A stretch of DNA of 64,000 nt, taken from NCBI GenBank assembly GCA_033782935.1, contig JAWQEG010000074.1, positions 372,001 through 436,000 on the forward strand. Direction: 5' to 3'. The position numbers and the translations under genes were made by a program. The notes beneath the pieces are model-generated. The model was not told where the DNA came from, ran no database searches, and worked only from the letters and a program-made list of their open reading frames with translations. Origin of the DNA: Petrolisthes cinctipes (Eukaryota > Arthropoda > Malacostraca > Decapoda > Porcellanidae). Of this stretch, positions 1 to 64,000 are shown in pieces; position 1 is the first letter of the stretch, and every line of letters begins with the position of its first letter.

Positions 1-900
1 ACAGTACTGTAGTCATTAAGGAATTGGTGTTTTTTTGTTTTCAGTCATTGTTGGAAAGTACATCAGTTCAAACAGCTTTCCAATATCATAAATTTGCAGG
101 TTTTTATTCAGGTATATATAATGTGATGAACTGTGATAATGCAGGAAACTAATAGTACAAATAGCTAGGGAGGTATCATGGATTTCTGTAAACTTTACAG
201 GTGTCATATGTAAATAAAATGTAGGTTTTTTTATAGTCTATAATTAAAACATTTAGAAAAACCAATACCAGTCACATATTTGTTATATGCTGTTGAAAAG
301 CATTTATTTTAGAAAAATACAAATCTTATGTAATATGAGAACAGGTGAAAATTATGTATTAAATTATACTGTTCAATAAAATTAATTGAATTGGTAGGAA
401 AGGTTCATGTACGGTACATGTTATTGAGACTTTTACAACATGATAATATTTGCATTAGTTAATTCTGAGATATGTTTGTCTTTAGATTCGGGAATATGGT
501 CAACCTTTTACACATCTCCAGTATATATCAGTAGGTATATAATTCCAGTTATTTAAATGTTACCAGCTCACACATCACATTAATGTGCTTGTAATATTTT
601 TATTAGAAAGTCAATCAATCATAAAGAAAGTTTATCAACCTTAAGAATATCCACTTCATGCAAAGGACTATGGATTAAAGACTCATACTACATTGATTAA
701 GTTAGGTCTAACTATACAATGAAGAATTTCTGCTTTGTTTGCAATTAGTAAGTCACCATTATATCCTATTATTCTTAAACACTCCAAAAGTAATGATACA
801 AATTTTTTTTTTGTAACTTTCTATTTCACAGTGCATCAGTTTAAATTGACACTTACAGCTCCATTCTCCTAAGCTGCTCAATGAATCCCCTCCTCTTGTT
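1..900. other. AT-rich sequence, nothing recognised
   Basis: I see no convincing coding frame, no terminal repeats and no similarity to the other repeats in the window. Open frames here are short and have random composition. It is probably intronic or intergenic DNA. Confidence 0.5.
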
Positions 901-1018
901 TATATTTACCGATAAGTGACAACAACAACAACCATTGTGTCGGCCGCGCCAAGTGTAAATAAACTCAAATCTCACTATTTACGGGTTGTTTATCGACTAC
1001 GCGACCCTGCTATCAGCC

Positions 1019-1180
1019 TTAAGAGTGCTTTTCAGTTCTCGTAGCGCTACGAGCAAATATGGCGGACGGAAACTCCCTTACAATGCTTTGAAGATACGAT
1101 CGTAGCGGTTATGAACAACTTACGAGCAAATATGGCGCTACGAGAATCATAACTGCGGTTACGATGCTTTGAAGATCCCA
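1019..1180. repeat. Small duplicated/foldback repeat
   Basis: The 16-bp perfect palindrome CTCGTAGCGCTACGAG sits at 1038-1053. The phrase ACGAGCAAATATGGCG occurs at about 1049 and again at about 1125, and ATGCTTTGAAGAT occurs at about 1083 and again at about 1160. AGCGGTTATGA near 1115 is loosely complementary to TCATAACTGCGG near 1147. The block is locally GC-richer than its surroundings. It could be a short non-autonomous DNA element, but I see no clear target duplication. Confidence 0.4.
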
Positions 1181-1357
1181 CCCCAGAAAAAAAAAACTGA
1201 CGTATTATATTATTGATATATTGTTAAGTACTGTAGATTCAGGGTGTACTGTACATTTAATACCTGAAAACAACAATGTCGCGATTACTTTGTTTCACAT
1301 GAGAATGTTTCAACGTAACTATAATGATATTATTAGCTTATGTGAAATCACTTTCAC

Positions 1358-1545
1358 CTGATAAGAGCGAGAACTAGAGGAGATTGTAGTGAGGAAGTTA
1401 ACAACACCAGGTGACAGCCACTGAAATGTTGTTTTACCAACTTGCCCACCATCTCGGCCATTGGTTCCCATACAACTTGTGCTGTCGTAACCGCGAGCAG
1501 TCCAAGGGTCATAGCAAGTGTCATACGCCATCCTGGTGTCTGCAT
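1358..1545 (-). CDS. Candidate first coding exon with signal peptide (host gene)
   Basis: The minus strand opens with ATG at 1545 and encodes about 62 residues. A basic-then-hydrophobic start (GWRMTLAMTLGLLAVTTAQ) looks like a cleavable secretion signal, followed by a soluble stretch containing KQHFSGCHLVLLTS. The frame ends at ATCAG followed by GTGAAAGT, a good match to a 5' splice donor, so the in-frame TGA would be the first intronic codon. The overall form resembles the N-terminal exon of a secreted or receptor protein; arthropod ionotropic receptors often begin this way, but I cannot prove the family. No downstream exon is recognisable at lower coordinates. An alternative frame over the same bases is also open, so chance is not excluded. 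Confidence 0.35.
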
Positions 1546-1599
1546 TGAGTAACTCTGAAGAAGAGTAGTAGCATTATTTGTTCTCTATTGCACTAAAAT

Positions 1600-2146
1600 T
1601 AAACAAGATATACATACTGTAATGCATTAAGTATTACCAACTTGTGGGTGGACATGACAAGGTGGGCCTGATTGAAACTGTAGATCCCAGACATTTTGAA
1701 TAGAAAAATAACATTAAAAGTTGTATATCGTAATTCGCGTAACCTTGCCTGTATTTTCATAAGAACACTAAAAGGAATTTGTAACGGATACAATTGTATC
1801 TCTTTGCCTCCTCACAAATCTACAACTTTGTAAAGATTTTCAAATTATAATTTCACATTGAATATATAAACGAGAGATAAATGAAAATTGCTCTGATGAA
1901 GATATTACCAGTGGTCTTATCTTTCATATGAAACTAAGACTTAAGGATTTGGTAATGCTGGTTCAATGAATTCCTATTACTAATTATATAATTTATGCGC
2001 AGTATTTATGGTCACTACACTGAAAATATGCATAACAATGAAAAACATACTTGGTGATTATGCATTACTAGAAAAGTGATTTATACACAAGAATAAAGAA
2101 GAAGTTTCAAAAATCACCATCACCTATGACAAGTGACTACACCCCC
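1600..2146. other. No recognised feature
   Basis: AT-rich sequence between the candidate exon and the piggyBac-like MITE. No coding frame or repeat was recognised. Confidence 0.4.
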
Positions 2147-2150
2147 TTAA

Positions 2151-2739
2151 CCCTGGAGGACTGAACTTAAGTCCCTGTTATATAATCACTGAACTCGGGT
2201 ATAGTATACCCGATTTTGGAAAATAAAAAAAATAGTAAATGTACAAATTTATCAATGCTATCATGTACACACTAAGTATAAGGCATATAAATGCTAATTC
2301 AACTATTAAAAACCCTTACTTACTTTAAGAAAGGTATATTATAAAAATACAAAATTAAACAGTAAAAAAGTGAAACATTTTCAATATAATTTTGGTAAAA
2401 AATTCACTAAAAAAAGACCCTTTTATGGAATTTGCCCAAATTTTCACACATGTCTCCAAGGACTCCCAGGGAGTCTATTACTATAATAATTACAGTGTTT
2501 TTTTTTTTTTTTTTTTTTTTATATCGTTATCACTGAACTAGGGTAAACGGTACCCAAACATGGGTCTGGCGGGAAATCTAGGCAGAGGAGTGGAGCGACG
2601 GGGCCGACCTCTATGAGAATGTCTGCTAAACTGAAGCTACACAAGTCCCAGCTCCCTCCCTGCCTTGGGTCGAAGGGTGAGCAATGTGTGTGACGTCACT
2701 AGCGTTGGGTAATCTATACCCATTTTCAGTGCTGCAGGG
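2151..2739. mobile_element. piggyBac-like MITE with TTAA target duplication
   Basis: The 589-bp element begins CCCTGGAGGACTGAA and ends with the near-complement TTTTCAGTGCTGCAGGG, so the inverted ends share CCCTGNAGNACTGAA. It is flanked on both sides by TTAA (2147-2150 and 2740-2743), the signature target of piggyBac transposases. Subterminal short palindromes (GGGTATAGTATACCC near 2197; GGGTA..TACCC near 2540) and a T22 run are present. No transposase is encoded, so it is non-autonomous. The sequence after its right TTAA continues into a repeat that has a second copy near 28 kb lacking the MITE. Confidence 0.75.
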
Positions 2740-2743
2740 TTAA

Positions 2744-3010
2744 TGCCTCTGTTTATCTTTTCATAGCATCTACGTAGGTGAGTTAAGAATAAACAAGAAG
2801 TTGCTATGTTCCACTGGACATGCAGTTTGCTATGCCTTCCACAACACTATTTTCAACTTGAAATGTATATTTTTCCAGTGATTTCTGTTAGAAACTCAGC
2901 AAATCTTGGAATTTATAAGTGCGTTTTTGTTATTTAGACAATTTTACTTACAATCTGTTTACATATTAGGGCACAGTGTTTGTCGCTAGAGTTTTGAACC
3001 ACTCTGCAAA
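2744..3010 (+). repeat. Dispersed repeat, copy 1
   Basis: This segment matches 27990-28268 in the same orientation. Shared phrases include TTTTCATAGCA, TGTTCCACTGGA, CAGTTTGCTATGC, GTGATTTCTGTTA and AATCTTGGAATTT. The two are roughly 75-80 percent identical by eye over about 260 bp. The family is not identified and there is no coding potential. Confidence 0.65.
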
Positions 3011-3334
3011 TGGTGGGTTGGGTAGTGTCACGAGTCAAGGGTCATGCCATGAAATATTTTAATTGCGCGCGGGGCTGTGCCCATTTGAGATCGGCTGATA
3101 GTGCTGCTTGCCAACGACCAACTGATCCACGTGTTTGTACTCCTGACATTAATTGCTAGAGTACATGAAATTAATTGATTGAAGTGGTATTAATATACAA
3201 TGTGTACTGATAGGCATATGTATGCTATTGATGTAATTGTAGCTAGGAAATTGGAATTTAAAAGAATGTAGACTATGTAAATTTGAGAATACTAAAAGTG
3301 ACTATACAATTAAAGAACTGTAAATAAACAATTA

Positions 3335-3770
3335 TACAGGTTTATGCACCCCAACAAGAAAAACAAAGGCAAGGAAAGGAGGACTTTTATCGACTTCTTT
3401 AGGAAATATCTGAAACATAGTGTTTGAATATGTGAACAGGAAGTATAGGGAATTGAAAACTTTATTGAAGAATTTGATATTGAGACAATAAATAGAGGAG
3501 AAAGGATTGTAGACTATTGCATAGTAATTAGTCAATCAGTGATGAACACATTCTATAAGCATAAAGATAATCATAAATCAGATGGAATGAGGAAGCACAG
3601 GATTGTAGTAACAAAATATTAATAGACCTTGTAATAAACAACAATAAAAAGGTTTTGTTTTTCAAGGATGTAAAGGCCATGCCTTCAGTGTCCCTGGATT
3701 CGGATCATAGTTTAATAGGGGCAGAAACAGAAGCCTAAAAAAAGAGAGATATGCCATTGAAAATATGAAG
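3335..3770 (+). pseudogene. RTE-type LINE endonuclease fragment (broken)
   Basis: Read with frame changes and stops, the plus strand gives the apurinic-type endonuclease landmarks of RTE-like LINEs: VYAPQQEKQRQGKEDFYRLL near 3340, then a piece near 3490 corresponding to the RIVDYCI..SVMNTFYKHKDN region, and finally VKAMPSVSLDSDH near 3670-3710, where SDH is the conserved C-terminal catalytic motif. The middle part with the GDLN motif is deleted or scrambled, and several stops interrupt the frame. It belongs to a different RTE-like family from the element at 6.2-12.5 kb. It abuts an I/Nimb fragment at about 3775. It is clearly dead. Confidence 0.65.
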
Positions 3771-3783
3771 GTAGAACAGGACT

Positions 3784-5020
<1,237 letters not shown>

Positions 5021-5023
5021 TAT

Positions 5024-5100
5024 TGACTGATTGATTGATAGATATAATATTATATTTCATGGCAGCGCAATATCTTGGTCAAATACGGCCCAATAAATAT
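5024..5100 (-). mobile_element. Degenerate I/Nimb LINE 3' end (very short)
   Basis: The stretch starting ATTGATTGATAGAT and containing GGCAGCGCAA..GTCAAATACGGCCCAA is a decayed version of the 3' terminus seen at 5421, 30008, 58009 (reverse) and 59949, which reads GGCATCTGGCGGCGCAA..GGTCATATACCGCCCAA. Only about 77 bp remain, as expected for a strongly 5'-truncated insertion. Confidence 0.55.
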
Positions 5101-5420
5101 ATATATGTAATACAATTTTTCGACTAAAAAAATTATAAAAATAAAACATTGAAAATCATAAATATTATTATAAAATTATTATCATGATGAAAATGATAAA
5201 AATAATTAAGATTAACAAATAATTAAAATAATTCAAATAACTAAAAATTTGAAAAATATCTCCAAATCCCAACCCATCACTGGATTTGAACCCATCAGTG
5301 AAAACTGGGACCTAATCCGGGTGTCTTGCCATGTGTTCAATAAAATATGAGTCAGCAACATAAGATGTAAGTGAAGCCTTACTATCTGACATAGTATTTG
5401 TTGCTCTGCCAGATGAATTT

Positions 5421-6249
5421 TATTGATTGGTTGATTAATAGATGCCACTAGGCATCTGGCGGCGCAACAGCTAAGGTCATATACCGCCCAACATAATATA
5501 AATTCAAAGTCATATATATGGTCATTTATATCATTAATAAAATATTTATACACATTAGCCAGGATTCATTACCCCAAAAGGGAGAAGGAGATGATTAAAA
5601 GGACATAATAATTATATAATTTTTTTTTTTTTTTTTTACTAAAGTAACCTAATTAACTTAGGTAAGATATATAAGAGAATCAAAATTAATAACATTGGAC
5701 TATGTAAAAAAAAAAAAAAGGGAAGCCATAATTATCATAAAATTCACAATTGTTGAGAAGGCCAGCCTCCTCCACATAGGAAAGGGTGTTCCCTCCCACA
5801 CTACAAGCCTCCTCCCTGAGCACCTGGGACAGACTGTAAGAACCGTCCCTCACCCGGTACTCAGAGAGGTGCCTACGACGAAGGTCCCCAAGGCTGGGAC
5901 ACTCCATAATAAGATGCCGTACTGTCAAAGGGACCAGACAATCACCACAGTAGGGAGGGGGAGCCCTCTCCATTAAAAATCCAGAAGTCAAACGTGAGTG
6001 GCCAATGCGGAGACGGGTAACAGCGGTCTCCCATCGGCGGGACAGGCCGCTGTAGCTCCACAAACCCAGGCGCTGGCGGATGCCGTGGAGCTTGTTAGCC
6101 CCGATGGCATCCCATCTGTTCTGTCAGCAGGAATGAACGGCAGCATCTATGTAGGGTCAAAGGTCCACTGCAGGTACGGGATGACGCCTGGCAGGAGGCC
6201 GAAGCTTAGCCAGGGCGTCAGTTCGCTTATTCCCATCGACACCCACATG
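5421..6249 (-). mobile_element. I/Nimb-type LINE, 3' half (RNase H C-terminus to tail)
   Basis: On the minus strand this carries the last part of the RNase H domain (a GVDG..RTDALA motif), the Cys-rich C-terminal block (PPYCGDCLVPLTVRHL, then ECPSLGDLRRRHL) and a 3' UTR ending in an AATC-type repeat tail near 5421. The upper end stops in the middle of the RNase H sequence at a CATG. The sequence that should precede it is found 6.2 kb away at 12515-12957, so the two pieces are one insertion split by the RTE element between them. Frames are broken. Confidence 0.8.
5686..6063 (-). pseudogene. I/Nimb ORF2 C-terminus (relic)
   Basis: An open stretch of about 125 codons encodes the region after RNase H: WSYSGLSRRWETAVTRLRIG, then the zinc-finger-like PPYCGDCLVPLTVRHLIMEC, ending near NCEFYDNYG. 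The same region occurs at 30.3-30.6, 57.4-57.7 and 60.24-60.56 kb. It has no start of its own and is the tail of a larger polyprotein. Confidence 0.8.
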
Positions 6250-6253
6250 AGCC

Positions 6254-7375
<1,122 letters not shown>

Positions 7376-7826
7376 AACATATTCATGTATTTGTTATAAT
7401 TATTAGATGCTGGATATTTAGTTTTGTTAAGATATGATTCGATAAACACATGAAGCCATGTTCATGAAGCTAATCTTCTGTGTTGTAAAACCTGTATGAA
7501 GCTGTTTTCCTCAGTTCGAGATTGTTGGGGATGATTCATTATATATAATCCGAGGTGATGAAGGAGGAGAGAGTGAGTGTGGAAAGCAGTTCTGTTCTGG
7601 ATCTCGCCCAGTCAAATACCGGTGGTGGTACGTACAAGTCACTTCAAGTTTCTTCATTTATCCTTTATTCTTTATTCTTGATCGTCATAGCTCTCAGTTT
7701 ACGAGCTCTTTTATACATATCTTCTTGACTTATCCAAGGAACTTTTTACCGGTACTCGACTGGGTGACTGACTATTGGTGATAACTCGTGCTATTCTCGT
7801 GTCTCGTTTCTTCACCTTGGGAGACC

Positions 7827-9551
<1,725 letters not shown>

Positions 9552-9985
9552 GTGCCTGCAAGCCTACAGCTAAGTGTCATTTAGAGTCTTTACAGGTGCT
9601 TCATTGACTTTATTCTCCCTAACGTCCAGCTTAGGTTATTCCTTTTGCTACATGTTATAGTTATATGTGTGTGTACTTTGGTGAGCTATCGTATTGGTAC
9701 CACCCAACTTGCTATTATATTTTGTGTAAATATTTGTGTGAATGTTAGTTTAAGTGGGGATATTAATTATTAAACTTTAAGACTGTCTTCTAAATATTTT
9801 CTTGAATACACCTAATACCAAGCTGGTCACACTGATGTGCGTTTCCCGCTAAAGTCATATTGACTTTGGAGTTTGTTTATGTATCTAAAGCTTGATTTGG
9901 CACCCTAATAGTAACTTTTAGAATTTTAAACTTTAACCATAATATCCTTTGTGACTAAGACAATCGTAAGTGCTGAACCAAGGTT

Positions 9986-9987
<2 letters not shown>

Positions 9988-10042
<55 letters not shown>
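9988..10042. repeat. (AT)n microsatellite, about 55 bp
   Basis: Pure AT repeat. On its high side the minus strand reads GLRHGC..PWLFNIYIY, i.e. the reverse-transcriptase gene runs into the tract at the FNI codons. On the low side the sequence is unrelated. Confidence 0.97.
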
Positions 10043-10045
<3 letters not shown>

Positions 10046-10681
10046 AACAGCCATGGTAACATAACACACCCATGTCTCAGCCCTACACTAATATTAAAAC
10101 TCTCACTTAGATCACACTCTACCACTACCAGTACACATGCTTTTGCATCAGCATAAAAGGTCTCAATGCCTTTCAGCAAAGACCATACTTGCCACCTGCC
10201 TCTTGTTCTCCCCTTCATCCCTCCTACAGTACTCCCACTTAATCCTTACCAAGACCGCAAAATGGTCGGATCATTGAACCATTCCTCACACTACTTTAGC
10301 ATCCACCACATCTTTCCGTAATCTTTCATCCACAGCTACTTAATCAACTAAACTCTTTTGTTCTTCTCTATCATCCCTTCTCCTTCATGTATATTGGTGT
10401 ATCATCTTGTGCTGAAAGAAAGTGTTAGCCAAAAACAACCCCCACTCAGCACAGATGACCACCAGATACTTCCCATTCTCATTCACTCCTTCCACACCCC
10501 ATTTACCAACAAAACTAACTACTCTCTCATTTCCTATTTTCCCATTCATGTCTCCCATCATTACAATCTTCCTCCCACTCTCAAACATCCTCAAACACCC
10601 ATTCAGCTCCTCCCAGAAAACACTCATCTTCTTTCCCCATCTTGCTCCTCTCATTCACCGGTGCATATGCACACACCCATG
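10043..10681 (-). pseudogene. RTE-type endonuclease and start of reverse transcriptase (fragment)
   Basis: The minus strand reads RGARWGKKMSVFWEELNGCL, then SGRKIVMMGDMNGKIGNERV (GDMNG is the catalytic loop of the endonuclease), GLFLANTFFQHKMIHQYT and, after a frame change, DVVDAK..ERFRDPTI-type residues near 10300. After deletions it continues to ACVLVVVECDLSESFNIS and RHGCVMLPWLFNI, the reverse-transcriptase block just before the active site. The large region between (fingers and palm start) is deleted. It is one half of the split RTE copy. Confidence 0.8.
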
Positions 10682-10686
10682 CATAC

Positions 10687-11706
10687 TGTGACGAAAAGTT
10701 GGGTTATATGAAGATGTAAATTATTACTGATAATTATTCTTACCTTATCCCGGACTTATAATATATGGACGTCTCACTGTGTTGGTTCAACGGTCGTCTG
10801 TAGAGATTTAATCTGGCCTCCTTATCTTCCCACTTTGTCAACAATTAATTTATTATATAGGTTTCGTTTTCACTATTTATGCATATTGTAGTAGTAGCAG
10901 AATCGTAAGGTTTACGGAAACAACCCGTTTACGTTACTTTATTATATTTCTTAATTTCAGTCAAACACCAACAATAATTAATCAAACAATTTTTAATAAA
11001 TTAATTCCACACGCATACACTTTCACACAAATTGAAATGCTAGCTAGCTAATAATAATAACTCAAGAATCGACGATTACGCTACTAGTTTCTTTTAACGT
11101 TTTTTCGTAACGGGTTTTCGTTAATCCTGGTTTATCATCTTCGATTTTTTTCTACGATTTTTCTTACGAAATTTTTGCGAGAATCCTATCTTACGTTAAT
11201 TTGCAATGATTGTGCAAGTATAACACTGTAATTAATTATTAGGTGCTATTCCAAGACCTTCATACTCAATTACTTTAATTAATATTCAATTTCAAACTAC
11301 ACTGAGTTCGTTATATAACTTTCAGATCGTTTCATAGACTTCCAGTTATAGATTCTTCACACTTTGCTGTGATTTTCAATGTCAATTCACACCTGTATCA
11401 CTCGTGAGTTCAATCCTTACCTTAGGTTCGAGGTAGTCTCTAAGGCAACCCTCTACCAGCCTTGTACGAAAAGCCGGCTTTCTATCTCGCTTACCTGCCA
11501 ACCAATTGTCTTAAACAACCAGTTGATGAATAGCCTTGAAGGGTTCTGTGTGTGGATTATTTTTTTAATTTGTATTGTATTCACGTATATAAAGTACTAG
11601 CTAGCTAAACATACCAGTGAAATATCTACTGCGCCTGGCTTAATTAGGCCCTACTCTCTATACTATGAATACTTTATTATAATGCCACGAATATCGACTC
11701 GTGACG
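10687..11706 (+). mobile_element. Solo LTR (about 1.02 kb) inserted in the RTE LINE
   Basis: It starts TGTGACGAAAAG and ends CTCGTGACG, forming imperfect inverted ends. The flanks carry the 5-bp direct repeat CATAC (10682-10686 and 11707-11711). The minus-strand endonuclease frame (..QRRLDR*SMR then YAWVCAYAPVNERGARW) continues across once the LTR is ignored, confirming an insertion. The 3' 165 bp match 47026-47197, which ends in the canonical CTCGTGACA. No internal retrotransposon region is present, so it arose by LTR-LTR recombination. Orientation follows the second copy and is uncertain. Confidence 0.75.
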
Positions 11707-11711
11707 CATAC

Positions 11712-12480
11712 TTTACCGATCCAATCTTCTCTGACAACCATGATACTCTCGTCCCACACCATCCATGTCAAACTACTCCCTTCCACACCCTTGGCGATAC
11801 CAGCACCTCACACCCTTCCCTCCCCCTTCCTTTACACTTCTCATCCATTCCGGTGTAAACTACACCTCCCTCATCACACTCTCTCCTCCAGCCTCACACT
11901 CCTCCACTTCATCTCCTTTCAAGTGTGTCTCTCACTCCCATCACATCCACTCCTCCAGTCTTTAAACATTCAACTATCTCTCGCCCCTTTGTCCTATCAA
12001 CTATACCATTTACATTTATTTATTGTTATCACTCATACACCCACCTTTCCCCCCTCCCCTTACAGGGAAACCCCCGGAGACCCCCCCCCTCCCCTTGCCC
12101 GCAACCCTATCTGTCCACTTCCCCACTGGGGGGCCGCTGATGTCTGGCAAGGTCAATGCAGCGCTCATTCCCGGAGGGACACGGGCCGTCAGCATTAATA
12201 AAAAGGGTCACAAATGATGTTAAAAGATGTTAAAAACTTAAAAATATATATACAATTTTTAAAACCTATATTTGGAGGAAGCTAAATCTAATTCCCCACA
12301 CCGCCTCCCCCTTTAGCTTCACCTCCTGCTTTATAAAAAAAAAAGAAAAAAAAAGGAGCTGTTACCCGAGGTTGCCACGTGGAGCTGGGGTAAGGCTTAC
12401 CTACCCTTCCGGAGGAGGGGTAGGTCACCGAGGTGAATCCTTTCCCAATACTGACGGTTTAGCTTTACCGCAGCAGCATT
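11712..12480 (-). pseudogene. RTE-type LINE 5' UTR and start of endonuclease (relic)
   Basis: The minus strand has a GC-rich leader with CTACCCCTCCTCCGG and AGCTCCACGTGGCAACC near 12420-12370, then GERCIDLARHQRPP and EVDRVAGKGRG near 12190-12080, and EFDMDGVGREYHGCQRRL near 11790-11710. These precede the APVNERG motif beyond the solo LTR. Stops occur throughout. A 20-odd-base A/T run near 12340 is internal. Confidence 0.6.
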
Positions 12481-12514
12481 CACCTCATTGGTTACGATAC
12501 TGCCACTTCGCAAA
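12480..12514 (-). ncRNA. U4 snRNA-like 5' head on the RTE LINE (partial, not a functional gene)
   Basis: Read on the minus strand from 12514, the first ~35 nt contain TTTTGCGAAGTGGCAGTATC followed by GTAACCAATGAGGT. The canonical start of U4 snRNA is AGCTTTGCGCAGTGGCAGTA followed by TCGTAGCCAATGAGGTTTAT, so about 30 of the first 34 positions agree from U4 nucleotide 3 onward. Similarity stops after GAGGT. It lies exactly between the target duplication and the LINE leader. This is the geometry expected if the LINE reverse transcriptase switched template to U4 RNA at the end of cDNA synthesis, or if the family carries a U4-derived leader. There is no Sm site and no promoter. Confidence 0.6.
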
Positions 12515-12957
12515 ACATGAGCCGGAACCCAACAAAATGTAACTCTGCGGCCACGACGTCCCAGGAGGACAAGCCACTCGAGAATGGCCAACACCAAGGG
12601 ATGGGATGGGTTAAAATTGCCCATGGCCTGCAAGGCACTACAGGAATCACTAAAAATAGTAAAAGAAGGCTGAGGGAGAGTAAAAATATCTTGGAGGGCA
12701 TATAAAATGACCGAGAGCTCAGCAGTAAAAATGGACATAAACAAAAGGGAGCCTGCCGCCACGACAAAAGTCAGGAAAGACAGCCTCAAAACCAACTCCA
12801 GCATCAGACTTTGACCGATTGGTGTACACAGGGAGGGACTCCCTGTGAGAGGAGGCATGTTCTAAGAATAGGGAACGAGTCACTGGAGGAGGAAGAGATT
12901 CATTCTTGTCTGAAAAGAAAGTGCAGGTGTACACTTCTGGAAGAAGCCATGGAGCCA
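12515..12957 (-). pseudogene. I/Nimb RNase H N-terminal half (broken)
   Basis: The minus strand encodes APWLLPEV, then SLPVYTNRSKSDAGVGFE, FTAELSVILYALQDIFTLPQ, FTIFSDSCSALQAMGNF and RVTFCWVPAHV. These cover RNase H strands up to the last block. The first catalytic Asp is lost (YTDGSKSD in the 61-kb copy reads YTNRSKSD here), and the reading frame shifts several times. It ends at WVPAHV, precisely where the piece at 6249 resumes. The 5' end is truncated at about 12957. Confidence 0.8.
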
Positions 12958-13599
12958 CGGTGCATCTGGCTTCTGGCTGTTTTTTGTTTCTGTAGACGTG
13001 ATTGGTTGATTTGGCGATTAGGCTTGTTCAAGGGCTTATAGCTTTCGCGATGTGTGATTGCCTGTCCAACCCTCTCATATTTTTTATATTGATCTATTAT
13101 GCCTAAAAGAAAGGACTATACCTAACACATAATTATGTGTAAAATATAGAAAATATTATTAGATATTATCTGTCTCTTTTGACAAGACATGCCTATATGC
13201 ACAGAAACTTACTAAATTATTATTAAAAAGTGAGAAGCAACTAACTGACTATCATCTATGGGAGAGAGGTGTTGTTTTCCCACCAATAGTGTGCCATTTC
13301 GTTCATCGCTGCGACGACTCTGCCATTATTAACAAAGAATCTCATATTAACTTGTTTTCATTTTACTCAGGTTTTATATTTTAAATATAAATGAATGGAT
13401 ACGAACGATACTCATCTTTGTACAGTACAAACCAATTATTCCCTACAATGCAAAATTTTTTGCTTGTCATTTGGTAATTACAGTATATAATAATAGTTGT
13501 CATATATAACACATAATAACGTGTTAAGCACTTTATTTTAGGCATAACTACAGGGTAGGGGATCTCCTACAAACAACAAACTCCGGACTATTAAGCCGT
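12958..13599. other. No recognised feature
   Basis: AT-rich spacer between the left-hand transposon nest and a LINE tail fragment. No coding frame, inverted repeat or known motif was seen. Confidence 0.4.
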
Positions 13600-14045
13600 C
13601 AGTTCAGTGGTCACATGGCTTTCTCCGAACCATCACAAAAGACGAGGCACCCCCTACTCAGGCACAACTGTCAGACTCGAGTTACAGTCCAACATTCTCT
13701 CATTGAGTGTCCCCAGTATAATGCTGTTCGGCGGCAATCGTTCTCTTCATACTTCTCACGGTCGTGTTGCCTCCCGGACAAATCTCATCAGTGAGTTGTT
13801 GTCTCATGTACAGTCGGTGGCATAAGTCCTGTCGCCACACCTGCTTCACCGAGACAGGCAGTGTTCATGGACTCGAGAAATAGGCACGTTTTCTACACCT
13901 AATAAACTCGAGTCTATGAACATCGCGTGCCTCGGTGAAGCAAGCGAGGCGACAGGACTTTTGCCCCCGGACTGTACACTCTACAAGATTTCCACCTGGA
14001 CCACGCCCTCACTTGGCTTGGCTAACGTGGCAAAAGCTCTTCGCT
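13600..14045 (+). pseudogene. Probable LINE ORF2 C-terminal tail, interrupted by a MITE
   Basis: One forward frame gives TRVTVQHSLIECPQYNAVRR, the Cys/His-type post-RNase H tail typical of I-group LINEs (TV-H-L-EC-P-Y-RR). After the palindromic MITE the sequence resumes with FHLDHALTWLG in another frame. The family differs from the I/Nimb copies elsewhere in the window. Stops and frame changes show it is dead. Confidence 0.45.
13811..13974. mobile_element. 164-bp palindromic MITE, Tc1/mariner type (copy 1)
   Basis: The whole unit is a hairpin: CAGTCGGTGGCATAAGTCCT at the left faces AGGACTTTTGCCCCCGGACTG at the right, each flanked by TA. A second member lies at 21156-21317 with the same centre (ACGTTTTCTACACCTAATAA). 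It has no coding capacity. TA flanks plus a CAGT start suggest mobilisation by a Tc1/mariner transposase. Confidence 0.8.
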
Positions 14046-14378
14046 TGTGTGAGCTCCTGTGCATATGCAAGACAATATTTCGAATCGGCAAAGCTTCATC
14101 TTCCGTATTCGGGTCGGAGAAAGAGGGAGGAGGGGAGACAGACGGCTTGGTGGTTGGAAGGAGGGGTGGTGGTGCAGAGAAGAGGAGTCCCATGTGCTAA
14201 TACAACATTACTGCCATTTTAATATATTTATTATCATATTAGTAATGTATTATCCCCCAAGTAATAACAAAATTATTTACATATACTCATTTTTGTAGAC
14301 ACACCTGACTACACACTTGGACACCAAACATAGTTTATTTCATCTCTCATTACGGACAACAAGCAACCTGCTCTAGCT

Positions 14379-15262
14379 CCTTGTTTCTCTTTCTTTCTCT
14401 CTCTCTCTTGCTTCTCAGTACACACACACACACACACACACACACATATTATCAGGTTTGGTATAAAGCCGTGACATTGCATATTATCAGTTTACGTCTG
14501 CCAGTAAGAATTCATATAACTAGAACATCAGATTTAGTACAGCAGGGATGTATACAACACCTCGGTGTAACCACATGTTTACTGTCAATACAACTGTTAG
14601 TAGAATCCGACTCCGACCACAGATGTTTCATAATTACGACTACGATGCCGACTATGTCTCCAACTGAATTAATAATCAAAATATTTCTTTATAGATTTAC
14701 TCATACATATTATTACCTGATGTTTAATTCATATGAATTTTACCGACTCTGAATCCAACCCAAAACTTAAATATCCATAGCTCCATGGCTCTTCATTTCA
14801 GTATATATTAAGATGAGAGTTTCAGACAAACTGGTTTTAACATTTAATACTCGAATGAATTATTTTTCTTTGGCATGTAAGGTTATATTAATTAATCAAA
14901 TTGACTAACAATCCTTACAGTGATAACTGAACACACAATCATACTTTTGGGGTTATGACATATAGGGCACCTCCCTCTTGTGGTCTGTCACTGAACGTCT
15001 CATTACCTATTAACAAAATATACCACTGGTAGTATGGCTACCGTGTCAATATTACTGAAAGAACAATAAATATTTTCTTACTGGCAGACGCAAACTGAAA
15101 TAATTATAAGGTGATAATGATATTATTTTGACACGGTTTTCAATGTTAGATAAACGCATATATAACAACATATCATATACAACGTCACGGCTTTATACCA
15201 AAAATGATAATGTGTGTGCGTGTGTGTACTGAGAAGCAAGATATAAAGAGAGAGAAACGAGG
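14379..15262. repeat. Foldback element, 0.88 kb
   Basis: Left arm 14379-14512 and right arm about 15070-15262 are inverted copies differing by indels. Shared segments are GCTTCTCAGTACACACAC, GGTATAAAGCCGTGAC and GTCTGCCAGTAAGAA (reverse complements at 15230, 15190 and 15080). The arms contain a CA/TG repeat of different lengths. The loop has no convincing coding frame. Confidence 0.65.
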
Positions 15263-15323
15263 TGCTAAAGTGATGATATCTTTTCCAATTACTTCATATT
15301 AACTAATAGAAACATATCCTAGT

Positions 15324-15600
15324 ATGATAATAATAATAATAATTATTATTATAATAATAATAATAATAATAATTTATTATTATAATAATAATAATAATAA
15401 TAATAATAATTATTATTATTATTATTATTATTATTGTATTGCAAATTTAAATATTCCCAATATTTATAATAATATTAATAATAATGATAATAATTATTAT
15501 TACTACTATTAATATTATTATTGTTATTGTTATTATCATAGATTAAAATCAACAACAAAAACTATATAATAATAATAATAATAATAATAGTAATAATAAA
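15324..15600. repeat. Compound (AAT)n/(ATT)n microsatellite
   Basis: Alternating runs of AAT and its complement ATT, so the tract can fold on itself. Asn/Tyr/Ile-rich open frames here are artefacts. Confidence 0.95.
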
Positions 15601-16102
15601 ATGCACCACTTCATCAATTAGTTCAATGATCAGCACTTTATGTTTTACTGCTAATGCTTTGCAAAAGAATTAAGGTAACTGTTGTTCTGCTGCTATCAGA
15701 CTATGAAAATATGACATGATTTTATATTGATTGAATATTCGTCAGTATGTTTAAAATAATTTTTCTGTTTCTCAGAAATCTGTAATCCACATAATTAATG
15801 AGGGAAGCGTTGTGTATTTATTTAATAATCACTGATCCAGTAGTGTCCGTGATAGAAGTATTAGATTATCATTATGTTAACCTGCCTGATACATACAGAT
15901 ATGAGATCTGCTATACAGTAAAATTAAAGTCTTGTAACACGAATATATTATCTAAACATGATAAAACAATATTATGTATTAGAATTAACATTTAAGAATA
16001 TCATAACTCGTTTTAAATTGCTTTATTTAACAGTGTGCTTATCTATTCATATCAAATTGTTCGTGTTCTTTAAGGATGGAACAAGAGAAGTGGTTTGTAG
16101 AT
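15601..16102. other. No recognised feature
   Basis: AT-rich; the open frame at 15798-15995 (plus) has no similarity that I recognise. Confidence 0.4.
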
Positions 16103-16549
16103 TCAGCTGAATTTGCCATAATATGGGGCAGTAAGGTAGATATGATGAAGTACTGAATCCATCTTTATAGAACCCAATCCAATAACAGAAGACCAATTAT
16201 TTCTTGTACGTGGTAAGTGACATATTCCATCAATAGGTATGTTTGGTGTTGCAGCTAGTTTTAAATCGTGTAAATATTCTGACGAGACACTGTTTCGTTT
16301 TCTGGTGTCAATGGTCATATGTCTCCCACAGTATTGCCTGGTCTCTAGCGTGCCTTCATCATGCCAACGTCTTATCCAGCGGTACACAGTTGAGACGCTA
16401 GCACCAGTGTACCTGGAAATTCTCCTGGCTGACGTACCATTCAGCCACATCCATACCATCACTAGGCGATCTGCCATGGCGGTCCGGCTATGAGCATTCC
16501 TCACATCCATAATATTTCTGTCAAAACGGATGTCAAGATTTTTTTTCAT
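16103..16549 (-). pseudogene. Tc1-like transposase N-terminus (helix-turn-helix relic)
   Basis: The minus strand encodes about 148 residues. Residues 20-70 form a homeodomain-like helix-turn-helix: MADRLVMVWMWLNGTSARRI, then SRYTGASVSTVYRWIRRWHD and EGTLETRQYCGR. This is the paired-type DNA-binding region of Tc1/IS630-like transposases. The rest, including SEYLHDLKLAATPNIPIDGI, fits the linker, but no DDE catalytic domain follows. No terminal inverted repeats were found. It is a 5' relic. Confidence 0.7.
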
Positions 16550-17545
16550 AACATCTTCTTATATATAAAAAAGAGAGAAAAACAAAAAAAACATCCTGAA
16601 GAACTATCTTCACGTATGAAGATAATGATTAATTACTTAGCCGGGCACACAATTAACCATCTTGCTGCCGTATAATTAAGCTCTTTTTCTCCTCAGCTAA
16701 AATGATGTGTAACTCCTTGCTTTTAAACGAAAACTATAATCCAAGCTAGATTAACATAACTAGAGGGAGTGAGGGGTATGCTTGCTGCAATTCGAAATAC
16801 AGGTCAAGAGAAATCCCTCATTTCATTATACCACTATTTGACCGTGTAGCGTTTGAGGGCACAGCAAATTAAACTCTGCACACACACACACACACACACC
16901 TAACCTCAGGATGATTTTTTTATCTAAGACCTGATTATTCGAGTATCTTGGTTTTGAACAATATTGGAAAGCCATACGAAAATAAACAATATGAGAAGGC
17001 TTGCCCTCTATATAAAATAAGACTACATTGCATGGCAATGAAAAACATGTGCAAAAGCGAAGGTGTAACCTTTAATCTAAAACGTTTTTTTCAGATGTAT
17101 CATTAAGGAGATACCGGAACAGACCACAGTTCACGGAGAAGCTTTTATCTCCATGATTTTTTTTTTTTTTTTCATGAAGATGATAGCTTTTCATAGAACT
17201 CACAATGAAACCTGTTTGAGAACTCAACCATACACTTATCCAATTAACTCTTTCACTCTTTTCCGCCTTGCACTCGTTCTTTTCCTTCATTAGGGGGTGT
17301 AGTAAAATGTCGAAACTAACAACAAGTCTGGAGCACCGCGGGTGTAGCGTTCATTCAACAGCACAGTTTTTAAATTTGTGCGATCCCTAAAAAGCTAATT
17401 TCGGGGTGGCAATAGTGATAGTGTAAGGCTGTAAACCAAGGGACTGCCACAGCCCTACCAGCCATCACCAGTCAATTTTACTCGAACAGTAATGGAGGAA
17501 GGACATATTTTCATCACTCTACTTTTCCTGTAATTACCATATATG
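16550..17545. other. No recognised feature
   Basis: Contains a short CA repeat near 16880 and a T14 run near 17157. Open frames are short and unrecognised. Confidence 0.4.
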
Positions 17546-17547
17546 TA

Positions 17548-17824
17548 CAGTTGCGGAAACATATTCTGCCCCACATTTTTTTGGCATGTGCAGATATCTG
17601 GCAATTCTCTCTGATTATACAGCAGCTCATACGAACCCCAGTGACTGAACCACCAATGAACTCCAGTCACGAAGAGAGTGTGTAATATCATTGAAAATAC
17701 TGAATATGATTTGTGACCTGGTTCAGTCATTGAGGTTCGTATGAGTTGCTGTCTATTCAGAGAGAGTTGCCAGATATCTCCACATGCCAAAAAAAATGTG
17801 GGGCAGAATATGCTTCAGCAACTG
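17548..17824. mobile_element. 277-bp palindromic MITE, TA-flanked
   Basis: The left end CAGTTGCGGAAACATATTCT is the near-complement of the right end AGAATATGCTTCAGCAACTG. Inner arms share CCCCACATTTTTTTGGCATG, GATATCTGGCAA and CTCATACGAACC. TA lies at both boundaries (17546-17547, 17825-17826). No coding frame. Confidence 0.75.
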
Positions 17825-18130
17825 TACGTAAAAACGAGAGTGACATTATATTTCATATTGTTGTTTCATATTGACATGTTTTATAACGAAATTTGAGTAT
17901 GAAAAAGTACTTAGACATATGGGAGGCAGTGGCAGAGTCGATAAAGTGTCGTATGAGGTTTTTTCAGAGGTGATCTGATGGGTTTAGCTGTTCGTCATTT
18001 ACCCTGGCTATGTCGACACGTCAAGAAAATACCCCCTACATCACGTCAACTCACAACATAGAAGATGCCTGACCATATTCTAAGATGCTGTGAATGACTG
18101 TGTAGCAGCCTTCTCCTGATATTGACGAGT

Positions 18131-18171
18131 ATAAATAAGGTGTCGTCATCTAGTGTGGCAGAAGAGAAGCT

Positions 18172-18224
<53 letters not shown>

Positions 18225-18241
18225 CGACACCTTATTTATAT
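18131..18241. repeat. Short hairpin around an (AT)n tract
   Basis: The 20-base sequence TATAAATAAGGTGTCGTCAT at 18131 has its exact reverse complement ending at 18241. About 50 bp of AT repeat (18174-18222) lie inside, next to the right arm. It could be the collapsed remnant of a palindromic MITE whose loop has been overtaken by the microsatellite. Confidence 0.7.
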
Positions 18242-19200
18242 ATTCCATCCGCCCTCCCATCGGGGATATTGCATCACTACTTAACACCAACACACATCCC
18301 CATATCCCTCGTTTCACCATACCCTCTCCCTTCCTTCTATAGCTACACCTCGCTACGCCGTTTTTTCGCACCAAACATCGGAAATTGAGTTTTATATTTT
18401 ATATATTCTAGTATCTGTTGTATTTGAATTGATGTGGGAAACGTATGCATTTTTAGATAGACAATTTTGCTTACATAGCGTCCATATGGAGACTATAGGG
18501 AAGGTTAGTCGAGTTCATTCACTGACTCTGACCACGAGTAAACAAACCCAGTGCTGCCACATTTCGCCAAACACACCTCAGACTGGGGTCGCTACGACTG
18601 GAGGCAACTGTACACTTCGAGTGGCAGAGGTTGTGGGATGGTGTGTACCCCGATAATGAACAAGAAAAAAATGAGGGCATAGGGTTTATGGATCGCAAAC
18701 CTCGATCAATGCAGGTTCAATAATCTAATATTTAACATAACTAGTGAAATTGTTACCATGGCAAGATGTGACTACAGATGGCCAGATGAGTTATTGTCAA
18801 CTGAAATACAATAGGCAAGAAGCAGTGTTGTTGACTGGATGAAAAGTCGCGCATCATTCTTTCTACTCAGTCCTGTTCTTGTGTCCCTACATTGCATCCA
18901 CGACTCTTTGTCTAGACAGGCAAACGTGGCTAACTTTGGCCATGATTAAGGCCACTTTAGCAAAAAGCCTTATAATCATGCAGCTCAACTAACTATATGA
19001 CTACAAAGAATAAAAAAACAAATATAATGTAGGATTATTAGTGTTAGTTGTTAACGACCAGAGTTATTGGTGGAAGTGGAAATAATGAACAATGTTTGCG
19101 AAAGACGGAACCTTCTTCTCGAAAGATGGAAGAAAAAAGAAAGCTACAGCAGCAGCAATAATAATTGTCGTGATGGTAACTAATGTTTTTTGTTATTACT
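18242..19200. other. No recognised feature
   Basis: Short open frames only; no domain, repeat or terminal structure was recognised. Confidence 0.4.
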
Positions 19201-19204
19201 ATAA

Positions 19205-19320
19205 ATTTTAATAATAATACTTAAGAAAATAAAATTTTAATAATAATGTTAATAAAAATTATTATAATAATAATTATTGTTATGATTATTATTAATATAA
19301 TTATTAACATTATTATTTTA

Positions 19321-19350
<30 letters not shown>
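19205..19350. repeat. (ATT)n-rich microsatellite
   Basis: Imperfect AAT/ATT repeats running into a longer open frame (to 19647, plus) whose N-terminal Ile run is simply the repeat. The downstream residues match nothing I know. Confidence 0.9.
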
Positions 19351-19351
<1 letters not shown>

Positions 19352-20845
19352 TTTCTGCACTGATAACGATGCTCCAGATTTACTTATACAGTACTATACC
19401 CCTTTATTCACAATTGAGGACCTATATTGTTTCTATTGTCTATAGCCCTCACATTACTCATTATAAAAGAAATTGCTTTTCTCTCACTTTGTCGAAACTC
19501 TGTAATTCTGTTTATCTTCTTGAATTCTCGCACTTGAGATGGCTTTTCCGAGATCTCTTTCAGCATGTTTTCTTTTCATCACGGCAAGCAGTACCGAGTA
19601 CACATTTCCGCTTCACATGGTATCAATTCACTTCTCTAAAGCAATAACAGAAGCTCTTTATTTTCCATATGTGAAAAGTGACGTTTCTGACACTATCTAA
19701 CATAATCCATCATCCCATTTACTCTGACTCATCCTACCCTAATGCAATGTGTCTCGGAGTATCGACTGAAATTTGAAATGGTTTTCGCTCTTTTTGACAA
19801 TTTCTTTACTTCAAAGTTTAGAATGTCTTGTTTGGTTCTTGAATCTTACACTCACCTTAAGCACTAAGAAGAAAAAACTATTTCAACTGCAGCACAACTT
19901 CATGTAGCAGATGCAAACTATCATAAAAAATTGTAATTGTGGTATATTGTATGAACAATTACAGAAAACTTTACATCTTATGTTCTGATATGCCTAATGA
20001 GCACAATATGTATAGCTGCAAAACTAGAAAATGGAAAGTGAAATGTTGGATCAAGTAATGGAAAATGTATGTGGAAACGGAATGGAAATAGTGGCAACGG
20101 TTTATGAACAGTGAGAGCCAAGTTTCAGCAATCTTTTTGCTGATCCTAAAGGAAAAGATTGTAAAACGTTCAGTTAGTCATGCTTAAAACTCCTGAAGTC
20201 ATGTCGTCTGCTGCAGCCATAGAAGGCTATCCTAACCACTAAGCGCAGGCCACTCTCTCGCCCGGGCCTGGGCCTTTTTCATGCCTCTTGATCACAATGC
20301 AAACAACACATTTGATGGTCAATAGCGTGTAAACCACTTATGCTACATGAATAAATGGTACATGAGATTGAAGTACAAACTTTTAGCTGTCTCCTGATAT
20401 ATTTGCGAAGACGAGATGGACATCTGTAGAATGGGTAGCCAGCTCAGGATGATCACAATTCAAAATTCACTTTTAAACTTTCCTGACAATTATAAATACG
20501 TTTTCACGCTCTGATTTCGTAAAAAAAACGTGTCTGAATCATATTTTTCAACACAGCAATATGATATATACATATAACATAACTGTAGTTTATACGTACA
20601 TATATGGTAATTAATGCAAAAGTGGAGTACTGAAAATACAATTTCACAATCTCACACATATTCCTACACTGGTTATCAGTGGCTAGGGGGAGTCCTAAAG
20701 CACACACACCCCCTGTTGGAAGCCTAATTAAGCATGTCAGGGGGTGCACAAATTTAAAAACTGCGCCATCGACTTATGTCGTCACTTGTGGTTACCCACA
20801 CATGTTGGTGGTGGTGACTTATGTTGTCACCCACGGTTTAAGGGT
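19351..20845. other. No recognised gene; short direct repeat near its end
   Basis: No coding region recognised. Near 20768-20840 the phrase ACTTATG(T)TGTCAC..GTGG occurs twice about 50 bp apart. Confidence 0.4.
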
Positions 20846-21060
20846 TAAGTTGGCAGATCTGTCATCCAGATTAACAAGGGCTGTATGAATGGCTGAGAAA
20901 GGTTTCTGGTCACTCCCATCAAACGGGAGTTCGAAGGACAAGAAGGAAAAGAGGTAACAGAAGAAGAGAAGGGAGGGGGAGGACACACACACACACTCTT
21001 TTGTACAGCTATGTCGACTCAATTACCATTAAAAAGTAAATTGTCGTTACTGCCCTTCTC
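20846..21060 (+). repeat. Dispersed repeat family R, copy A
   Basis: Shares AAGTTGGCAGATCTGTC, AACAAGGGCTGTATG, a G/A-rich block with CACACACA, and TCAATTACCATT with copy B (26690-26950, opposite orientation). Part of the 3' region is shared with copy C (31741-31909). This copy lacks the distal CCCAGTTCACACTAGCCC end. No coding capacity. Confidence 0.6.
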
Positions 21061-21155
21061 ATGTAAGATGACCTCAAAGTGCCTTTTTCGAGTTAATGTA
21101 ATTCGGAGACTTAACACGTTACGTTCCTAAAAAGATATTTTCTTAATCATTGGTA

Positions 21156-21317
21156 AGGTCGGCGGCAGAAGTCCTGTCGCCTCACCTGCTTCACTGATAC
21201 ACGTAGTGTTCATGGACTCGAGAAATACGCACGTTTTCTACACCTAATAATTTCGAGTCTATGAACATCGCGTGCCTCGGTGAAGCAAGTGAGGCGACAG
21301 GACTTTTGCCGCCGACA
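21156..21317. mobile_element. Palindromic MITE, Tc1/mariner type (copy 2)
   Basis: Same family as 13811-13974: arms containing GGCGGCAGAAGTCCTGTCGC and its complement, CACCTGCTTCAC, GTTCATGGACTCGAGAAAT, and the shared centre. TA lies at both edges. Immediately followed by the CR1-type LINE. Confidence 0.75.
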
Positions 21318-21746
21318 GTACTTATAGTATGATCATCTAAATGGGAGGAAAGTTAGAAAGAATTAGAGTAAAAGTCCAGAGGAGAAGTAATAAAGGAAGA
21401 ATATATAGTTTCATTAGAGTGTACTACAGCAATTGCAGGAGTCTGTGCAACAAAGTAGACTGGTTAAAGGTCATAGCTAGTACAGAGAAAATTGACATTA
21501 TAGCGCTAAGCGAAACGTAGATGAAATTAAGTGAGAAGAACTTTAAATTAACGGGGATAACTTATTCAATGCTGACCGCAGACAGAGAAGGGAAGGGGTA
21601 ATAGCAATATACTGTATTTTAAAGATAATATAAAATGTTGTGAGAAGGCAAATATTAAGACAAGGCCTGACACAGAATCACTATGGCTAGATATCAGGAA
21701 CGGCAGAGATTATCTAATTTTAGGAGTTATTTATAAACCACCTTAT

Positions 21747-22076
21747 TTGGACGGAGACAACAGTAACCTATTATGGGAGGAAATAAATGAAGCTTCGAGA
21801 AATAACAAGGTATGTATATTAGGAGACTTCAACTTTAGTAATATTAACTGGATGGATCAGATAGAAGACCACGAGTCAAATGAATTTCTAGAGACGAAAA
21901 AGGATAATTTCCTCCATCAGTTAGCACAAGAGCCAAGAAGGGGAGATAACATACTAGATCTTGTTTTGAGTAACCAAGAGAGTTTGATACACAGTCTGAG
22001 GATAGGAAATACTTTAAGAACTAGCAACCACTGTGCAGTAACATTTCCAATAAAGGGTAGCGAAAGAGTTACATAA
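21747..22076 (+). pseudogene. CR1-type endonuclease fragment
   Basis: An open stretch of 109 codons includes NNKVCILGDFNFSNINWMD (GDFN catalytic loop), NILDLVLSNQESLI and LRTSNHCAVTF. The last motif is normally SDHC; the Asp is replaced by Asn, removing a catalytic residue. It has no genuine start, being an internal part of ORF2. Confidence 0.75.
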
Positions 22077-23004
22077 AATCCAATAACTGTGCCAAATTTT
22101 CGTTTAGCAAACCTCAAAGGATTTATGGAATATCTGAGAAACATTGCATACAATGAGTGGATCATTGGAGGCATGTCCCCAGGGAAGGAGTTAGCAGAGG
22201 ATCTGTCAGGTAGGAGAAATCATACACAGCTTCCAGGTGATGCCACGGAAATGGATCACAGTTATAATTAGTTTACCGATATATTACACAAAGCACAACA
22301 GTTGTATATACCAAACAGACAATTTTGGAAAAGTATAAATTAACCCAGATGGTTCACTAATAGAATAGGATATTTAATTGGCCAGGAAATGGGTATTAAT
22401 AAAAGGATTATAAGAGGAGAAGACCATCTAAGAAGCCAAATCTGGGGTATCAAGAGACGGATTAAGAGGAAAATTTGATAGACCAAGAGATGTGATGAGA
22501 TAAAGATAACTGGAGGGTCTAACGTAAACCTGAAAGCATTTTACCAGTCATACCAGAGAAAGGCTAAGGAAAATGTATGACCCCTAAAATCAACAGAGTA
22601 CTAGCGGTGAGAAACAAATGTACGACATGTTCAATGAAATTATTACATCGGTATTCATTTCAGAAAATCTAGCAGATATGCCATCAGCACAAACTGTCGA
22701 TAGTGGTAGCAATGACACTGTCCTAAGCGTAGTGGACATCAACATAAATGATGTATTACAAGAGATAAATAGACCAAATGCACTGAAAATGGAGACGTAC
22801 CATGAGGTCGGAAACTTGCAAATATACAGTAGTTCCCATATTTAAAAAGGAGATAGATCAGTGACGTCATATTACTGCCCAATTAGCCTAACATCAACCA
22901 GAATCCATAATAGTGAACAGGATTAAAGGGCTCTTAGAAAGCCATAGATTATTTAAAGACTCACAGTATGGGTTCATGAAAGGTACAGTCATGGCACATA
23001 GTCC

Positions 23005-23391
23005 TTGAACAGACTTCTCCTTACTTCAGGTGAAGGACTATGTGACACGACTGTACATCTTGCCACACAAATCTGTTCACATTTTGTCTCGAAAGTGTAC
23101 GAGGCTGTAGATAGCAATAATATCAACGATATATTATATTTAGACTTTAGCAAAGCCTTTAACAGAATACCGCACGAGAGGCTGATTAGGAAGGTAGAAG
23201 CTCATGGTATTGGAGGCAACGTTTTACGATGCATTAAGTCATGGCTTACAGGGAGGCAGCAAAGAGTAAACGGAGTAAACCGGAGTGGGCCCCTGTCTCC
23301 AGTGGAGTTCCTCGGTGTAGTTGCAGACGACACAAACATTGGCATAGAGTTATTAACTCGTAGGAAATTCCGCAAACGTAGCAGTTTATGA
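23005..23391 (+). pseudogene. CR1-type reverse transcriptase fragment
   Basis: Encodes LYLDFSKAFNRIPHERLIRK (motif with the first palm aspartate), then VEAHGIGGNVLRCIKSWLTG and RQQRVNGVNRSGPLSPVEFL. It then jumps to GVVADDTNIG, so the segment containing SGVPQGSVLGP is deleted. The N-terminal ~30 residues are out of frame. It is non-functional. Confidence 0.75.
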
Positions 23392-24035
23392 ATTAGATGA
23401 CATGGATATAAGTCAATCGATATGTAAAATTGATCTGGGAGATAAGATTAGTAAGGATATAAAACCCAGGCAACAATGCATACATGTCAGGAACTAAGCA
23501 AATAGAATACTAGGCTTCATATCATGAAGCGTTAATAATCAAACGGATAAGGTTATTCTGCAGCTGTAGCCCACTTAGCTTTAGTTTGACCGCACTTGGA
23601 CTGGTGCCTATTTTACAGGATGGATATCAATTTGTTAGAGAGCGTACAGAGATGGATGACTAAAATTATTCATAACCTTAGAAATCTCTCATATGAAGAT
23701 AGACTTAAAAGGCTGAACCTGCACTCGCTTGAAAGTGGCAGGGTGAGAGGTAATATGATATAAGTATTTAAATGGATGAACGAGTTTAACTTAGGAGACC
23801 TAAGGAAGGTAATAAGAGTAAGTAGTTAAGATAGAACAAGCTTAAATGGATTCAAACTAGAAAATACCGTTTTATACACGAAAGAGGAAAATTTTGGTTT
23901 GGGAATACAGTAGTAGATGAGTGGAACAAGCCTCCAAGAGAAATAATTAATGAAAAAACACTGAATGGATTTAAAAATAGCTCGGGCAGATACATGGACT
24001 CAAAGGGATCAGTCTAAATCAGAAGCTGCCAACAA

Positions 24036-24300
24036 CTTCTATCTAGCACAGTGGTAGAGTCTGTGGCTGCAATTCTGTGGCCCAGCTTTCGATCCTTGCT
24101 CGGGACACGATAAAAATGCCACTGATGCCAGAGGTTACCACCCCTGTGAGCAGGGGGCGGGGGGTTTGAGTCAGCTGTCTAAGGTCTTCCTGCTTACACA
24201 GCCATAGCCGAAGCTGACTCGGGTCTCACGTGGGTGGAAAGGTCTCTCGGCCACTCATCATCCTTGTGATGCGTGCTGTAGTTGTGTTTCACACACACAG
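24036..24300 (+). repeat. tRNA-derived SINE-like sequence
   Basis: TAGCACAGTGGTAGAG at 24044-24059 matches the A box of the tRNA-type RNA polymerase III promoter. GCTTTCGATCC at 24085-24095 resembles the B box (GGTTCGANTCC) at suitable spacing. A conserved-looking body follows, rich in GAGCAGGGGG and GTCTAAGGTCTTCCTGC, ending near a CA repeat. It directly follows the 3' region of the CR1-type LINE. A functional tRNA is excluded because the acceptor and T stems do not close. Confidence 0.55.
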
Positions 24301-24351
24301 TGTGTGCTACACTCTGTCCCATTGACTGCCACTCATTGGCGGACCTTTAAC

Positions 24352-25271
24352 TGTACACTCACGAGCACTAATTTCTGCTTAGGGTTTGGTCCTTCCTTCC
24401 ACCCGCTACCCTGGACAGAGGGAAGAGGGGGATCGGAGCTGGGAGAGAGAGTCTACCCCGCCTTCACCCCTCCCAACTTCCCCCACCTTCATCCTCTAGT
24501 TGTCAGTTAGTGATTAGCCATAAATTTCCCCTGGGTAAATGATGGCTCTTCTAAAACAGTATCGTAGTACACACTGTGAATGGCCAAGACGATCTCATGT
24601 CAGTCTCGCTTTATTTACCTTTGTAATATAGTCGCAAAGTCCCAGTCAAAAGGAAAGACAAGTAAAAAAAAAAAAAAAAAAAAAACCCTCTCTCTCTCAA
24701 GGTCAAGTAGAAGAGCAAGAAGGGAAATTAATCCATCGGATTCATATCACTGGAAACCATTGAAGAAATTAACTCTACGACAAGATATGCGGAAAGAGAT
24801 TTAAAACCAATAGTGACTTTTGGTAGAGCACAAAATAACGTAAACTCCATTCTTGGTAGCTAACAATTCTATCATCAGGCCTTCCTTTCAACACACACAC
24901 ACACACACAGATAGAGAGAGAGAGAGAGGGAGTGTGTGTGTGTGTGTGTGTTTTTTTTTACTTGTCTTTCCTTTTGACTGGGACTTTACGACTATATTAC
25001 AAAGGTAAATAAAGCGAGACTGACATGAGATCGTCTTGGCCATTCACAGTGTGTACTACGATACTGTTTTAGAAGAGCCATCATTTACCCAGGGGAAATT
25101 TATGGCTAATCACTAACTGACAACTAGAGGATGAAGGTGGGGGAAGTTGGGAGGGGTGAAGGCGGGGTAGACTCTCTCTCCCAGCTCCGATCCCCCTCTT
25201 CCCTCTGTCCAGGGTAGGGGGTGGAAGGGAGGACCAAACCCTGAGCAGAAATTAGTGCTCGTGAGTGTACA
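24352..25271. mobile_element. Foldback element with about 320-bp near-perfect arms
   Basis: 24352-24685 and 24951-25271 are almost perfect reverse complements, from CACTCACGAGCACTAATTTC at the outer edge to GACAAGTAAAAA at the inner edge. TA occurs at both outer boundaries (TGTA then CACTC; GAGTG then TACA). The loop of about 265 bp holds CA and GA repeats. No transposase is present. The low divergence between arms suggests youth or arm-to-arm gene conversion. Confidence 0.75.
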
Positions 25272-25355
25272 TACATGGACTTAGAGGGATGCTTCTGAAT
25301 CAGGAGTTGCCAAGAGCTGGGCCAACAGACATTCTGCAGTTTCCTATATTCTTAT
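25272..25355 (+). mobile_element. CR1-type LINE 3' terminus (second copy, short)
   Basis: CATGGACTTAGAGGGATGCT, then TGAATCAGGAGTTGCCAAGA and GCTGGGCCAACAGACATTCT, parallels 23996-24036 at the end of the longer CR1 copy and extends it to a TATTCTTATATTC tail. It begins exactly at the edge of the foldback. Confidence 0.6.
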
Positions 25356-25515
25356 ATTCATAAGTCAAACCTATAACCATAATAATTTATTATATTGTTT
25401 TGATATTTGTATACACTATAATCATGATTCACAATTTCTGTTCAGAATGTAAGATATTTTATCATTCAAAGACTTAAAACACTGACCAGATAACAAATAT
25501 CTTCATCATGTAACG

Positions 25516-25575
25516 ATTAAGCGTGTGTGTGAGCGTGTGTGTGACCGAGCGTGTGTGTGTGCGTGTGTGTGACCG
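25516..25575. repeat. GTGTGTGNGCGTGTGTGTGACCGAGC minisatellite
   Basis: About two copies of a unit of some 28 bp made of TG repeats with a GACCGAGC punctuation. Confidence 0.7.
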
Positions 25576-26689
25576 AGCTGAATCACGTACCAATGGAACA
25601 GAGAATGAATCAGAGATTTATCTGGTTCATTTTCGTATGTCTGAGGTAAGATTGTAGTTCTCCATGAAGGTGGCAATACCCCGACTCAGATAGGGCGCAT
25701 GGTGGACGTGAACAGGAAAACTGATAACAAGTGGGTACGCCGTGAGGTGGAAACAGGATATTTGGCATCATTGCGTGCCTGACTGATTCCAGTAAGTAAT
25801 AGACATGAGGGGTGGGTGGGATAGGTATTAATAAAGTAAAAAGTATGTAATGAATTTTCATATCCAAGAGTAAATCTGTTCAGCTAGGTCGGATAAAAGA
25901 ATTTTTCATTTACAATAACGGCCATGGATGATAATGATTACTCCTGACTATGCCACGTAAAGAAATGTGACTCTTTAGGTCTCTCAATGATACTAACTCT
26001 ACAACATTGACGTCACGACCGTCCACGTATCGACATTGGTAGTGGGAACAGGGCTCTGTCGCTCATCCGTTTGACAGTAGTATGTAGTTCCGTAAGGAAT
26101 AAAATTGATTTATTTTTTACGGACAGACAGAGGTGATTGTGTCCGTTCACATGATGTTGACTATTTTCAATATGATATTTAAGTTGTTTTGACATGATTA
26201 TGAATAAATATATTGAACTACACCCTTCTAATATAATAATTTTGGAATATATTTTTTATATATGTGACTGTTTAATGGCAAATTATGAATGAATGTTATT
26301 GAAACTGAATTATGGCAGCACAGCATTATTGTCAACAAATAGACGATATCTCAGCTGCATGCAGCGGACGCTATAATACTCACACCCAACACATCCAACA
26401 CATCCAGTAGCTGCATCACGGGGTTTACGAAAAATGAAATCTGGTATTTGCAATAGCCATAAGAAGTAGTGTGGGTTTATGTGAGGAGGTAAGTAGACTA
26501 TACTAACTACATTCATAGTATGGAACATGCAATGGAAATAATTCACAGTTAAACCCAGCAATCGGCAGCAAATCCTTGTAATCATAGCCTATCTTGAACT
26601 TCCACGCTTGTTTACCAACACAAGAACGACGACGGACAGGATGGATCTCATATCTTCCGTTTTCCTCTGTCTCCTAAAAGTGACGTAAT
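25576..26689. other. No recognised feature
   Basis: Several short open frames, none with a recognisable domain. Confidence 0.4.
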
Positions 26690-26950
26690 TACTGATGTTC
26701 TTTTGACGTAGCTGTACGGATACGGAGTCCGTTAGTATGGGCTAGTGTGAACTGGGCATTACACGAAAAGGGGAATAGCGTCTAAATACTTTTAAATGGT
26801 AATTGAATCTACGTAGCAGAAAAACAATGTATGTGTGTGGTTGCTTCCCCTCCCTCCTCCTGTTCTGTTACACCTCCCCTTTTCTTTCTTTGATGAAAGT
26901 GACCATACAGCCTTTGTTAGCTTGGGAGACAGGTCTGCCAATTTAATTAG
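26690..26950 (-). repeat. Dispersed repeat family R, copy B (longest)
   Basis: Read on the minus strand it contains TTGGCAGACCTGTC, AACAAAGGCTGTATGGTCAC, a purine-rich block, CAACCACACACATACATTG, TCAATTACCATTTAAAAGTA, then CCCAGTTCACACTAGCCCAT and GACGTA..CATCAGTAATTACG. It therefore links copies A (first half) and C (second half). The last part looks like a MITE terminus. No coding capacity. Confidence 0.6.
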
Positions 26951-27989
26951 CCTTCTGTGGCTGCAGCAGACGACACAATTGAGGACTTTCAAGCTTGACT
27001 AACTGTAGGCTACACTGTTGCACTAATGTTCTGTCCCGTTCTATTATTTGCAAGTGAATTTTGTGAAATAGGGGATAAAGTACTTGCTCTTCAATGAGAA
27101 GTAAAACGATGGCATCGACCACCTGTAACTGGAATGTATCGGGATTCTGACACCCACTCGTGTAAACAGACTCCCTTGCTATGCTAAAGGAAAATCCCAC
27201 TATATATATAAGTTGTCGATATCCACACCAGTAACTATTATACATTATAATTAATTTCCAGTTGAAATTTTTTTTTTATATAACACTAACAGTCAGAAGG
27301 GTTCTGCCTACCCCCAATATCGTATTGTGCTTAACAGCTTCATTTTCTTCAAGAAATCATAAAGGATGGAATACATATAACAATTAGCACTTACCGTCAG
27401 CTAAAACTCGGCTACCTAGCAAAATGTGAGGGTCCTACTCTTGTCAAGAATGCTCGGCAAGTGATGTGAGGTGAGTTTCTCACCTTTATATAGAGATGGG
27501 GGAGGGTTGCACCCTTCAAAGTGTGACTCAACCACCGTTTAAAGACGAGTATTTTTTATAGCATGTTAATAATTCTCCTCTCACTATTTTTACCAATGAT
27601 TAGTATGAGTTGGTGTAACTATGCATTCTGTGAGTATTCTGGACACATCCGGTGATAACTATATAAAATTTACATGAATATATGTCTGCCATCTTTTGAC
27701 GATAAATATACTCCTTTGGCCTTTAAATGTTCTAGCCTTCGATACAAAACAATATTAAAATCAGAACAATGATTGAAGGCCTCTCATACCAGCAGATTAA
27801 ACAAAATATATTTACGAAGACAATATATATATATTTTTTTTTATTTTTTTTCCAGAACTCTATAGATGAGAAGGAATTAATTATTGAAGTTAAATAGCTT
27901 ACAGAGCCAGAGCCATTCCTATAATTATGATACTGTGCAGTATTCGGACATTTGGCTAAGATGTTGACTACATCATAGCCTTTAATCAT
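26951..27989. other. No recognised gene
   Basis: One minus-strand frame (28013-27732) contains CMIKGYDVVNILAKCPNTAQ. It is not random-looking and could be a decayed exon or repeat-encoded piece, but I cannot assign it. Confidence 0.35.
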
Positions 27990-28268
27990 GCATGTCTCTG
28001 TTTCTCTTTTCATAGCAGTGAGTCGAGTTAAGAATATTCAAGAAAATGCGATGTTCCACTGGAAAAACGTATTCAGTTTGCTATGCTTTCCACAATATTA
28101 TTTTTAATTTGAAATTTATATTTATCATGTGATTTCTGTTACAAACCTAGAAAATCTTGGAATTTGTATGTGTATTTTTGTTATTAACTTAGTGAGACAT
28201 TTTTTATTTACAATCTGTTCTTTTATTAACTCATAAAGTTTGTCGGTAGAGTGTTATAACACCCTGTA
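27990..28268 (+). repeat. Dispersed repeat, copy 2
   Basis: Partner of 2744-3010 in the same orientation. Here the upstream side reads GACTACAT..TTTAAT..TCTCTGTTT without the piggyBac-like MITE, so it serves as an approximate empty site. Confidence 0.65.
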
Positions 28269-28504
28269 TAGTACAGCATTACATACATGGAATAGCTTCA
28301 ATGTTTCTTGAAGTGTATACGCCATTGTGAAGTAAAAGTAGCTACGATCAGAATGAGGATGGGGAAGATAGATGGGAATTGGGTGGGAAAGGGTAGGTAA
28401 TGTGCACTGGTAGGTGTGCACCTCTCAGAACATCATATTAAATATATTATAACAATCAAACAACATACAATTCGACATGCTACAATAGAGACGTTGTTCA
28501 TTAG

Positions 28505-30007
28505 CCCCCCCCCCCCCCAACGGGAACTGCCTTGTCGTGGTGGGGGGACTTGCGTGTCAGCGAGACCAGGCTAGCTAGACTAGAGGGGGCTCCGGCTCCT
28601 AATCTGCCCCGAACTCGGGATGAGAGGGCTTCCCATGCTAGAAAGGTCGCCAGTGACAGACCAGTCTAAATGGTTCCCATGCAATAGGCTGCCAGTATGA
28701 GCCAACAGTGCTGCCCTCTAGGGGCCGTCCTGTGTTGGATGGTTGGGTGTCTGGGCCGGGAGATGATGGGGAAGGGGGTCTCAGCACCGTCGTGGGCAAA
28801 CTTTCGAGGCATTGGGGCTGCTTTTTAAAACGAGTGAGGGACCAGCGCTCGGTCCCCTCATCTGCCCGGTAGGTAGTAGCTCTTGGCTCCTGAGGCCATT
28901 ACTATAATAACAGTGTCATATGGATAAAGATAAAGCTCTTTCTTTTCCTCGAGCGGTGGTCGACCAGACCTTTGAGGCGTTACTCTCTGATCGTGGTGGT
29001 ATGCAGAAGGCTGAAAATAAGAGAAGACCCAGCAGGTCGGGTATTGTGTCGACGAACTCTGTTAGAGGTTTGGACACATTAATGTTGACTAATGGACTTG
29101 CATCCCTTTCCTATGGTGCTATCCACTCCATTTTTAAGTGTTTTGGAGTGGTTCTTCATATCCGAATCACCTATGACAGTGACTGCAGATCTAATCGGTG
29201 CTATATTATTTTCAATACAAATGTTGCTCCCAAAGCAGCTTTTGAGGCAAAAGATTCTCTGTCTGTGGGAGATACCCACTGTAAGGTTCAGATAATGCGG
29301 TCCATTAATGTAGTTAACAGAGACAATGACTACTGCCCTAACATCTTCGATGACTCTGTAGAGCATGTCCCTAAGGAGTAATTTGATTTGTGGCTTACTA
29401 CAGGCAGAGGCGTGGTAACCTCATCCAAGCTTCTAGGTATCTTGAAAAAATAAAAAACAATGGATTAATAACTATGGGCCACATTAAAAAGTACGGTAAG
29501 GGTGTTTTAATCAGAGCCAAAGGTCATACACAGGCCATGATGCTCCTCAATCTCCCCTGTTCTTTTGATGGCAAGTTTAAATCCATCAAACCATATCGAA
29601 CATTTAATTATAGCAAGGGGCGTATATACAATGAGGACCTGTATGAATTTTCAGAAGAGGACATTCTTGCTATATCACCTGATAGTGTCCAACGGTTAAC
29701 AAAGATGAAAGGCAGTAAAAATATGATCATCCTCACTTTCTATCGCTCGCATATCCCAGATCGCATTAACATCAATCCCACCTCTTTAGAAGTGAAGCCT
29801 TTTGTTGAGCGTCCTTTACAGTGTTTCTGTTGTTATGAGTTTGGTCATGGGAGGAGGAACTGCACAAACCATTCCCGGTGTGGTAATTGTTCTGTTCCTG
29901 ACTCACATCCTACTTCTGAGTGTCAGTCAGAGAGTTACTGCTTTTACTGTAGGGATGCTCACCCTCTATACGCTCGCCAAAATAAGACATACCTCCTCGA
30001 GCAGGAT
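28505..30007 (+). mobile_element. I/Nimb-type LINE, 5' UTR and N-terminal ORF1 (5' piece)
   Basis: After a C14 run at 28505-28518 comes a GC-rich leader (AACGGGAACTGCCTTGTCGT onward) of about 400 bp, unlike the AT-rich surroundings and typical for a LINE 5' UTR. ORF1 begins at 28920. The element is cut in ORF1 at 30007 after the codons for YLLEQD. The next codons (ILHLANT) are found in reverse orientation at 41218. The region immediately right is the 3' end of a minus-strand I/Nimb piece. Confidence 0.75.
28920..30007 (+). pseudogene. I/Nimb ORF1: RNA-binding protein with CCHC zinc knuckles (frameshifted, truncated)
   Basis: The ATG at 28920 opens MDKDKALSFPRAVVDQTFEA. About 154 residues follow in frame 3, then the frame shifts near 29375 to the frame that runs through SRYLEKIKNNGLITMGHIKK, RSHIPDRININPTSLEVKPF and a zinc-knuckle cluster at 29815-29980. 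The knuckles are CFCCYEFGHGRRNC (CX2CX4HX4C), CGNCSVPDSHPTSEC (CX2CX5HX4C) and a partial CFYCRDAHP. Such ORF1 proteins coat the LINE RNA and act as nucleic-acid chaperones in the cytoplasmic particle. The protein is cut off after YLLEQD. Confidence 0.8.
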
Positions 30008-30441
30008 TGATTCAAGATTGATTGATTTATAGATGACACTAGGCATCTGACGGAGCAACAGCTGGGATCATATACCTCCCAACATAAAATGGTCATCTAC
30101 ATTATTATTAATATATGCACACACATTAAATAGGCTTCACTACCCCGAAAGGGATAGGCAGCATGATTAAAAGGACATATAAACTAAAAAGCACATTATT
30201 ACTAAAACAACCTGTTAAGTTAATTAAAATATATAAAAGAATCAAAAAGCAATAAATATAATAAAATTCACAATATGTTGAGGGAGCCAGCCTCCTCCAC
30301 ATAGGAGAGGGTGTTCCCTCCCACACTACAAGCCTCCTCCCCGAGCACCTGGGAGAGACTGCAAGAACCGTCACCCACCCAGTTCTTGGAGAGGTGCTGA
30401 TGATGAAGGTCCCCAAGGCTGGGACACTCGACAATAAGATG

Positions 30442-30909
30442 TCACACTGTCAGAGGGACCAGACAATCATCACAGTAGGGAGGGGGTGCCCTTTCCATTA
30501 AGAACCCATGAGTCAATAGTGTGTGGCCAATGCGGAGACGTGCAAGAGCCATCTCCCACCAGCGAGACAGGCCGCTGTAGCTCCACATCGACACCACATT
30601 GTCCGGGGCCCAAAAAAATGTGACTCTGCGGCCACGACAACCCAGGAGGACAAGCTGCTCGAGAATGGCCAACACCAGGGGATAGGAAGAGTTAAAATTG
30701 CCCAAGGCCTGCAAGTCATTATAGGAATCACTAAAAATAGTAAAAGAAGGCTGCGGGAGAGTAAAAATAACTTGGAGGGCATATAAAATGGCCGAGAGCA
30801 CGGCAGTAAAAATGGACATGACAGAAGGGAGCCTGCCGCCATGACAAAAGTCAGGAAAGACAACTCCAAAACCAACTCCAGCATCAGACTTTGACCCATC
30901 AGTTAACAC
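30442..30909 (-). pseudogene. I/Nimb RNase H and C-terminal tail (relic)
   Basis: Residues read LTDGSKSDAGVGFGVVFPDF (first catalytic Asp kept), then MSIFTAVLSAILYALQVIF, where the catalytic Glu of AELSA has become Val, and TIFSDSYNDLQALGNF. The frame then jumps from WAPDNV to MWSYSGLSRWWEMALARLRI, deleting about 80 residues. The Glu loss alone should abolish RNase H activity. Confidence 0.8.
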
Positions 30910-31419
30910 AGGGAGGGACCCCCTGTGAGAGGAAGCATGTTCTAAAAAGAGGAAATGAGCCCCTGGAGGAGGAAGAGATTCCTTCTTGTCTCAAAAGCAG
31001 GTGCAGGTGTAAACTTCTGTAAGAAGCCATTGAGCCACCCAGGCAACCAGCACAGGACAAATCTGGAAATCATCAATGCCCATCTCCTCCATAGCCTTCC
31101 TGGCATGGAAGCCAAAGGGCAATCATATGATATCAGATGACACCGCCAATCAGGGAAGGGAGTCAGGAAGTCGATGTAATCGATGCCAACAACGAACCAT
31201 CAAGGACTGGCAACGGAGATCAAACGGTGGCTCATTAGCATCAAACAGGAGACTGGGGATTGGGGACGACCTGAAGGCTCTGGTTGCCATACATACTCCA
31301 GCATGATGAACAGGGTCTAAGACTCTGAGACAGGCATCTGTGGCAGAGGAGTACACCTCACTCCCATAGTAGAGTTTTGACCCAATAAGAACATGGTATA
31401 GGCGGAGGAGGGTGGCCCG

Positions 31420-33085
31420 ATCAGCCTCCCAGGACTATTAACAGGTTAAAAGCCTGTAGGCAAGAGACCTTAAGTGAACGTAAATGGGGAACCCAAGTCA
31501 AACGTTTGAAAAAAATAAGACCAAACAGCGAGTCACCTCGACACAACGTATCAGATGATAATACATGAATAAGTCCGGATTGGGGTGGCCGCCTCGGATG
31601 CGGCAGAAGTGCATAGCAACAGTCTTGGCAGGAGAGAAGCGAAACCCAAGAGAACCAGCCCAACGTGACACCCTGTCGAGGGCAAGCTGCATGCGCCACT
31701 CTGCCACTGACGTACGGGAAGCAGCAAACCAGACCGCCAGGAGGAAGGAGGGGAAGCGACCACACACATACATTGTTTTTCTGCTACTTAGACTCAATTA
31801 CCATTTAAAAGTATTCAGACACTACTCCCCTTTTCGTGTAATGCCCAGTTCACACTAGCCCATACTAACGGACTCCGTATCCGTACAGCTACGTCAAAAG
31901 AACATCAGTAACGTACATCGAGTTGGCTATACTGTCTGGAAGGAATGAGGCAATGGCATTAATTGCTACTGCAAACAATGTGACACTGAGGACGCTTCCC
32001 TGGGGGACGCCCTCCTCCTGTGCAATGAATGCTGAGAGGGCTGTACCAACCCTCACACTAAAACTGCGATCACTGAGAAACTCCTTAAGAAAGCATAGAA
32101 GGCGACTCCGCATTCCATATGCATTGAGTTGCTGCAGGATACCATATTGCCATTTAGTATCATAGGCTTTCTTTAAATCAAAGAATACAAAAGCCAAGTG
32201 TTGATGTTGTGCAAAAGTCTCACATGCAGCAGCTTCCAACCTGACCAGAGCGTCTGTTGACAGAAGATCACCCCGTTCCAAGAAGTATACCAGTCTGACC
32301 TTCACCATCTTCTCAAATAGTTTACAGAGACAGTTGGTCAAGGCAATTGGTCTGTAATTGAGGGCAACACTAGAGTCCTTGCCCGGCTTGGGGAAAGGAA
32401 GGATGGTAGCAACCCTCCACTCAGAAGGGAAGACACCCTCCAGCCAGATTCTGTTATTTAAAGCTAGAAGAAATTAGATCGCCTCCTCACCCAAGTGTCG
32501 CAACATTGCATATGGGATGTTGTCTGGCTAAGGAGAAGTGTCGCCGCAGGGAGAGAGAGAGAGAGCAGAGTGCAGGTCTCTCAGGGTGAATACATGGTTA
32601 TAACTTTCATTCTTGTTCCCCAAGAATCCAGGACAGTGCACTCCTGGGCTTCCAATTCATGATTGACACCCAGAGGTCGAGAGTCACTGCTGGAGACTCT
32701 AGCAAAAGCCTCTGCCATGGTGTTGGCAACTGTTAAACTATCCATGATCTTAATTCCATTGACCTTAAGGATAGGTGAAGAACTAGGAGAAAACTTCCCC
32801 GCCATCTTACAGACTCTCCTGAACACTTGGATGATTGGGGTTTTAGTATTAATTGAAGACACATAGGCCTTCCAAGATACATGTCTTGCATTGTCTAGCC
32901 AGAGCCCTTGCCTGTCGGAAGTCCTCTAAGAGAGTTGGGTCCCCACGATTGCGACGAAGGCGAAAGAAAGCAATGTGCTTCTCCCGCACAGCAGTGGTGC
33001 AGACTGGTGACCTCCAAGGGACAGGACGTTTGGGAGAGTGGTCAGAAGTTTTAGGGACTGAGTTAAGGGCAGCAGAGGGGAACAT
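31420..33085 (-). pseudogene. I/Nimb reverse transcriptase (broken)
   Basis: Pieces in order on the minus strand: KTPIIQVFRRVCKMAGKFSP, NCLCKLFEKMVKVRLVYFLE, LAFVFFDLKKAYDTKWQYGI (first palm Asp), EEGVPQGSVLSVTLFAVAIN, ANSMYV, then the inserted repeat, then LAVWFAASRTSVAEWRMQLA and TDLCRGD-type tail pieces. The insertion falls between V and the two aspartates of the YVDD active site. Numerous stops and indels exist as well. Confidence 0.8.
31741..31909 (+). repeat. Dispersed repeat family R, copy C, inserted in the YVDD motif
   Basis: Starts GAGGAAGGAGGGGAAGCGAC and ends AAAGAACATCAGTAACG; matches most of copy B in reverse. The surrounding LINE sequence (TTGTCAACGTACATCGATTT at 61949) shows the point of interruption. 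Target duplication not resolved. Confidence 0.7.
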
Positions 33086-33231
33086 ATCAGTGAAATAGGG
33101 TACAGCCTCATCAGAGCTACTAAAATCTGCAACAGACCGGAGAATACTGCCAGTCAGCCTTCTTTAATCTCCACCTAAGAGGACAAGACTGTGGTTCGAA
33201 CCTGTTATTTTCTAAAAGCATAAGGAAGTGG

Positions 33232-33861
33232 TCACTGCCATATAAATCGGGCAACACTCTCCATGTAAAATCCAAGAGGACTATGAAAATGGTTCACATC
33301 TCCCATATTTAAAACTTCTAATCCCTCATCCACAATAAAAGATGCCAATAAAACACCCCTGGAGTTGACCGAACTGTCACCCCACAGAGGATGACAACCA
33401 TTATTATCACCGAATAAAATAAAGGGAGAGGGAAGGTCCCGTACAAGATGGTTGAGATCACCCCTCTCAACTGTAACACTGGGAGGAAGGTATAGACTGC
33501 ACACAGTGTAGGGGCGGTCCATAAAAACATTAACTGCAACAGCCTCGAGCGGAGTGTCAAGCTCCAGGCTCGTGCATGGAACATCACACAGAACTAGGAT
33601 GGCAGAGCCACCATTGTAACCCTGCCCATCAAGGGAATTAGAATATAATTTAGAGTATACTGGAGGACTGATAGGACTGTCAGGAATGTAGTCCCCAAGC
33701 ACTGTCTCTTGGAGAGAAAGATATGCAGGAGAACGTGCAGTTCCTCCTAAGATGCAATTCCACTGAAGAGGCAATTCTATTAAGGGACCTTGAACAGTGT
33801 TACTTCTGTACGGATTTTTGGGAAGCCTCACGGAGGGACTTCCCACTACCACCTTGACCAA
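33232..33861 (-). pseudogene. I/Nimb ORF2 endonuclease (broken)
   Basis: A 209-codon open stretch covers the start of ORF2: a WNC residue block, then LSLQETVLGDYIPDSP (catalytic Glu of QE), NGGSAILVLCDVPCTSLELD, RPYTVCSLYLPPSVTVERGD, SPFILFGDNNGCHPLWGDSS and SRGVLLASFIVDEGLEVLN. The catalytic GDFNG loop reads GDNNG here. The end is frameshifted before the SDH motif. Confidence 0.8.
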
Positions 33862-34440
33862 AGTCTTTTCTCAAACGACAAGTTTTCTCTACTCCTGGGC
33901 TACTAAAAGAGGAGCGAACCCGAGGAGTAGTACTTGGGGCAGTAATTGGGACCCATAAACGAGTCTCTGAAGCATCTGATATGTTAGAAGGTGAAGGTAA
34001 ATGAACAGGGATATTCCTTGAAACAGCCACATTAGTATTGGCCTTTAGTGGTATCATTGACACAGGCAGATACATCAACATCCATAATACAGGGGGAAGA
34101 ATAACTCCACTCCTCAAGCGGAAGAGAAACTGTATCTTTTGAAGTCACAATATCCGAGGCATCCTCATTCAGAGGAAGCTTGTGAGGGGAAAAACCTGTT
34201 GAATCAAGAGATTCATCAGAGCCACGAGAACGCTTCTGATGAACTTGAGAGGAAATTATGGATGAATCTACAGAGACTGTTGTATTGCAAGGAGGAACGT
34301 CCATGTAGTCAAGTGTCTCAGAGGAACCACGAAGACGCCTCTGTTGCAGTTTAGTTGACTTGGGTTACTCTTTGGAGAGCATATGGTAGCATGAACCTCT
34401 ACCACATGGACACCTTGTAACACTCCATTTTTACATTAGT
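33862..34440 (-). pseudogene. I/Nimb ORF1 C-terminus
   Basis: Encodes QQRRLRGSSETLDYMDVPPC, SSIISSQVHQKRSRGSDESL and, after a frameshift near 34060, NISDASETRLWVPITAPSTT and [18 protein letters not shown]. These low-complexity Ser/Thr/Arg stretches follow the zinc knuckles in ORF1. The upstream limit at about 34430 is uncertain. Confidence 0.65.
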
Positions 34441-34908
34441 CACTCTTTATATATTAAAACGCCGTTTTCTCTTTGCTAAGATTAACGGAGAGAATGGAGA
34501 GTGGTAGGTTAATATGATGTACTGTACATAATAATATTATATTACCGTATATGAATTAATTAATTGTGTTGTAATTATTATTAGGAAAGTATGTTATGAA
34601 TTGTGTGTTTAGTTATTTTATGATTACCTATTTAGTTTTGAAGTGAATTGTAATTATTTGTGAATTATTATTTTTATTGGAATTAATGTTACTGTGAATG
34701 TAGCTTAAACTCCGTTTGTCATACGAGTTGTTCTAAACAGGTGACGCGATATTGAATAATCCATGTTGAAGTGACTAAATGTTGAGTATTTCCCATCTTA
34801 ATTTTCATAGCTGTTCAATCCTTGTAACCGTTATTTTTCTAAAATTTAAGTCGAGAGGGAAAAATAGAATGTGTTTGAAAATGAGGAAAAAGGGTGTTCC
34901 AATATTCT
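34441..34908. other. AT-rich sequence, nothing recognised
   Basis: Separates the LINE piece from the Harbinger derivative; no coding frame or repeat recognised. Confidence 0.4.
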
Positions 34909-36670
34909 GGGCCTGGATTCACTAAACACTCCCTTAAGTGCTCCCATAAGGGAGTGGCACTGAGGCTCCCTTACGATAACGGCAGCGCGCCGCTTAAGGT
35001 CTATTCACTAAACAATCGTAAGGGAGCGAGAAGTTATCCTCACCGTGAGTTGTTGTTCATATTTTGACGGTAGATGGCTCTACTTTATTTTATCTTGCCG
35101 TCTGCTAACCAATCACGAAGTCGGTAACAAAAGAGTCCAACCAATCAGACGCAAGGATCTCCCATCAGCTGATATTATTATTTTGTAAACAGTGAAGGAG
35201 AATGCTCTACAAAGCATTATATTTGCACTTAATTCTGCAGCGGAGTACAGCCGTAATACAGAAAAAATGTCTAATCAACTGTTTTCTTTCCCTCATTAAT
35301 TCTCTTTTAGTCCAGCAATGCCTTTTTTTCATACATTACACAGTATATATTCCATTTACTACAGAGAAATCCTTTTTTAGAGAAAGAGCCTCTGTTGTAG
35401 CTGTTTATTTGGGGAAAACATTTGGAATATACTGTACGAGTTTTGAATAGGGTGAATAGGACTGTGGGTTTTAAAGTAATCTGTGAAAACTTTGCAAAAT
35501 ATCAAAAGTAGCCTAACTTTATGTTACTAATAAGCAATGAAGTTTATGGGGACTTCAATTGGACACACTACTGACGACTGTGGGGTAAAAAGTTAACTTG
35601 CATCAGTTGAATATATATGGTAATTTAATGTGTAAGTATGAAATATCAACAATTCCTTCATGGTGGTACAGTATACAGTGTGACATAATGTATGTTACGA
35701 TATATATCAGTAACGATCATCAACATTAACCATATGCTTCCTAGAAACATAGGTATTATTGTATTTAGTCCACAATTCTTGACGAATTCCTTTTAGCTCA
35801 TGTGATGGGTGTTAATTAAGGCCTGAAGTTAGATTATATCAAGAAGTTCCAAATTCTCCATTCTCAAATCTCTGCCTAAGGTGAAAGTTATTCCAGATAA
35901 ATGCATCATGAGTGCTGCCAGGGTAATTTGCACACACATTAGTTATGTAGGCTACTAGTACTCCGATCACTGTTGGCAACAACTTGGATGTTGATAGAGT
36001 GATACTGTTTCCTGTTCACATATAAATGTTCACTTTCCCTAGGTGGTTTAATTGGAACATGTGTGCAATCAATTGTTCCAATTACATTAGGAAAACCTCT
36101 TAGTCTATGAAATATATGCTTATTGTCTGTTATGGCAGCTATTCCTCTAGGCATTTTTATTTCCAGTGTTGCTTTTCTGTAGAGGGCTTCTGTCACTTTA
36201 TTTATTACTCTAGACACACTAGACCAACAACACTCTGAAAGCCATCACTTGCATAAAATCTTAAGGCAATTAAAACCAATATATGAGTGGGGATAGCATG
36301 AGATCGCCTGGTAACTCTTCCAATTTCTGAAACTCATCACATAATCTCAATATTTCCACTCCAGGAAAACGATAATACCATATTTGGTGATTATCATCAA
36401 CATGGAGTTGCAATGCAAGTTCCTGATCAACAGCAACAACGAATTCCATGGTGACATGTCTGTAAAGTACGCCTGGCAGCTCCGTTTTTCTTCGTTTGTC
36501 GGACATTTCACTCCCTTATCTCGCGTAAGGGTGCCTCCTCGCTCCCTTAGGTAATACCGTATGATAGTTTGGGTTAAGACTCCCTTAACTCGTTAGTGAA
36601 TAGCTCTCTCACCCGCTAAGATCCCTTAACGTCGCTAAGGTCTCGTAACTGCGTTAGTGAATCCGGCCCC
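34909..36670 (-). mobile_element. PIF/Harbinger DNA transposon, deletion derivative
   Basis: The left end reads GGCCTGGATTCACTAAACAC. The right end, reverse-complemented, reads GGGCCGGATTCACTAACGCA, so the termini share GATTCACTAA. Subterminal CTCCCTTA repeats occur at both ends (34940-35025 and 36520-36600). CTG flanks both sides if one base of asymmetry is allowed (3-bp duplication typical of the superfamily). A transposase relic lies inside on the minus strand near the right end. The left half (about 35050-35840) has no recognisable gene. Confidence 0.7.
35845..36506 (-). pseudogene. HARBI1-like transposase (DDE domain, truncated)
   Basis: The minus strand opens MSDKRRKTELPGVLYRHVTM and passes through RLCDEFQKLEELPGDLMLSP and a frameshifted helix-turn-helix region (SRVINKVTEALYRKATLEIK). 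It then reads RLRGFPNVIGTIDCTHVPIK with the first catalytic Asp (GTIDCTHV), NRKQYHSINIQVV, then after another shift ANYPGSTHDAFIWNN with the second Asp (STHD) and QRFENGEFGTS followed by a stop. The last third with the catalytic Glu (normally after LLGDSGY) is missing. In intact elements it cuts and pastes at 3-bp targets. Confidence 0.8.
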
Positions 36671-36893
36671 TGTATGGGGATTTCTGAATACTATTTTTAT
36701 ACTAATTGTTGGATTTATTTAGCTACGTTTGTGAAGTTTATTTATTTTTGTATGAAAGAAGCTTATTTAAGGATTAATTTAGTTAAGTGTATTGGCAAGA
36801 GAGAGTAGAGAATGGTGAGGGGAAATTAGAGGTTGTTGAAGACAGTTGTGAGAGGAAGCAATTGCCTACAGGGGACACAGGTTGGGGAAGAAG
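36671..36893. other. Spacer between Harbinger and hAT elements
   Basis: Ends with GGAAGAAG, the left target duplication of the hAT element. Confidence 0.6.
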
Positions 36894-39791
36894 CACTGTT
36901 GCCAATTTGGCGCATTTCGCGCTAGATCTAGCGCATCAGCTTATAATCTGGTGGTCAAAATTATGATCTAGCGCCGAGCGCTTTATCTAGCGCATCGGAC
37001 TAAAAATCTGACGAATTATAGAGTTTTCTAGCTGTATTGTGCAAAACTAAAGAATACCTTTTATTCTATTTTAGTTTAGTATATTTCATTCTTGTCATGT
37101 TAATGGATATAATTTAAGTTACATAATTAGCTACTTGAGAAAAAGTTCTTACTTACTATACATCCGTCCCAAACATAATAATGAATGTTGCTGTAGCGCC
37201 GGTGGACACGTGTAAGACGTGTTGGTCAGGATCAGAATTACTCTGTCAGTGTATTTAGCAACTCGTCATTGTTGACGGTCAGTTGGTGTTAAACTACAGT
37301 TAAAACAGTCCAGTCTTTGAATGTGTCCTCTTTCTAAAGCTAAGACTCTGAATTAGGTGAAGTATATTGATAAGTATATATTCACAAAGATTATTACACT
37401 TTGTGCATAAAGCATCTAAACCTTTTTTTATCGTGAATTTCAGGAAAGATGAAGAAGTTAAAATGGGAAAATATAAGCAGTATAAACAAAAGTTCCGTAA
37501 AGAATGGCTACAGGAGGAAAAATGAAAAAAGTGGTTAGTAGAAGTGCCCACCGATTCCAGCAAAGGACGCTGCAACTACTGTAAGTGTGATATAAATGCC
37601 AAATACTCAGACCTAGTGAGGCACATCACCTCAAAAAAACATAAAGTGTCTGTACCAATAGTCACGTCTAATGCAGACATAAGATCACATGTTTCTAAGA
37701 ATTCGTGCGCGAAGACAGCTGCAAGTGAAGCTAGCATTCATTATTTCTAGGATCACACTGTGCAATTCGCAACTGTGACCATTTGGTTGATTTGTGTAAG
37801 TGTCATTTTTCTGAGATGGTTCGAAAATAAAGATGCACAGAACCAAGTGTACTGAAATAATAAACAATGTTTTAAGTGCTCAGTTTATTAATGATTTGGT
37901 CAGTGACATCGGCAATGGCAAATTTAGCCTACTCTTGGATGAATCAAATGATATTACAGTAAACAAGTTACTAGGGATTGCTGTAATATATTATAGTAAA
38001 CTCCATGGTAAAATAATTTCCACTTTTTTAAATCTTGTAATGCTGATGGAATTGTTAAAGCTGTAAAAGACGAGCTTGCTGCAAAAAAGTTAAATCTTAA
38101 CAATCTTGTTGCCATTGGAACGGATAATGCCAGTGTTATGGTTGGTATAAATAATGGTGTTTTCCAGAAACTGAAACAGGATGTACCTTCTCTAATACTG
38201 GTAAGATGTACTTGTCACTCTCTTCAGTTAGCTGTGTCCCATGCTTCATCAGAAACCCTACCAAGAAACCTGGAATTTCATATTTCTGAAACTTATAAGT
38301 GGTTTTCACTTTCTTCAGTTCGTCAGCTTTCTTACAAAACCTTGTATCAGACAATAAATGAAGGAAAAACTCCATTAAAGATTCCTAGTAACTGTAACAC
38401 TAGGTGGCTTTCAATAGAACCAGCTGTAGACAGGATTTTGGATCAGTGGCTTGAGTTGAAGACTCATTTTGAAATTGTTTGGTTAACAGAGAAATGTTAC
38501 ACAGCAGAACTTTTGTACGAAATGTACAATGATGAAGCTAATCATGCATACTTGCTTTTCTTACATCCAGTTTTAGATGACATACAAAGAGTGAACAAGT
38601 TATTTGAGTCAAGTGCTGCTGATCAAACAAAACTTTTTAATGACTTGACTCATCTCATTAAATCAGTTGCTTCAAAATTGATCTTGCCAACCTCGAGAGT
38701 AGATCCTCTTGTATCTAACATAGAAGAATACCTTGATCCAACCCTATATTTAGGGAATAGATTTGAAAGAAAGGTAAAAGAATTAAAAGATGCTGGTAAG
38801 ATCACAAATGAAAGGGAGAAGACACTTAGGTCAAGATGTCAAAGATTTCTGATGGAGGTTCTAAAACAATTGAAACAAAGATTGCCTGAAAACATCAATA
38901 TCTTGAAAATTCATCCCTACTTTCAGTTGAAAATGCTCTTAAACATGTAAAAGTTTTAGTGAGTAGTTTGATGGGGTATATGGGAGAACAAGAAAAAGTA
39001 ATTGATGCAGCAGAATTTCAGTTAACAAAAATTAACCAAATAGACTGGACCAATAAGACTAACACGGTCCAGTTTTGGGATGAGGTTTTCATATATAGTG
39101 ATGCTTCTGGTTCAAACCCTTTTCAAGAGGTGGCAGAATGTGCTATGAAAATTTTGATATTGCCACATTCCAATGCAGCAGTGGAGAGGATTTTTAGTCA
39201 GATGAATGTCACAAAATCAAAATTGAGGAACAAAATGGGAACAAAGTTAGTAAATTCACTTCTGCACATAAAGTATGGTTTAAGACGACACAACAAGTGT
39301 TGCAGAGACTATGTTCTTCCAGCAAAGACATTGGAAAAGATAGGTAGAATGGAATCCTACAGCACAGTAACTTCAAAGGCTGAAACTATTTGTATACCAG
39401 CACCTTCCTCTCCCCATGACCTCGAGGATGATGATGATAACGATAGTTTTGATATTGGAGACAGTGACAGTGAATAAATATTTTAGTTTAAAAAAGTTTA
39501 ATTACCTTTACTTTCACATGGCAAACTTTTTCCAATGTGATAGCCTATTTTTGTTCATCATTAATTTTGTTTTTTAATAAAGCTTTAGTAGTTTGCAAAG
39601 CTTCCTTTTCCCGTCATTTCATTATATTTTATATGAAAATGTACAGTATATGAAGCAAAATTAATAGCTATTAAAAGCCTGAGAATCTAGCTACTTTTCT
39701 AGAGCTACGGATCAAAATCTAGCGGAAATCTAGCGCTTACCAAATTGCGCAAATTCTAGCGCACAACATGCACTAAAAAGTGGCAACAGTG
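36894..39791 (+). mobile_element. hAT DNA transposon, complete ends, 8-bp target duplication
   Basis: The 2898-bp element starts CACTGTTGCCAATTTGGCGC and ends with the near-complement of that start (GTGGCAACAGTG). A perfect 8-bp duplication GGAAGAAG lies at 36886-36893 and 39792-39799. Subterminal regions are packed with the hexamer-like TCTAGCGC/GCGCTAGA (several copies within 120 bp of each end), probably transposase-binding sites. A degraded transposase occupies the middle. The duplication is perfect, so the insertion is either recent relative to its neighbours or by chance unmutated. Confidence 0.92.
37463..39477 (+). pseudogene. hAT transposase (DUF4371/dimerisation type), inactivated
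   Basis: Starts MGKYKQYKQKFRKEWLQEEK, then a TGA at 37523-37525, then KKWLVEVPTDSSKGRCNYCK with a BED-like zinc finger (CNYCKCDINA..HITSKKH). Frameshifts follow near 37750, 37830, 38045 and 38950. Recognisable blocks are TKCTEIINNVLS, KFSLLLDESNDITVNKLLGI (first catalytic Asp), NNLVAIGTDNASVMVGINNG (second Asp), LVRCTCHSLQLAVSHA, PSNCNTRWLS and, at the C-terminus, the dimerisation motif LPHSNAAVERIFSQMNVTKS, ending in an acidic tail (DLEDDDDNDSFDIGDSDSE). About 600 residues if repaired, the usual length for the family. Not functional. Confidence 0.88.
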
Positions 39792-39799
39792 GGAAGAAG

Positions 39800-40879
39800 C
39801 CAGGAACGCCATTGTTACCGGCTCCTCCTCCATTCTAGGTTCGTCCGAAAAATCGCTCTACAGTTGTTGAGTATAAATAATTTGAATTAATAGTTTGAAA
39901 CCTTAGTTGCAGTGGAGGTAGTGATAAACAGGAAGTGTCTGTAATGTGTGTTGATATCAGAAGGCTGTAAGAGGTGAGGATATGGTGTAATTATTATTTA
40001 AATGTATGGTTGTTACCAGCTCCTCCTCCATTCTAGGTCGCCATCTTGTCGGCGTGCCTCCTATACTTGGTTATTGGTTATGTGAACTGTGTCCGGTTGT
40101 TAGTAGAATAGTAATACTAATTTAATAGTGTTCAGCAGTCTGTCCAGGTAATTTTCAGTCATTTATTAAAAGGGGGTATAGGGAATTTAAGGGATTTTTG
40201 GTGTGTAAGGAAGAATGTTATCACGTATGTCTGTTGAGTAGATATCATCAGTAATCCGGCTATATCTCTTACATCGTATACAGCGTTACGATGTGACATA
40301 GTTCTTGCTCTGATATATGCTTGTGGAGATATAGTAGGTACTGTAATATCTATTCTGAGTGTTTGTTGAAGTGAATTTTTGGGAGTAAAGGGGAAGAGGT
40401 TTTTTTTGTTAATGAAATGGTCAGATCTTTCTTCATTTAATTATTATTATTGTGATATTTTAGATAGGCATTTTTGGTAGTAGTAACTTAGGTCAATAAT
40501 ATTAGGAGATTTAAACATTTATATATTTTAGAAGTAATTAATTGTGGTTTGCTCTGTAAATAATCAATTAAGTGGGGGTGTAAAAGCAAAGTGAGGAATC
40601 AGTCAATACATTTAATTTTTGAATCAGTCATAAGTAAATAAAGGTTCTTAAAATTAATAGACTTTATTGTTCCATTTACACTCTGCATGATTTTTGGCTT
40701 CCTCTGAGGGCTTGGTAATGACCACGGGAACCGTATATATATATATTTTTTGTTTTTGCTAATGACGGTGCTGTTCTGATCACAAGGGAATATCATAGCG
40801 TCGAGCTGCCCTTATTTTTTTTTTTTTTTTTTAGTCGATTTTTTTTTTTTTTTTTTTTTTTTTTTTCCACCGGTAAATA
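39800..40879. other. No recognised gene; short direct duplication
   Basis: TGTTACCNGCTCCTCCTCCA(TTCTAGGT) occurs at about 39813 and again at about 40011. T-rich runs of 22-25 bp lie at 40814-40868. No coding frame. Confidence 0.45.
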
Positions 40880-41236
40880 TATATTTGGTCAGGACAGTAC
40901 CAGTCGTTACAACCTATAGTTAAAGCCTGAGAATTGCCATCAATTGAAGGGTCACCAGAATGAGTGTCTGATACAGTTTCCAAGACAGATAAACTATTAT
41001 GTAGTGAAACCACAGAAACATTCTCAGTAAAATAAGAAGCAGCGGATTCTTGAGAGAGTTGAGAGGGTGCTGCAACCAATTTAGATGTTGTCGACTTGGA
41101 ATGATGAGGGCGAAGGGAGGAGGCGTATGTCCTCACCACCATCCTTCTGTCGCATGAAATTGAGTTGCTGTCTGGCACTACCAATGCTGATGAATATGGT
41201 GTTAGCCAAGTGGAGAATATCCTGCTCGAGGAGGTA
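40880..41236 (-). pseudogene. I/Nimb ORF1 middle segment
   Basis: The minus strand begins YLLEQDILHLANTIFISIGS, then ARQQLNFMRQKDGGEDIRLL, PSPSSFQVDNI, a frame change, KLVAAPSQLSQESAASYFTE and SVLETVSDTHSGDPSIDGNS. Its first six residues repeat the last six of the ORF1 piece ending at 30007; the 18 bases TACCTCCTCGAGCAGGAT are shared. It starts precisely at the TA bordering the 2.67-kb palindrome and ends at the T-rich run near 40870. Confidence 0.7.
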
Positions 41237-42251
41237 CAGTCACTCATAAAAATTAAGACCCCCGCAGGCCAGTCATCTTCTTATACTTGTGATATCGGTT
41301 CTGGCAACAGTGTACGTGACGTCAGTGATGGCGCTTGAGAGATGAAGTTGATTTGCTAGACACATTTGTAACTAATGGTAGATAAGACGAAGCATGAGTT
41401 GGGATAATGTTTCGAGCAAACCAACCTTCCTCCAAACACAACCCACACCACACCACCTCTGACGTTAGGTACTGTACAGCTGGTCACACTCCCGTGAGGC
41501 CCACCCAGCGTTGTCAACGTTGGCCGAGATAACCCCGAAACACTAGTTGTGAGCTTTGCTCGCTCGAACCATTCACTGGTGGGAGGGATTTGAGGAGGGT
41601 AGGGGGGGGGGTGCCTATACAAGAGAGGTGATAAATTATTCTTGGGGAGGTGAAAAATATGTGGAAGCTTTTATAAAATTACGAAAATACTCCCGGTTAT
41701 CAATTATTTATATATCGATATTCGTGTCAAATATTAACATCATTAAAGGTAAGATTAAGTTTTTAATATTATGATGTAACAAAAACAACCGAGGTAATAT
41801 TATTGTATACGGTATTTTTTCGTATAGTATTCAATGGTTATCATCAAGCACTAAACGCTGAAAAATACTTCCACAATAACTGAATAAGAATTATGAACCA
41901 GAATGCTATTTATTAAATGAAGCAAATGTGAATACCTTTATATTACATGTGTCAAGTGTTGATACCACTAACACACACTTCCATTTCCCCCGTATCTACC
42001 TAACAGTTTATAATCGTGTCAAATATCAAGGCTCTCATTATCCCTCACGTGATAGCAACCTTGTAATATTCTGAATACTTTTAATAATAGCTCGTTGTAT
42101 TGAATACAGTGAACACGTGCTGTTTGATAATTTACTATAAATCCCTCAGTATTTCATCTGTTTCTAGGTAGCGATTTTTTTTATTTTGGCAGATAATACA
42201 TGTGAGCAGAGGCCAGGGAGATTGCGTCTGGCACCCACAGGCTTGTAAACT

Positions 42252-42285
<34 letters not shown>

Positions 42286-43903
42286 AATAATTAGAGATTG
42301 ACGTTGACTCTAGTCTCGTTAGCCCAAATTAGTTTTGATACTCCAAGAGGATTATGAGTTGGTTGAAAACCACTAAACTGGTAAGGGTATTGAAGACTGA
42401 GTGTGGAAATATTCCCTCTCCAACATGTTGGCAGTCCTGATGACCTGAAGATGTGTAAGGTGGTGCAGTCAGTCAGTTCACAAGGCAAGGTGTATATGGA
42501 AATTCACACCAATATCAACCTTGTAGCAGAAGACAGTAAAGACCAAAACGGCATCAAATGCAACGGTGTGAGTATTGGTAGAGTGTATATGGAAATTCAC
42601 ACTAATATCAACCTTGTAGCAGAAGACAGTAAATCAAATACAACGGTGTGAGTATTGGGAAGGTGTTGTATGATGGGAAACACAGGATTTTCAGACCTTA
42701 ACACGCCGTCAATAAAGTTTAATTTTAAGAAATGTTGAAAATAGTTGCCAGCTTCTTTATTAACATGTCCGATGAAACCTCAACTGTGCATCCCATGTAT
42801 TACTTGATGGAACTATTACACTGTTTAAATAATTATGAATATACTTCTCTCGCAACTCATGACAGATAAAACCAATAGAACCTCTGTCACCAACATTACC
42901 ATGTTATGTGTGTGTGTACTGGCTTATATAATTATATAAGTATATTACATGCACACAGAAAAGAGAGATACACACGGCGAAGAGAGATACAGACCAAATA
43001 ATAATTTTTGCTATCAAGAGACAAATGACAAAAAAAGGGTTTCATAGTCAAATTCCAATATTTCAATACAACGAGCTATTATTAAAAGTATTCAGAATAT
43101 TACAAAGTTGCTATCACGTGAGGGATAATGAGAGCCTTGATATTTGACACGATTATAAACTGTTGGGTAGATACGGAGGAAATGGAAGTGTGTGTTAGTG
43201 GTATCAACACTTGACACATGTAATATAAAGGTATTCACATTTGCTTCATTTAATAAATAGCATTCTGGTTTATGATTCTTTTTCAGTTATTGTGTAAGTA
43301 TTTTTCAGCGTTTAGTGCTTGATGATAACCATTGAATATTATACGAAAAAATACCGTATACAATAATATTACCTCGGTTGTTTTTGTGTTACATCATAAT
43401 ATTAAAAACATAATCTTACATTTAATGATGTTAATAATTGACACGAATGTCTGTATATAAATAATTGATAACTGGACTTTCACACATTTTTCACCTCCCC
43501 AAGAATAATTTCTCAGCTCTCTTGTATAGACAGGCACCCCCTTACCCTCCTCAAATCCCTGCTTACTTCTCCCTCCCACCAGTGAATGGTTCGAGCGAGC
43601 AGAGCTCACAACTAGTGTTTCGGGGTTATCTCGGCCAACATTGACAACGCTGGGTGGGCCTCACGGGAGTGTAAACGTCAGAGGTGGTGTGGTGTGGGTT
43701 GCGTTTGGAGGAAGGTTGGTTTGCTCGAAACATTATCCCAACTCATGCTTCGTCTCATCTACCATTAGTTACAAATGTGTCGAGCAAATCAACTTCATCT
43801 CTCAAGCGCCATCACTGACGTCACGTACACTGTTGCCAGAATCGATATCACAAGTATAAGAAGATGACTGGCCTGTGGGGGTCTTAATTTTTATGAGTGA
43901 CTG
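41237..43903. mobile_element. 2.67-kb palindromic TA-flanked element (Tc1/mariner-type ends)
   Basis: The ends are exact reverse complements starting CAGTCACTCATAAAAATTAA, with TA at 41235-41236 and 43904-43905. The inverted arms are about 860 bp each (41237 to about 42110; about 43055 to 43903) and mostly identical apart from small indels. The loop holds two 50-bp direct repeats. No transposase gene is visible. The two outer flanks belong to different transposons (I/Nimb ORF1 left, hAT transposase right). It may be a very large MITE, or the product of joining two copies tail to tail. Confidence 0.85.
42488..42650 (+). repeat. Two direct repeats, unit about 100 bp
   Basis: GTGTATATGGAAATTCACAC, then AATATCAACCTTGTAGCAGA and AGACAGTAAA, occurs at about 42488 and 42585, each followed by (CA)AACGGTGTGAGTATTGG(G/T)A. 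Confidence 0.85.
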
Positions 43904-43905
43904 TA

Positions 43906-44253
43906 CATTAAAATCACTCAGTGTCTTCATAATTACAGAGAATATTCGTCTTCCCGTTGCAGCCTCAATAGTTCCTTCTGGATCTTCAGCGGTGAATATC
44001 GGTACCAGACTCCAAAATTTGCTTACTACTTCGCGTGATTCTGCAAATCGTACCATTACACACAAATTCTGAGAAGTTGAAATGTCCGTCGACTCATCAA
44101 CCAAAATACTGAACTTTGTATCTCTCAGTTTTTCTGCTAATTCTTCCTGGTAACATTTTGCCATGACTTTCGTACAAACATTGTGGCATTTCGTTCTTTT
44201 CATATGTAGGTCCTTTGCTATGGCAGAGTCCGGAAAACAGGCCTTCACTACAT
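43906..44253 (-). pseudogene. hAT transposase, central catalytic part
   Basis: Continues from the piece beyond the P-type element: VVKACFPDSAIAKDLHMKRT, KCHNVCTKVMAKCYQEELAE, then TKFSILVDESTDISTSQNLC (first catalytic Asp in VDEST) and VVSKFWSLVPIF..EGTIEA, ending at TLSDFNV next to the palindrome. The apparent open frame runs on at both ends into foreign DNA (P-type terminus at the start, palindrome at the end), so its 190-residue length is misleading. Confidence 0.85.
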
Positions 44254-44453
44254 CAAGACCAATAAGACTAACAGGTCTTGTCATACAAGGGCAAAAATGT
44301 GTCCCGCTCGCGCATGACGTCACGGCGAGGATACACCACAGAACAAGTTGCCAAACAGTGATAAACAGGCTCATTTTCTAGTCAGTTGACAGTAGGTCAA
44401 AGGTGATACAGGTCATCTCTCTATAGTTTCCACCAAGTGCCCAGTGTGAAAAT

Positions 44454-44600
44454 GCCATGCAACTGCATGTGCAGTGTGTGGGTGTGATTCTGTAGGAAGA
44501 AAGGGTTGCAACATAAAATTTCATGTCTTCCCCACCGATACAGAATCCTGATCTCTTTCTCTTTGTGAGTGTCTTGTCAAGGTAAAGTAAAATGAAAAGC
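44454..44600 (+). pseudogene. THAP-type zinc finger relic of P-type transposase
   Basis: The plus strand reads ACAVCGCDSVGRKGCNIKFH, then VFPTDTES followed by TGA. This corresponds to the start of a THAP domain (C-x2-4-C, then KFHxFPxD). The second half with the distal Cys-x2-His pair is not seen. A GT-rich splice-like site (AAGGTAAAGT) follows at 44578. THAP domains bind the element's own ends in P-type transposases. Confidence 0.6.
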
Positions 44601-44707
44601 TTAGCAGTCATCTTAACTGTTCGAATTGATGTGCAATTGTAACAGGTTTCGCATACAATAGGGATGAAATTAGACTTGGTGTCCAGTATTTGGGAAGTTT
44701 CTGGCAA

Positions 44708-45124
44708 TCACCTATCCCCAGCTACCCCACATTTCCTCCATCTATTCCCTAGAGACCACGTTTCCTCCACTCCAGGTGATGGATGTTCATAAGTACCTCC
44801 CATTTGTTTTAGACTGCAAAACAAGTGTTCTATAACATCCTGATTTAGCCTATGTGTGCGTATATATGAAATGCCATATTTTTCTTTCAGCATTACATAT
44901 AGTTTGGGCAAAGATTTGGAATACACAATAAGTCCTTTTTGAAACTGGTACATATTTTGTTTCACTCCACAAACTTTCATTGACATGGCTGTATCAAGCA
45001 TATCATGCAAAACTTTGTTTGGTTGCTCCAAATAAAGTCCATAGCCATCCCTAGTGAAGTTATTACTGAATGCAAATCTCGAGTTGAATAAATCAAACCA
45101 GCTGTCCACTAATCCCTCAGACAT
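44708..45124 (-). pseudogene. P-type (THAP9-like) transposase C-terminal block
   Basis: The minus strand encodes SWFDLFNSRFAFSNN, MYQFQKGLIVYSKSLPKLYV and IRTHRLNQDVIEHLFCSLKQ, then MGGTYEHPSP. FQKGL..SSKSL..LN-QD-EH-F-GG-HP is the conserved C-terminal signature of P-element/THAP9 transposases. It runs opposite to the THAP relic at the left end, so the internal DNA has been rearranged. The frame ends about 15 residues after the HPSP motif. Confidence 0.85.
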
Positions 45125-45851
45125 ACTCGTCGGTCAGCTGACATAAGCAATCATGTACCTCTCCCTGAAGAAATTATTAGGTTTTATGTTAGATGTAGGG
45201 TATTCTTCAGGATACGTATATTAAACAGAGAAATGGGTAGCAGCAAAAGAAAGCTAGCAAATAAAGTATGCAAGTCAAAGAAATGAGATGTATGACAATA
45301 CATGACACTACTGTAATAAATGGCAATATATCAAGTTTGTGTGCAAATTTTATAGTTTACCTTTAACTTGCACGTTCAACTTAGGCTAATTGTGTTTAAA
45401 CATGGTATGCATGAATGTTCAATGAATGGAAGGGAGATGAAAGGATGGTGAGGGCATATAGTTATCTTAAACTTAACTCCTAATCACCATTAGATCATTC
45501 TAATTATAATTTAATCACTTACACTACTCCTCTCACCACCTTTTTCATTTTTCATAATTGCTTCCTAACCTGGGTAATTTCATCTGATGATAAGTAGAAC
45601 AAAACGATAAAAGCCGACAGGATATTGAACAGAGAAAGAAGAAAACACTTTGTCACGGGATCACGGTATGCCCACCTGTAGGCGACCTCACTCCCATACC
45701 TGTCACCATGTGAGGTGATTGGGGGTAGAGGCTGGGGGGGTTGTGGGGGGGAAATGGAGAGAAAATGGGGGATGAAGTCCACCACGCCATGACGTCACTA
45801 CAGCTGCGCAGTACCACTGGCTGACAAGACCTGTTAGTCTTATTGGTCTTG

Positions 45852-46202
45852 CACTACATCACACAAATGGTACGCAGCTCTAAATGATACATTATGTTCT
45901 ACCATGAAAGCGATAAATGCTATCTCCGCAGCCCTTACAGCATCAGATTTACTGTTCTTAACTTCACCACTTCCATTTGCATATGCCTCCGATATCTTTT
46001 TTGATGCAGGTGCTGACAGTTTTTTGTGTTTTTCACTTTTATCATACAGTTTAATTGGTGTTATTTGAGCTGAAATTTCCACTCCACACACACGACACAG
46101 TGCCTTAAGGGCACTTTTCTTTGAAGGCTGCAACCACGGAAACTTTTTCCCACACACTTCTGTACTTTTGCTCACATCTTTTTTTTGTCGATAAATTATC
46201 AC
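45852..46202 (-). pseudogene. hAT transposase N-terminus (BED-type zinc finger)
   Basis: Encodes CGKKFPWLQPSKKSALKALC, a C-x2-C pair (LCRVCGVEIS) with a downstream KSEKHKK, then KSDAVRAAEIAFIAFMVEHN and VSFRAAYHLCDVV, where the reading is broken by the P-type element. The frame resumes at VVKACFPDS at 44253 after the 8-bp duplication. Start of the protein (MSESEKHRR near 46240) is separated by two stops. Confidence 0.85.
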
Positions 46203-46699
46203 TACGGGTCTTTTCTTCTGTGTTTTTCACTTTCCGACATGTTGTGGTAATGCGTAAGCGATCAAAATGTTATTACACTCCTAGCTACAGCTCAGTAACA
46301 CCTGCTCAAGCAGCTCAACCGTGGGCCACCGTCGCTCATACTACACAAGGTATAGGGGTAGGTAGGGGAGCAGGCCCAGGGCAGGCCACAAAACTCACGT
46401 GAATTGGACAGGTCCAACTTTGCTTGACAGTTGTACCGTTGTACGCGTGATTAATGTAACGGCACCACACCAATGTTTTATTTTTTTTTTGTCTTAGAGT
46501 TAAAATTATTAATGACTAATGTTTTAGCCAATGAATTAACGATTATTATTCGCCATATATTTTCAAAGATGTATTATCGTATTATATCTTAAAAATATCG
46601 CATTAAAATTAAGAATTATCGTAGAGACGTTATCGTTTATCGTATTGAGCACTGATTTATCGTATTTATACGACAATTATCGTATATCTGGTCACACTG

Positions 46700-47025
46700 A
46701 TTGTTTGAAAAGTGGCTGGACGGGTGTGGCTGGGTGGGGTGGCGTAACGTATCCCTCCACCGCTCATTCAAATGCCCTACCTGTAGCTACATTAACATCC
46801 TATATAATTATACACCTCAGTCATACATGCAACTCTAATTTTAACGACGTATATATAAATTCCTACCATTTTTCCACTTCATGATTCCGTATGTAAAACA
46901 CGCAGTCAACTGTCTTCAGTATAATTTATTCCTTGATTTATTATACAACGAGACGTATGGACAAGTCAACAGTTGAGACGCACGCACCTCGGCAGTTGGA
47001 ATTCTTCCCGCGAGAGCGCACTGGG
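46700..47025. other. No recognised feature
   Basis: Begins with ATTGTTTG (possible hAT target sequence). No coding frame recognised. Confidence 0.4.
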
Positions 47026-47197
47026 TTCTGTGTGTGGATATTTTTTAATTTGTACTGTATTCTTGAAAATACAGTACTAACTAGCTAACCATACAAGTGA
47101 AATATCTACTCCGCCTGGCTTAATTAGGCCCTACTCTCTATGCTACGAATACTATTAATTATTATGCCACGAGCAATCGACTCGTGACAGAGTGACA
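47026..47197 (+). repeat. LTR 3' end fragment (same family as the 10.7-kb solo LTR)
   Basis: GGGTTCTGTGTGTGGAT to CGACTCGTGACA parallels 11540-11706, including the shared GAAATATCTACT(G/C)CGCCTGG and TTAATTAGGCCCTACTCTCT. It ends in the canonical CA. The upstream part of the LTR is absent or too diverged. Confidence 0.7.
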
Positions 47198-47300
47198 TAG
47201 TAGTGATTGGTGGTGTGCTTTGGTCTGCAGAGAGAGGAGACTTGTGGTTACGTCCGTTGTACAGTTGCCTCCAAAAAATTCGAGACACTACCTGCTAGAC

Positions 47301-48088
47301 CAGTGTTATTCACTAATTTTTTCACGAGAGCCAAAAGTTCAGGACATATTCCGAGTGAGAGCCGCATAAGCCATAAACCACATGGATAAGCAGAAAAAAA
47401 TATATATAGAAACTAAATTATATATTTTTGTGGGTTTCCATAACCACAGATTTATAGAACAAGACCAGTAACAATATATTATTAATAAATTATACTGAAA
47501 TTCTTGACTTTAATAATACAAAAAAAAAAATCATTTATTGTTGAGATGACCGGAAATGAGCCAGCTGTTCTTTTACTTTCTCCATGCTGTACTTGTAATT
47601 TGTCACTGCTATTCTTGTTAGGATATCCAGATGTGCACTAGTGACTATTTCTCTGTTTCCTCTTCACAATATTCATAGTTGAAAATGTAGATTCACAAGT
47701 GTATGTGCTCACAAAATACCACATAAATTTTTGCACAGTCTGCTTCAGAGCTGGGTAGTCCATATCAGGGACAATATGCCAGAAATTTTCCTCACCTGAT
47801 TTTAGAACCGCCTTCAGAGTTTCATTTGCCTGCAGCTCGACAATCTCAGATTCCACAGAAAAGTAAAGAATTGCCAGGGCCACTAGGCCAATTCCCATTA
47901 GCAATTTTATTAAATGATACATCTGATACGGCATAGTGATACAATTTATATCTAATACTTTGGACTCTTTCTCTGATCACTGATGATTTTCTTTTTTCTC
48001 TCTCTCTCTTCTCTCTCTCTCTTGGGAGCCGCCAATCAGGTCATTGCGAGCCGCCATTGGCTCGCGAGCCGCACAATGAAGACCCCTG
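47301..48088. mobile_element. hAT derivative, 788 bp, with 8-bp target duplication
   Basis: Starts CAGTGTTATTCACT and ends with the complement of CAGGGGTCTTCATTGTGCGG. TGCTAGAC lies at 47293-47300 and 48089-48096. The target is the Tc1-like inverted repeat, whose intact version at 55670 reads straight through CTGCTAGACCGAGGAGG. Subterminal GAGCCGC repeats are present at both ends. A transposase fragment remains inside. Confidence 0.9.
47638..47934 (-). pseudogene. hAT transposase C-terminus (ZBED5/GTF2IRD2-like family)
   Basis: Encodes EENFWHIVPDMDYPALKQTV and QKFMWYFVSTYTCESTFSTM, then NIVKRKQRN. The STYTCESTFSTMN motif is the C-terminal dimerisation signature of this hAT group. About 60 preceding residues (LLMGIGLVALAILYFSVESE) are not family-like. 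Internal deletion removed the rest. Confidence 0.75.
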
Positions 48089-48096
48089 TGCTAGAC

Positions 48097-48405
48097 CAAG
48101 GAGGCGTCTGGCCACGGCAGAAGTTCGAGATCTTGCTGGTCTGCAAACCACCGCCTGACACTTGGCGGTATGGATGGAACAGTCGTCATGCATATAAATG
48201 ATGCACTCTGAGTACGGGAGAGCATACGCACGTATTGTTGGCAGCATCACCTCCTCAAGTATTTCTAGATACTTGTCAGCGGTGAATCTGCCCTCTATCT
48301 CAGCAAGCTCTGCCATAACGTACAGGTGAATCCATCCCAATAGATTACGAGTAACGTGGCCACTCCTAGCCACCGTGTAGATAGTCGCCTCATCAAATCT
48401 GGTGT
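48097..48405 (-). pseudogene. Tc1-like transposase, central catalytic domain
   Basis: Resumes at RFDEATIYTVARSGHVTRNL, then LAEIEGRFTADKYLEILEEV, LPTIRAYALPYSECIIYMHD and DCSIHTA, which carries the second catalytic Asp region (HDDCSIHTA, usually QDNCPIHTA). After a frameshift, VRRWFADQQDLELLPWPDAS follows. The final third with the last acidic residue is deleted and joins directly to the inverted repeat. Confidence 0.88.
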
Positions 48406-49654
48406 AAAAATGGAATATATGAATTTCAAGTAGGCATAATAAATCTCAAGTATTCTTCAGCATAATATACCCTAAAGATTTGTTATTTTGAAATCATACC
48501 TCTTTATCATGACACGGGCTTAGATGATTCATCATAATCATTATCATTACGATGGTATGTTGATAATGACAATGTTACTATTCTGAATGTAGTTATTTTA
48601 TTGGAAAACCCCACAGTCAGCCATGGATCAATTATTCATTTATACAAATCAGTACTGTCTATTTACACAATAATGATGGATGGAACTATGTCGACGTTCA
48701 AACTTAAGAAGCTTTATTATCAGCAATACTCCATTTCCCTTTATTCAAAGGGGTGGGGGCTTCAGGGTCAAGGAGAAAGAAAAATCTGGTTAGGAGGAGG
48801 TACAGAGATGCCCTGTCTCACTCTCATTCACTCTCCCAACCCCAAAGAAATCACGGTCCCCTCCCCTCCCTCCACAATGTCTTGCATTAACGGTAAGTAC
48901 CTCTTAATTTAGTCCTGGGACATAGTATGGTAAATGTTAACCAGTATGGAGTAAAGAAGCTGCAGAATGTGTTGTTCACTATAGATCAACAAGAGCAAAA
49001 TAAGAATTACAAGCCACCCAAAATACCACAAAAATCAAGACAGATTGAAATCAGAAACATACCTGCAAAACTTGAAACACTTGGTGGCATAAACAAGGGT
49101 TGAAACATTAAAACCCAATTGTTTGCTTATCATACATAGTGTTTCAGATTTACTGTATTAATTGAAAATGGCTGATAAAATTACGACAAAAGATTTGTCA
49201 AAACTTTTGCTATTCAGTTATTAGTGACAAAACGTAGAATTTTAGGAATCTTAGAAATTAGGAATTTTATTTAGGAATCTTATACTTGTATAATATGGAG
49301 GTTGGTAGATAAATAAACATATAATACTCTCACACACACCATGAAAATGCATCATTGCCCCACTGAACGAAAGTTGGTGGTATTCCAAATCCAGTGACAC
49401 GTGTAACGTTATGCAAAACTTAATCCCATTGCTCAGTGACCACAGTTACTTTAAGCTACCAAATACTATCCAGTGGGTTATTCTGAACTCACTAACTTTT
49501 GAAACAACTACCACCACTGCAAGCTCCACACAGCATTCCTGTCACCACCACACACCAACAATCCTATTACAACAACACATATCTGTGTGGAATAAAGTTA
49601 AGCTAAACATCATGTACTGTATATGTCTTTTGCATAACACTGGTCAACTCACTG
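48406..49654. mobile_element. 1.25-kb insert of unknown type in the Tc1-like gene
   Basis: On the minus strand it interrupts the transposase between codons for NNT and RFDEA. The 5-mer ACACC lies at both borders, which favours an insertion with a 5-bp duplication. Yet the donor side reads CCA then GTGAGTTG and the acceptor side TTTTTACACCAG, so an intron is formally possible. Inside, I recognise no gene; a C-rich block lies at 48810-48880. Confidence 0.55.
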
Positions 49655-49870
49655 GGTGTTGTTCCTTCTTCAGCAATGAACCTTGCCGTGAGTTGTATAC
49701 GATATTGTCTTCTCGTCCCCAGAAGTCCAGCCCTTTATCTACATTTTGTTACGCAAACTGTCGTCGCAATACCTTGTGCCTCGCCGTCAACTTGTCTTTT
49801 TGACTGGAGAAGCGATGGTGAATACCACTGTAATGAAGGCGTCTCCTTACGGTTGTTATCGAGATACGTA
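49655..49870 (-). pseudogene. Tc1-like transposase, second DNA-binding helix-turn-helix and start of catalytic domain
   Basis: From the TA onward the minus strand reads ISITTVRRRLHYSGIHHRFS, SQKDKLTARHKVLRRQFA, a TAA, then QNVDKGLDFWG. A frameshift leads to DEKTISYTTHGKVHC (catalytic Asp of SDEKT), a stop and RRNNT. The first residue after the junction completes the codon from 53924, so the gene was continuous before the insertion. Confidence 0.88.
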
Positions 49871-50225
49871 CTAAGGATTTCAGAGACATTGCAAGCTCGT
49901 TTTTTTTCAGAATAACTCTGTAACGAACACTCGTACCAGTACGAGCTTTCGCTAGAGTTTAGTACACACAGTGTTCTAATTTATAAGAGTATCATGAATT
50001 ACTAATTGTTAATTATAAAGACACTTGTGCCTATACCAAGAAGCATAAACTGGATTTGCCAGACATGGAAACGAACACAAATAGTGACATGTTGTCTGTG
50101 ACGTATGAAAAGCTCCACCTACACTCTCCCTCCCCCACTTCCACCCCCCTCTTCTCTCCGTCTCCTTAATTTCCTCACCTGCCCCCCCCCCCCACGTCTC
50201 TCTCTTTTTTTTTTTTTCTCTCTCT

Positions 50226-50897
50226 CTCTCACACACGTGTAGAAAGATAGAGTCTGAATAAATGAGTGAGTTATGTATTACTGTGAGTGCAAGCACGTAT
50301 TCTGGAAATATCTTTGTAATGGGCACCTTCCCGGTCTGCCCTCCCTCTCCTTGACTCTCGCCAAGTAAAATACAATATTTTTTTCTAGATAAATGTATGA
50401 ATATTCGATAAAGGCATGCATAATGTGTTAGAAGTACTGCATTTCGTTATTATTGTGTTTCATATCTTAATGTATCCACACATGAGAGTAGGGTGGGGTA
50501 GTAGGAGAATAACCACCATGATTGAGGGGAAAACGACTGTTCAGTTGTTATACTTGTGTTTAGTTACTTTTCTTCTTCATCCTGATGTATACTCAGTGCG
50601 TCAGTCGTTTACTTGTAGCACGAAGGTAAAGAAGGGAGGGCCACCTCGGTAGACAAATGTCGGCATGGTTGCAGGAATGCGCTTGTCACGCATCTTTTCA
50701 ACTTTTTAAAGAATGAGAAAGCAGCCAATCGCATGCAGATTGGTTTGAATAGGTACCGTATGTGGTTATGGTTATTTGTTTCTTCCTATTGGCCAATCAT
50801 TGGAATCACAGCTTTAATTATAGCGAGGTATATATTTTTAAGCAGGAAATGTATATTTGAATTGACAATGTTTATCACACACACACACACACACAGA

Positions 50898-50900
<3 letters not shown>
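50226..50900. other. No recognised gene inside the 4.05-kb element
   Basis: Includes CT- and CA-rich simple sequence and short open frames without similarity. Confidence 0.4.

Positions 50901-50939
<39 letters not shown>
50901..50939. repeat. (AT)n microsatellite at left edge of MITE
   Basis: About 39 bp of AT preceded by a CA repeat. Confidence 0.95.
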
Positions 50940-51721
<782 letters not shown>

Positions 51722-51734
51722 TTTACCTCTCCTC

Positions 51735-52920
51735 CATACAGGCCATACCACCGTGTGGCAGCGGCCTTAAGGATGAAGGTCGGGACGGTGCATTCAATTG
51801 TGTCTCGCAGGACCAGGCCACGCCGTGGCACACCGCCAACACCTCCAGCACAGCCCGTCCTCGACAGTTTCACTGTAGGTGCCATACGCCGGCACATTCA
51901 TACCAAGTTTGCTGCCAAGCAGGTTTTCACTCTCGCGTCCCTGACAGGGAACCTGAAGGAAGCAAGCATCATCCCTGAAAGTACCTCGAAGATTTCGCTG
52001 TGGCGCCTCCTACACAAAATGGGATTTCAGTATAAGACTGCACAACGTAAAATGTATGTGGGAAAGTAGTCCATGGACGTCTTGTGCCACAGAATACACG
52101 CCCTGCGGACACTTCAAAGACACCGGGAAGAGGACAGGATGGTAGTATACGTTGACGAGACGTGGTTTACCACCAGGATGAGTCACAACATGGAGTGGGT
52201 GGACAGCACGCAGCCTAACACCAGTGCCACTTACAGCCGTCAGGTGCCGCCAGGAGATGGGGAACGATTCGTGGTAGTAGCAGCTGGCACAGCCGATGGC
52301 TTCGTTGAGGGCTCCTTCCTCTGTTTCGCTGCTAATAATACGACCGGCGACTACCATGGGGAGATGAATGGAGTGCTCTTCCTCCGGTGGCTAACGACAC
52401 AGCTCCTGTCGATCCTGGAGCAGCCAGCATACTGACTGAGGGGAGTCGCTGTCCCACTACTGCCACCAGGAAATCTCATCTCATCGAATGGTTGGAGCAC
52501 CGACAGATTTCCTTCCCGCAGCATGCTACAAGGCCTGAGCTCCTCAACATTTGCCGTCAAAACAGGCCAGAGCCTCAGCACAAGGTGGATGATATTCGCG
52601 AATGGTGCCACGAGATCGTCCGCCTGCCACCCGCTCATCCTGAGCTCAATGCAATTCAGCAGGTGTGGGGGCACATGTAGCGACACGTGCGCTCCTCACT
52701 CCAACTCTTCACCCGAGCTGACCTGCAGGCCAGGACGGAGGAGGCCAGACTCTCTGTCACTGATGAGGTGTGGGCAGGGGCGGTTCGTCGATCACGAGCT
52801 TTTGAGGACGAATACCGTTCAACAGACAATGTGCATGAAAGTGTTGATCCTGTCATTATTACCCTTGACAGTGACAGTGACGATGAAGTTGACTTGATAT
52901 TAAGTAGTGACGAAGATTAA
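51735..52920 (+). pseudogene. IS630/Tc1-like DDE transposase (inactivated)
   Basis: The frame enters from the microsatellite with [20 protein letters not shown] (end of a helix-turn-helix), then [20 protein letters not shown] and [20 protein letters not shown], a TAG at 52067-52069, [20 protein letters not shown] (first Asp), [20 protein letters not shown] and [16 protein letters not shown]. At about 52432 LEQPA jumps frame to [20 protein letters not shown], deleting the stretch that should hold the second Asp. RLPPAHPELNAIQQVWGHM carries Gln where Glu is expected, then a TAG. The acidic C-terminus ends DSDSDDEVDLILSSDED. The normal N-terminus is absent. Confidence 0.85.
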
Positions 52921-53556
52921 AATTGATGATTATAATTCATGTTATACATTACACATTCATGTGATGTAAAGCTTTCAGTTGTATTTCTTTTCCTTTGAAT
53001 ATCCATCATCCGTGCACATACTCAATACTCATATAAGTAGTGATGTATTGTATATTGGTGTATAATTTCACGTTGAACAAATACAACATAATTGTCATAT
53101 ATATAAATAATACTATTTGACAAACAAGTATGTTTTATGGCCCGTGAGGGTAAAATCAACTGGTGACTGGTGGGGGGGAGCCAAAAAAGGCTAAGCCTCT
53201 GTTTTAAGCAGTACCTCACACAAGTTACCTTACGCAACCCTTTGATGTTGCTATATTTTACTCTCAACCCTTCCCTATCATTACAACCACCCTATACCAT
53301 GGCTTTTATTACATTTCGTTGATAAAGGATCCCTCTCAGTACATACCATAAGATAGCGCCACAAAAACGTGCGCCACCATACAACCAAACCATTACGTTA
53401 CCGACAGTATTAGTGGTTATTATTGACACAGTGTCCTACTCCAGCCTTTATTTAATGTGTGACTATCAGCAACAAAGTCATGAAACAAAGCCACGACCAA
53501 TTATTAATGTATACCTTATTTTCATAGGTATGATGCATGCGTCACTCCCCGTAATT
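52921..53556. other. No recognised gene inside the 4.05-kb element
   Basis: AT-rich 3' flank of the transposase followed by a G-rich stretch; no coding frame recognised. Confidence 0.45.
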
Positions 53557-53923
53557 GGAGAGAGAGGGAGAGGGAGAGAGACGTGAGGGGTGGGGGGGCT
53601 GGGTGAGGGCAGGTGAGGAAATTAAGGAGACGGAGAGAAGAGGGGGGTGGAAGTGGAGGAGGAGGGAGAGTGTAGGTGGAGCTTTTCATACGTCACAGAC
53701 AACACGTCACTAGTTGTGTTCGTTTCCATGTCTGGCAAATCTAGTTTATGCTTCTTGGTATAGGCACAAGTGTCTTTATAATTTACAATTAGTGATTCAT
53801 GATACTCTTATAAATTAGGACACTGTGTGTACTAAACTCTAGCGAAAGCTCGTACTGGTACGAGTGTTCGTTACAGAGTTATTCTGAAAAAACGAGCTTG
53901 CAATGTCTCTGAAATCCTTAGTA

Positions 53924-54206
53924 GGTGTAGATGTTCTTTCACTGCCTCTGCATTCGTGAAGTGATCTTGCTCAACTAGTTCGATAATCTCTCTCTATTGT
54001 TCAGCAGTGGTAGTTTTGGGGTGACCCGGTCTAGGTCTGTCACCAAGATACCCTTCCTCCTCCCACCTGTTTAACCACCGATTAACAGTGGAGCGAAATA
54101 TTCCGAGGTCTATGGATATTTGTGTAGGATGTATACCACTCATTGTCATGCCAATAATCACGCCCCTATTGGTTGCCTTCTCAACTCGACGACGATTAAT
54201 CTTCAC
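53924..54206 (-). pseudogene. Tc1-like transposase N-terminus (DNA-binding domain)
   Basis: Starts MKINRRRVEKATNRGVIIGM, then TMSGIHPTQISIDLGIFRST and VNRWLNRWEEEGYLGDRPRP, a paired-like helix-turn-helix followed by the GRPKTTT-like linker (GHPKTTTAEQ). A TAG/stop-like interruption follows AEQ, then REIIELVEQDHF and EAVKEHLHL up to the TA insertion site of the 4.05-kb element. In a live element it would bind the inverted repeats. Confidence 0.88.
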
Positions 54207-55650
54207 GGCGTGCTACTTCGCTGGAGCTGGCTGGTGACTAACCGGTCACTGACGTCTGAGCAATGAACCTAGTTCCATTACACCTGGGTTTACATTCTCT
54301 TTGGTTCATCATGTGTCTGTCATACACATATTAAGATGGTTCACCCTAGCCAGTGAATATGAACAAACGCAAGGGAACAGGCGCTCTTTCGCTGTATGTG
54401 GACCTTTGTTTCTGGCTAAATATGTTGTTGGATGGATGACAGTGGCAGACCATTGCAGATAAAGGTTTACATTATCAGTGCTGAAATGCATCACAACTGG
54501 TCACGTGACTATGGTGCGTGAAATCGATATTTAAAGATGAGATGATTGATAGGTCTCTACAGTATAACATAACTGATATGACTTGAGCAGTAGAAAAGAT
54601 TAACAACATTATCATGAACAGCTTGGAGGGTGTCAGGTTGTAAATATATTGCCAGGTACTGGTTTATCAAACACATATTTCCCAACAACTTATTGTATCA
54701 TCTGTAAGTTAATTTCAGAAAAGTATTCTTCAGCTACATCTACTTGATGTTGGATAACCCTACCCCTAAGAAATCATTCAAGTGCAGCTACAAACTTTTC
54801 ACAACAGTTCGAATTAGCAACTATCTAAAACAAATTTACTTATTATCACCCCGCAAGTGGTATTCGGCTAACAACTTCCAGTATCCATGACCTTTCAATA
54901 CTGGGATGACATAAATGTGTGGACATTTATGCCAACCCAGCATTACTCTGTAAACATGGATACTGGCTCATGGTAATAGCAAAGAACATATCGGTATGCA
55001 AGGCTAGTATCTAAACAGCACGTTTCCCTCTCTCTCTCTCTCTCCTTCCCTCTTTTTCTCCCTACCTCTATTCCTATCCCTCCCTTCCTGCCTCCACACC
55101 TCTCCTGCCCTCCCTCACTATATTCCTCTCCATCTCCCTCCCTTAATAAACAACAAATAGTTATATTTTGATATACCATATAATAAGTTACGCGACTCAT
55201 CCAACACTATAATCTATTAAAACTACGAACTGCGGAAGCCATGTCATGTTGAGGCATTTAAGAAAAGAAAGGTTGAGTGTGGTGGACATGGTGTGTAACT
55301 GAATATCACATTCCACGATAGAAATGGCACAATTTAAAGAAATGGAATAAAAATTCGGTTTAAACAGCAACATACGATAATTAAAACGTGATATGTATAT
55401 GGGTATCCTCACATAAAATAGTATAGGTCATCATCTGTCACTTTTACACTGTGTTATGGTTTACGTCTAAATTTTATTATGGAGCTGACCATGCATATTG
55501 GTGTGACATCATCTACAGCATTATAGGCTCTCGGTAAATAAAACTTCTTTACATAAATATATTTTTGTTAAGAGGAATTTAACTGGCGAAGCAAACCAGG
55601 AACTGAAGCTTCACAGCCAGGCGTCATCGTTGCAAAACAGGAACATTTTC
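54207..55650. other. Unassigned sequence in the Tc1-like leader
   Basis: Lies between the transposase start and the right inverted repeat. It contains a C/T-rich run at 55020-55150. Longer than expected for a Tc1 leader, so another decayed insertion is likely, but I could not define it. Confidence 0.4.
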
Positions 55651-55845
55651 GCTAGACAGACGCCTCCTCGGTCTAGCAGGTAGTGTCTCGAAATTTTTGG
55701 AGGCAATTGTACATACCTTGTCTAGTTAAATACTATTCTGTAATTTCTCCTTGCACATATTTCAGTGTGTGAACTCATCCAAGTCAATATAATTATAATT
55801 AAGTGAGTAAAGTAAATAAGGAATTTCTGCCAGTATTAAAGTGAA

Positions 55846-56100
55846 GTGTTTAACTCTGTCATAACTCAGAACTATAACTGTTAAGTAATTAAGTGAAGTC
55901 TAAGCATTATGTTTATTGTATTATTAAGTGAATTAATCTTATCAGTGATGTATTTGATTATCAATATTGCATAATTATTATTATTTATCTTTTCCAGTGT
56001 TTAACTCTGTCATAACTCAGAACTTAAGCATTATAGATATTGTGTTATTATGTGAATTATTGTTATCAGTGGTGTATTTGATTATTATTATTATTATTGC
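55846..56100. repeat. Imperfect tandem duplication, unit about 150 bp
   Basis: AGTGTTTAACTCTGTCATAA then CTCAGAAC occurs at 55847 and 55997, followed in both by AAGCATTAT..TATTGT(A/G)TTATTA, AGTGAATTA..TTATCAGTG and TGTATTTGATTAT. Confidence 0.85.
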
Positions 56101-56489
56101 TTTGTCATTTTTTGTTGTGATTTACCAGTAGTAGTTCTTATTGTGTTCTGTGTGGCCCCTTGAGCCAGCCATTTACAAGGAATTCTATTATTTTACTGTG
56201 CATTTTCTGGTGGCACGGGAGTTAGGGTTACGAATCGAGGGTGATAATGTGTTCCCACTTGTTAACTCCATTTGTAATTATTTGTTTGGTATCAGTTAAT
56301 ATGATTTTGCCTATAGGGCTGATTTAGTAAGCGAGTTTGATGGCGGATGGCACTCTCGTGAGAACGTGAATAAACAGACAGTAATACAGACTAGTACGGT
56401 ACCTTTGTCGATAATGAGCAGGCTAAACGTGACCATGAATTCTGTATGATGCAGCTACAACTACAGAGCCAACTTCAGTTACGAGAGAG

Positions 56490-57238
56490 AGCTTGAAGGG
56501 TATTGACCATGGTGTAGACGAGACATCTACTCCCACAGTTTCACACCGCTCTGCTAACCCTGCGTTACTTATACCTAACTTTGATGAGCAGCATGTTGCG
56601 GATATCTTTGATAGGTTTGAGAAGGTTTCAACAGGTAATAAGTGGTCTAGGGTAGATTGGTTAACGTATGTGCAAACAGTACTCACGGGTAAGACTATCA
56701 GAGCATTTGACTCACTTTCATTTGCACTAATTCTTGGTTGAGTAGTGAACATATTGCAGGAGATTATGATAGGCTTAAGGAGTTGGTGATTTTAGAGAAA
56801 TTTATGGGGAAAATGGAACCTGACTTATAATTATATTTGGCTAATAAACAATTTTAGACAGCATCAGAAGCTGAAGTATATGTTGATGACTATTATTTAA
56901 TCAGGAACCAGTTTACAATCCGTAGTAAAGAGACCCAAAAATACACTAATAATGTTAGCTAAACTGTAAGTACCTCTCTGCAACCAAAGCCGTCCCACAG
57001 TGGCTCCAGTTACTCCAGTGCCTCACAGACATACTGTACACACCCCAGAAACACACGCACACCCACACATCACTTAAATCCCAGCGTAGGCCATTCACAT
57101 GCACATTTTGTAACAAGGTTGGGCATACGATAGATAGATGCAGGAAGGAGGCAGGCATAGATTTGTTGCGAATGGTACTCCTGTTATTACCTTGTCCCCG
57201 GAGTCCCAAGAGAATTGTAAGGGCAACTCCGAGGGGAA
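56490..57238 (+). pseudogene. Gypsy-type gag with zinc knuckle (broken)
   Basis: Contains LIPNFDEQHVADIFDRFEKV and NKWSRVDWLTYVQTVLTGKT, a capsid-like helical region. After a stop come EHIAGDYDRLKELVILEKFM and SEAEVYVDDYYLIRNQF. Near 57090-57140 RPFTCTFCNKVGHTIDRCRK holds a canonical CX2CX4HX4C knuckle, which in such proteins binds the element's RNA. At least three stops or frame changes occur. Confidence 0.75.
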
Positions 57239-57258
57239 TTGCTCCATATTACAGACTG

Positions 57259-58009
57259 TGGGCTGACGCCCTGGCTATGGTTGCGGTCTCCAGTTGCGGC
57301 CTCCTGCCGAGTGTCGTCCCGTTCCTGCAGTGGACCTTCGACCCTACATAGATGCTGCCTTTCTTTCCCGCTGGAAGGACAGATGAGATGCCATCGGGGC
57401 TAACAAGCTCCGCGACATCCGCCAGCGCCTTGGTTTGTGGAGCTACAGTGGCCTGTCCCGCCGGTGGGAGACGGCTCTTGTCCATCTCCGCATTGGCCAC
57501 ACATTATTGACTCATGGCTTTTTAATGGAGAGGGCTCACCCTCCCTACTGTGATGATTGTCTGGTCCCTTTGACAGTGCGGCATCTTATTGTTTAGTGTC
57601 CCAGCCTTGGGTTACTGTTCTTACAGTCTCTCCCTGGTGCTCGGGGAGGAGGCTTGTAGTGTGGGAGGGAACACCCTCACCTATGTGGAGGAGGCTGGCC
57701 TTCTCCACAAATTGTAAATTTTATTATGTTTATGGCTATTCATTTTTAGGTAGGTAAAATTTAATGTTTCTTTCGTTTATATTTTAATTCTTTTATATAT
57801 TTAACTTAAGTAGGTTATTTATTAAAATATGATTTTTGGAAGATGTGGCTTTTATTCATGCTGCTTCTCCCTATCGAGGTAGTGAAAACTATTTAATGTT
57901 TGTTCATATTTTATTAATGATGTAGATGACCATTTTATGTTGGGCGGTATATGACCATTGCTGTTGCGCTGCCAGATGCATAATGGCATCTATAAATAAA
58001 TCATAATCT
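57259..58009 (+). mobile_element. I/Nimb-type LINE 3' end, plus strand
   Basis: Begins in the RNase H tail (ADALA), runs through LWSYSGLSRRWETAL and the PPYCDDCLVPLTVRHL block, and ends with the family 3' UTR GGGCGGTATATGACC and GGCATCTATAAATAAATCAT tail. About 750 bp remain. CTGTGG lies on both sides (57252 and 58011), a possible short target duplication in the Gypsy gag-protease region. Confidence 0.8.
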
Positions 58010-58249
58010 GTGGATGCTGTGGGAGGAGGAGTAGGTGTTGACAATTTTTCTGCCTTGGAGTCCACTATTCCAGGAGGTGTGGTGCAGGCTGTTCGTGCCT
58101 GAGGCGATTTATGCCCCCTACCTGTACCATGGGGCAGTTCAGCTGGACGGAGTCCACTGTCCTGTCCGGATTCTTCGGGACACCGGCTCTTCAATATCAT
58201 TGTGGGTGAGGCCTATTCATGTTAACGTTGGAGACCTGATGAATTTGTT
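58010..58249 (+). pseudogene. Gypsy-type aspartic protease, first part
   Basis: Encodes GAVQLDGVHCPVRILRDTGS followed by SISL. The DTGS motif is the retropepsin active-site triad. It continues VRPIHVNVGDLMNL before the MITE insertion. In live elements this enzyme cleaves the Gag-Pol polyprotein. Confidence 0.7.
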
Positions 58250-58253
58250 TTAA

Positions 58254-59124
58254 TAGGCGAGCCCACACTTTAAAGCGAGTTGCCAAACGGCATTTTGATG
58301 GCGATTTCTAGGCTGGAAAATATGTCCTATGTCGGGCAAAGTTATATTGGGCTTCCTATTGTGGAACGACTTATTATAACTTATTCAATATTTTTTACAT
58401 ATTTTTAACTTATCTTGGACTTATTTTCATACGAATACAGCCATGAATAAAAATATATATCCTATTATTTCAGAAGAGGCTTTTTAGTCCGCTTATACGC
58501 AAATATAACAAAATTAGAATGATACACAAACTTATACAGGCCTTTTATAATTATATTTTACATTTTACGTCGTCAATGATAGTAACAGTACTAAATCACA
58601 ATAAGATGTTGATAATATATTGGTGTCTCCGTACGATACGTTCTCTGCTGCTGCAGCAACCAGTGTGCGATCCCCGCAGTATCCACACATTCAGTTAGCT
58701 TCCTTTCACCTCTTCATGCGTCTGGCAGCGCAAGGTATGCATATTTCTAATGCTAATAAATGTGAACATATGGCATTTCAACATTTTCCGCTTCATGGTA
58801 TGGGTCATGCTAAATACAATTGTTAATATTTGTAGGCTGTTATACTCATGCAGTTCATGAAAGCCGCATAATGCACACATTTCGACTTTTACTATTTACT
58901 AATTTATATGAAAAATATAGTATATTCAGCATATATTATGCGAAAACACAAAAGTATGTATTTTTTTATACATCTAAGTAAAAGGTCGTGAACTAGAACG
59001 CTAATTTTCTAGTGTAAAATAAGGTATGAAATTTAACTGAGTTACCCATGTCCAGCACTTAAAATGTCGCAGATAAAAAATAGACCACCATCTGGCAACA
59101 TCACTCAAAGTGTGAGCTCGCCTA
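58254..59124. mobile_element. TTAA-flanked MITE, 871 bp
   Basis: The left end TAGGCGAGCCCACACTTTAA and the right end (reverse complement) TAGGCGAGCTCACACTTTGA begin inverted repeats of about 40 bp that also share GTTGCCA. TTAA lies at 58250-58253 and 59125-59128. Without it the Gypsy protease sequence runs F-KGVTGSLTV. TTAA targeting is used by piggyBac and Kolobok-like transposases. No gene inside; the open frames there (e.g. 58620-58826) are unrecognised. Confidence 0.8.
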
Positions 59125-59523
59125 TTAAGGGGGTCACTGGCTCGCTGACCGTGCCCTTGGTGGAGTGTGAGGTGCTGTGTGATATGTTTAGTGGTCAGGT
59201 ACGTGCAGGGGTTGTGGATAGTTTGCCTGAAATTGGAGTGGAACTCATTCTGGTAATGACTTGGTTAGGGGTGATGACCTAAGTGCCCCAGTAATGACCA
59301 GGGTTCCTAGGCCAATTTTTGATGTTCAGAGTGATGTGGAAATGTGCGGTGATGAGATCCATGACCCGGAAAGAGGAGAGAAAACGTGTGGAGAGTCCCG
59401 CAGTCATCGGTGTCAGCCCCACCTAAGCAGTCAACTGATGTTACATCTGGGGGTGCCGTTCCTCTGGACACAAAGAACACACATAAGATACAACACAAAC
59501 ATGCATAGGAATACAAAAAGATG
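59125..59523 (+). pseudogene. Gypsy-type protease, second part
   Basis: KGVTGSLTVPLVECEVLCDM and SGQVRAGVVDSLPEIGVELI lead to a frameshift inside the GNDLxG motif, then VRGDDLSAPVMTRVPRPIFD. It ends in low-complexity sequence without entering the reverse transcriptase. Confidence 0.7.
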
Positions 59524-59530
59524 ACTAGCC

Positions 59531-59815
59531 AGCTTCTTGGGAGGAAGAGCAGCCCATGTTACATTTGCTGGTCAGTCATGTAACATTAAAAGTTTCACCA
59601 ATGGTGTCCCCTTAGGTTATGTTTTGTTAACTCTTGCATTAGGTAGTTGGATAGAAAAGGGGTGAGAACGTGAGGCTTGGCGAGTGCTGCATGCTCTCCT
59701 GAGGGGAGTGTACGGACAAAAGCAAAGACTAGAAGGAACAACAGATCAGATGGCAAAGTCATTAATAGCCAGACAGATATTAGACACTCCAGCACAGCTG
59801 TCCTTCCTTCCTTCT

Positions 59816-59846
<31 letters not shown>

Positions 59847-59944
59847 GACTAATTAACTACTTGATCTGACTGAGATCATTTTCTCACTCTCCAACATACA
59901 TACATACACACGTACACAGAGTCACCCTCGCTTGACCAATCTCC
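59531..59944. other. No recognised feature
   Basis: Contains a CA repeat at 59820-59846. No coding frame recognised. Confidence 0.45.
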
Positions 59945-59948
59945 AAAA

Positions 59949-62900
59949 TTTGATTTATTTATTGATGCCATTAGGCATCTGGCGGCGCAACAACAATGGT
60001 CATATACCGCCCAACATAAAAAGGTCATCCACATCATTAATAAAATATGTACAAATATTAAATAATTTTCACTACCTCGAAAGGGAGAAGCAGCATGCAT
60101 AAAACCCACGTCTTCTAAAAGATCATATATTAATGAAATAACCTACTTAAGTTAGATATAATATAAAAGAATTGAAATATTAACGAAAAAAACATTAAAC
60201 TTTAACTACCTAAAGATTAATAGCCATAAATACAATAAAATTCACAATTTGTGGAGAAGGCCAGCCTCCTCCACATAGAAGAGGGTGTTCCCTCCCACAC
60301 TACAAGCCTCCTCCCCGAGCATCTGGGAGAGACTATAAGAACCGTCACCCTTCCGGTACTCGTAGAGGTGCCTACGACGAAGGTCCCCAAGGCTGGGACA
60401 CTCGACAATAAGATGCCGTACTGTCAAAGGGACCAGACAATCATCACAGTAGGGAGGGTGAGCCCTCTCCATTAAAAAGCCATGAGTCAATAATGTGTGG
60501 CCAATGCGGAGACGGACAAGAGCCGTCTCCCACCGGCGGGACAGGCCACTGTAGCTCCACAAACCAAGGCGCTGGCGGATGTCGCGGAGCTTGTTAGCCC
60601 CGATGGCGTCCCATCTGTCCTGCCAGCAGGAACGAACGGTAGCATCTATGTAGGGTCGAAGGTCCACTGCAGGAACAGGATGACGCCTGGCAGGAGGCCG
60701 GGAATTGGAGACCACAGCCTTAGCCAGGGCGTCAGCCCCCTCCTTCCCATCAACACCCACATGGGCCGGGACCCAACAAAAAGTGACTTTGCGGCCACGA
60801 CGACCCAGGAGGACAAGCCACTCAAGAATGGCCAACACCAGGGGATGGGAAGAGTTAAAATTGCACAAGGCCTGCAAGGCACTACAGGAATCGCTAAAAA
60901 TAGTAAACGAAGGCTGAGGGAGAGTAAAAATCACTTGGAGGGCATATAAAATGGCCGAGAGCTCCGCAGTAAAAATGGACATGACAGAAGGGAGCCTCTC
61001 TCCACAGGAAAAGTCAGGAAAGACAACTCCAAAGCCAACTCCAGCATCAGACTTTGACCCATCAGTGTACACAGGGAGGGACTCCCTGTGAGGGAAGGCA
61101 TGTTCTAAAAAGAGGGAACGAGCCACTGGAGGAGTAAGAGATTCCTTCTTGTCTGTAAAGCAGGTGCAGGGGAAAACTTCTGGAAGAAGCCATGGAGCCA
61201 CCCTGGGACCCCTCACAGGACAAATCTGGAAGTCATCTATGCCCATCTCCTCCATAGCCTTCCTGACCCGGAAGCCAAAGGGCCATGGTGCACGAGAATG
61301 TAAAAGGTAGTACTGAGACATGATATCAGATGACACCGCCAAGCAAGGTAGGGAGTCAGGAAGTCGATGTAATTGATGCCAACAACGAACCATCAAGGAC
61401 TGGCGACAGAGATCAAATGGTGGCTTATTAGCGTCCACCAGGAGACTGGGGATTGGGGACGACCTGAAGGCTCCGGTCGCCAGACGTACTCAAGCATGAT
61501 GAACCGGGTCTAAAACTCTGAGACGGGCATCGGTGGCAGAAGAGTACACCTCACACCCATAGTCGAGTTTTGACCTAATAAGAACATGGTATAGGTGGAG
61601 GAGGGTGGCCCGATCAGCCCCCCAGGATATATGGCTCAGGACCCTCAACAGGTTAAGAGCCTTGAGGCAAGAGACCTTAAGTGTGCGTAAGTGGGGAGCC
61701 CAAGTCAAACGTTTGTCAAAAAGAAGACCCAAAAAGCGAGTCTCCTCGACACATCGTATCCGATGACCATACATAAATAAGTCCGGATCCGGGTGGACGC
61801 CTCGGATGCGGCAGAAGTGCATAGCAACTGTCTTGGAAGGGGAAATCGAAACCCATGAGAACCAGTCCAACGTGACACCCTGTCAAGGGCAAGCTGCATG
61901 CGCCGCTCCGCCACTGACATACGGGAAGCAGCAAACCAGACTGCTAGGTTGTCAACGTACATCGATTTAGCTATACCGTCTGGAAGGGATGAGGCAATGG
62001 CATTAATTGCTCCTGCAAACAATGTGACACTGAGGACGCTTCCCTGGGGGATGCCCTCCTCCTGTGCAACAGATGCTGAGTGGGTTGTACCAACCCTCAC
62101 AGAAAAACTGCGACCACTGAGAAACTCCTTAAGAAAGCGTGAAAGGCGACCCCGCAGGCCATATAAATGGAGTTGCTGCAGGATGCCATATTGACATGTA
62201 GTGTCATAGGCTTTCTCTAAATCAAAAAATACACAGAGAAGGTGTTGATGTCGTGCAAAGGCCTCACATGCAGCAGCTTCCAATCTGACCAGAGCATCTG
62301 TAGTGGAACGGTGTTTGCGAAAGCCAGACTGGGACAGAGACAGAAAATAACCCCGTTCCAAGAAGTATACCAGTCTGACATTCACCATCTTTCCAAATAG
62401 TTTACAGAGACAGGAGGTCAAGGCAATTGGTCGATAATTGAGGGCAACACCAGAGTCCTTGCCCGGCTTGAGAAAAGGAAGGATGGTAGCAACCCTCCAC
62501 CCAGAAGGGAAGACACTCTCCAGCCAGATTCTGTTATATAAAGCTAAAAGAAATGAGATCGCCTCTTCACCCAAGTGTCGTAACATTGCATATGGGATGT
62601 TGTCTGGCCCAGGAGAAGTGTCGCCGCAGAGAGAGAGAGCAGAATGCAGGTCTCTCGGGGTGAATATATGGTTATAAATTTCATTCACGTTCCCTGAGAA
62701 ATCCAGGACAGTACGCTCCTTGGCTCTTAACTCATGCCTGACAGCCAGAGGTCGAAAGTCTCGGCTGGAGACCTTTACAAAAGCCTCCGCCATGGTATTG
62801 GCCACTGTCAAACCATCCATGATCTTAATTCCATTGACCTTAAGTACAGGTGTAAAACTAGGAGAAAACTTCCCCGCCATCTTACGGACTCTTCTGAACA

Positions 62901-64000
62901 CTTGGGTGAGTGGGGTTTTAGTATTAATTGAAGACACATAGGCCTTCCAAGATGCATGTCGTGCCTCTTTTAAAACTCGTCTAGCCCGAGCCCTTGCCCG
63001 TCGGAAGTCCTCTAAAAGAGTTGGGTCCCTACGATTGCGACAAAGGTGAGAAAAAGCAGCGCGCTTCTCCCGCACAGCAGTGGTGCAGACTGATGACCAC
63101 CAACAAGGGACAGGACGTTTGGGAAAATAGCCAGAAGTTCTAGGGATAGAGTTTAGAGCAGCAGAGTGGAGCATATCAGTGAAATATGTTACAGCCTTGT
63201 CAGAGCTACCGAAATCGGCTACAGAAGAGACCGAAGAAGTTAGCTCTCTAAAAATCTGCCAGTCAACCTTCTCTAATTTCCACCTAGGAAGACGAGACTG
63301 TGGTTCGTACCTGTTACCTTCTAAAAGTATAGGGAAATGGTCACTGCCATATAAGCCAGGCAACACTCTCCAATTAAAATCCAACAGAGCACTGGGTGAG
63401 CAAAGGGAAATGTCAATGGCGGTAAAAGTCCCAGTAGGGCTATTAAAATGTGTCACATCTCCCGTATTTAAAACCCCTAATCCCTCATCCTCAATAAAAG
63501 AAGCCAATAAAACACCCCTGGGGTTGACCGAACTGTCACCCCACAGAGGATGACGACCATTAAAATCACCCAATAAAATAAAGGGAGATGGAAGGTCCCG
63601 TACAAGATGGTTGAGATCACCCCTCTCAACTGTAACACTGGGAGGAAGGTATAGACTGCACACAGTGTACGGGCGGTCCATAAAATCCTTAACTGCAACA
63701 GCCTGGAGCGGAGTGTCAAACTCCAGGCTCGTGCATGGAATATCTCAACGAACTAGGATGGCAGAGCCACCATGATGACCCTGCCCTTCAAATGAATTGG
63801 AATAAAATGCTGAGTATGCTGGAGGACTGGCAGGAATGTAGTCCCCAAGCATTGTCTCTTGGAGAGAAACACATGCAGGAGAGAAGCTAGAGAGAAGAAC
63901 GCGCAGTTCTTCCCAAGAAGCACGCAAGCCACGGCAATTCCACTGAAGGACCTTGAACGGTGTTACTTTAGTACTGATTTTTGGGAAGCTCCACGGAGGT
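59949..64000 (-). mobile_element. I/Nimb-type LINE, best copy (runs off the window)
   Basis: The 3' tail starts at about 59949 (ATTTATTTATTGATGCC..), followed on the minus strand by the 3' UTR and a nearly complete ORF2 from beyond 63990 to 60242. The element order is endonuclease, reverse transcriptase, RNase H, Cys-rich tail, diagnostic of the I group of LINEs with RNase H. ORF1 and the 5' UTR would lie beyond base 64000. It has only a few disabling lesions and is the best template for aligning the other copies. Confidence 0.88.
60242..64000 (-). pseudogene. I/Nimb ORF2: endonuclease, reverse transcriptase, RNase H
   Basis: Endonuclease: SLQETMLGDYIPASP, SPFILLGDFNGRHPLWGDSS, LPGLYGSDHFPILLEG (catalytic Glu, GDFN, SDH all present). 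Reverse transcriptase: HLLCVFFDLEKAYDTTCQYG, AQEEGIPQGSVLSVTLFAGA, KSMYVDNLAVWFA, where YVDD has become YVDN. RNase H: SLPVYTDGSKSDAGVGFG, FTAELSAILYALQ, TIFSDSCSALQAL, WVPAHVGVDGKEGADALAKA. C-terminus: PPYCDDCLVPLTVRHLIVEC. Lesions are a TGA after SAILVR (about 63743), a frameshift near 61855, and a TGA after DPVHHA (about 61488). The protein primes cDNA synthesis on nicked chromosomal DNA. Start lies outside the window. Confidence 0.9.

Follow-up and report, generated by a model that had tools for sequence, protein, structure and literature searches.

A nest of transposons in Petrolisthes cinctipes around a dead Tc1-like element with a probable intron

A nest of transposons occupies positions 47262-55709 of the 64-kb window, the whole stretch of Petrolisthes cinctipes DNA analysed here; it is genuine, although it has fewer layers and is less out of the ordinary than it first seemed. 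A dead outer element holds two insertions, a hAT derivative and a 4051-bp element, and a palindromic repeat lies inside the latter. The first-pass annotation had described a four-level nest. Because the 1254-bp interruption that it counted as a layer behaves as an intron and not as a transposon, the deepest chain runs through three layers, from the outer element through the inner 4051-bp element to the palindromic repeat, with the hAT derivative as a second insertion of layer two alongside the inner element. As a whole, the locus is very probably a dead intron-bearing Tc1-like element that received the hAT derivative and a Sailor-like element whose own intron holds the palindrome. The features are as follows.

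47262-55709, minus strand: outer Tc1-like element (DD35E-type relatives), dead, all insertions included; inverted ends, TA at 47260-47261 and 55710-55711, minus-strand transposase pieces
47301-48088, minus strand: hAT derivative within the outer element's left terminal repeat; target duplication TGCTAGAC at 47293-47300 and 48089-48096
48109-48398, minus strand: outer transposase exon 2 (RFDEATI...LELLPWP); tblastn, alignment with P0027 and P0001
48399-49652, minus strand: proposed intron of the outer transposase, 1254 bp, GTGAGT...TTTTTACACCAG, phase 2; splice signals, same-residue interruption in relatives
49653-49868, minus strand: 3' portion of outer transposase exon 1 (RISITTVRRRL...RRNNT), interrupted by stops and a frame shift; tblastn
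49871-53921, plus strand: inner Sailor-like element (DD83E relatives), 4051 bp, opposite in orientation to the outer element; target duplication TA at 49869-49870 and 53922-53923, transposase relatives
50658-50752, plus strand: conserved stretch of inner transposase exon 1 (CRHGCRNALVTHLFNFLKNEKAANRMQIGLN-R), its start left undefined; tblastn with P0179 N-terminus (E=8e-8) and P0146 (E=4e-7)
50753-51741, plus strand: proposed intron of the inner transposase, 989 bp, GTACCG...CCTCTCCTCCATACAG, phase 2 in an Arg codon; homology, splice scores
50940-51567, no strand assigned: palindromic repeat (MITE-like), flanked by (TA)n tracts, in the proposed inner intron; inverted arms
51742-52920, plus strand: inner transposase exon 2, degenerate; stops, loss of the second catalytic Asp by a deletion, substitution of the third catalytic Glu
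51748-51885, minus strand: exon 1 of annotated gene model Pcinc_001274, on the strand opposite to the inner transposase; P0021 tblastn
53924-54212, minus strand: 5' portion of outer transposase exon 1 (paired-like HTH), upstream boundary approximate; HTH_32, HTH_23, tblastn
54213-55655, minus strand: 5' region of the outer element, 1.4 kb, no recognised content; short inverted repeats only

The outer element and its hAT insertion

The ends at 47262 and 55709 belong together as those of one Tc1-like element. Once the hAT derivative and one copy of its target duplication are removed, the matching 55-bp ends reported earlier differ at 4 of 55 positions (3 of 53), and TA flanks both; in the unedited window, the BLAST match between the ends is 44 bp long and 95.5% identical, TA and flank included. 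The transposase lies in separate minus-strand pieces (tblastn), and when the 4051-bp insert is deleted with one TA the pieces join in frame to read EHLHLRISITTV, exactly as first written. The Pfam domain HTH_Tnp_Tc3_2 spans this join, scoring 29.7 bits in the right piece alone, below the cut-off of 31.5, and 38.3 bits in the joined protein; the outer transposase thus has both a paired-like HTH and HTH_Tnp_Tc3_2, the latter above cut-off only when joined. A partial test for half-genes from different Tc1 subfamilies did not refute the reading as one element: for the N-terminal, middle and C-terminal parts alike, P0001, P0002 and P0038 rank among the eight best of 39 full-length relatives.

Exon 2 continues without a gap into the left terminal repeat at that repeat's inner edge (48097-48110), and the C-terminus is absent. 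The first two acidic positions of the DDE triad are readable in this copy and the third is gone with the C-terminus; relatives keep it, with 35 residues between the second D and the E in 17 of the 22 measured. Placement in the family rests on features other than the catalytic triad, which is incomplete in the dead copy.

Within the left terminal repeat, the annotated 8-bp duplication around the hAT derivative is exact. On its minus strand lies a weak remnant of the hAT dimerisation domain PF05699 (17.9 bits against a gathering score of 21.4; E=0.0026).

By tblastn, the 5' region of the outer element has no match to Tc1 relatives. Further copies of the outer family within the window were represented only by distant HTH matches at 16322-16498 and, more weakly, 25645-25764. 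Exact-pattern scans of the viral_contigs and genome_contigs collections with the outer ends gave 0 matches, and profile scans of the same collections with the transposase gave 78 and 28 pattern matches, none of which was confirmed. An Rfam scan of the window gave 0 hits at gathering score. A repeat in the left flank (47023-47188, shared with 11541-11705) was considered as an empty site and rejected, as it does not cross the insertion site.

The interruption of the outer transposase

The 1.25-kb insert that had been annotated in the catalytic domain exists and measures 1254 bp, but was not confirmed as a transposon layer: with 17 relatives broken at the same residue, it is best read as a spliceosomal intron, and most probably an ordinary one. 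The putative intron falls in phase 2 within an Arg codon, and its donor and acceptor each score in the best 0.2% of window positions on a hand-written consensus score. In an alignment of 139 proteins to P0040, 50 start after reference residue 20 with three or more unrelated leading residues, and 18 of these 50 switch from unrelated to homologous sequence at residues 170-172. The set of 17 relatives is these 18 without P0021 (the window's own gene model) and P0084 (a near-duplicate), and with P0033 (boundary at 167). The residue before the boundary has codons that always end in C or T in eight relatives, are ambiguous in eight and always end in A or G in one (P0030); this is what pyrimidine-AG acceptors would be expected to give.

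In a 70-column tree, the window exon clusters with P0025, P0029 and P0030, all of which share the interruption; the grouping has a support of 90/84 and is not starred. In P0022 and P0026, two further gene models of P. cinctipes, this boundary is likewise the exact point at which earlier or unrelated sequence is joined on. The mean intron length given for the published P. cinctipes annotation is 1,362 bp (PMC10849366), so that 1254 bp, like the 989 bp of the proposed inner intron, is an ordinary length.

Some features fit less well. On its exon side the donor has CCA instead of CAG, a poor fit, and splicing would today produce a Gln codon where relatives have Arg. Among 36 matches of one protein search, no relative ends at the donor side. 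Many relatives lack the interruption. Among them are P0001, the match with the best E-value, and P0040, a gene model of P. cinctipes that is possibly spliced itself; P0027, which has the highest identity over its length after the locus's own P0021, starts beyond the boundary and hence is uninformative. One search query was built from 11 proteins, eight of them with the boundary (six raw contigs and two gene models), and the best 120 of 5085 matches were used, so the boundary count that it yields is enriched; a less biased search found the boundary in six raw-contig cases among 36 matches.

The first-pass reading, in which the 1.25-kb piece is a transposon in the catalytic domain and adds a layer to the nest, draws on a 5-bp direct repeat, ACACC, which is seen by eye on both edges and could pass for a target duplication, and on a 28-bp, 71% inverted repeat (49391-49418 / 49628-49655) that ends at the donor edge. 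We consider it quite improbable. No terminal inverted repeat across the entire piece emerged from an inverted-repeat search, no protein remnant was seen by eye in six frames, and BLAST found no second copy in the window, whereas the splice signals are canonical and in frame and the break recurs at one residue. As a hAT or other insertion, the piece was rejected for having no matching far end, a duplication of at most 5 bp and an ACACC that relatives do not keep; the inverted repeat at the donor edge was likewise rejected as a MITE, with its 71% match over 28 bp and, by eye, no flanking duplication.

An intron born of a spliced-out DNA transposon insertion, in the present or an ancestral copy, would combine the two models and has still less to recommend it. 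Such an Introner-type origin could explain ACACC and the inverted repeat at the edge, and intron presence differs within the family, requiring several changes on the tree. Published Introners include some that are consistent with DNA transposition, copepod ones among them, and are commoner in aquatic species (PMC9860276). However, the edge repeat is close to chance level in 1.27 kb, by a rough estimate made without simulation, and ACACC is not retained in relatives: an ancestral ACACC-AG acceptor would give Thr before the boundary, and none of the 17 has it. In a genome that is 75% repeats (PMC10849366), the assembly might also have set unrelated elements side by side, but the outer, hAT and inner junctions each show a target duplication and correct rejoining, and the assembly was made from HiFi reads (PMC10849366); we regard such an artefact as negligible.

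The inner element and the palindromic repeat

The inner element sits within the DNA-binding domain of the outer element and has terminal inverted repeats of about 330-360 bp. We propose that its 989-bp piece is an intron of the inner transposase. Exon 1 was located by homology, and splicing would give ...LN-R-PY, as P0224 has. After two of 19 relatives were removed by eye, 17 show unrelated residues before the same Arg, and in 15 of these the unrelated stretch ends in H, Y, F or C, with C/T-ending codons. The donor, GTACCG, is weak, in the best 1.1% of window positions on the same hand-written score. Among the 120 matches listed, all three catalytic motifs were found in 35 relatives, and their second D and E are separated by 83 residues in 34 and by 79 in one. 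The earlier annotation had mentioned neither this intron, nor the family of the inner element, nor the loss of the outer transposase C-terminus.

The palindromic repeat described within the 4.05-kb element was recovered: its 22-bp ends are identical, with 2 matches against 0 expected in 100 shuffles, and its arms are 88.9% identical over 289 bp, flanking (TA)n included (BLAST). No second copy was found in the 64-kb window.

The remainder of Pcinc_001274 lies at 48044-48403, and its protein, P0021, matches the two parts with identities of 97.8% and 100% by tblastn. The model is a gene-prediction chimera mixing three nested elements, and shows a gene predictor making a false gene out of them.

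Order of events and relation to known elements

The order of insertion, which the first-pass annotation took to be readable from this one locus, can be read only in part: the outer element preceded both the hAT derivative and the 4.05-kb element, and the latter preceded the palindrome, while the hAT derivative and the 4.05-kb element are unordered relative to each other. In the proposed history, a cut-and-paste element of Tc1-like type, its transposase gene divided into two exons, would have inserted at a genomic TA of P. cinctipes, its own spliceosomal intron, the 1.25-kb interruption of the catalytic domain, being spliced from RNA in working relatives. Later arrivals would have been a hAT derivative, in its left terminal repeat, and, at a TA in its exon 1, a Sailor-like DD83E element with an intron of its own; the MITE-like palindrome inside that intron presumably arrived by transposition. 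The arms of the inner terminal repeats differ by 4.6% over 328 bp and those of the palindrome by 11% over 289 bp (BLAST), rough measures of age because arms need not have started identical at insertion.

One Tc1-like family is interrupted at either of two positions, between T and R of T-R-Y/F-D or between Q and D of M-Q-D, the latter immediately ahead of the second catalytic residue; a Sailor-like family has interruptions at a single position. It is conceivable, though we think it unlikely, that the Tc1-like family repeatedly gains spliceosomal introns at a few fixed transposase sites, possibly through spliced-out DNA transposons inserting there. If so, an insertion would become an intron rather than killing its host element, and the locus would be a snapshot of a harmless insert turned intron beside one that broke the gene. 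The pattern across both families offers a usable system for intron gain and retention by cut-and-paste transposons, and an intron within a transposon is easily mistaken for a further transposon insertion.

In repeat-rich genomes, younger transposons lie inside older ones that rejoin at target duplications. The locus is alike in both respects and differs in nothing fundamental. With the hAT superfamily, the 47301-48088 insertion shares the 8-bp duplication, short inverted CAG...CTG ends and a weak Dimer_Tnp_hAT remnant; it is short and its coding remnant is below cut-off, and we place it at superfamily level only.

The inner element resembles Sailor as described in PMC8533490 in the 83-residue D-E spacing of its relatives and in element and transposase lengths, which fall in range; there the spacing of DD82E/Sailor runs from DD78E to DD111E, with DD83E called frequent in groups that include Arthropoda. 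By that account, Sailor duplications are predominantly TATA and its ends usually start GT or CC, whereas the inner element has only TA and ends that start CT; the transposase intron is a further difference of the inner element. Because its ends start CT, we call it Sailor-like, not Sailor.

The outer element shares with DD34E/DD35E Tc1/mariner elements the TA target, a paired-like HTH and HTH_Tnp_Tc3_2. Beside families such as DD35E/TR (PMC8533490) it is placed only by the spacing of 35. In the open-access literature, the scope of our search, we found no description of introns in crab Tc1-like elements. Mollusk Tc1-like elements with spliceosomal introns, TLEWI (Puzakov et al. 2020), are described with 3-5 introns (PMC10379824); the outer element is alike in carrying a probable spliceosomal intron in a Tc1-like transposase gene, here recognised by sequence alone, and differs in that a single intron was found in its coding part. 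Tc1-like elements that carry introns are already known as a kind; of greater interest are the alternative positions that introns take within one family.

Structure of the outer element and its insertions

The nest is built on a dead Tc1-like transposon, whose components are as follows.

47262-55709, transposase on the minus strand: outer Tc1-like element
47301-48088: hAT derivative in an outer terminal repeat
48399-49652, minus strand: 1.25-kb piece, probably an intron of the outer transposase
49871-53921, opposite orientation to the outer element: inner Sailor-like element (4051 bp), in outer exon 1
50940-51567: palindrome, a MITE-like repeat in the inner element

Once the hAT and one copy of its target duplication are removed by script, the outer inverted ends show 3 mismatches in 53 bases, with TA at both flanks, bearing out the matching ends described in the first-pass annotation. 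Its hAT derivative with a target duplication was likewise recovered: copies of TGCTAGAC border 47301-48088 on both sides, and the minus strand between them gives a weak Dimer_Tnp_hAT match, under the gathering score. The outer transposase is split into minus-strand pieces. As had been claimed, deleting 4051 bp and one TA makes it read EHLHLRISITTV in frame, and the score for Pfam HTH_Tnp_Tc3_2 rises from 29.7 bits for the isolated right piece (below the cut-off of 31.5) to 38.3 bits in the joined protein. The outcome named beforehand as refuting this reading, half-genes drawn from different subfamilies, did not emerge: when 39 full-length relatives are ranked separately for the N-terminal, middle and C-terminal parts, P0001, P0002 and P0038 come in the best eight each time.

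Of 23 outer relatives inspected, 22 could be measured for the spacing between the second Asp and Glu, which is 35 residues in 17, 36 in four and 43 in one, a gene model. In the window's outer transposase, ...LELLPWP directly abuts the left terminal repeat at its inner edge, and this copy has therefore lost its third catalytic residue. The 1.4 kb between the transposase start and the right terminal repeat (54213-55655) has no recognised content and may represent a further old insertion or an intron in the 5' untranslated region; a short inverted-repeat stretch found there by eye (54878-54970, CCAGTATCCATG...CATGGATACTGG) has a hairpin inside and no Rfam match.

Used as query in a protein search (search A, 36 proteins), the outer transposase matched P0021, 'hypothetical protein Pcinc_001274 [Petrolisthes cinctipes]'. 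P0021 is 100% identical to the window at 48044-48403 and 97.8% at 51748-51885, and is therefore the gene model of the nest locus. Pcinc_001274 combines parts of three of the nested elements in one chimeric model (antisense inner-element sequence, outer exon 2 and hAT sequence), with an internal join that coincides with the proposed acceptor of the outer intron, and should not be regarded as a genuine transposase gene.

The window is DNA of an animal, and its GC content (39.70%) agrees with the 39.63% given, with a size of 1.49 Gb and 75% repeats, in the P. cinctipes genome paper (PMC10849366). Other repeats include another hAT-like transposase piece (38959-39474), whose Dimer_Tnp_hAT domain scores above cut-off, a repeat present both left of the nest (47023-47188) and at 11541-11705, with 87% identity over 168 bp, and a minus-strand non-LTR retrotransposon (60242-63681) that carries endonuclease, reverse transcriptase and RNase H domains, resembled by fragments seen by eye at 5686-6063, 12397-12858, 30442-30909, 31889-32341 and 33232-33861.

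Interruptions in the outer transposase family

The 1.25-kb piece had been taken for an element inserted into the catalytic domain; its splice sites and relatives point instead to a probable intron. Read along the minus strand, its sequence is AACACCCA/GTGAGT...TTTTTACACCAG/ATTTGATG (1254 bp), and donor and acceptor each fall in the best 0.2% of window positions ranked by a hand-written consensus score. Splicing it out gives ...RRNNT-Q-FDEATI, with R at the Q position in relatives. All 139 proteins listed by search A and by search B (query from 11 proteins; best 120 of 5085) were aligned to P0040, a P. cinctipes gene model, and 50 had at least three unrelated leading residues and a start beyond P0040 residue 20. 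In 18 of these, unrelated sequence switches to homologous sequence at residues 170-172, the window's boundary; setting aside the gene model of this locus and a near-duplicate, and counting P0033 (switch at 167), 17 relatives are interrupted there. The codon of the residue preceding the boundary always ends in C/T in eight, always in A/G in one and in either in eight, and AG followed by a single exon base would encode the boundary Arg, or the Ser that P0042 has instead. An ACACC repeat could mimic a target duplication but is not ancestral, because none of the 17 has Thr directly before the boundary. Some observations weigh against the intron reading. Eight of the 11 query proteins of search B already had the boundary, which enriches this sample for interruptions; raw-contig cases in search A number 6 of 36. 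P0001, the top match of search A, is uninterrupted there, as is P0040, though it may be spliced, and P0027, the most identical match apart from the locus's own P0021, begins downstream. Search A retrieved no relative with exon 1 only, ending at the outer donor.

Seventeen of the 36 search A proteins (P0003-P0005, P0007-P0019 and P0024) end in unrelated residues directly after the transposase motif F-M-Q/H, and these proteins cross the T-R-Y motif unbroken or start before it. The next residue is Val in 16 and Ala in one, as expected from GT (or GC) donors if a phase-0 intron immediately preceded the second catalytic Asp; the cut would then mark another intron position within this family. No protein from searches A and B showed both interruptions, and copies with both would be missed because such an exon, of ~70 residues, would fall below their length limits. 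On a tree of 64 rows and 70 columns, too few columns to settle history, the three interruption states need 11 changes against a shuffled mean of 28.9, starred branches force at least four changes for the T|R state, and the window's exon clusters with P0025, P0029 and P0030, all T|R (support 90/84, not starred).

The inner element and known systems

The inner element has CTAAGG... ends, a duplicated TA and arms that match at 95.4% over 328 bp; the copy is dead, with stops, a deletion that removes the second Asp, and another residue in place of the Glu. Among the best 120 of 136 relatives, the closest to its transposase are Pcinc_006945 (87% over 72%) and a Macrobrachium rosenbergii protein (76% over 91%). 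Exon 1 is recognisable at ~50658-50752 (related protein P0179, E=8e-8), and joining 50752 to 51742 gives a protein resembling the relative P0224, ...ISLN-R-PYDRVAHTM. The motif around this Arg was located in 28 of those 120 relatives and not in 92; exon-1 residues are contiguous with it in nine of the 28 and, by eye, in two more, and unrelated residues precede it in 17, ending in H, Y, F or C in 15. The palindrome, with TA/TG tracts, lies within this proposed inner intron, in keeping with the palindromic MITE noted earlier inside the 4.05-kb element.

Of the four levels originally proposed, the nested insertions in the outer element stand, and the depth becomes three layers at most, the 1.25-kb piece being probably an intron. 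The claim that insertion order can be read off the locus holds for the outer element, then hAT and inner element, then palindrome, and not for hAT versus inner element.

Each element in the nest is of a known kind. Of the 35 among the best 120 of 136 inner relatives that show all three motifs, 34 have a D-E spacing of 83 and one has 79, like the DD83E called frequent, Arthropoda included, in an account of the Sailor group (PMC8533490). Sailor elements are described there with a TATA duplication and GT/CC ends, unlike the inner element, which we therefore name Sailor-like. For the outer element, introns in Tc1-like transposons are already in print: PMC10379824 states that the TLEWI elements of mollusks have three to five.
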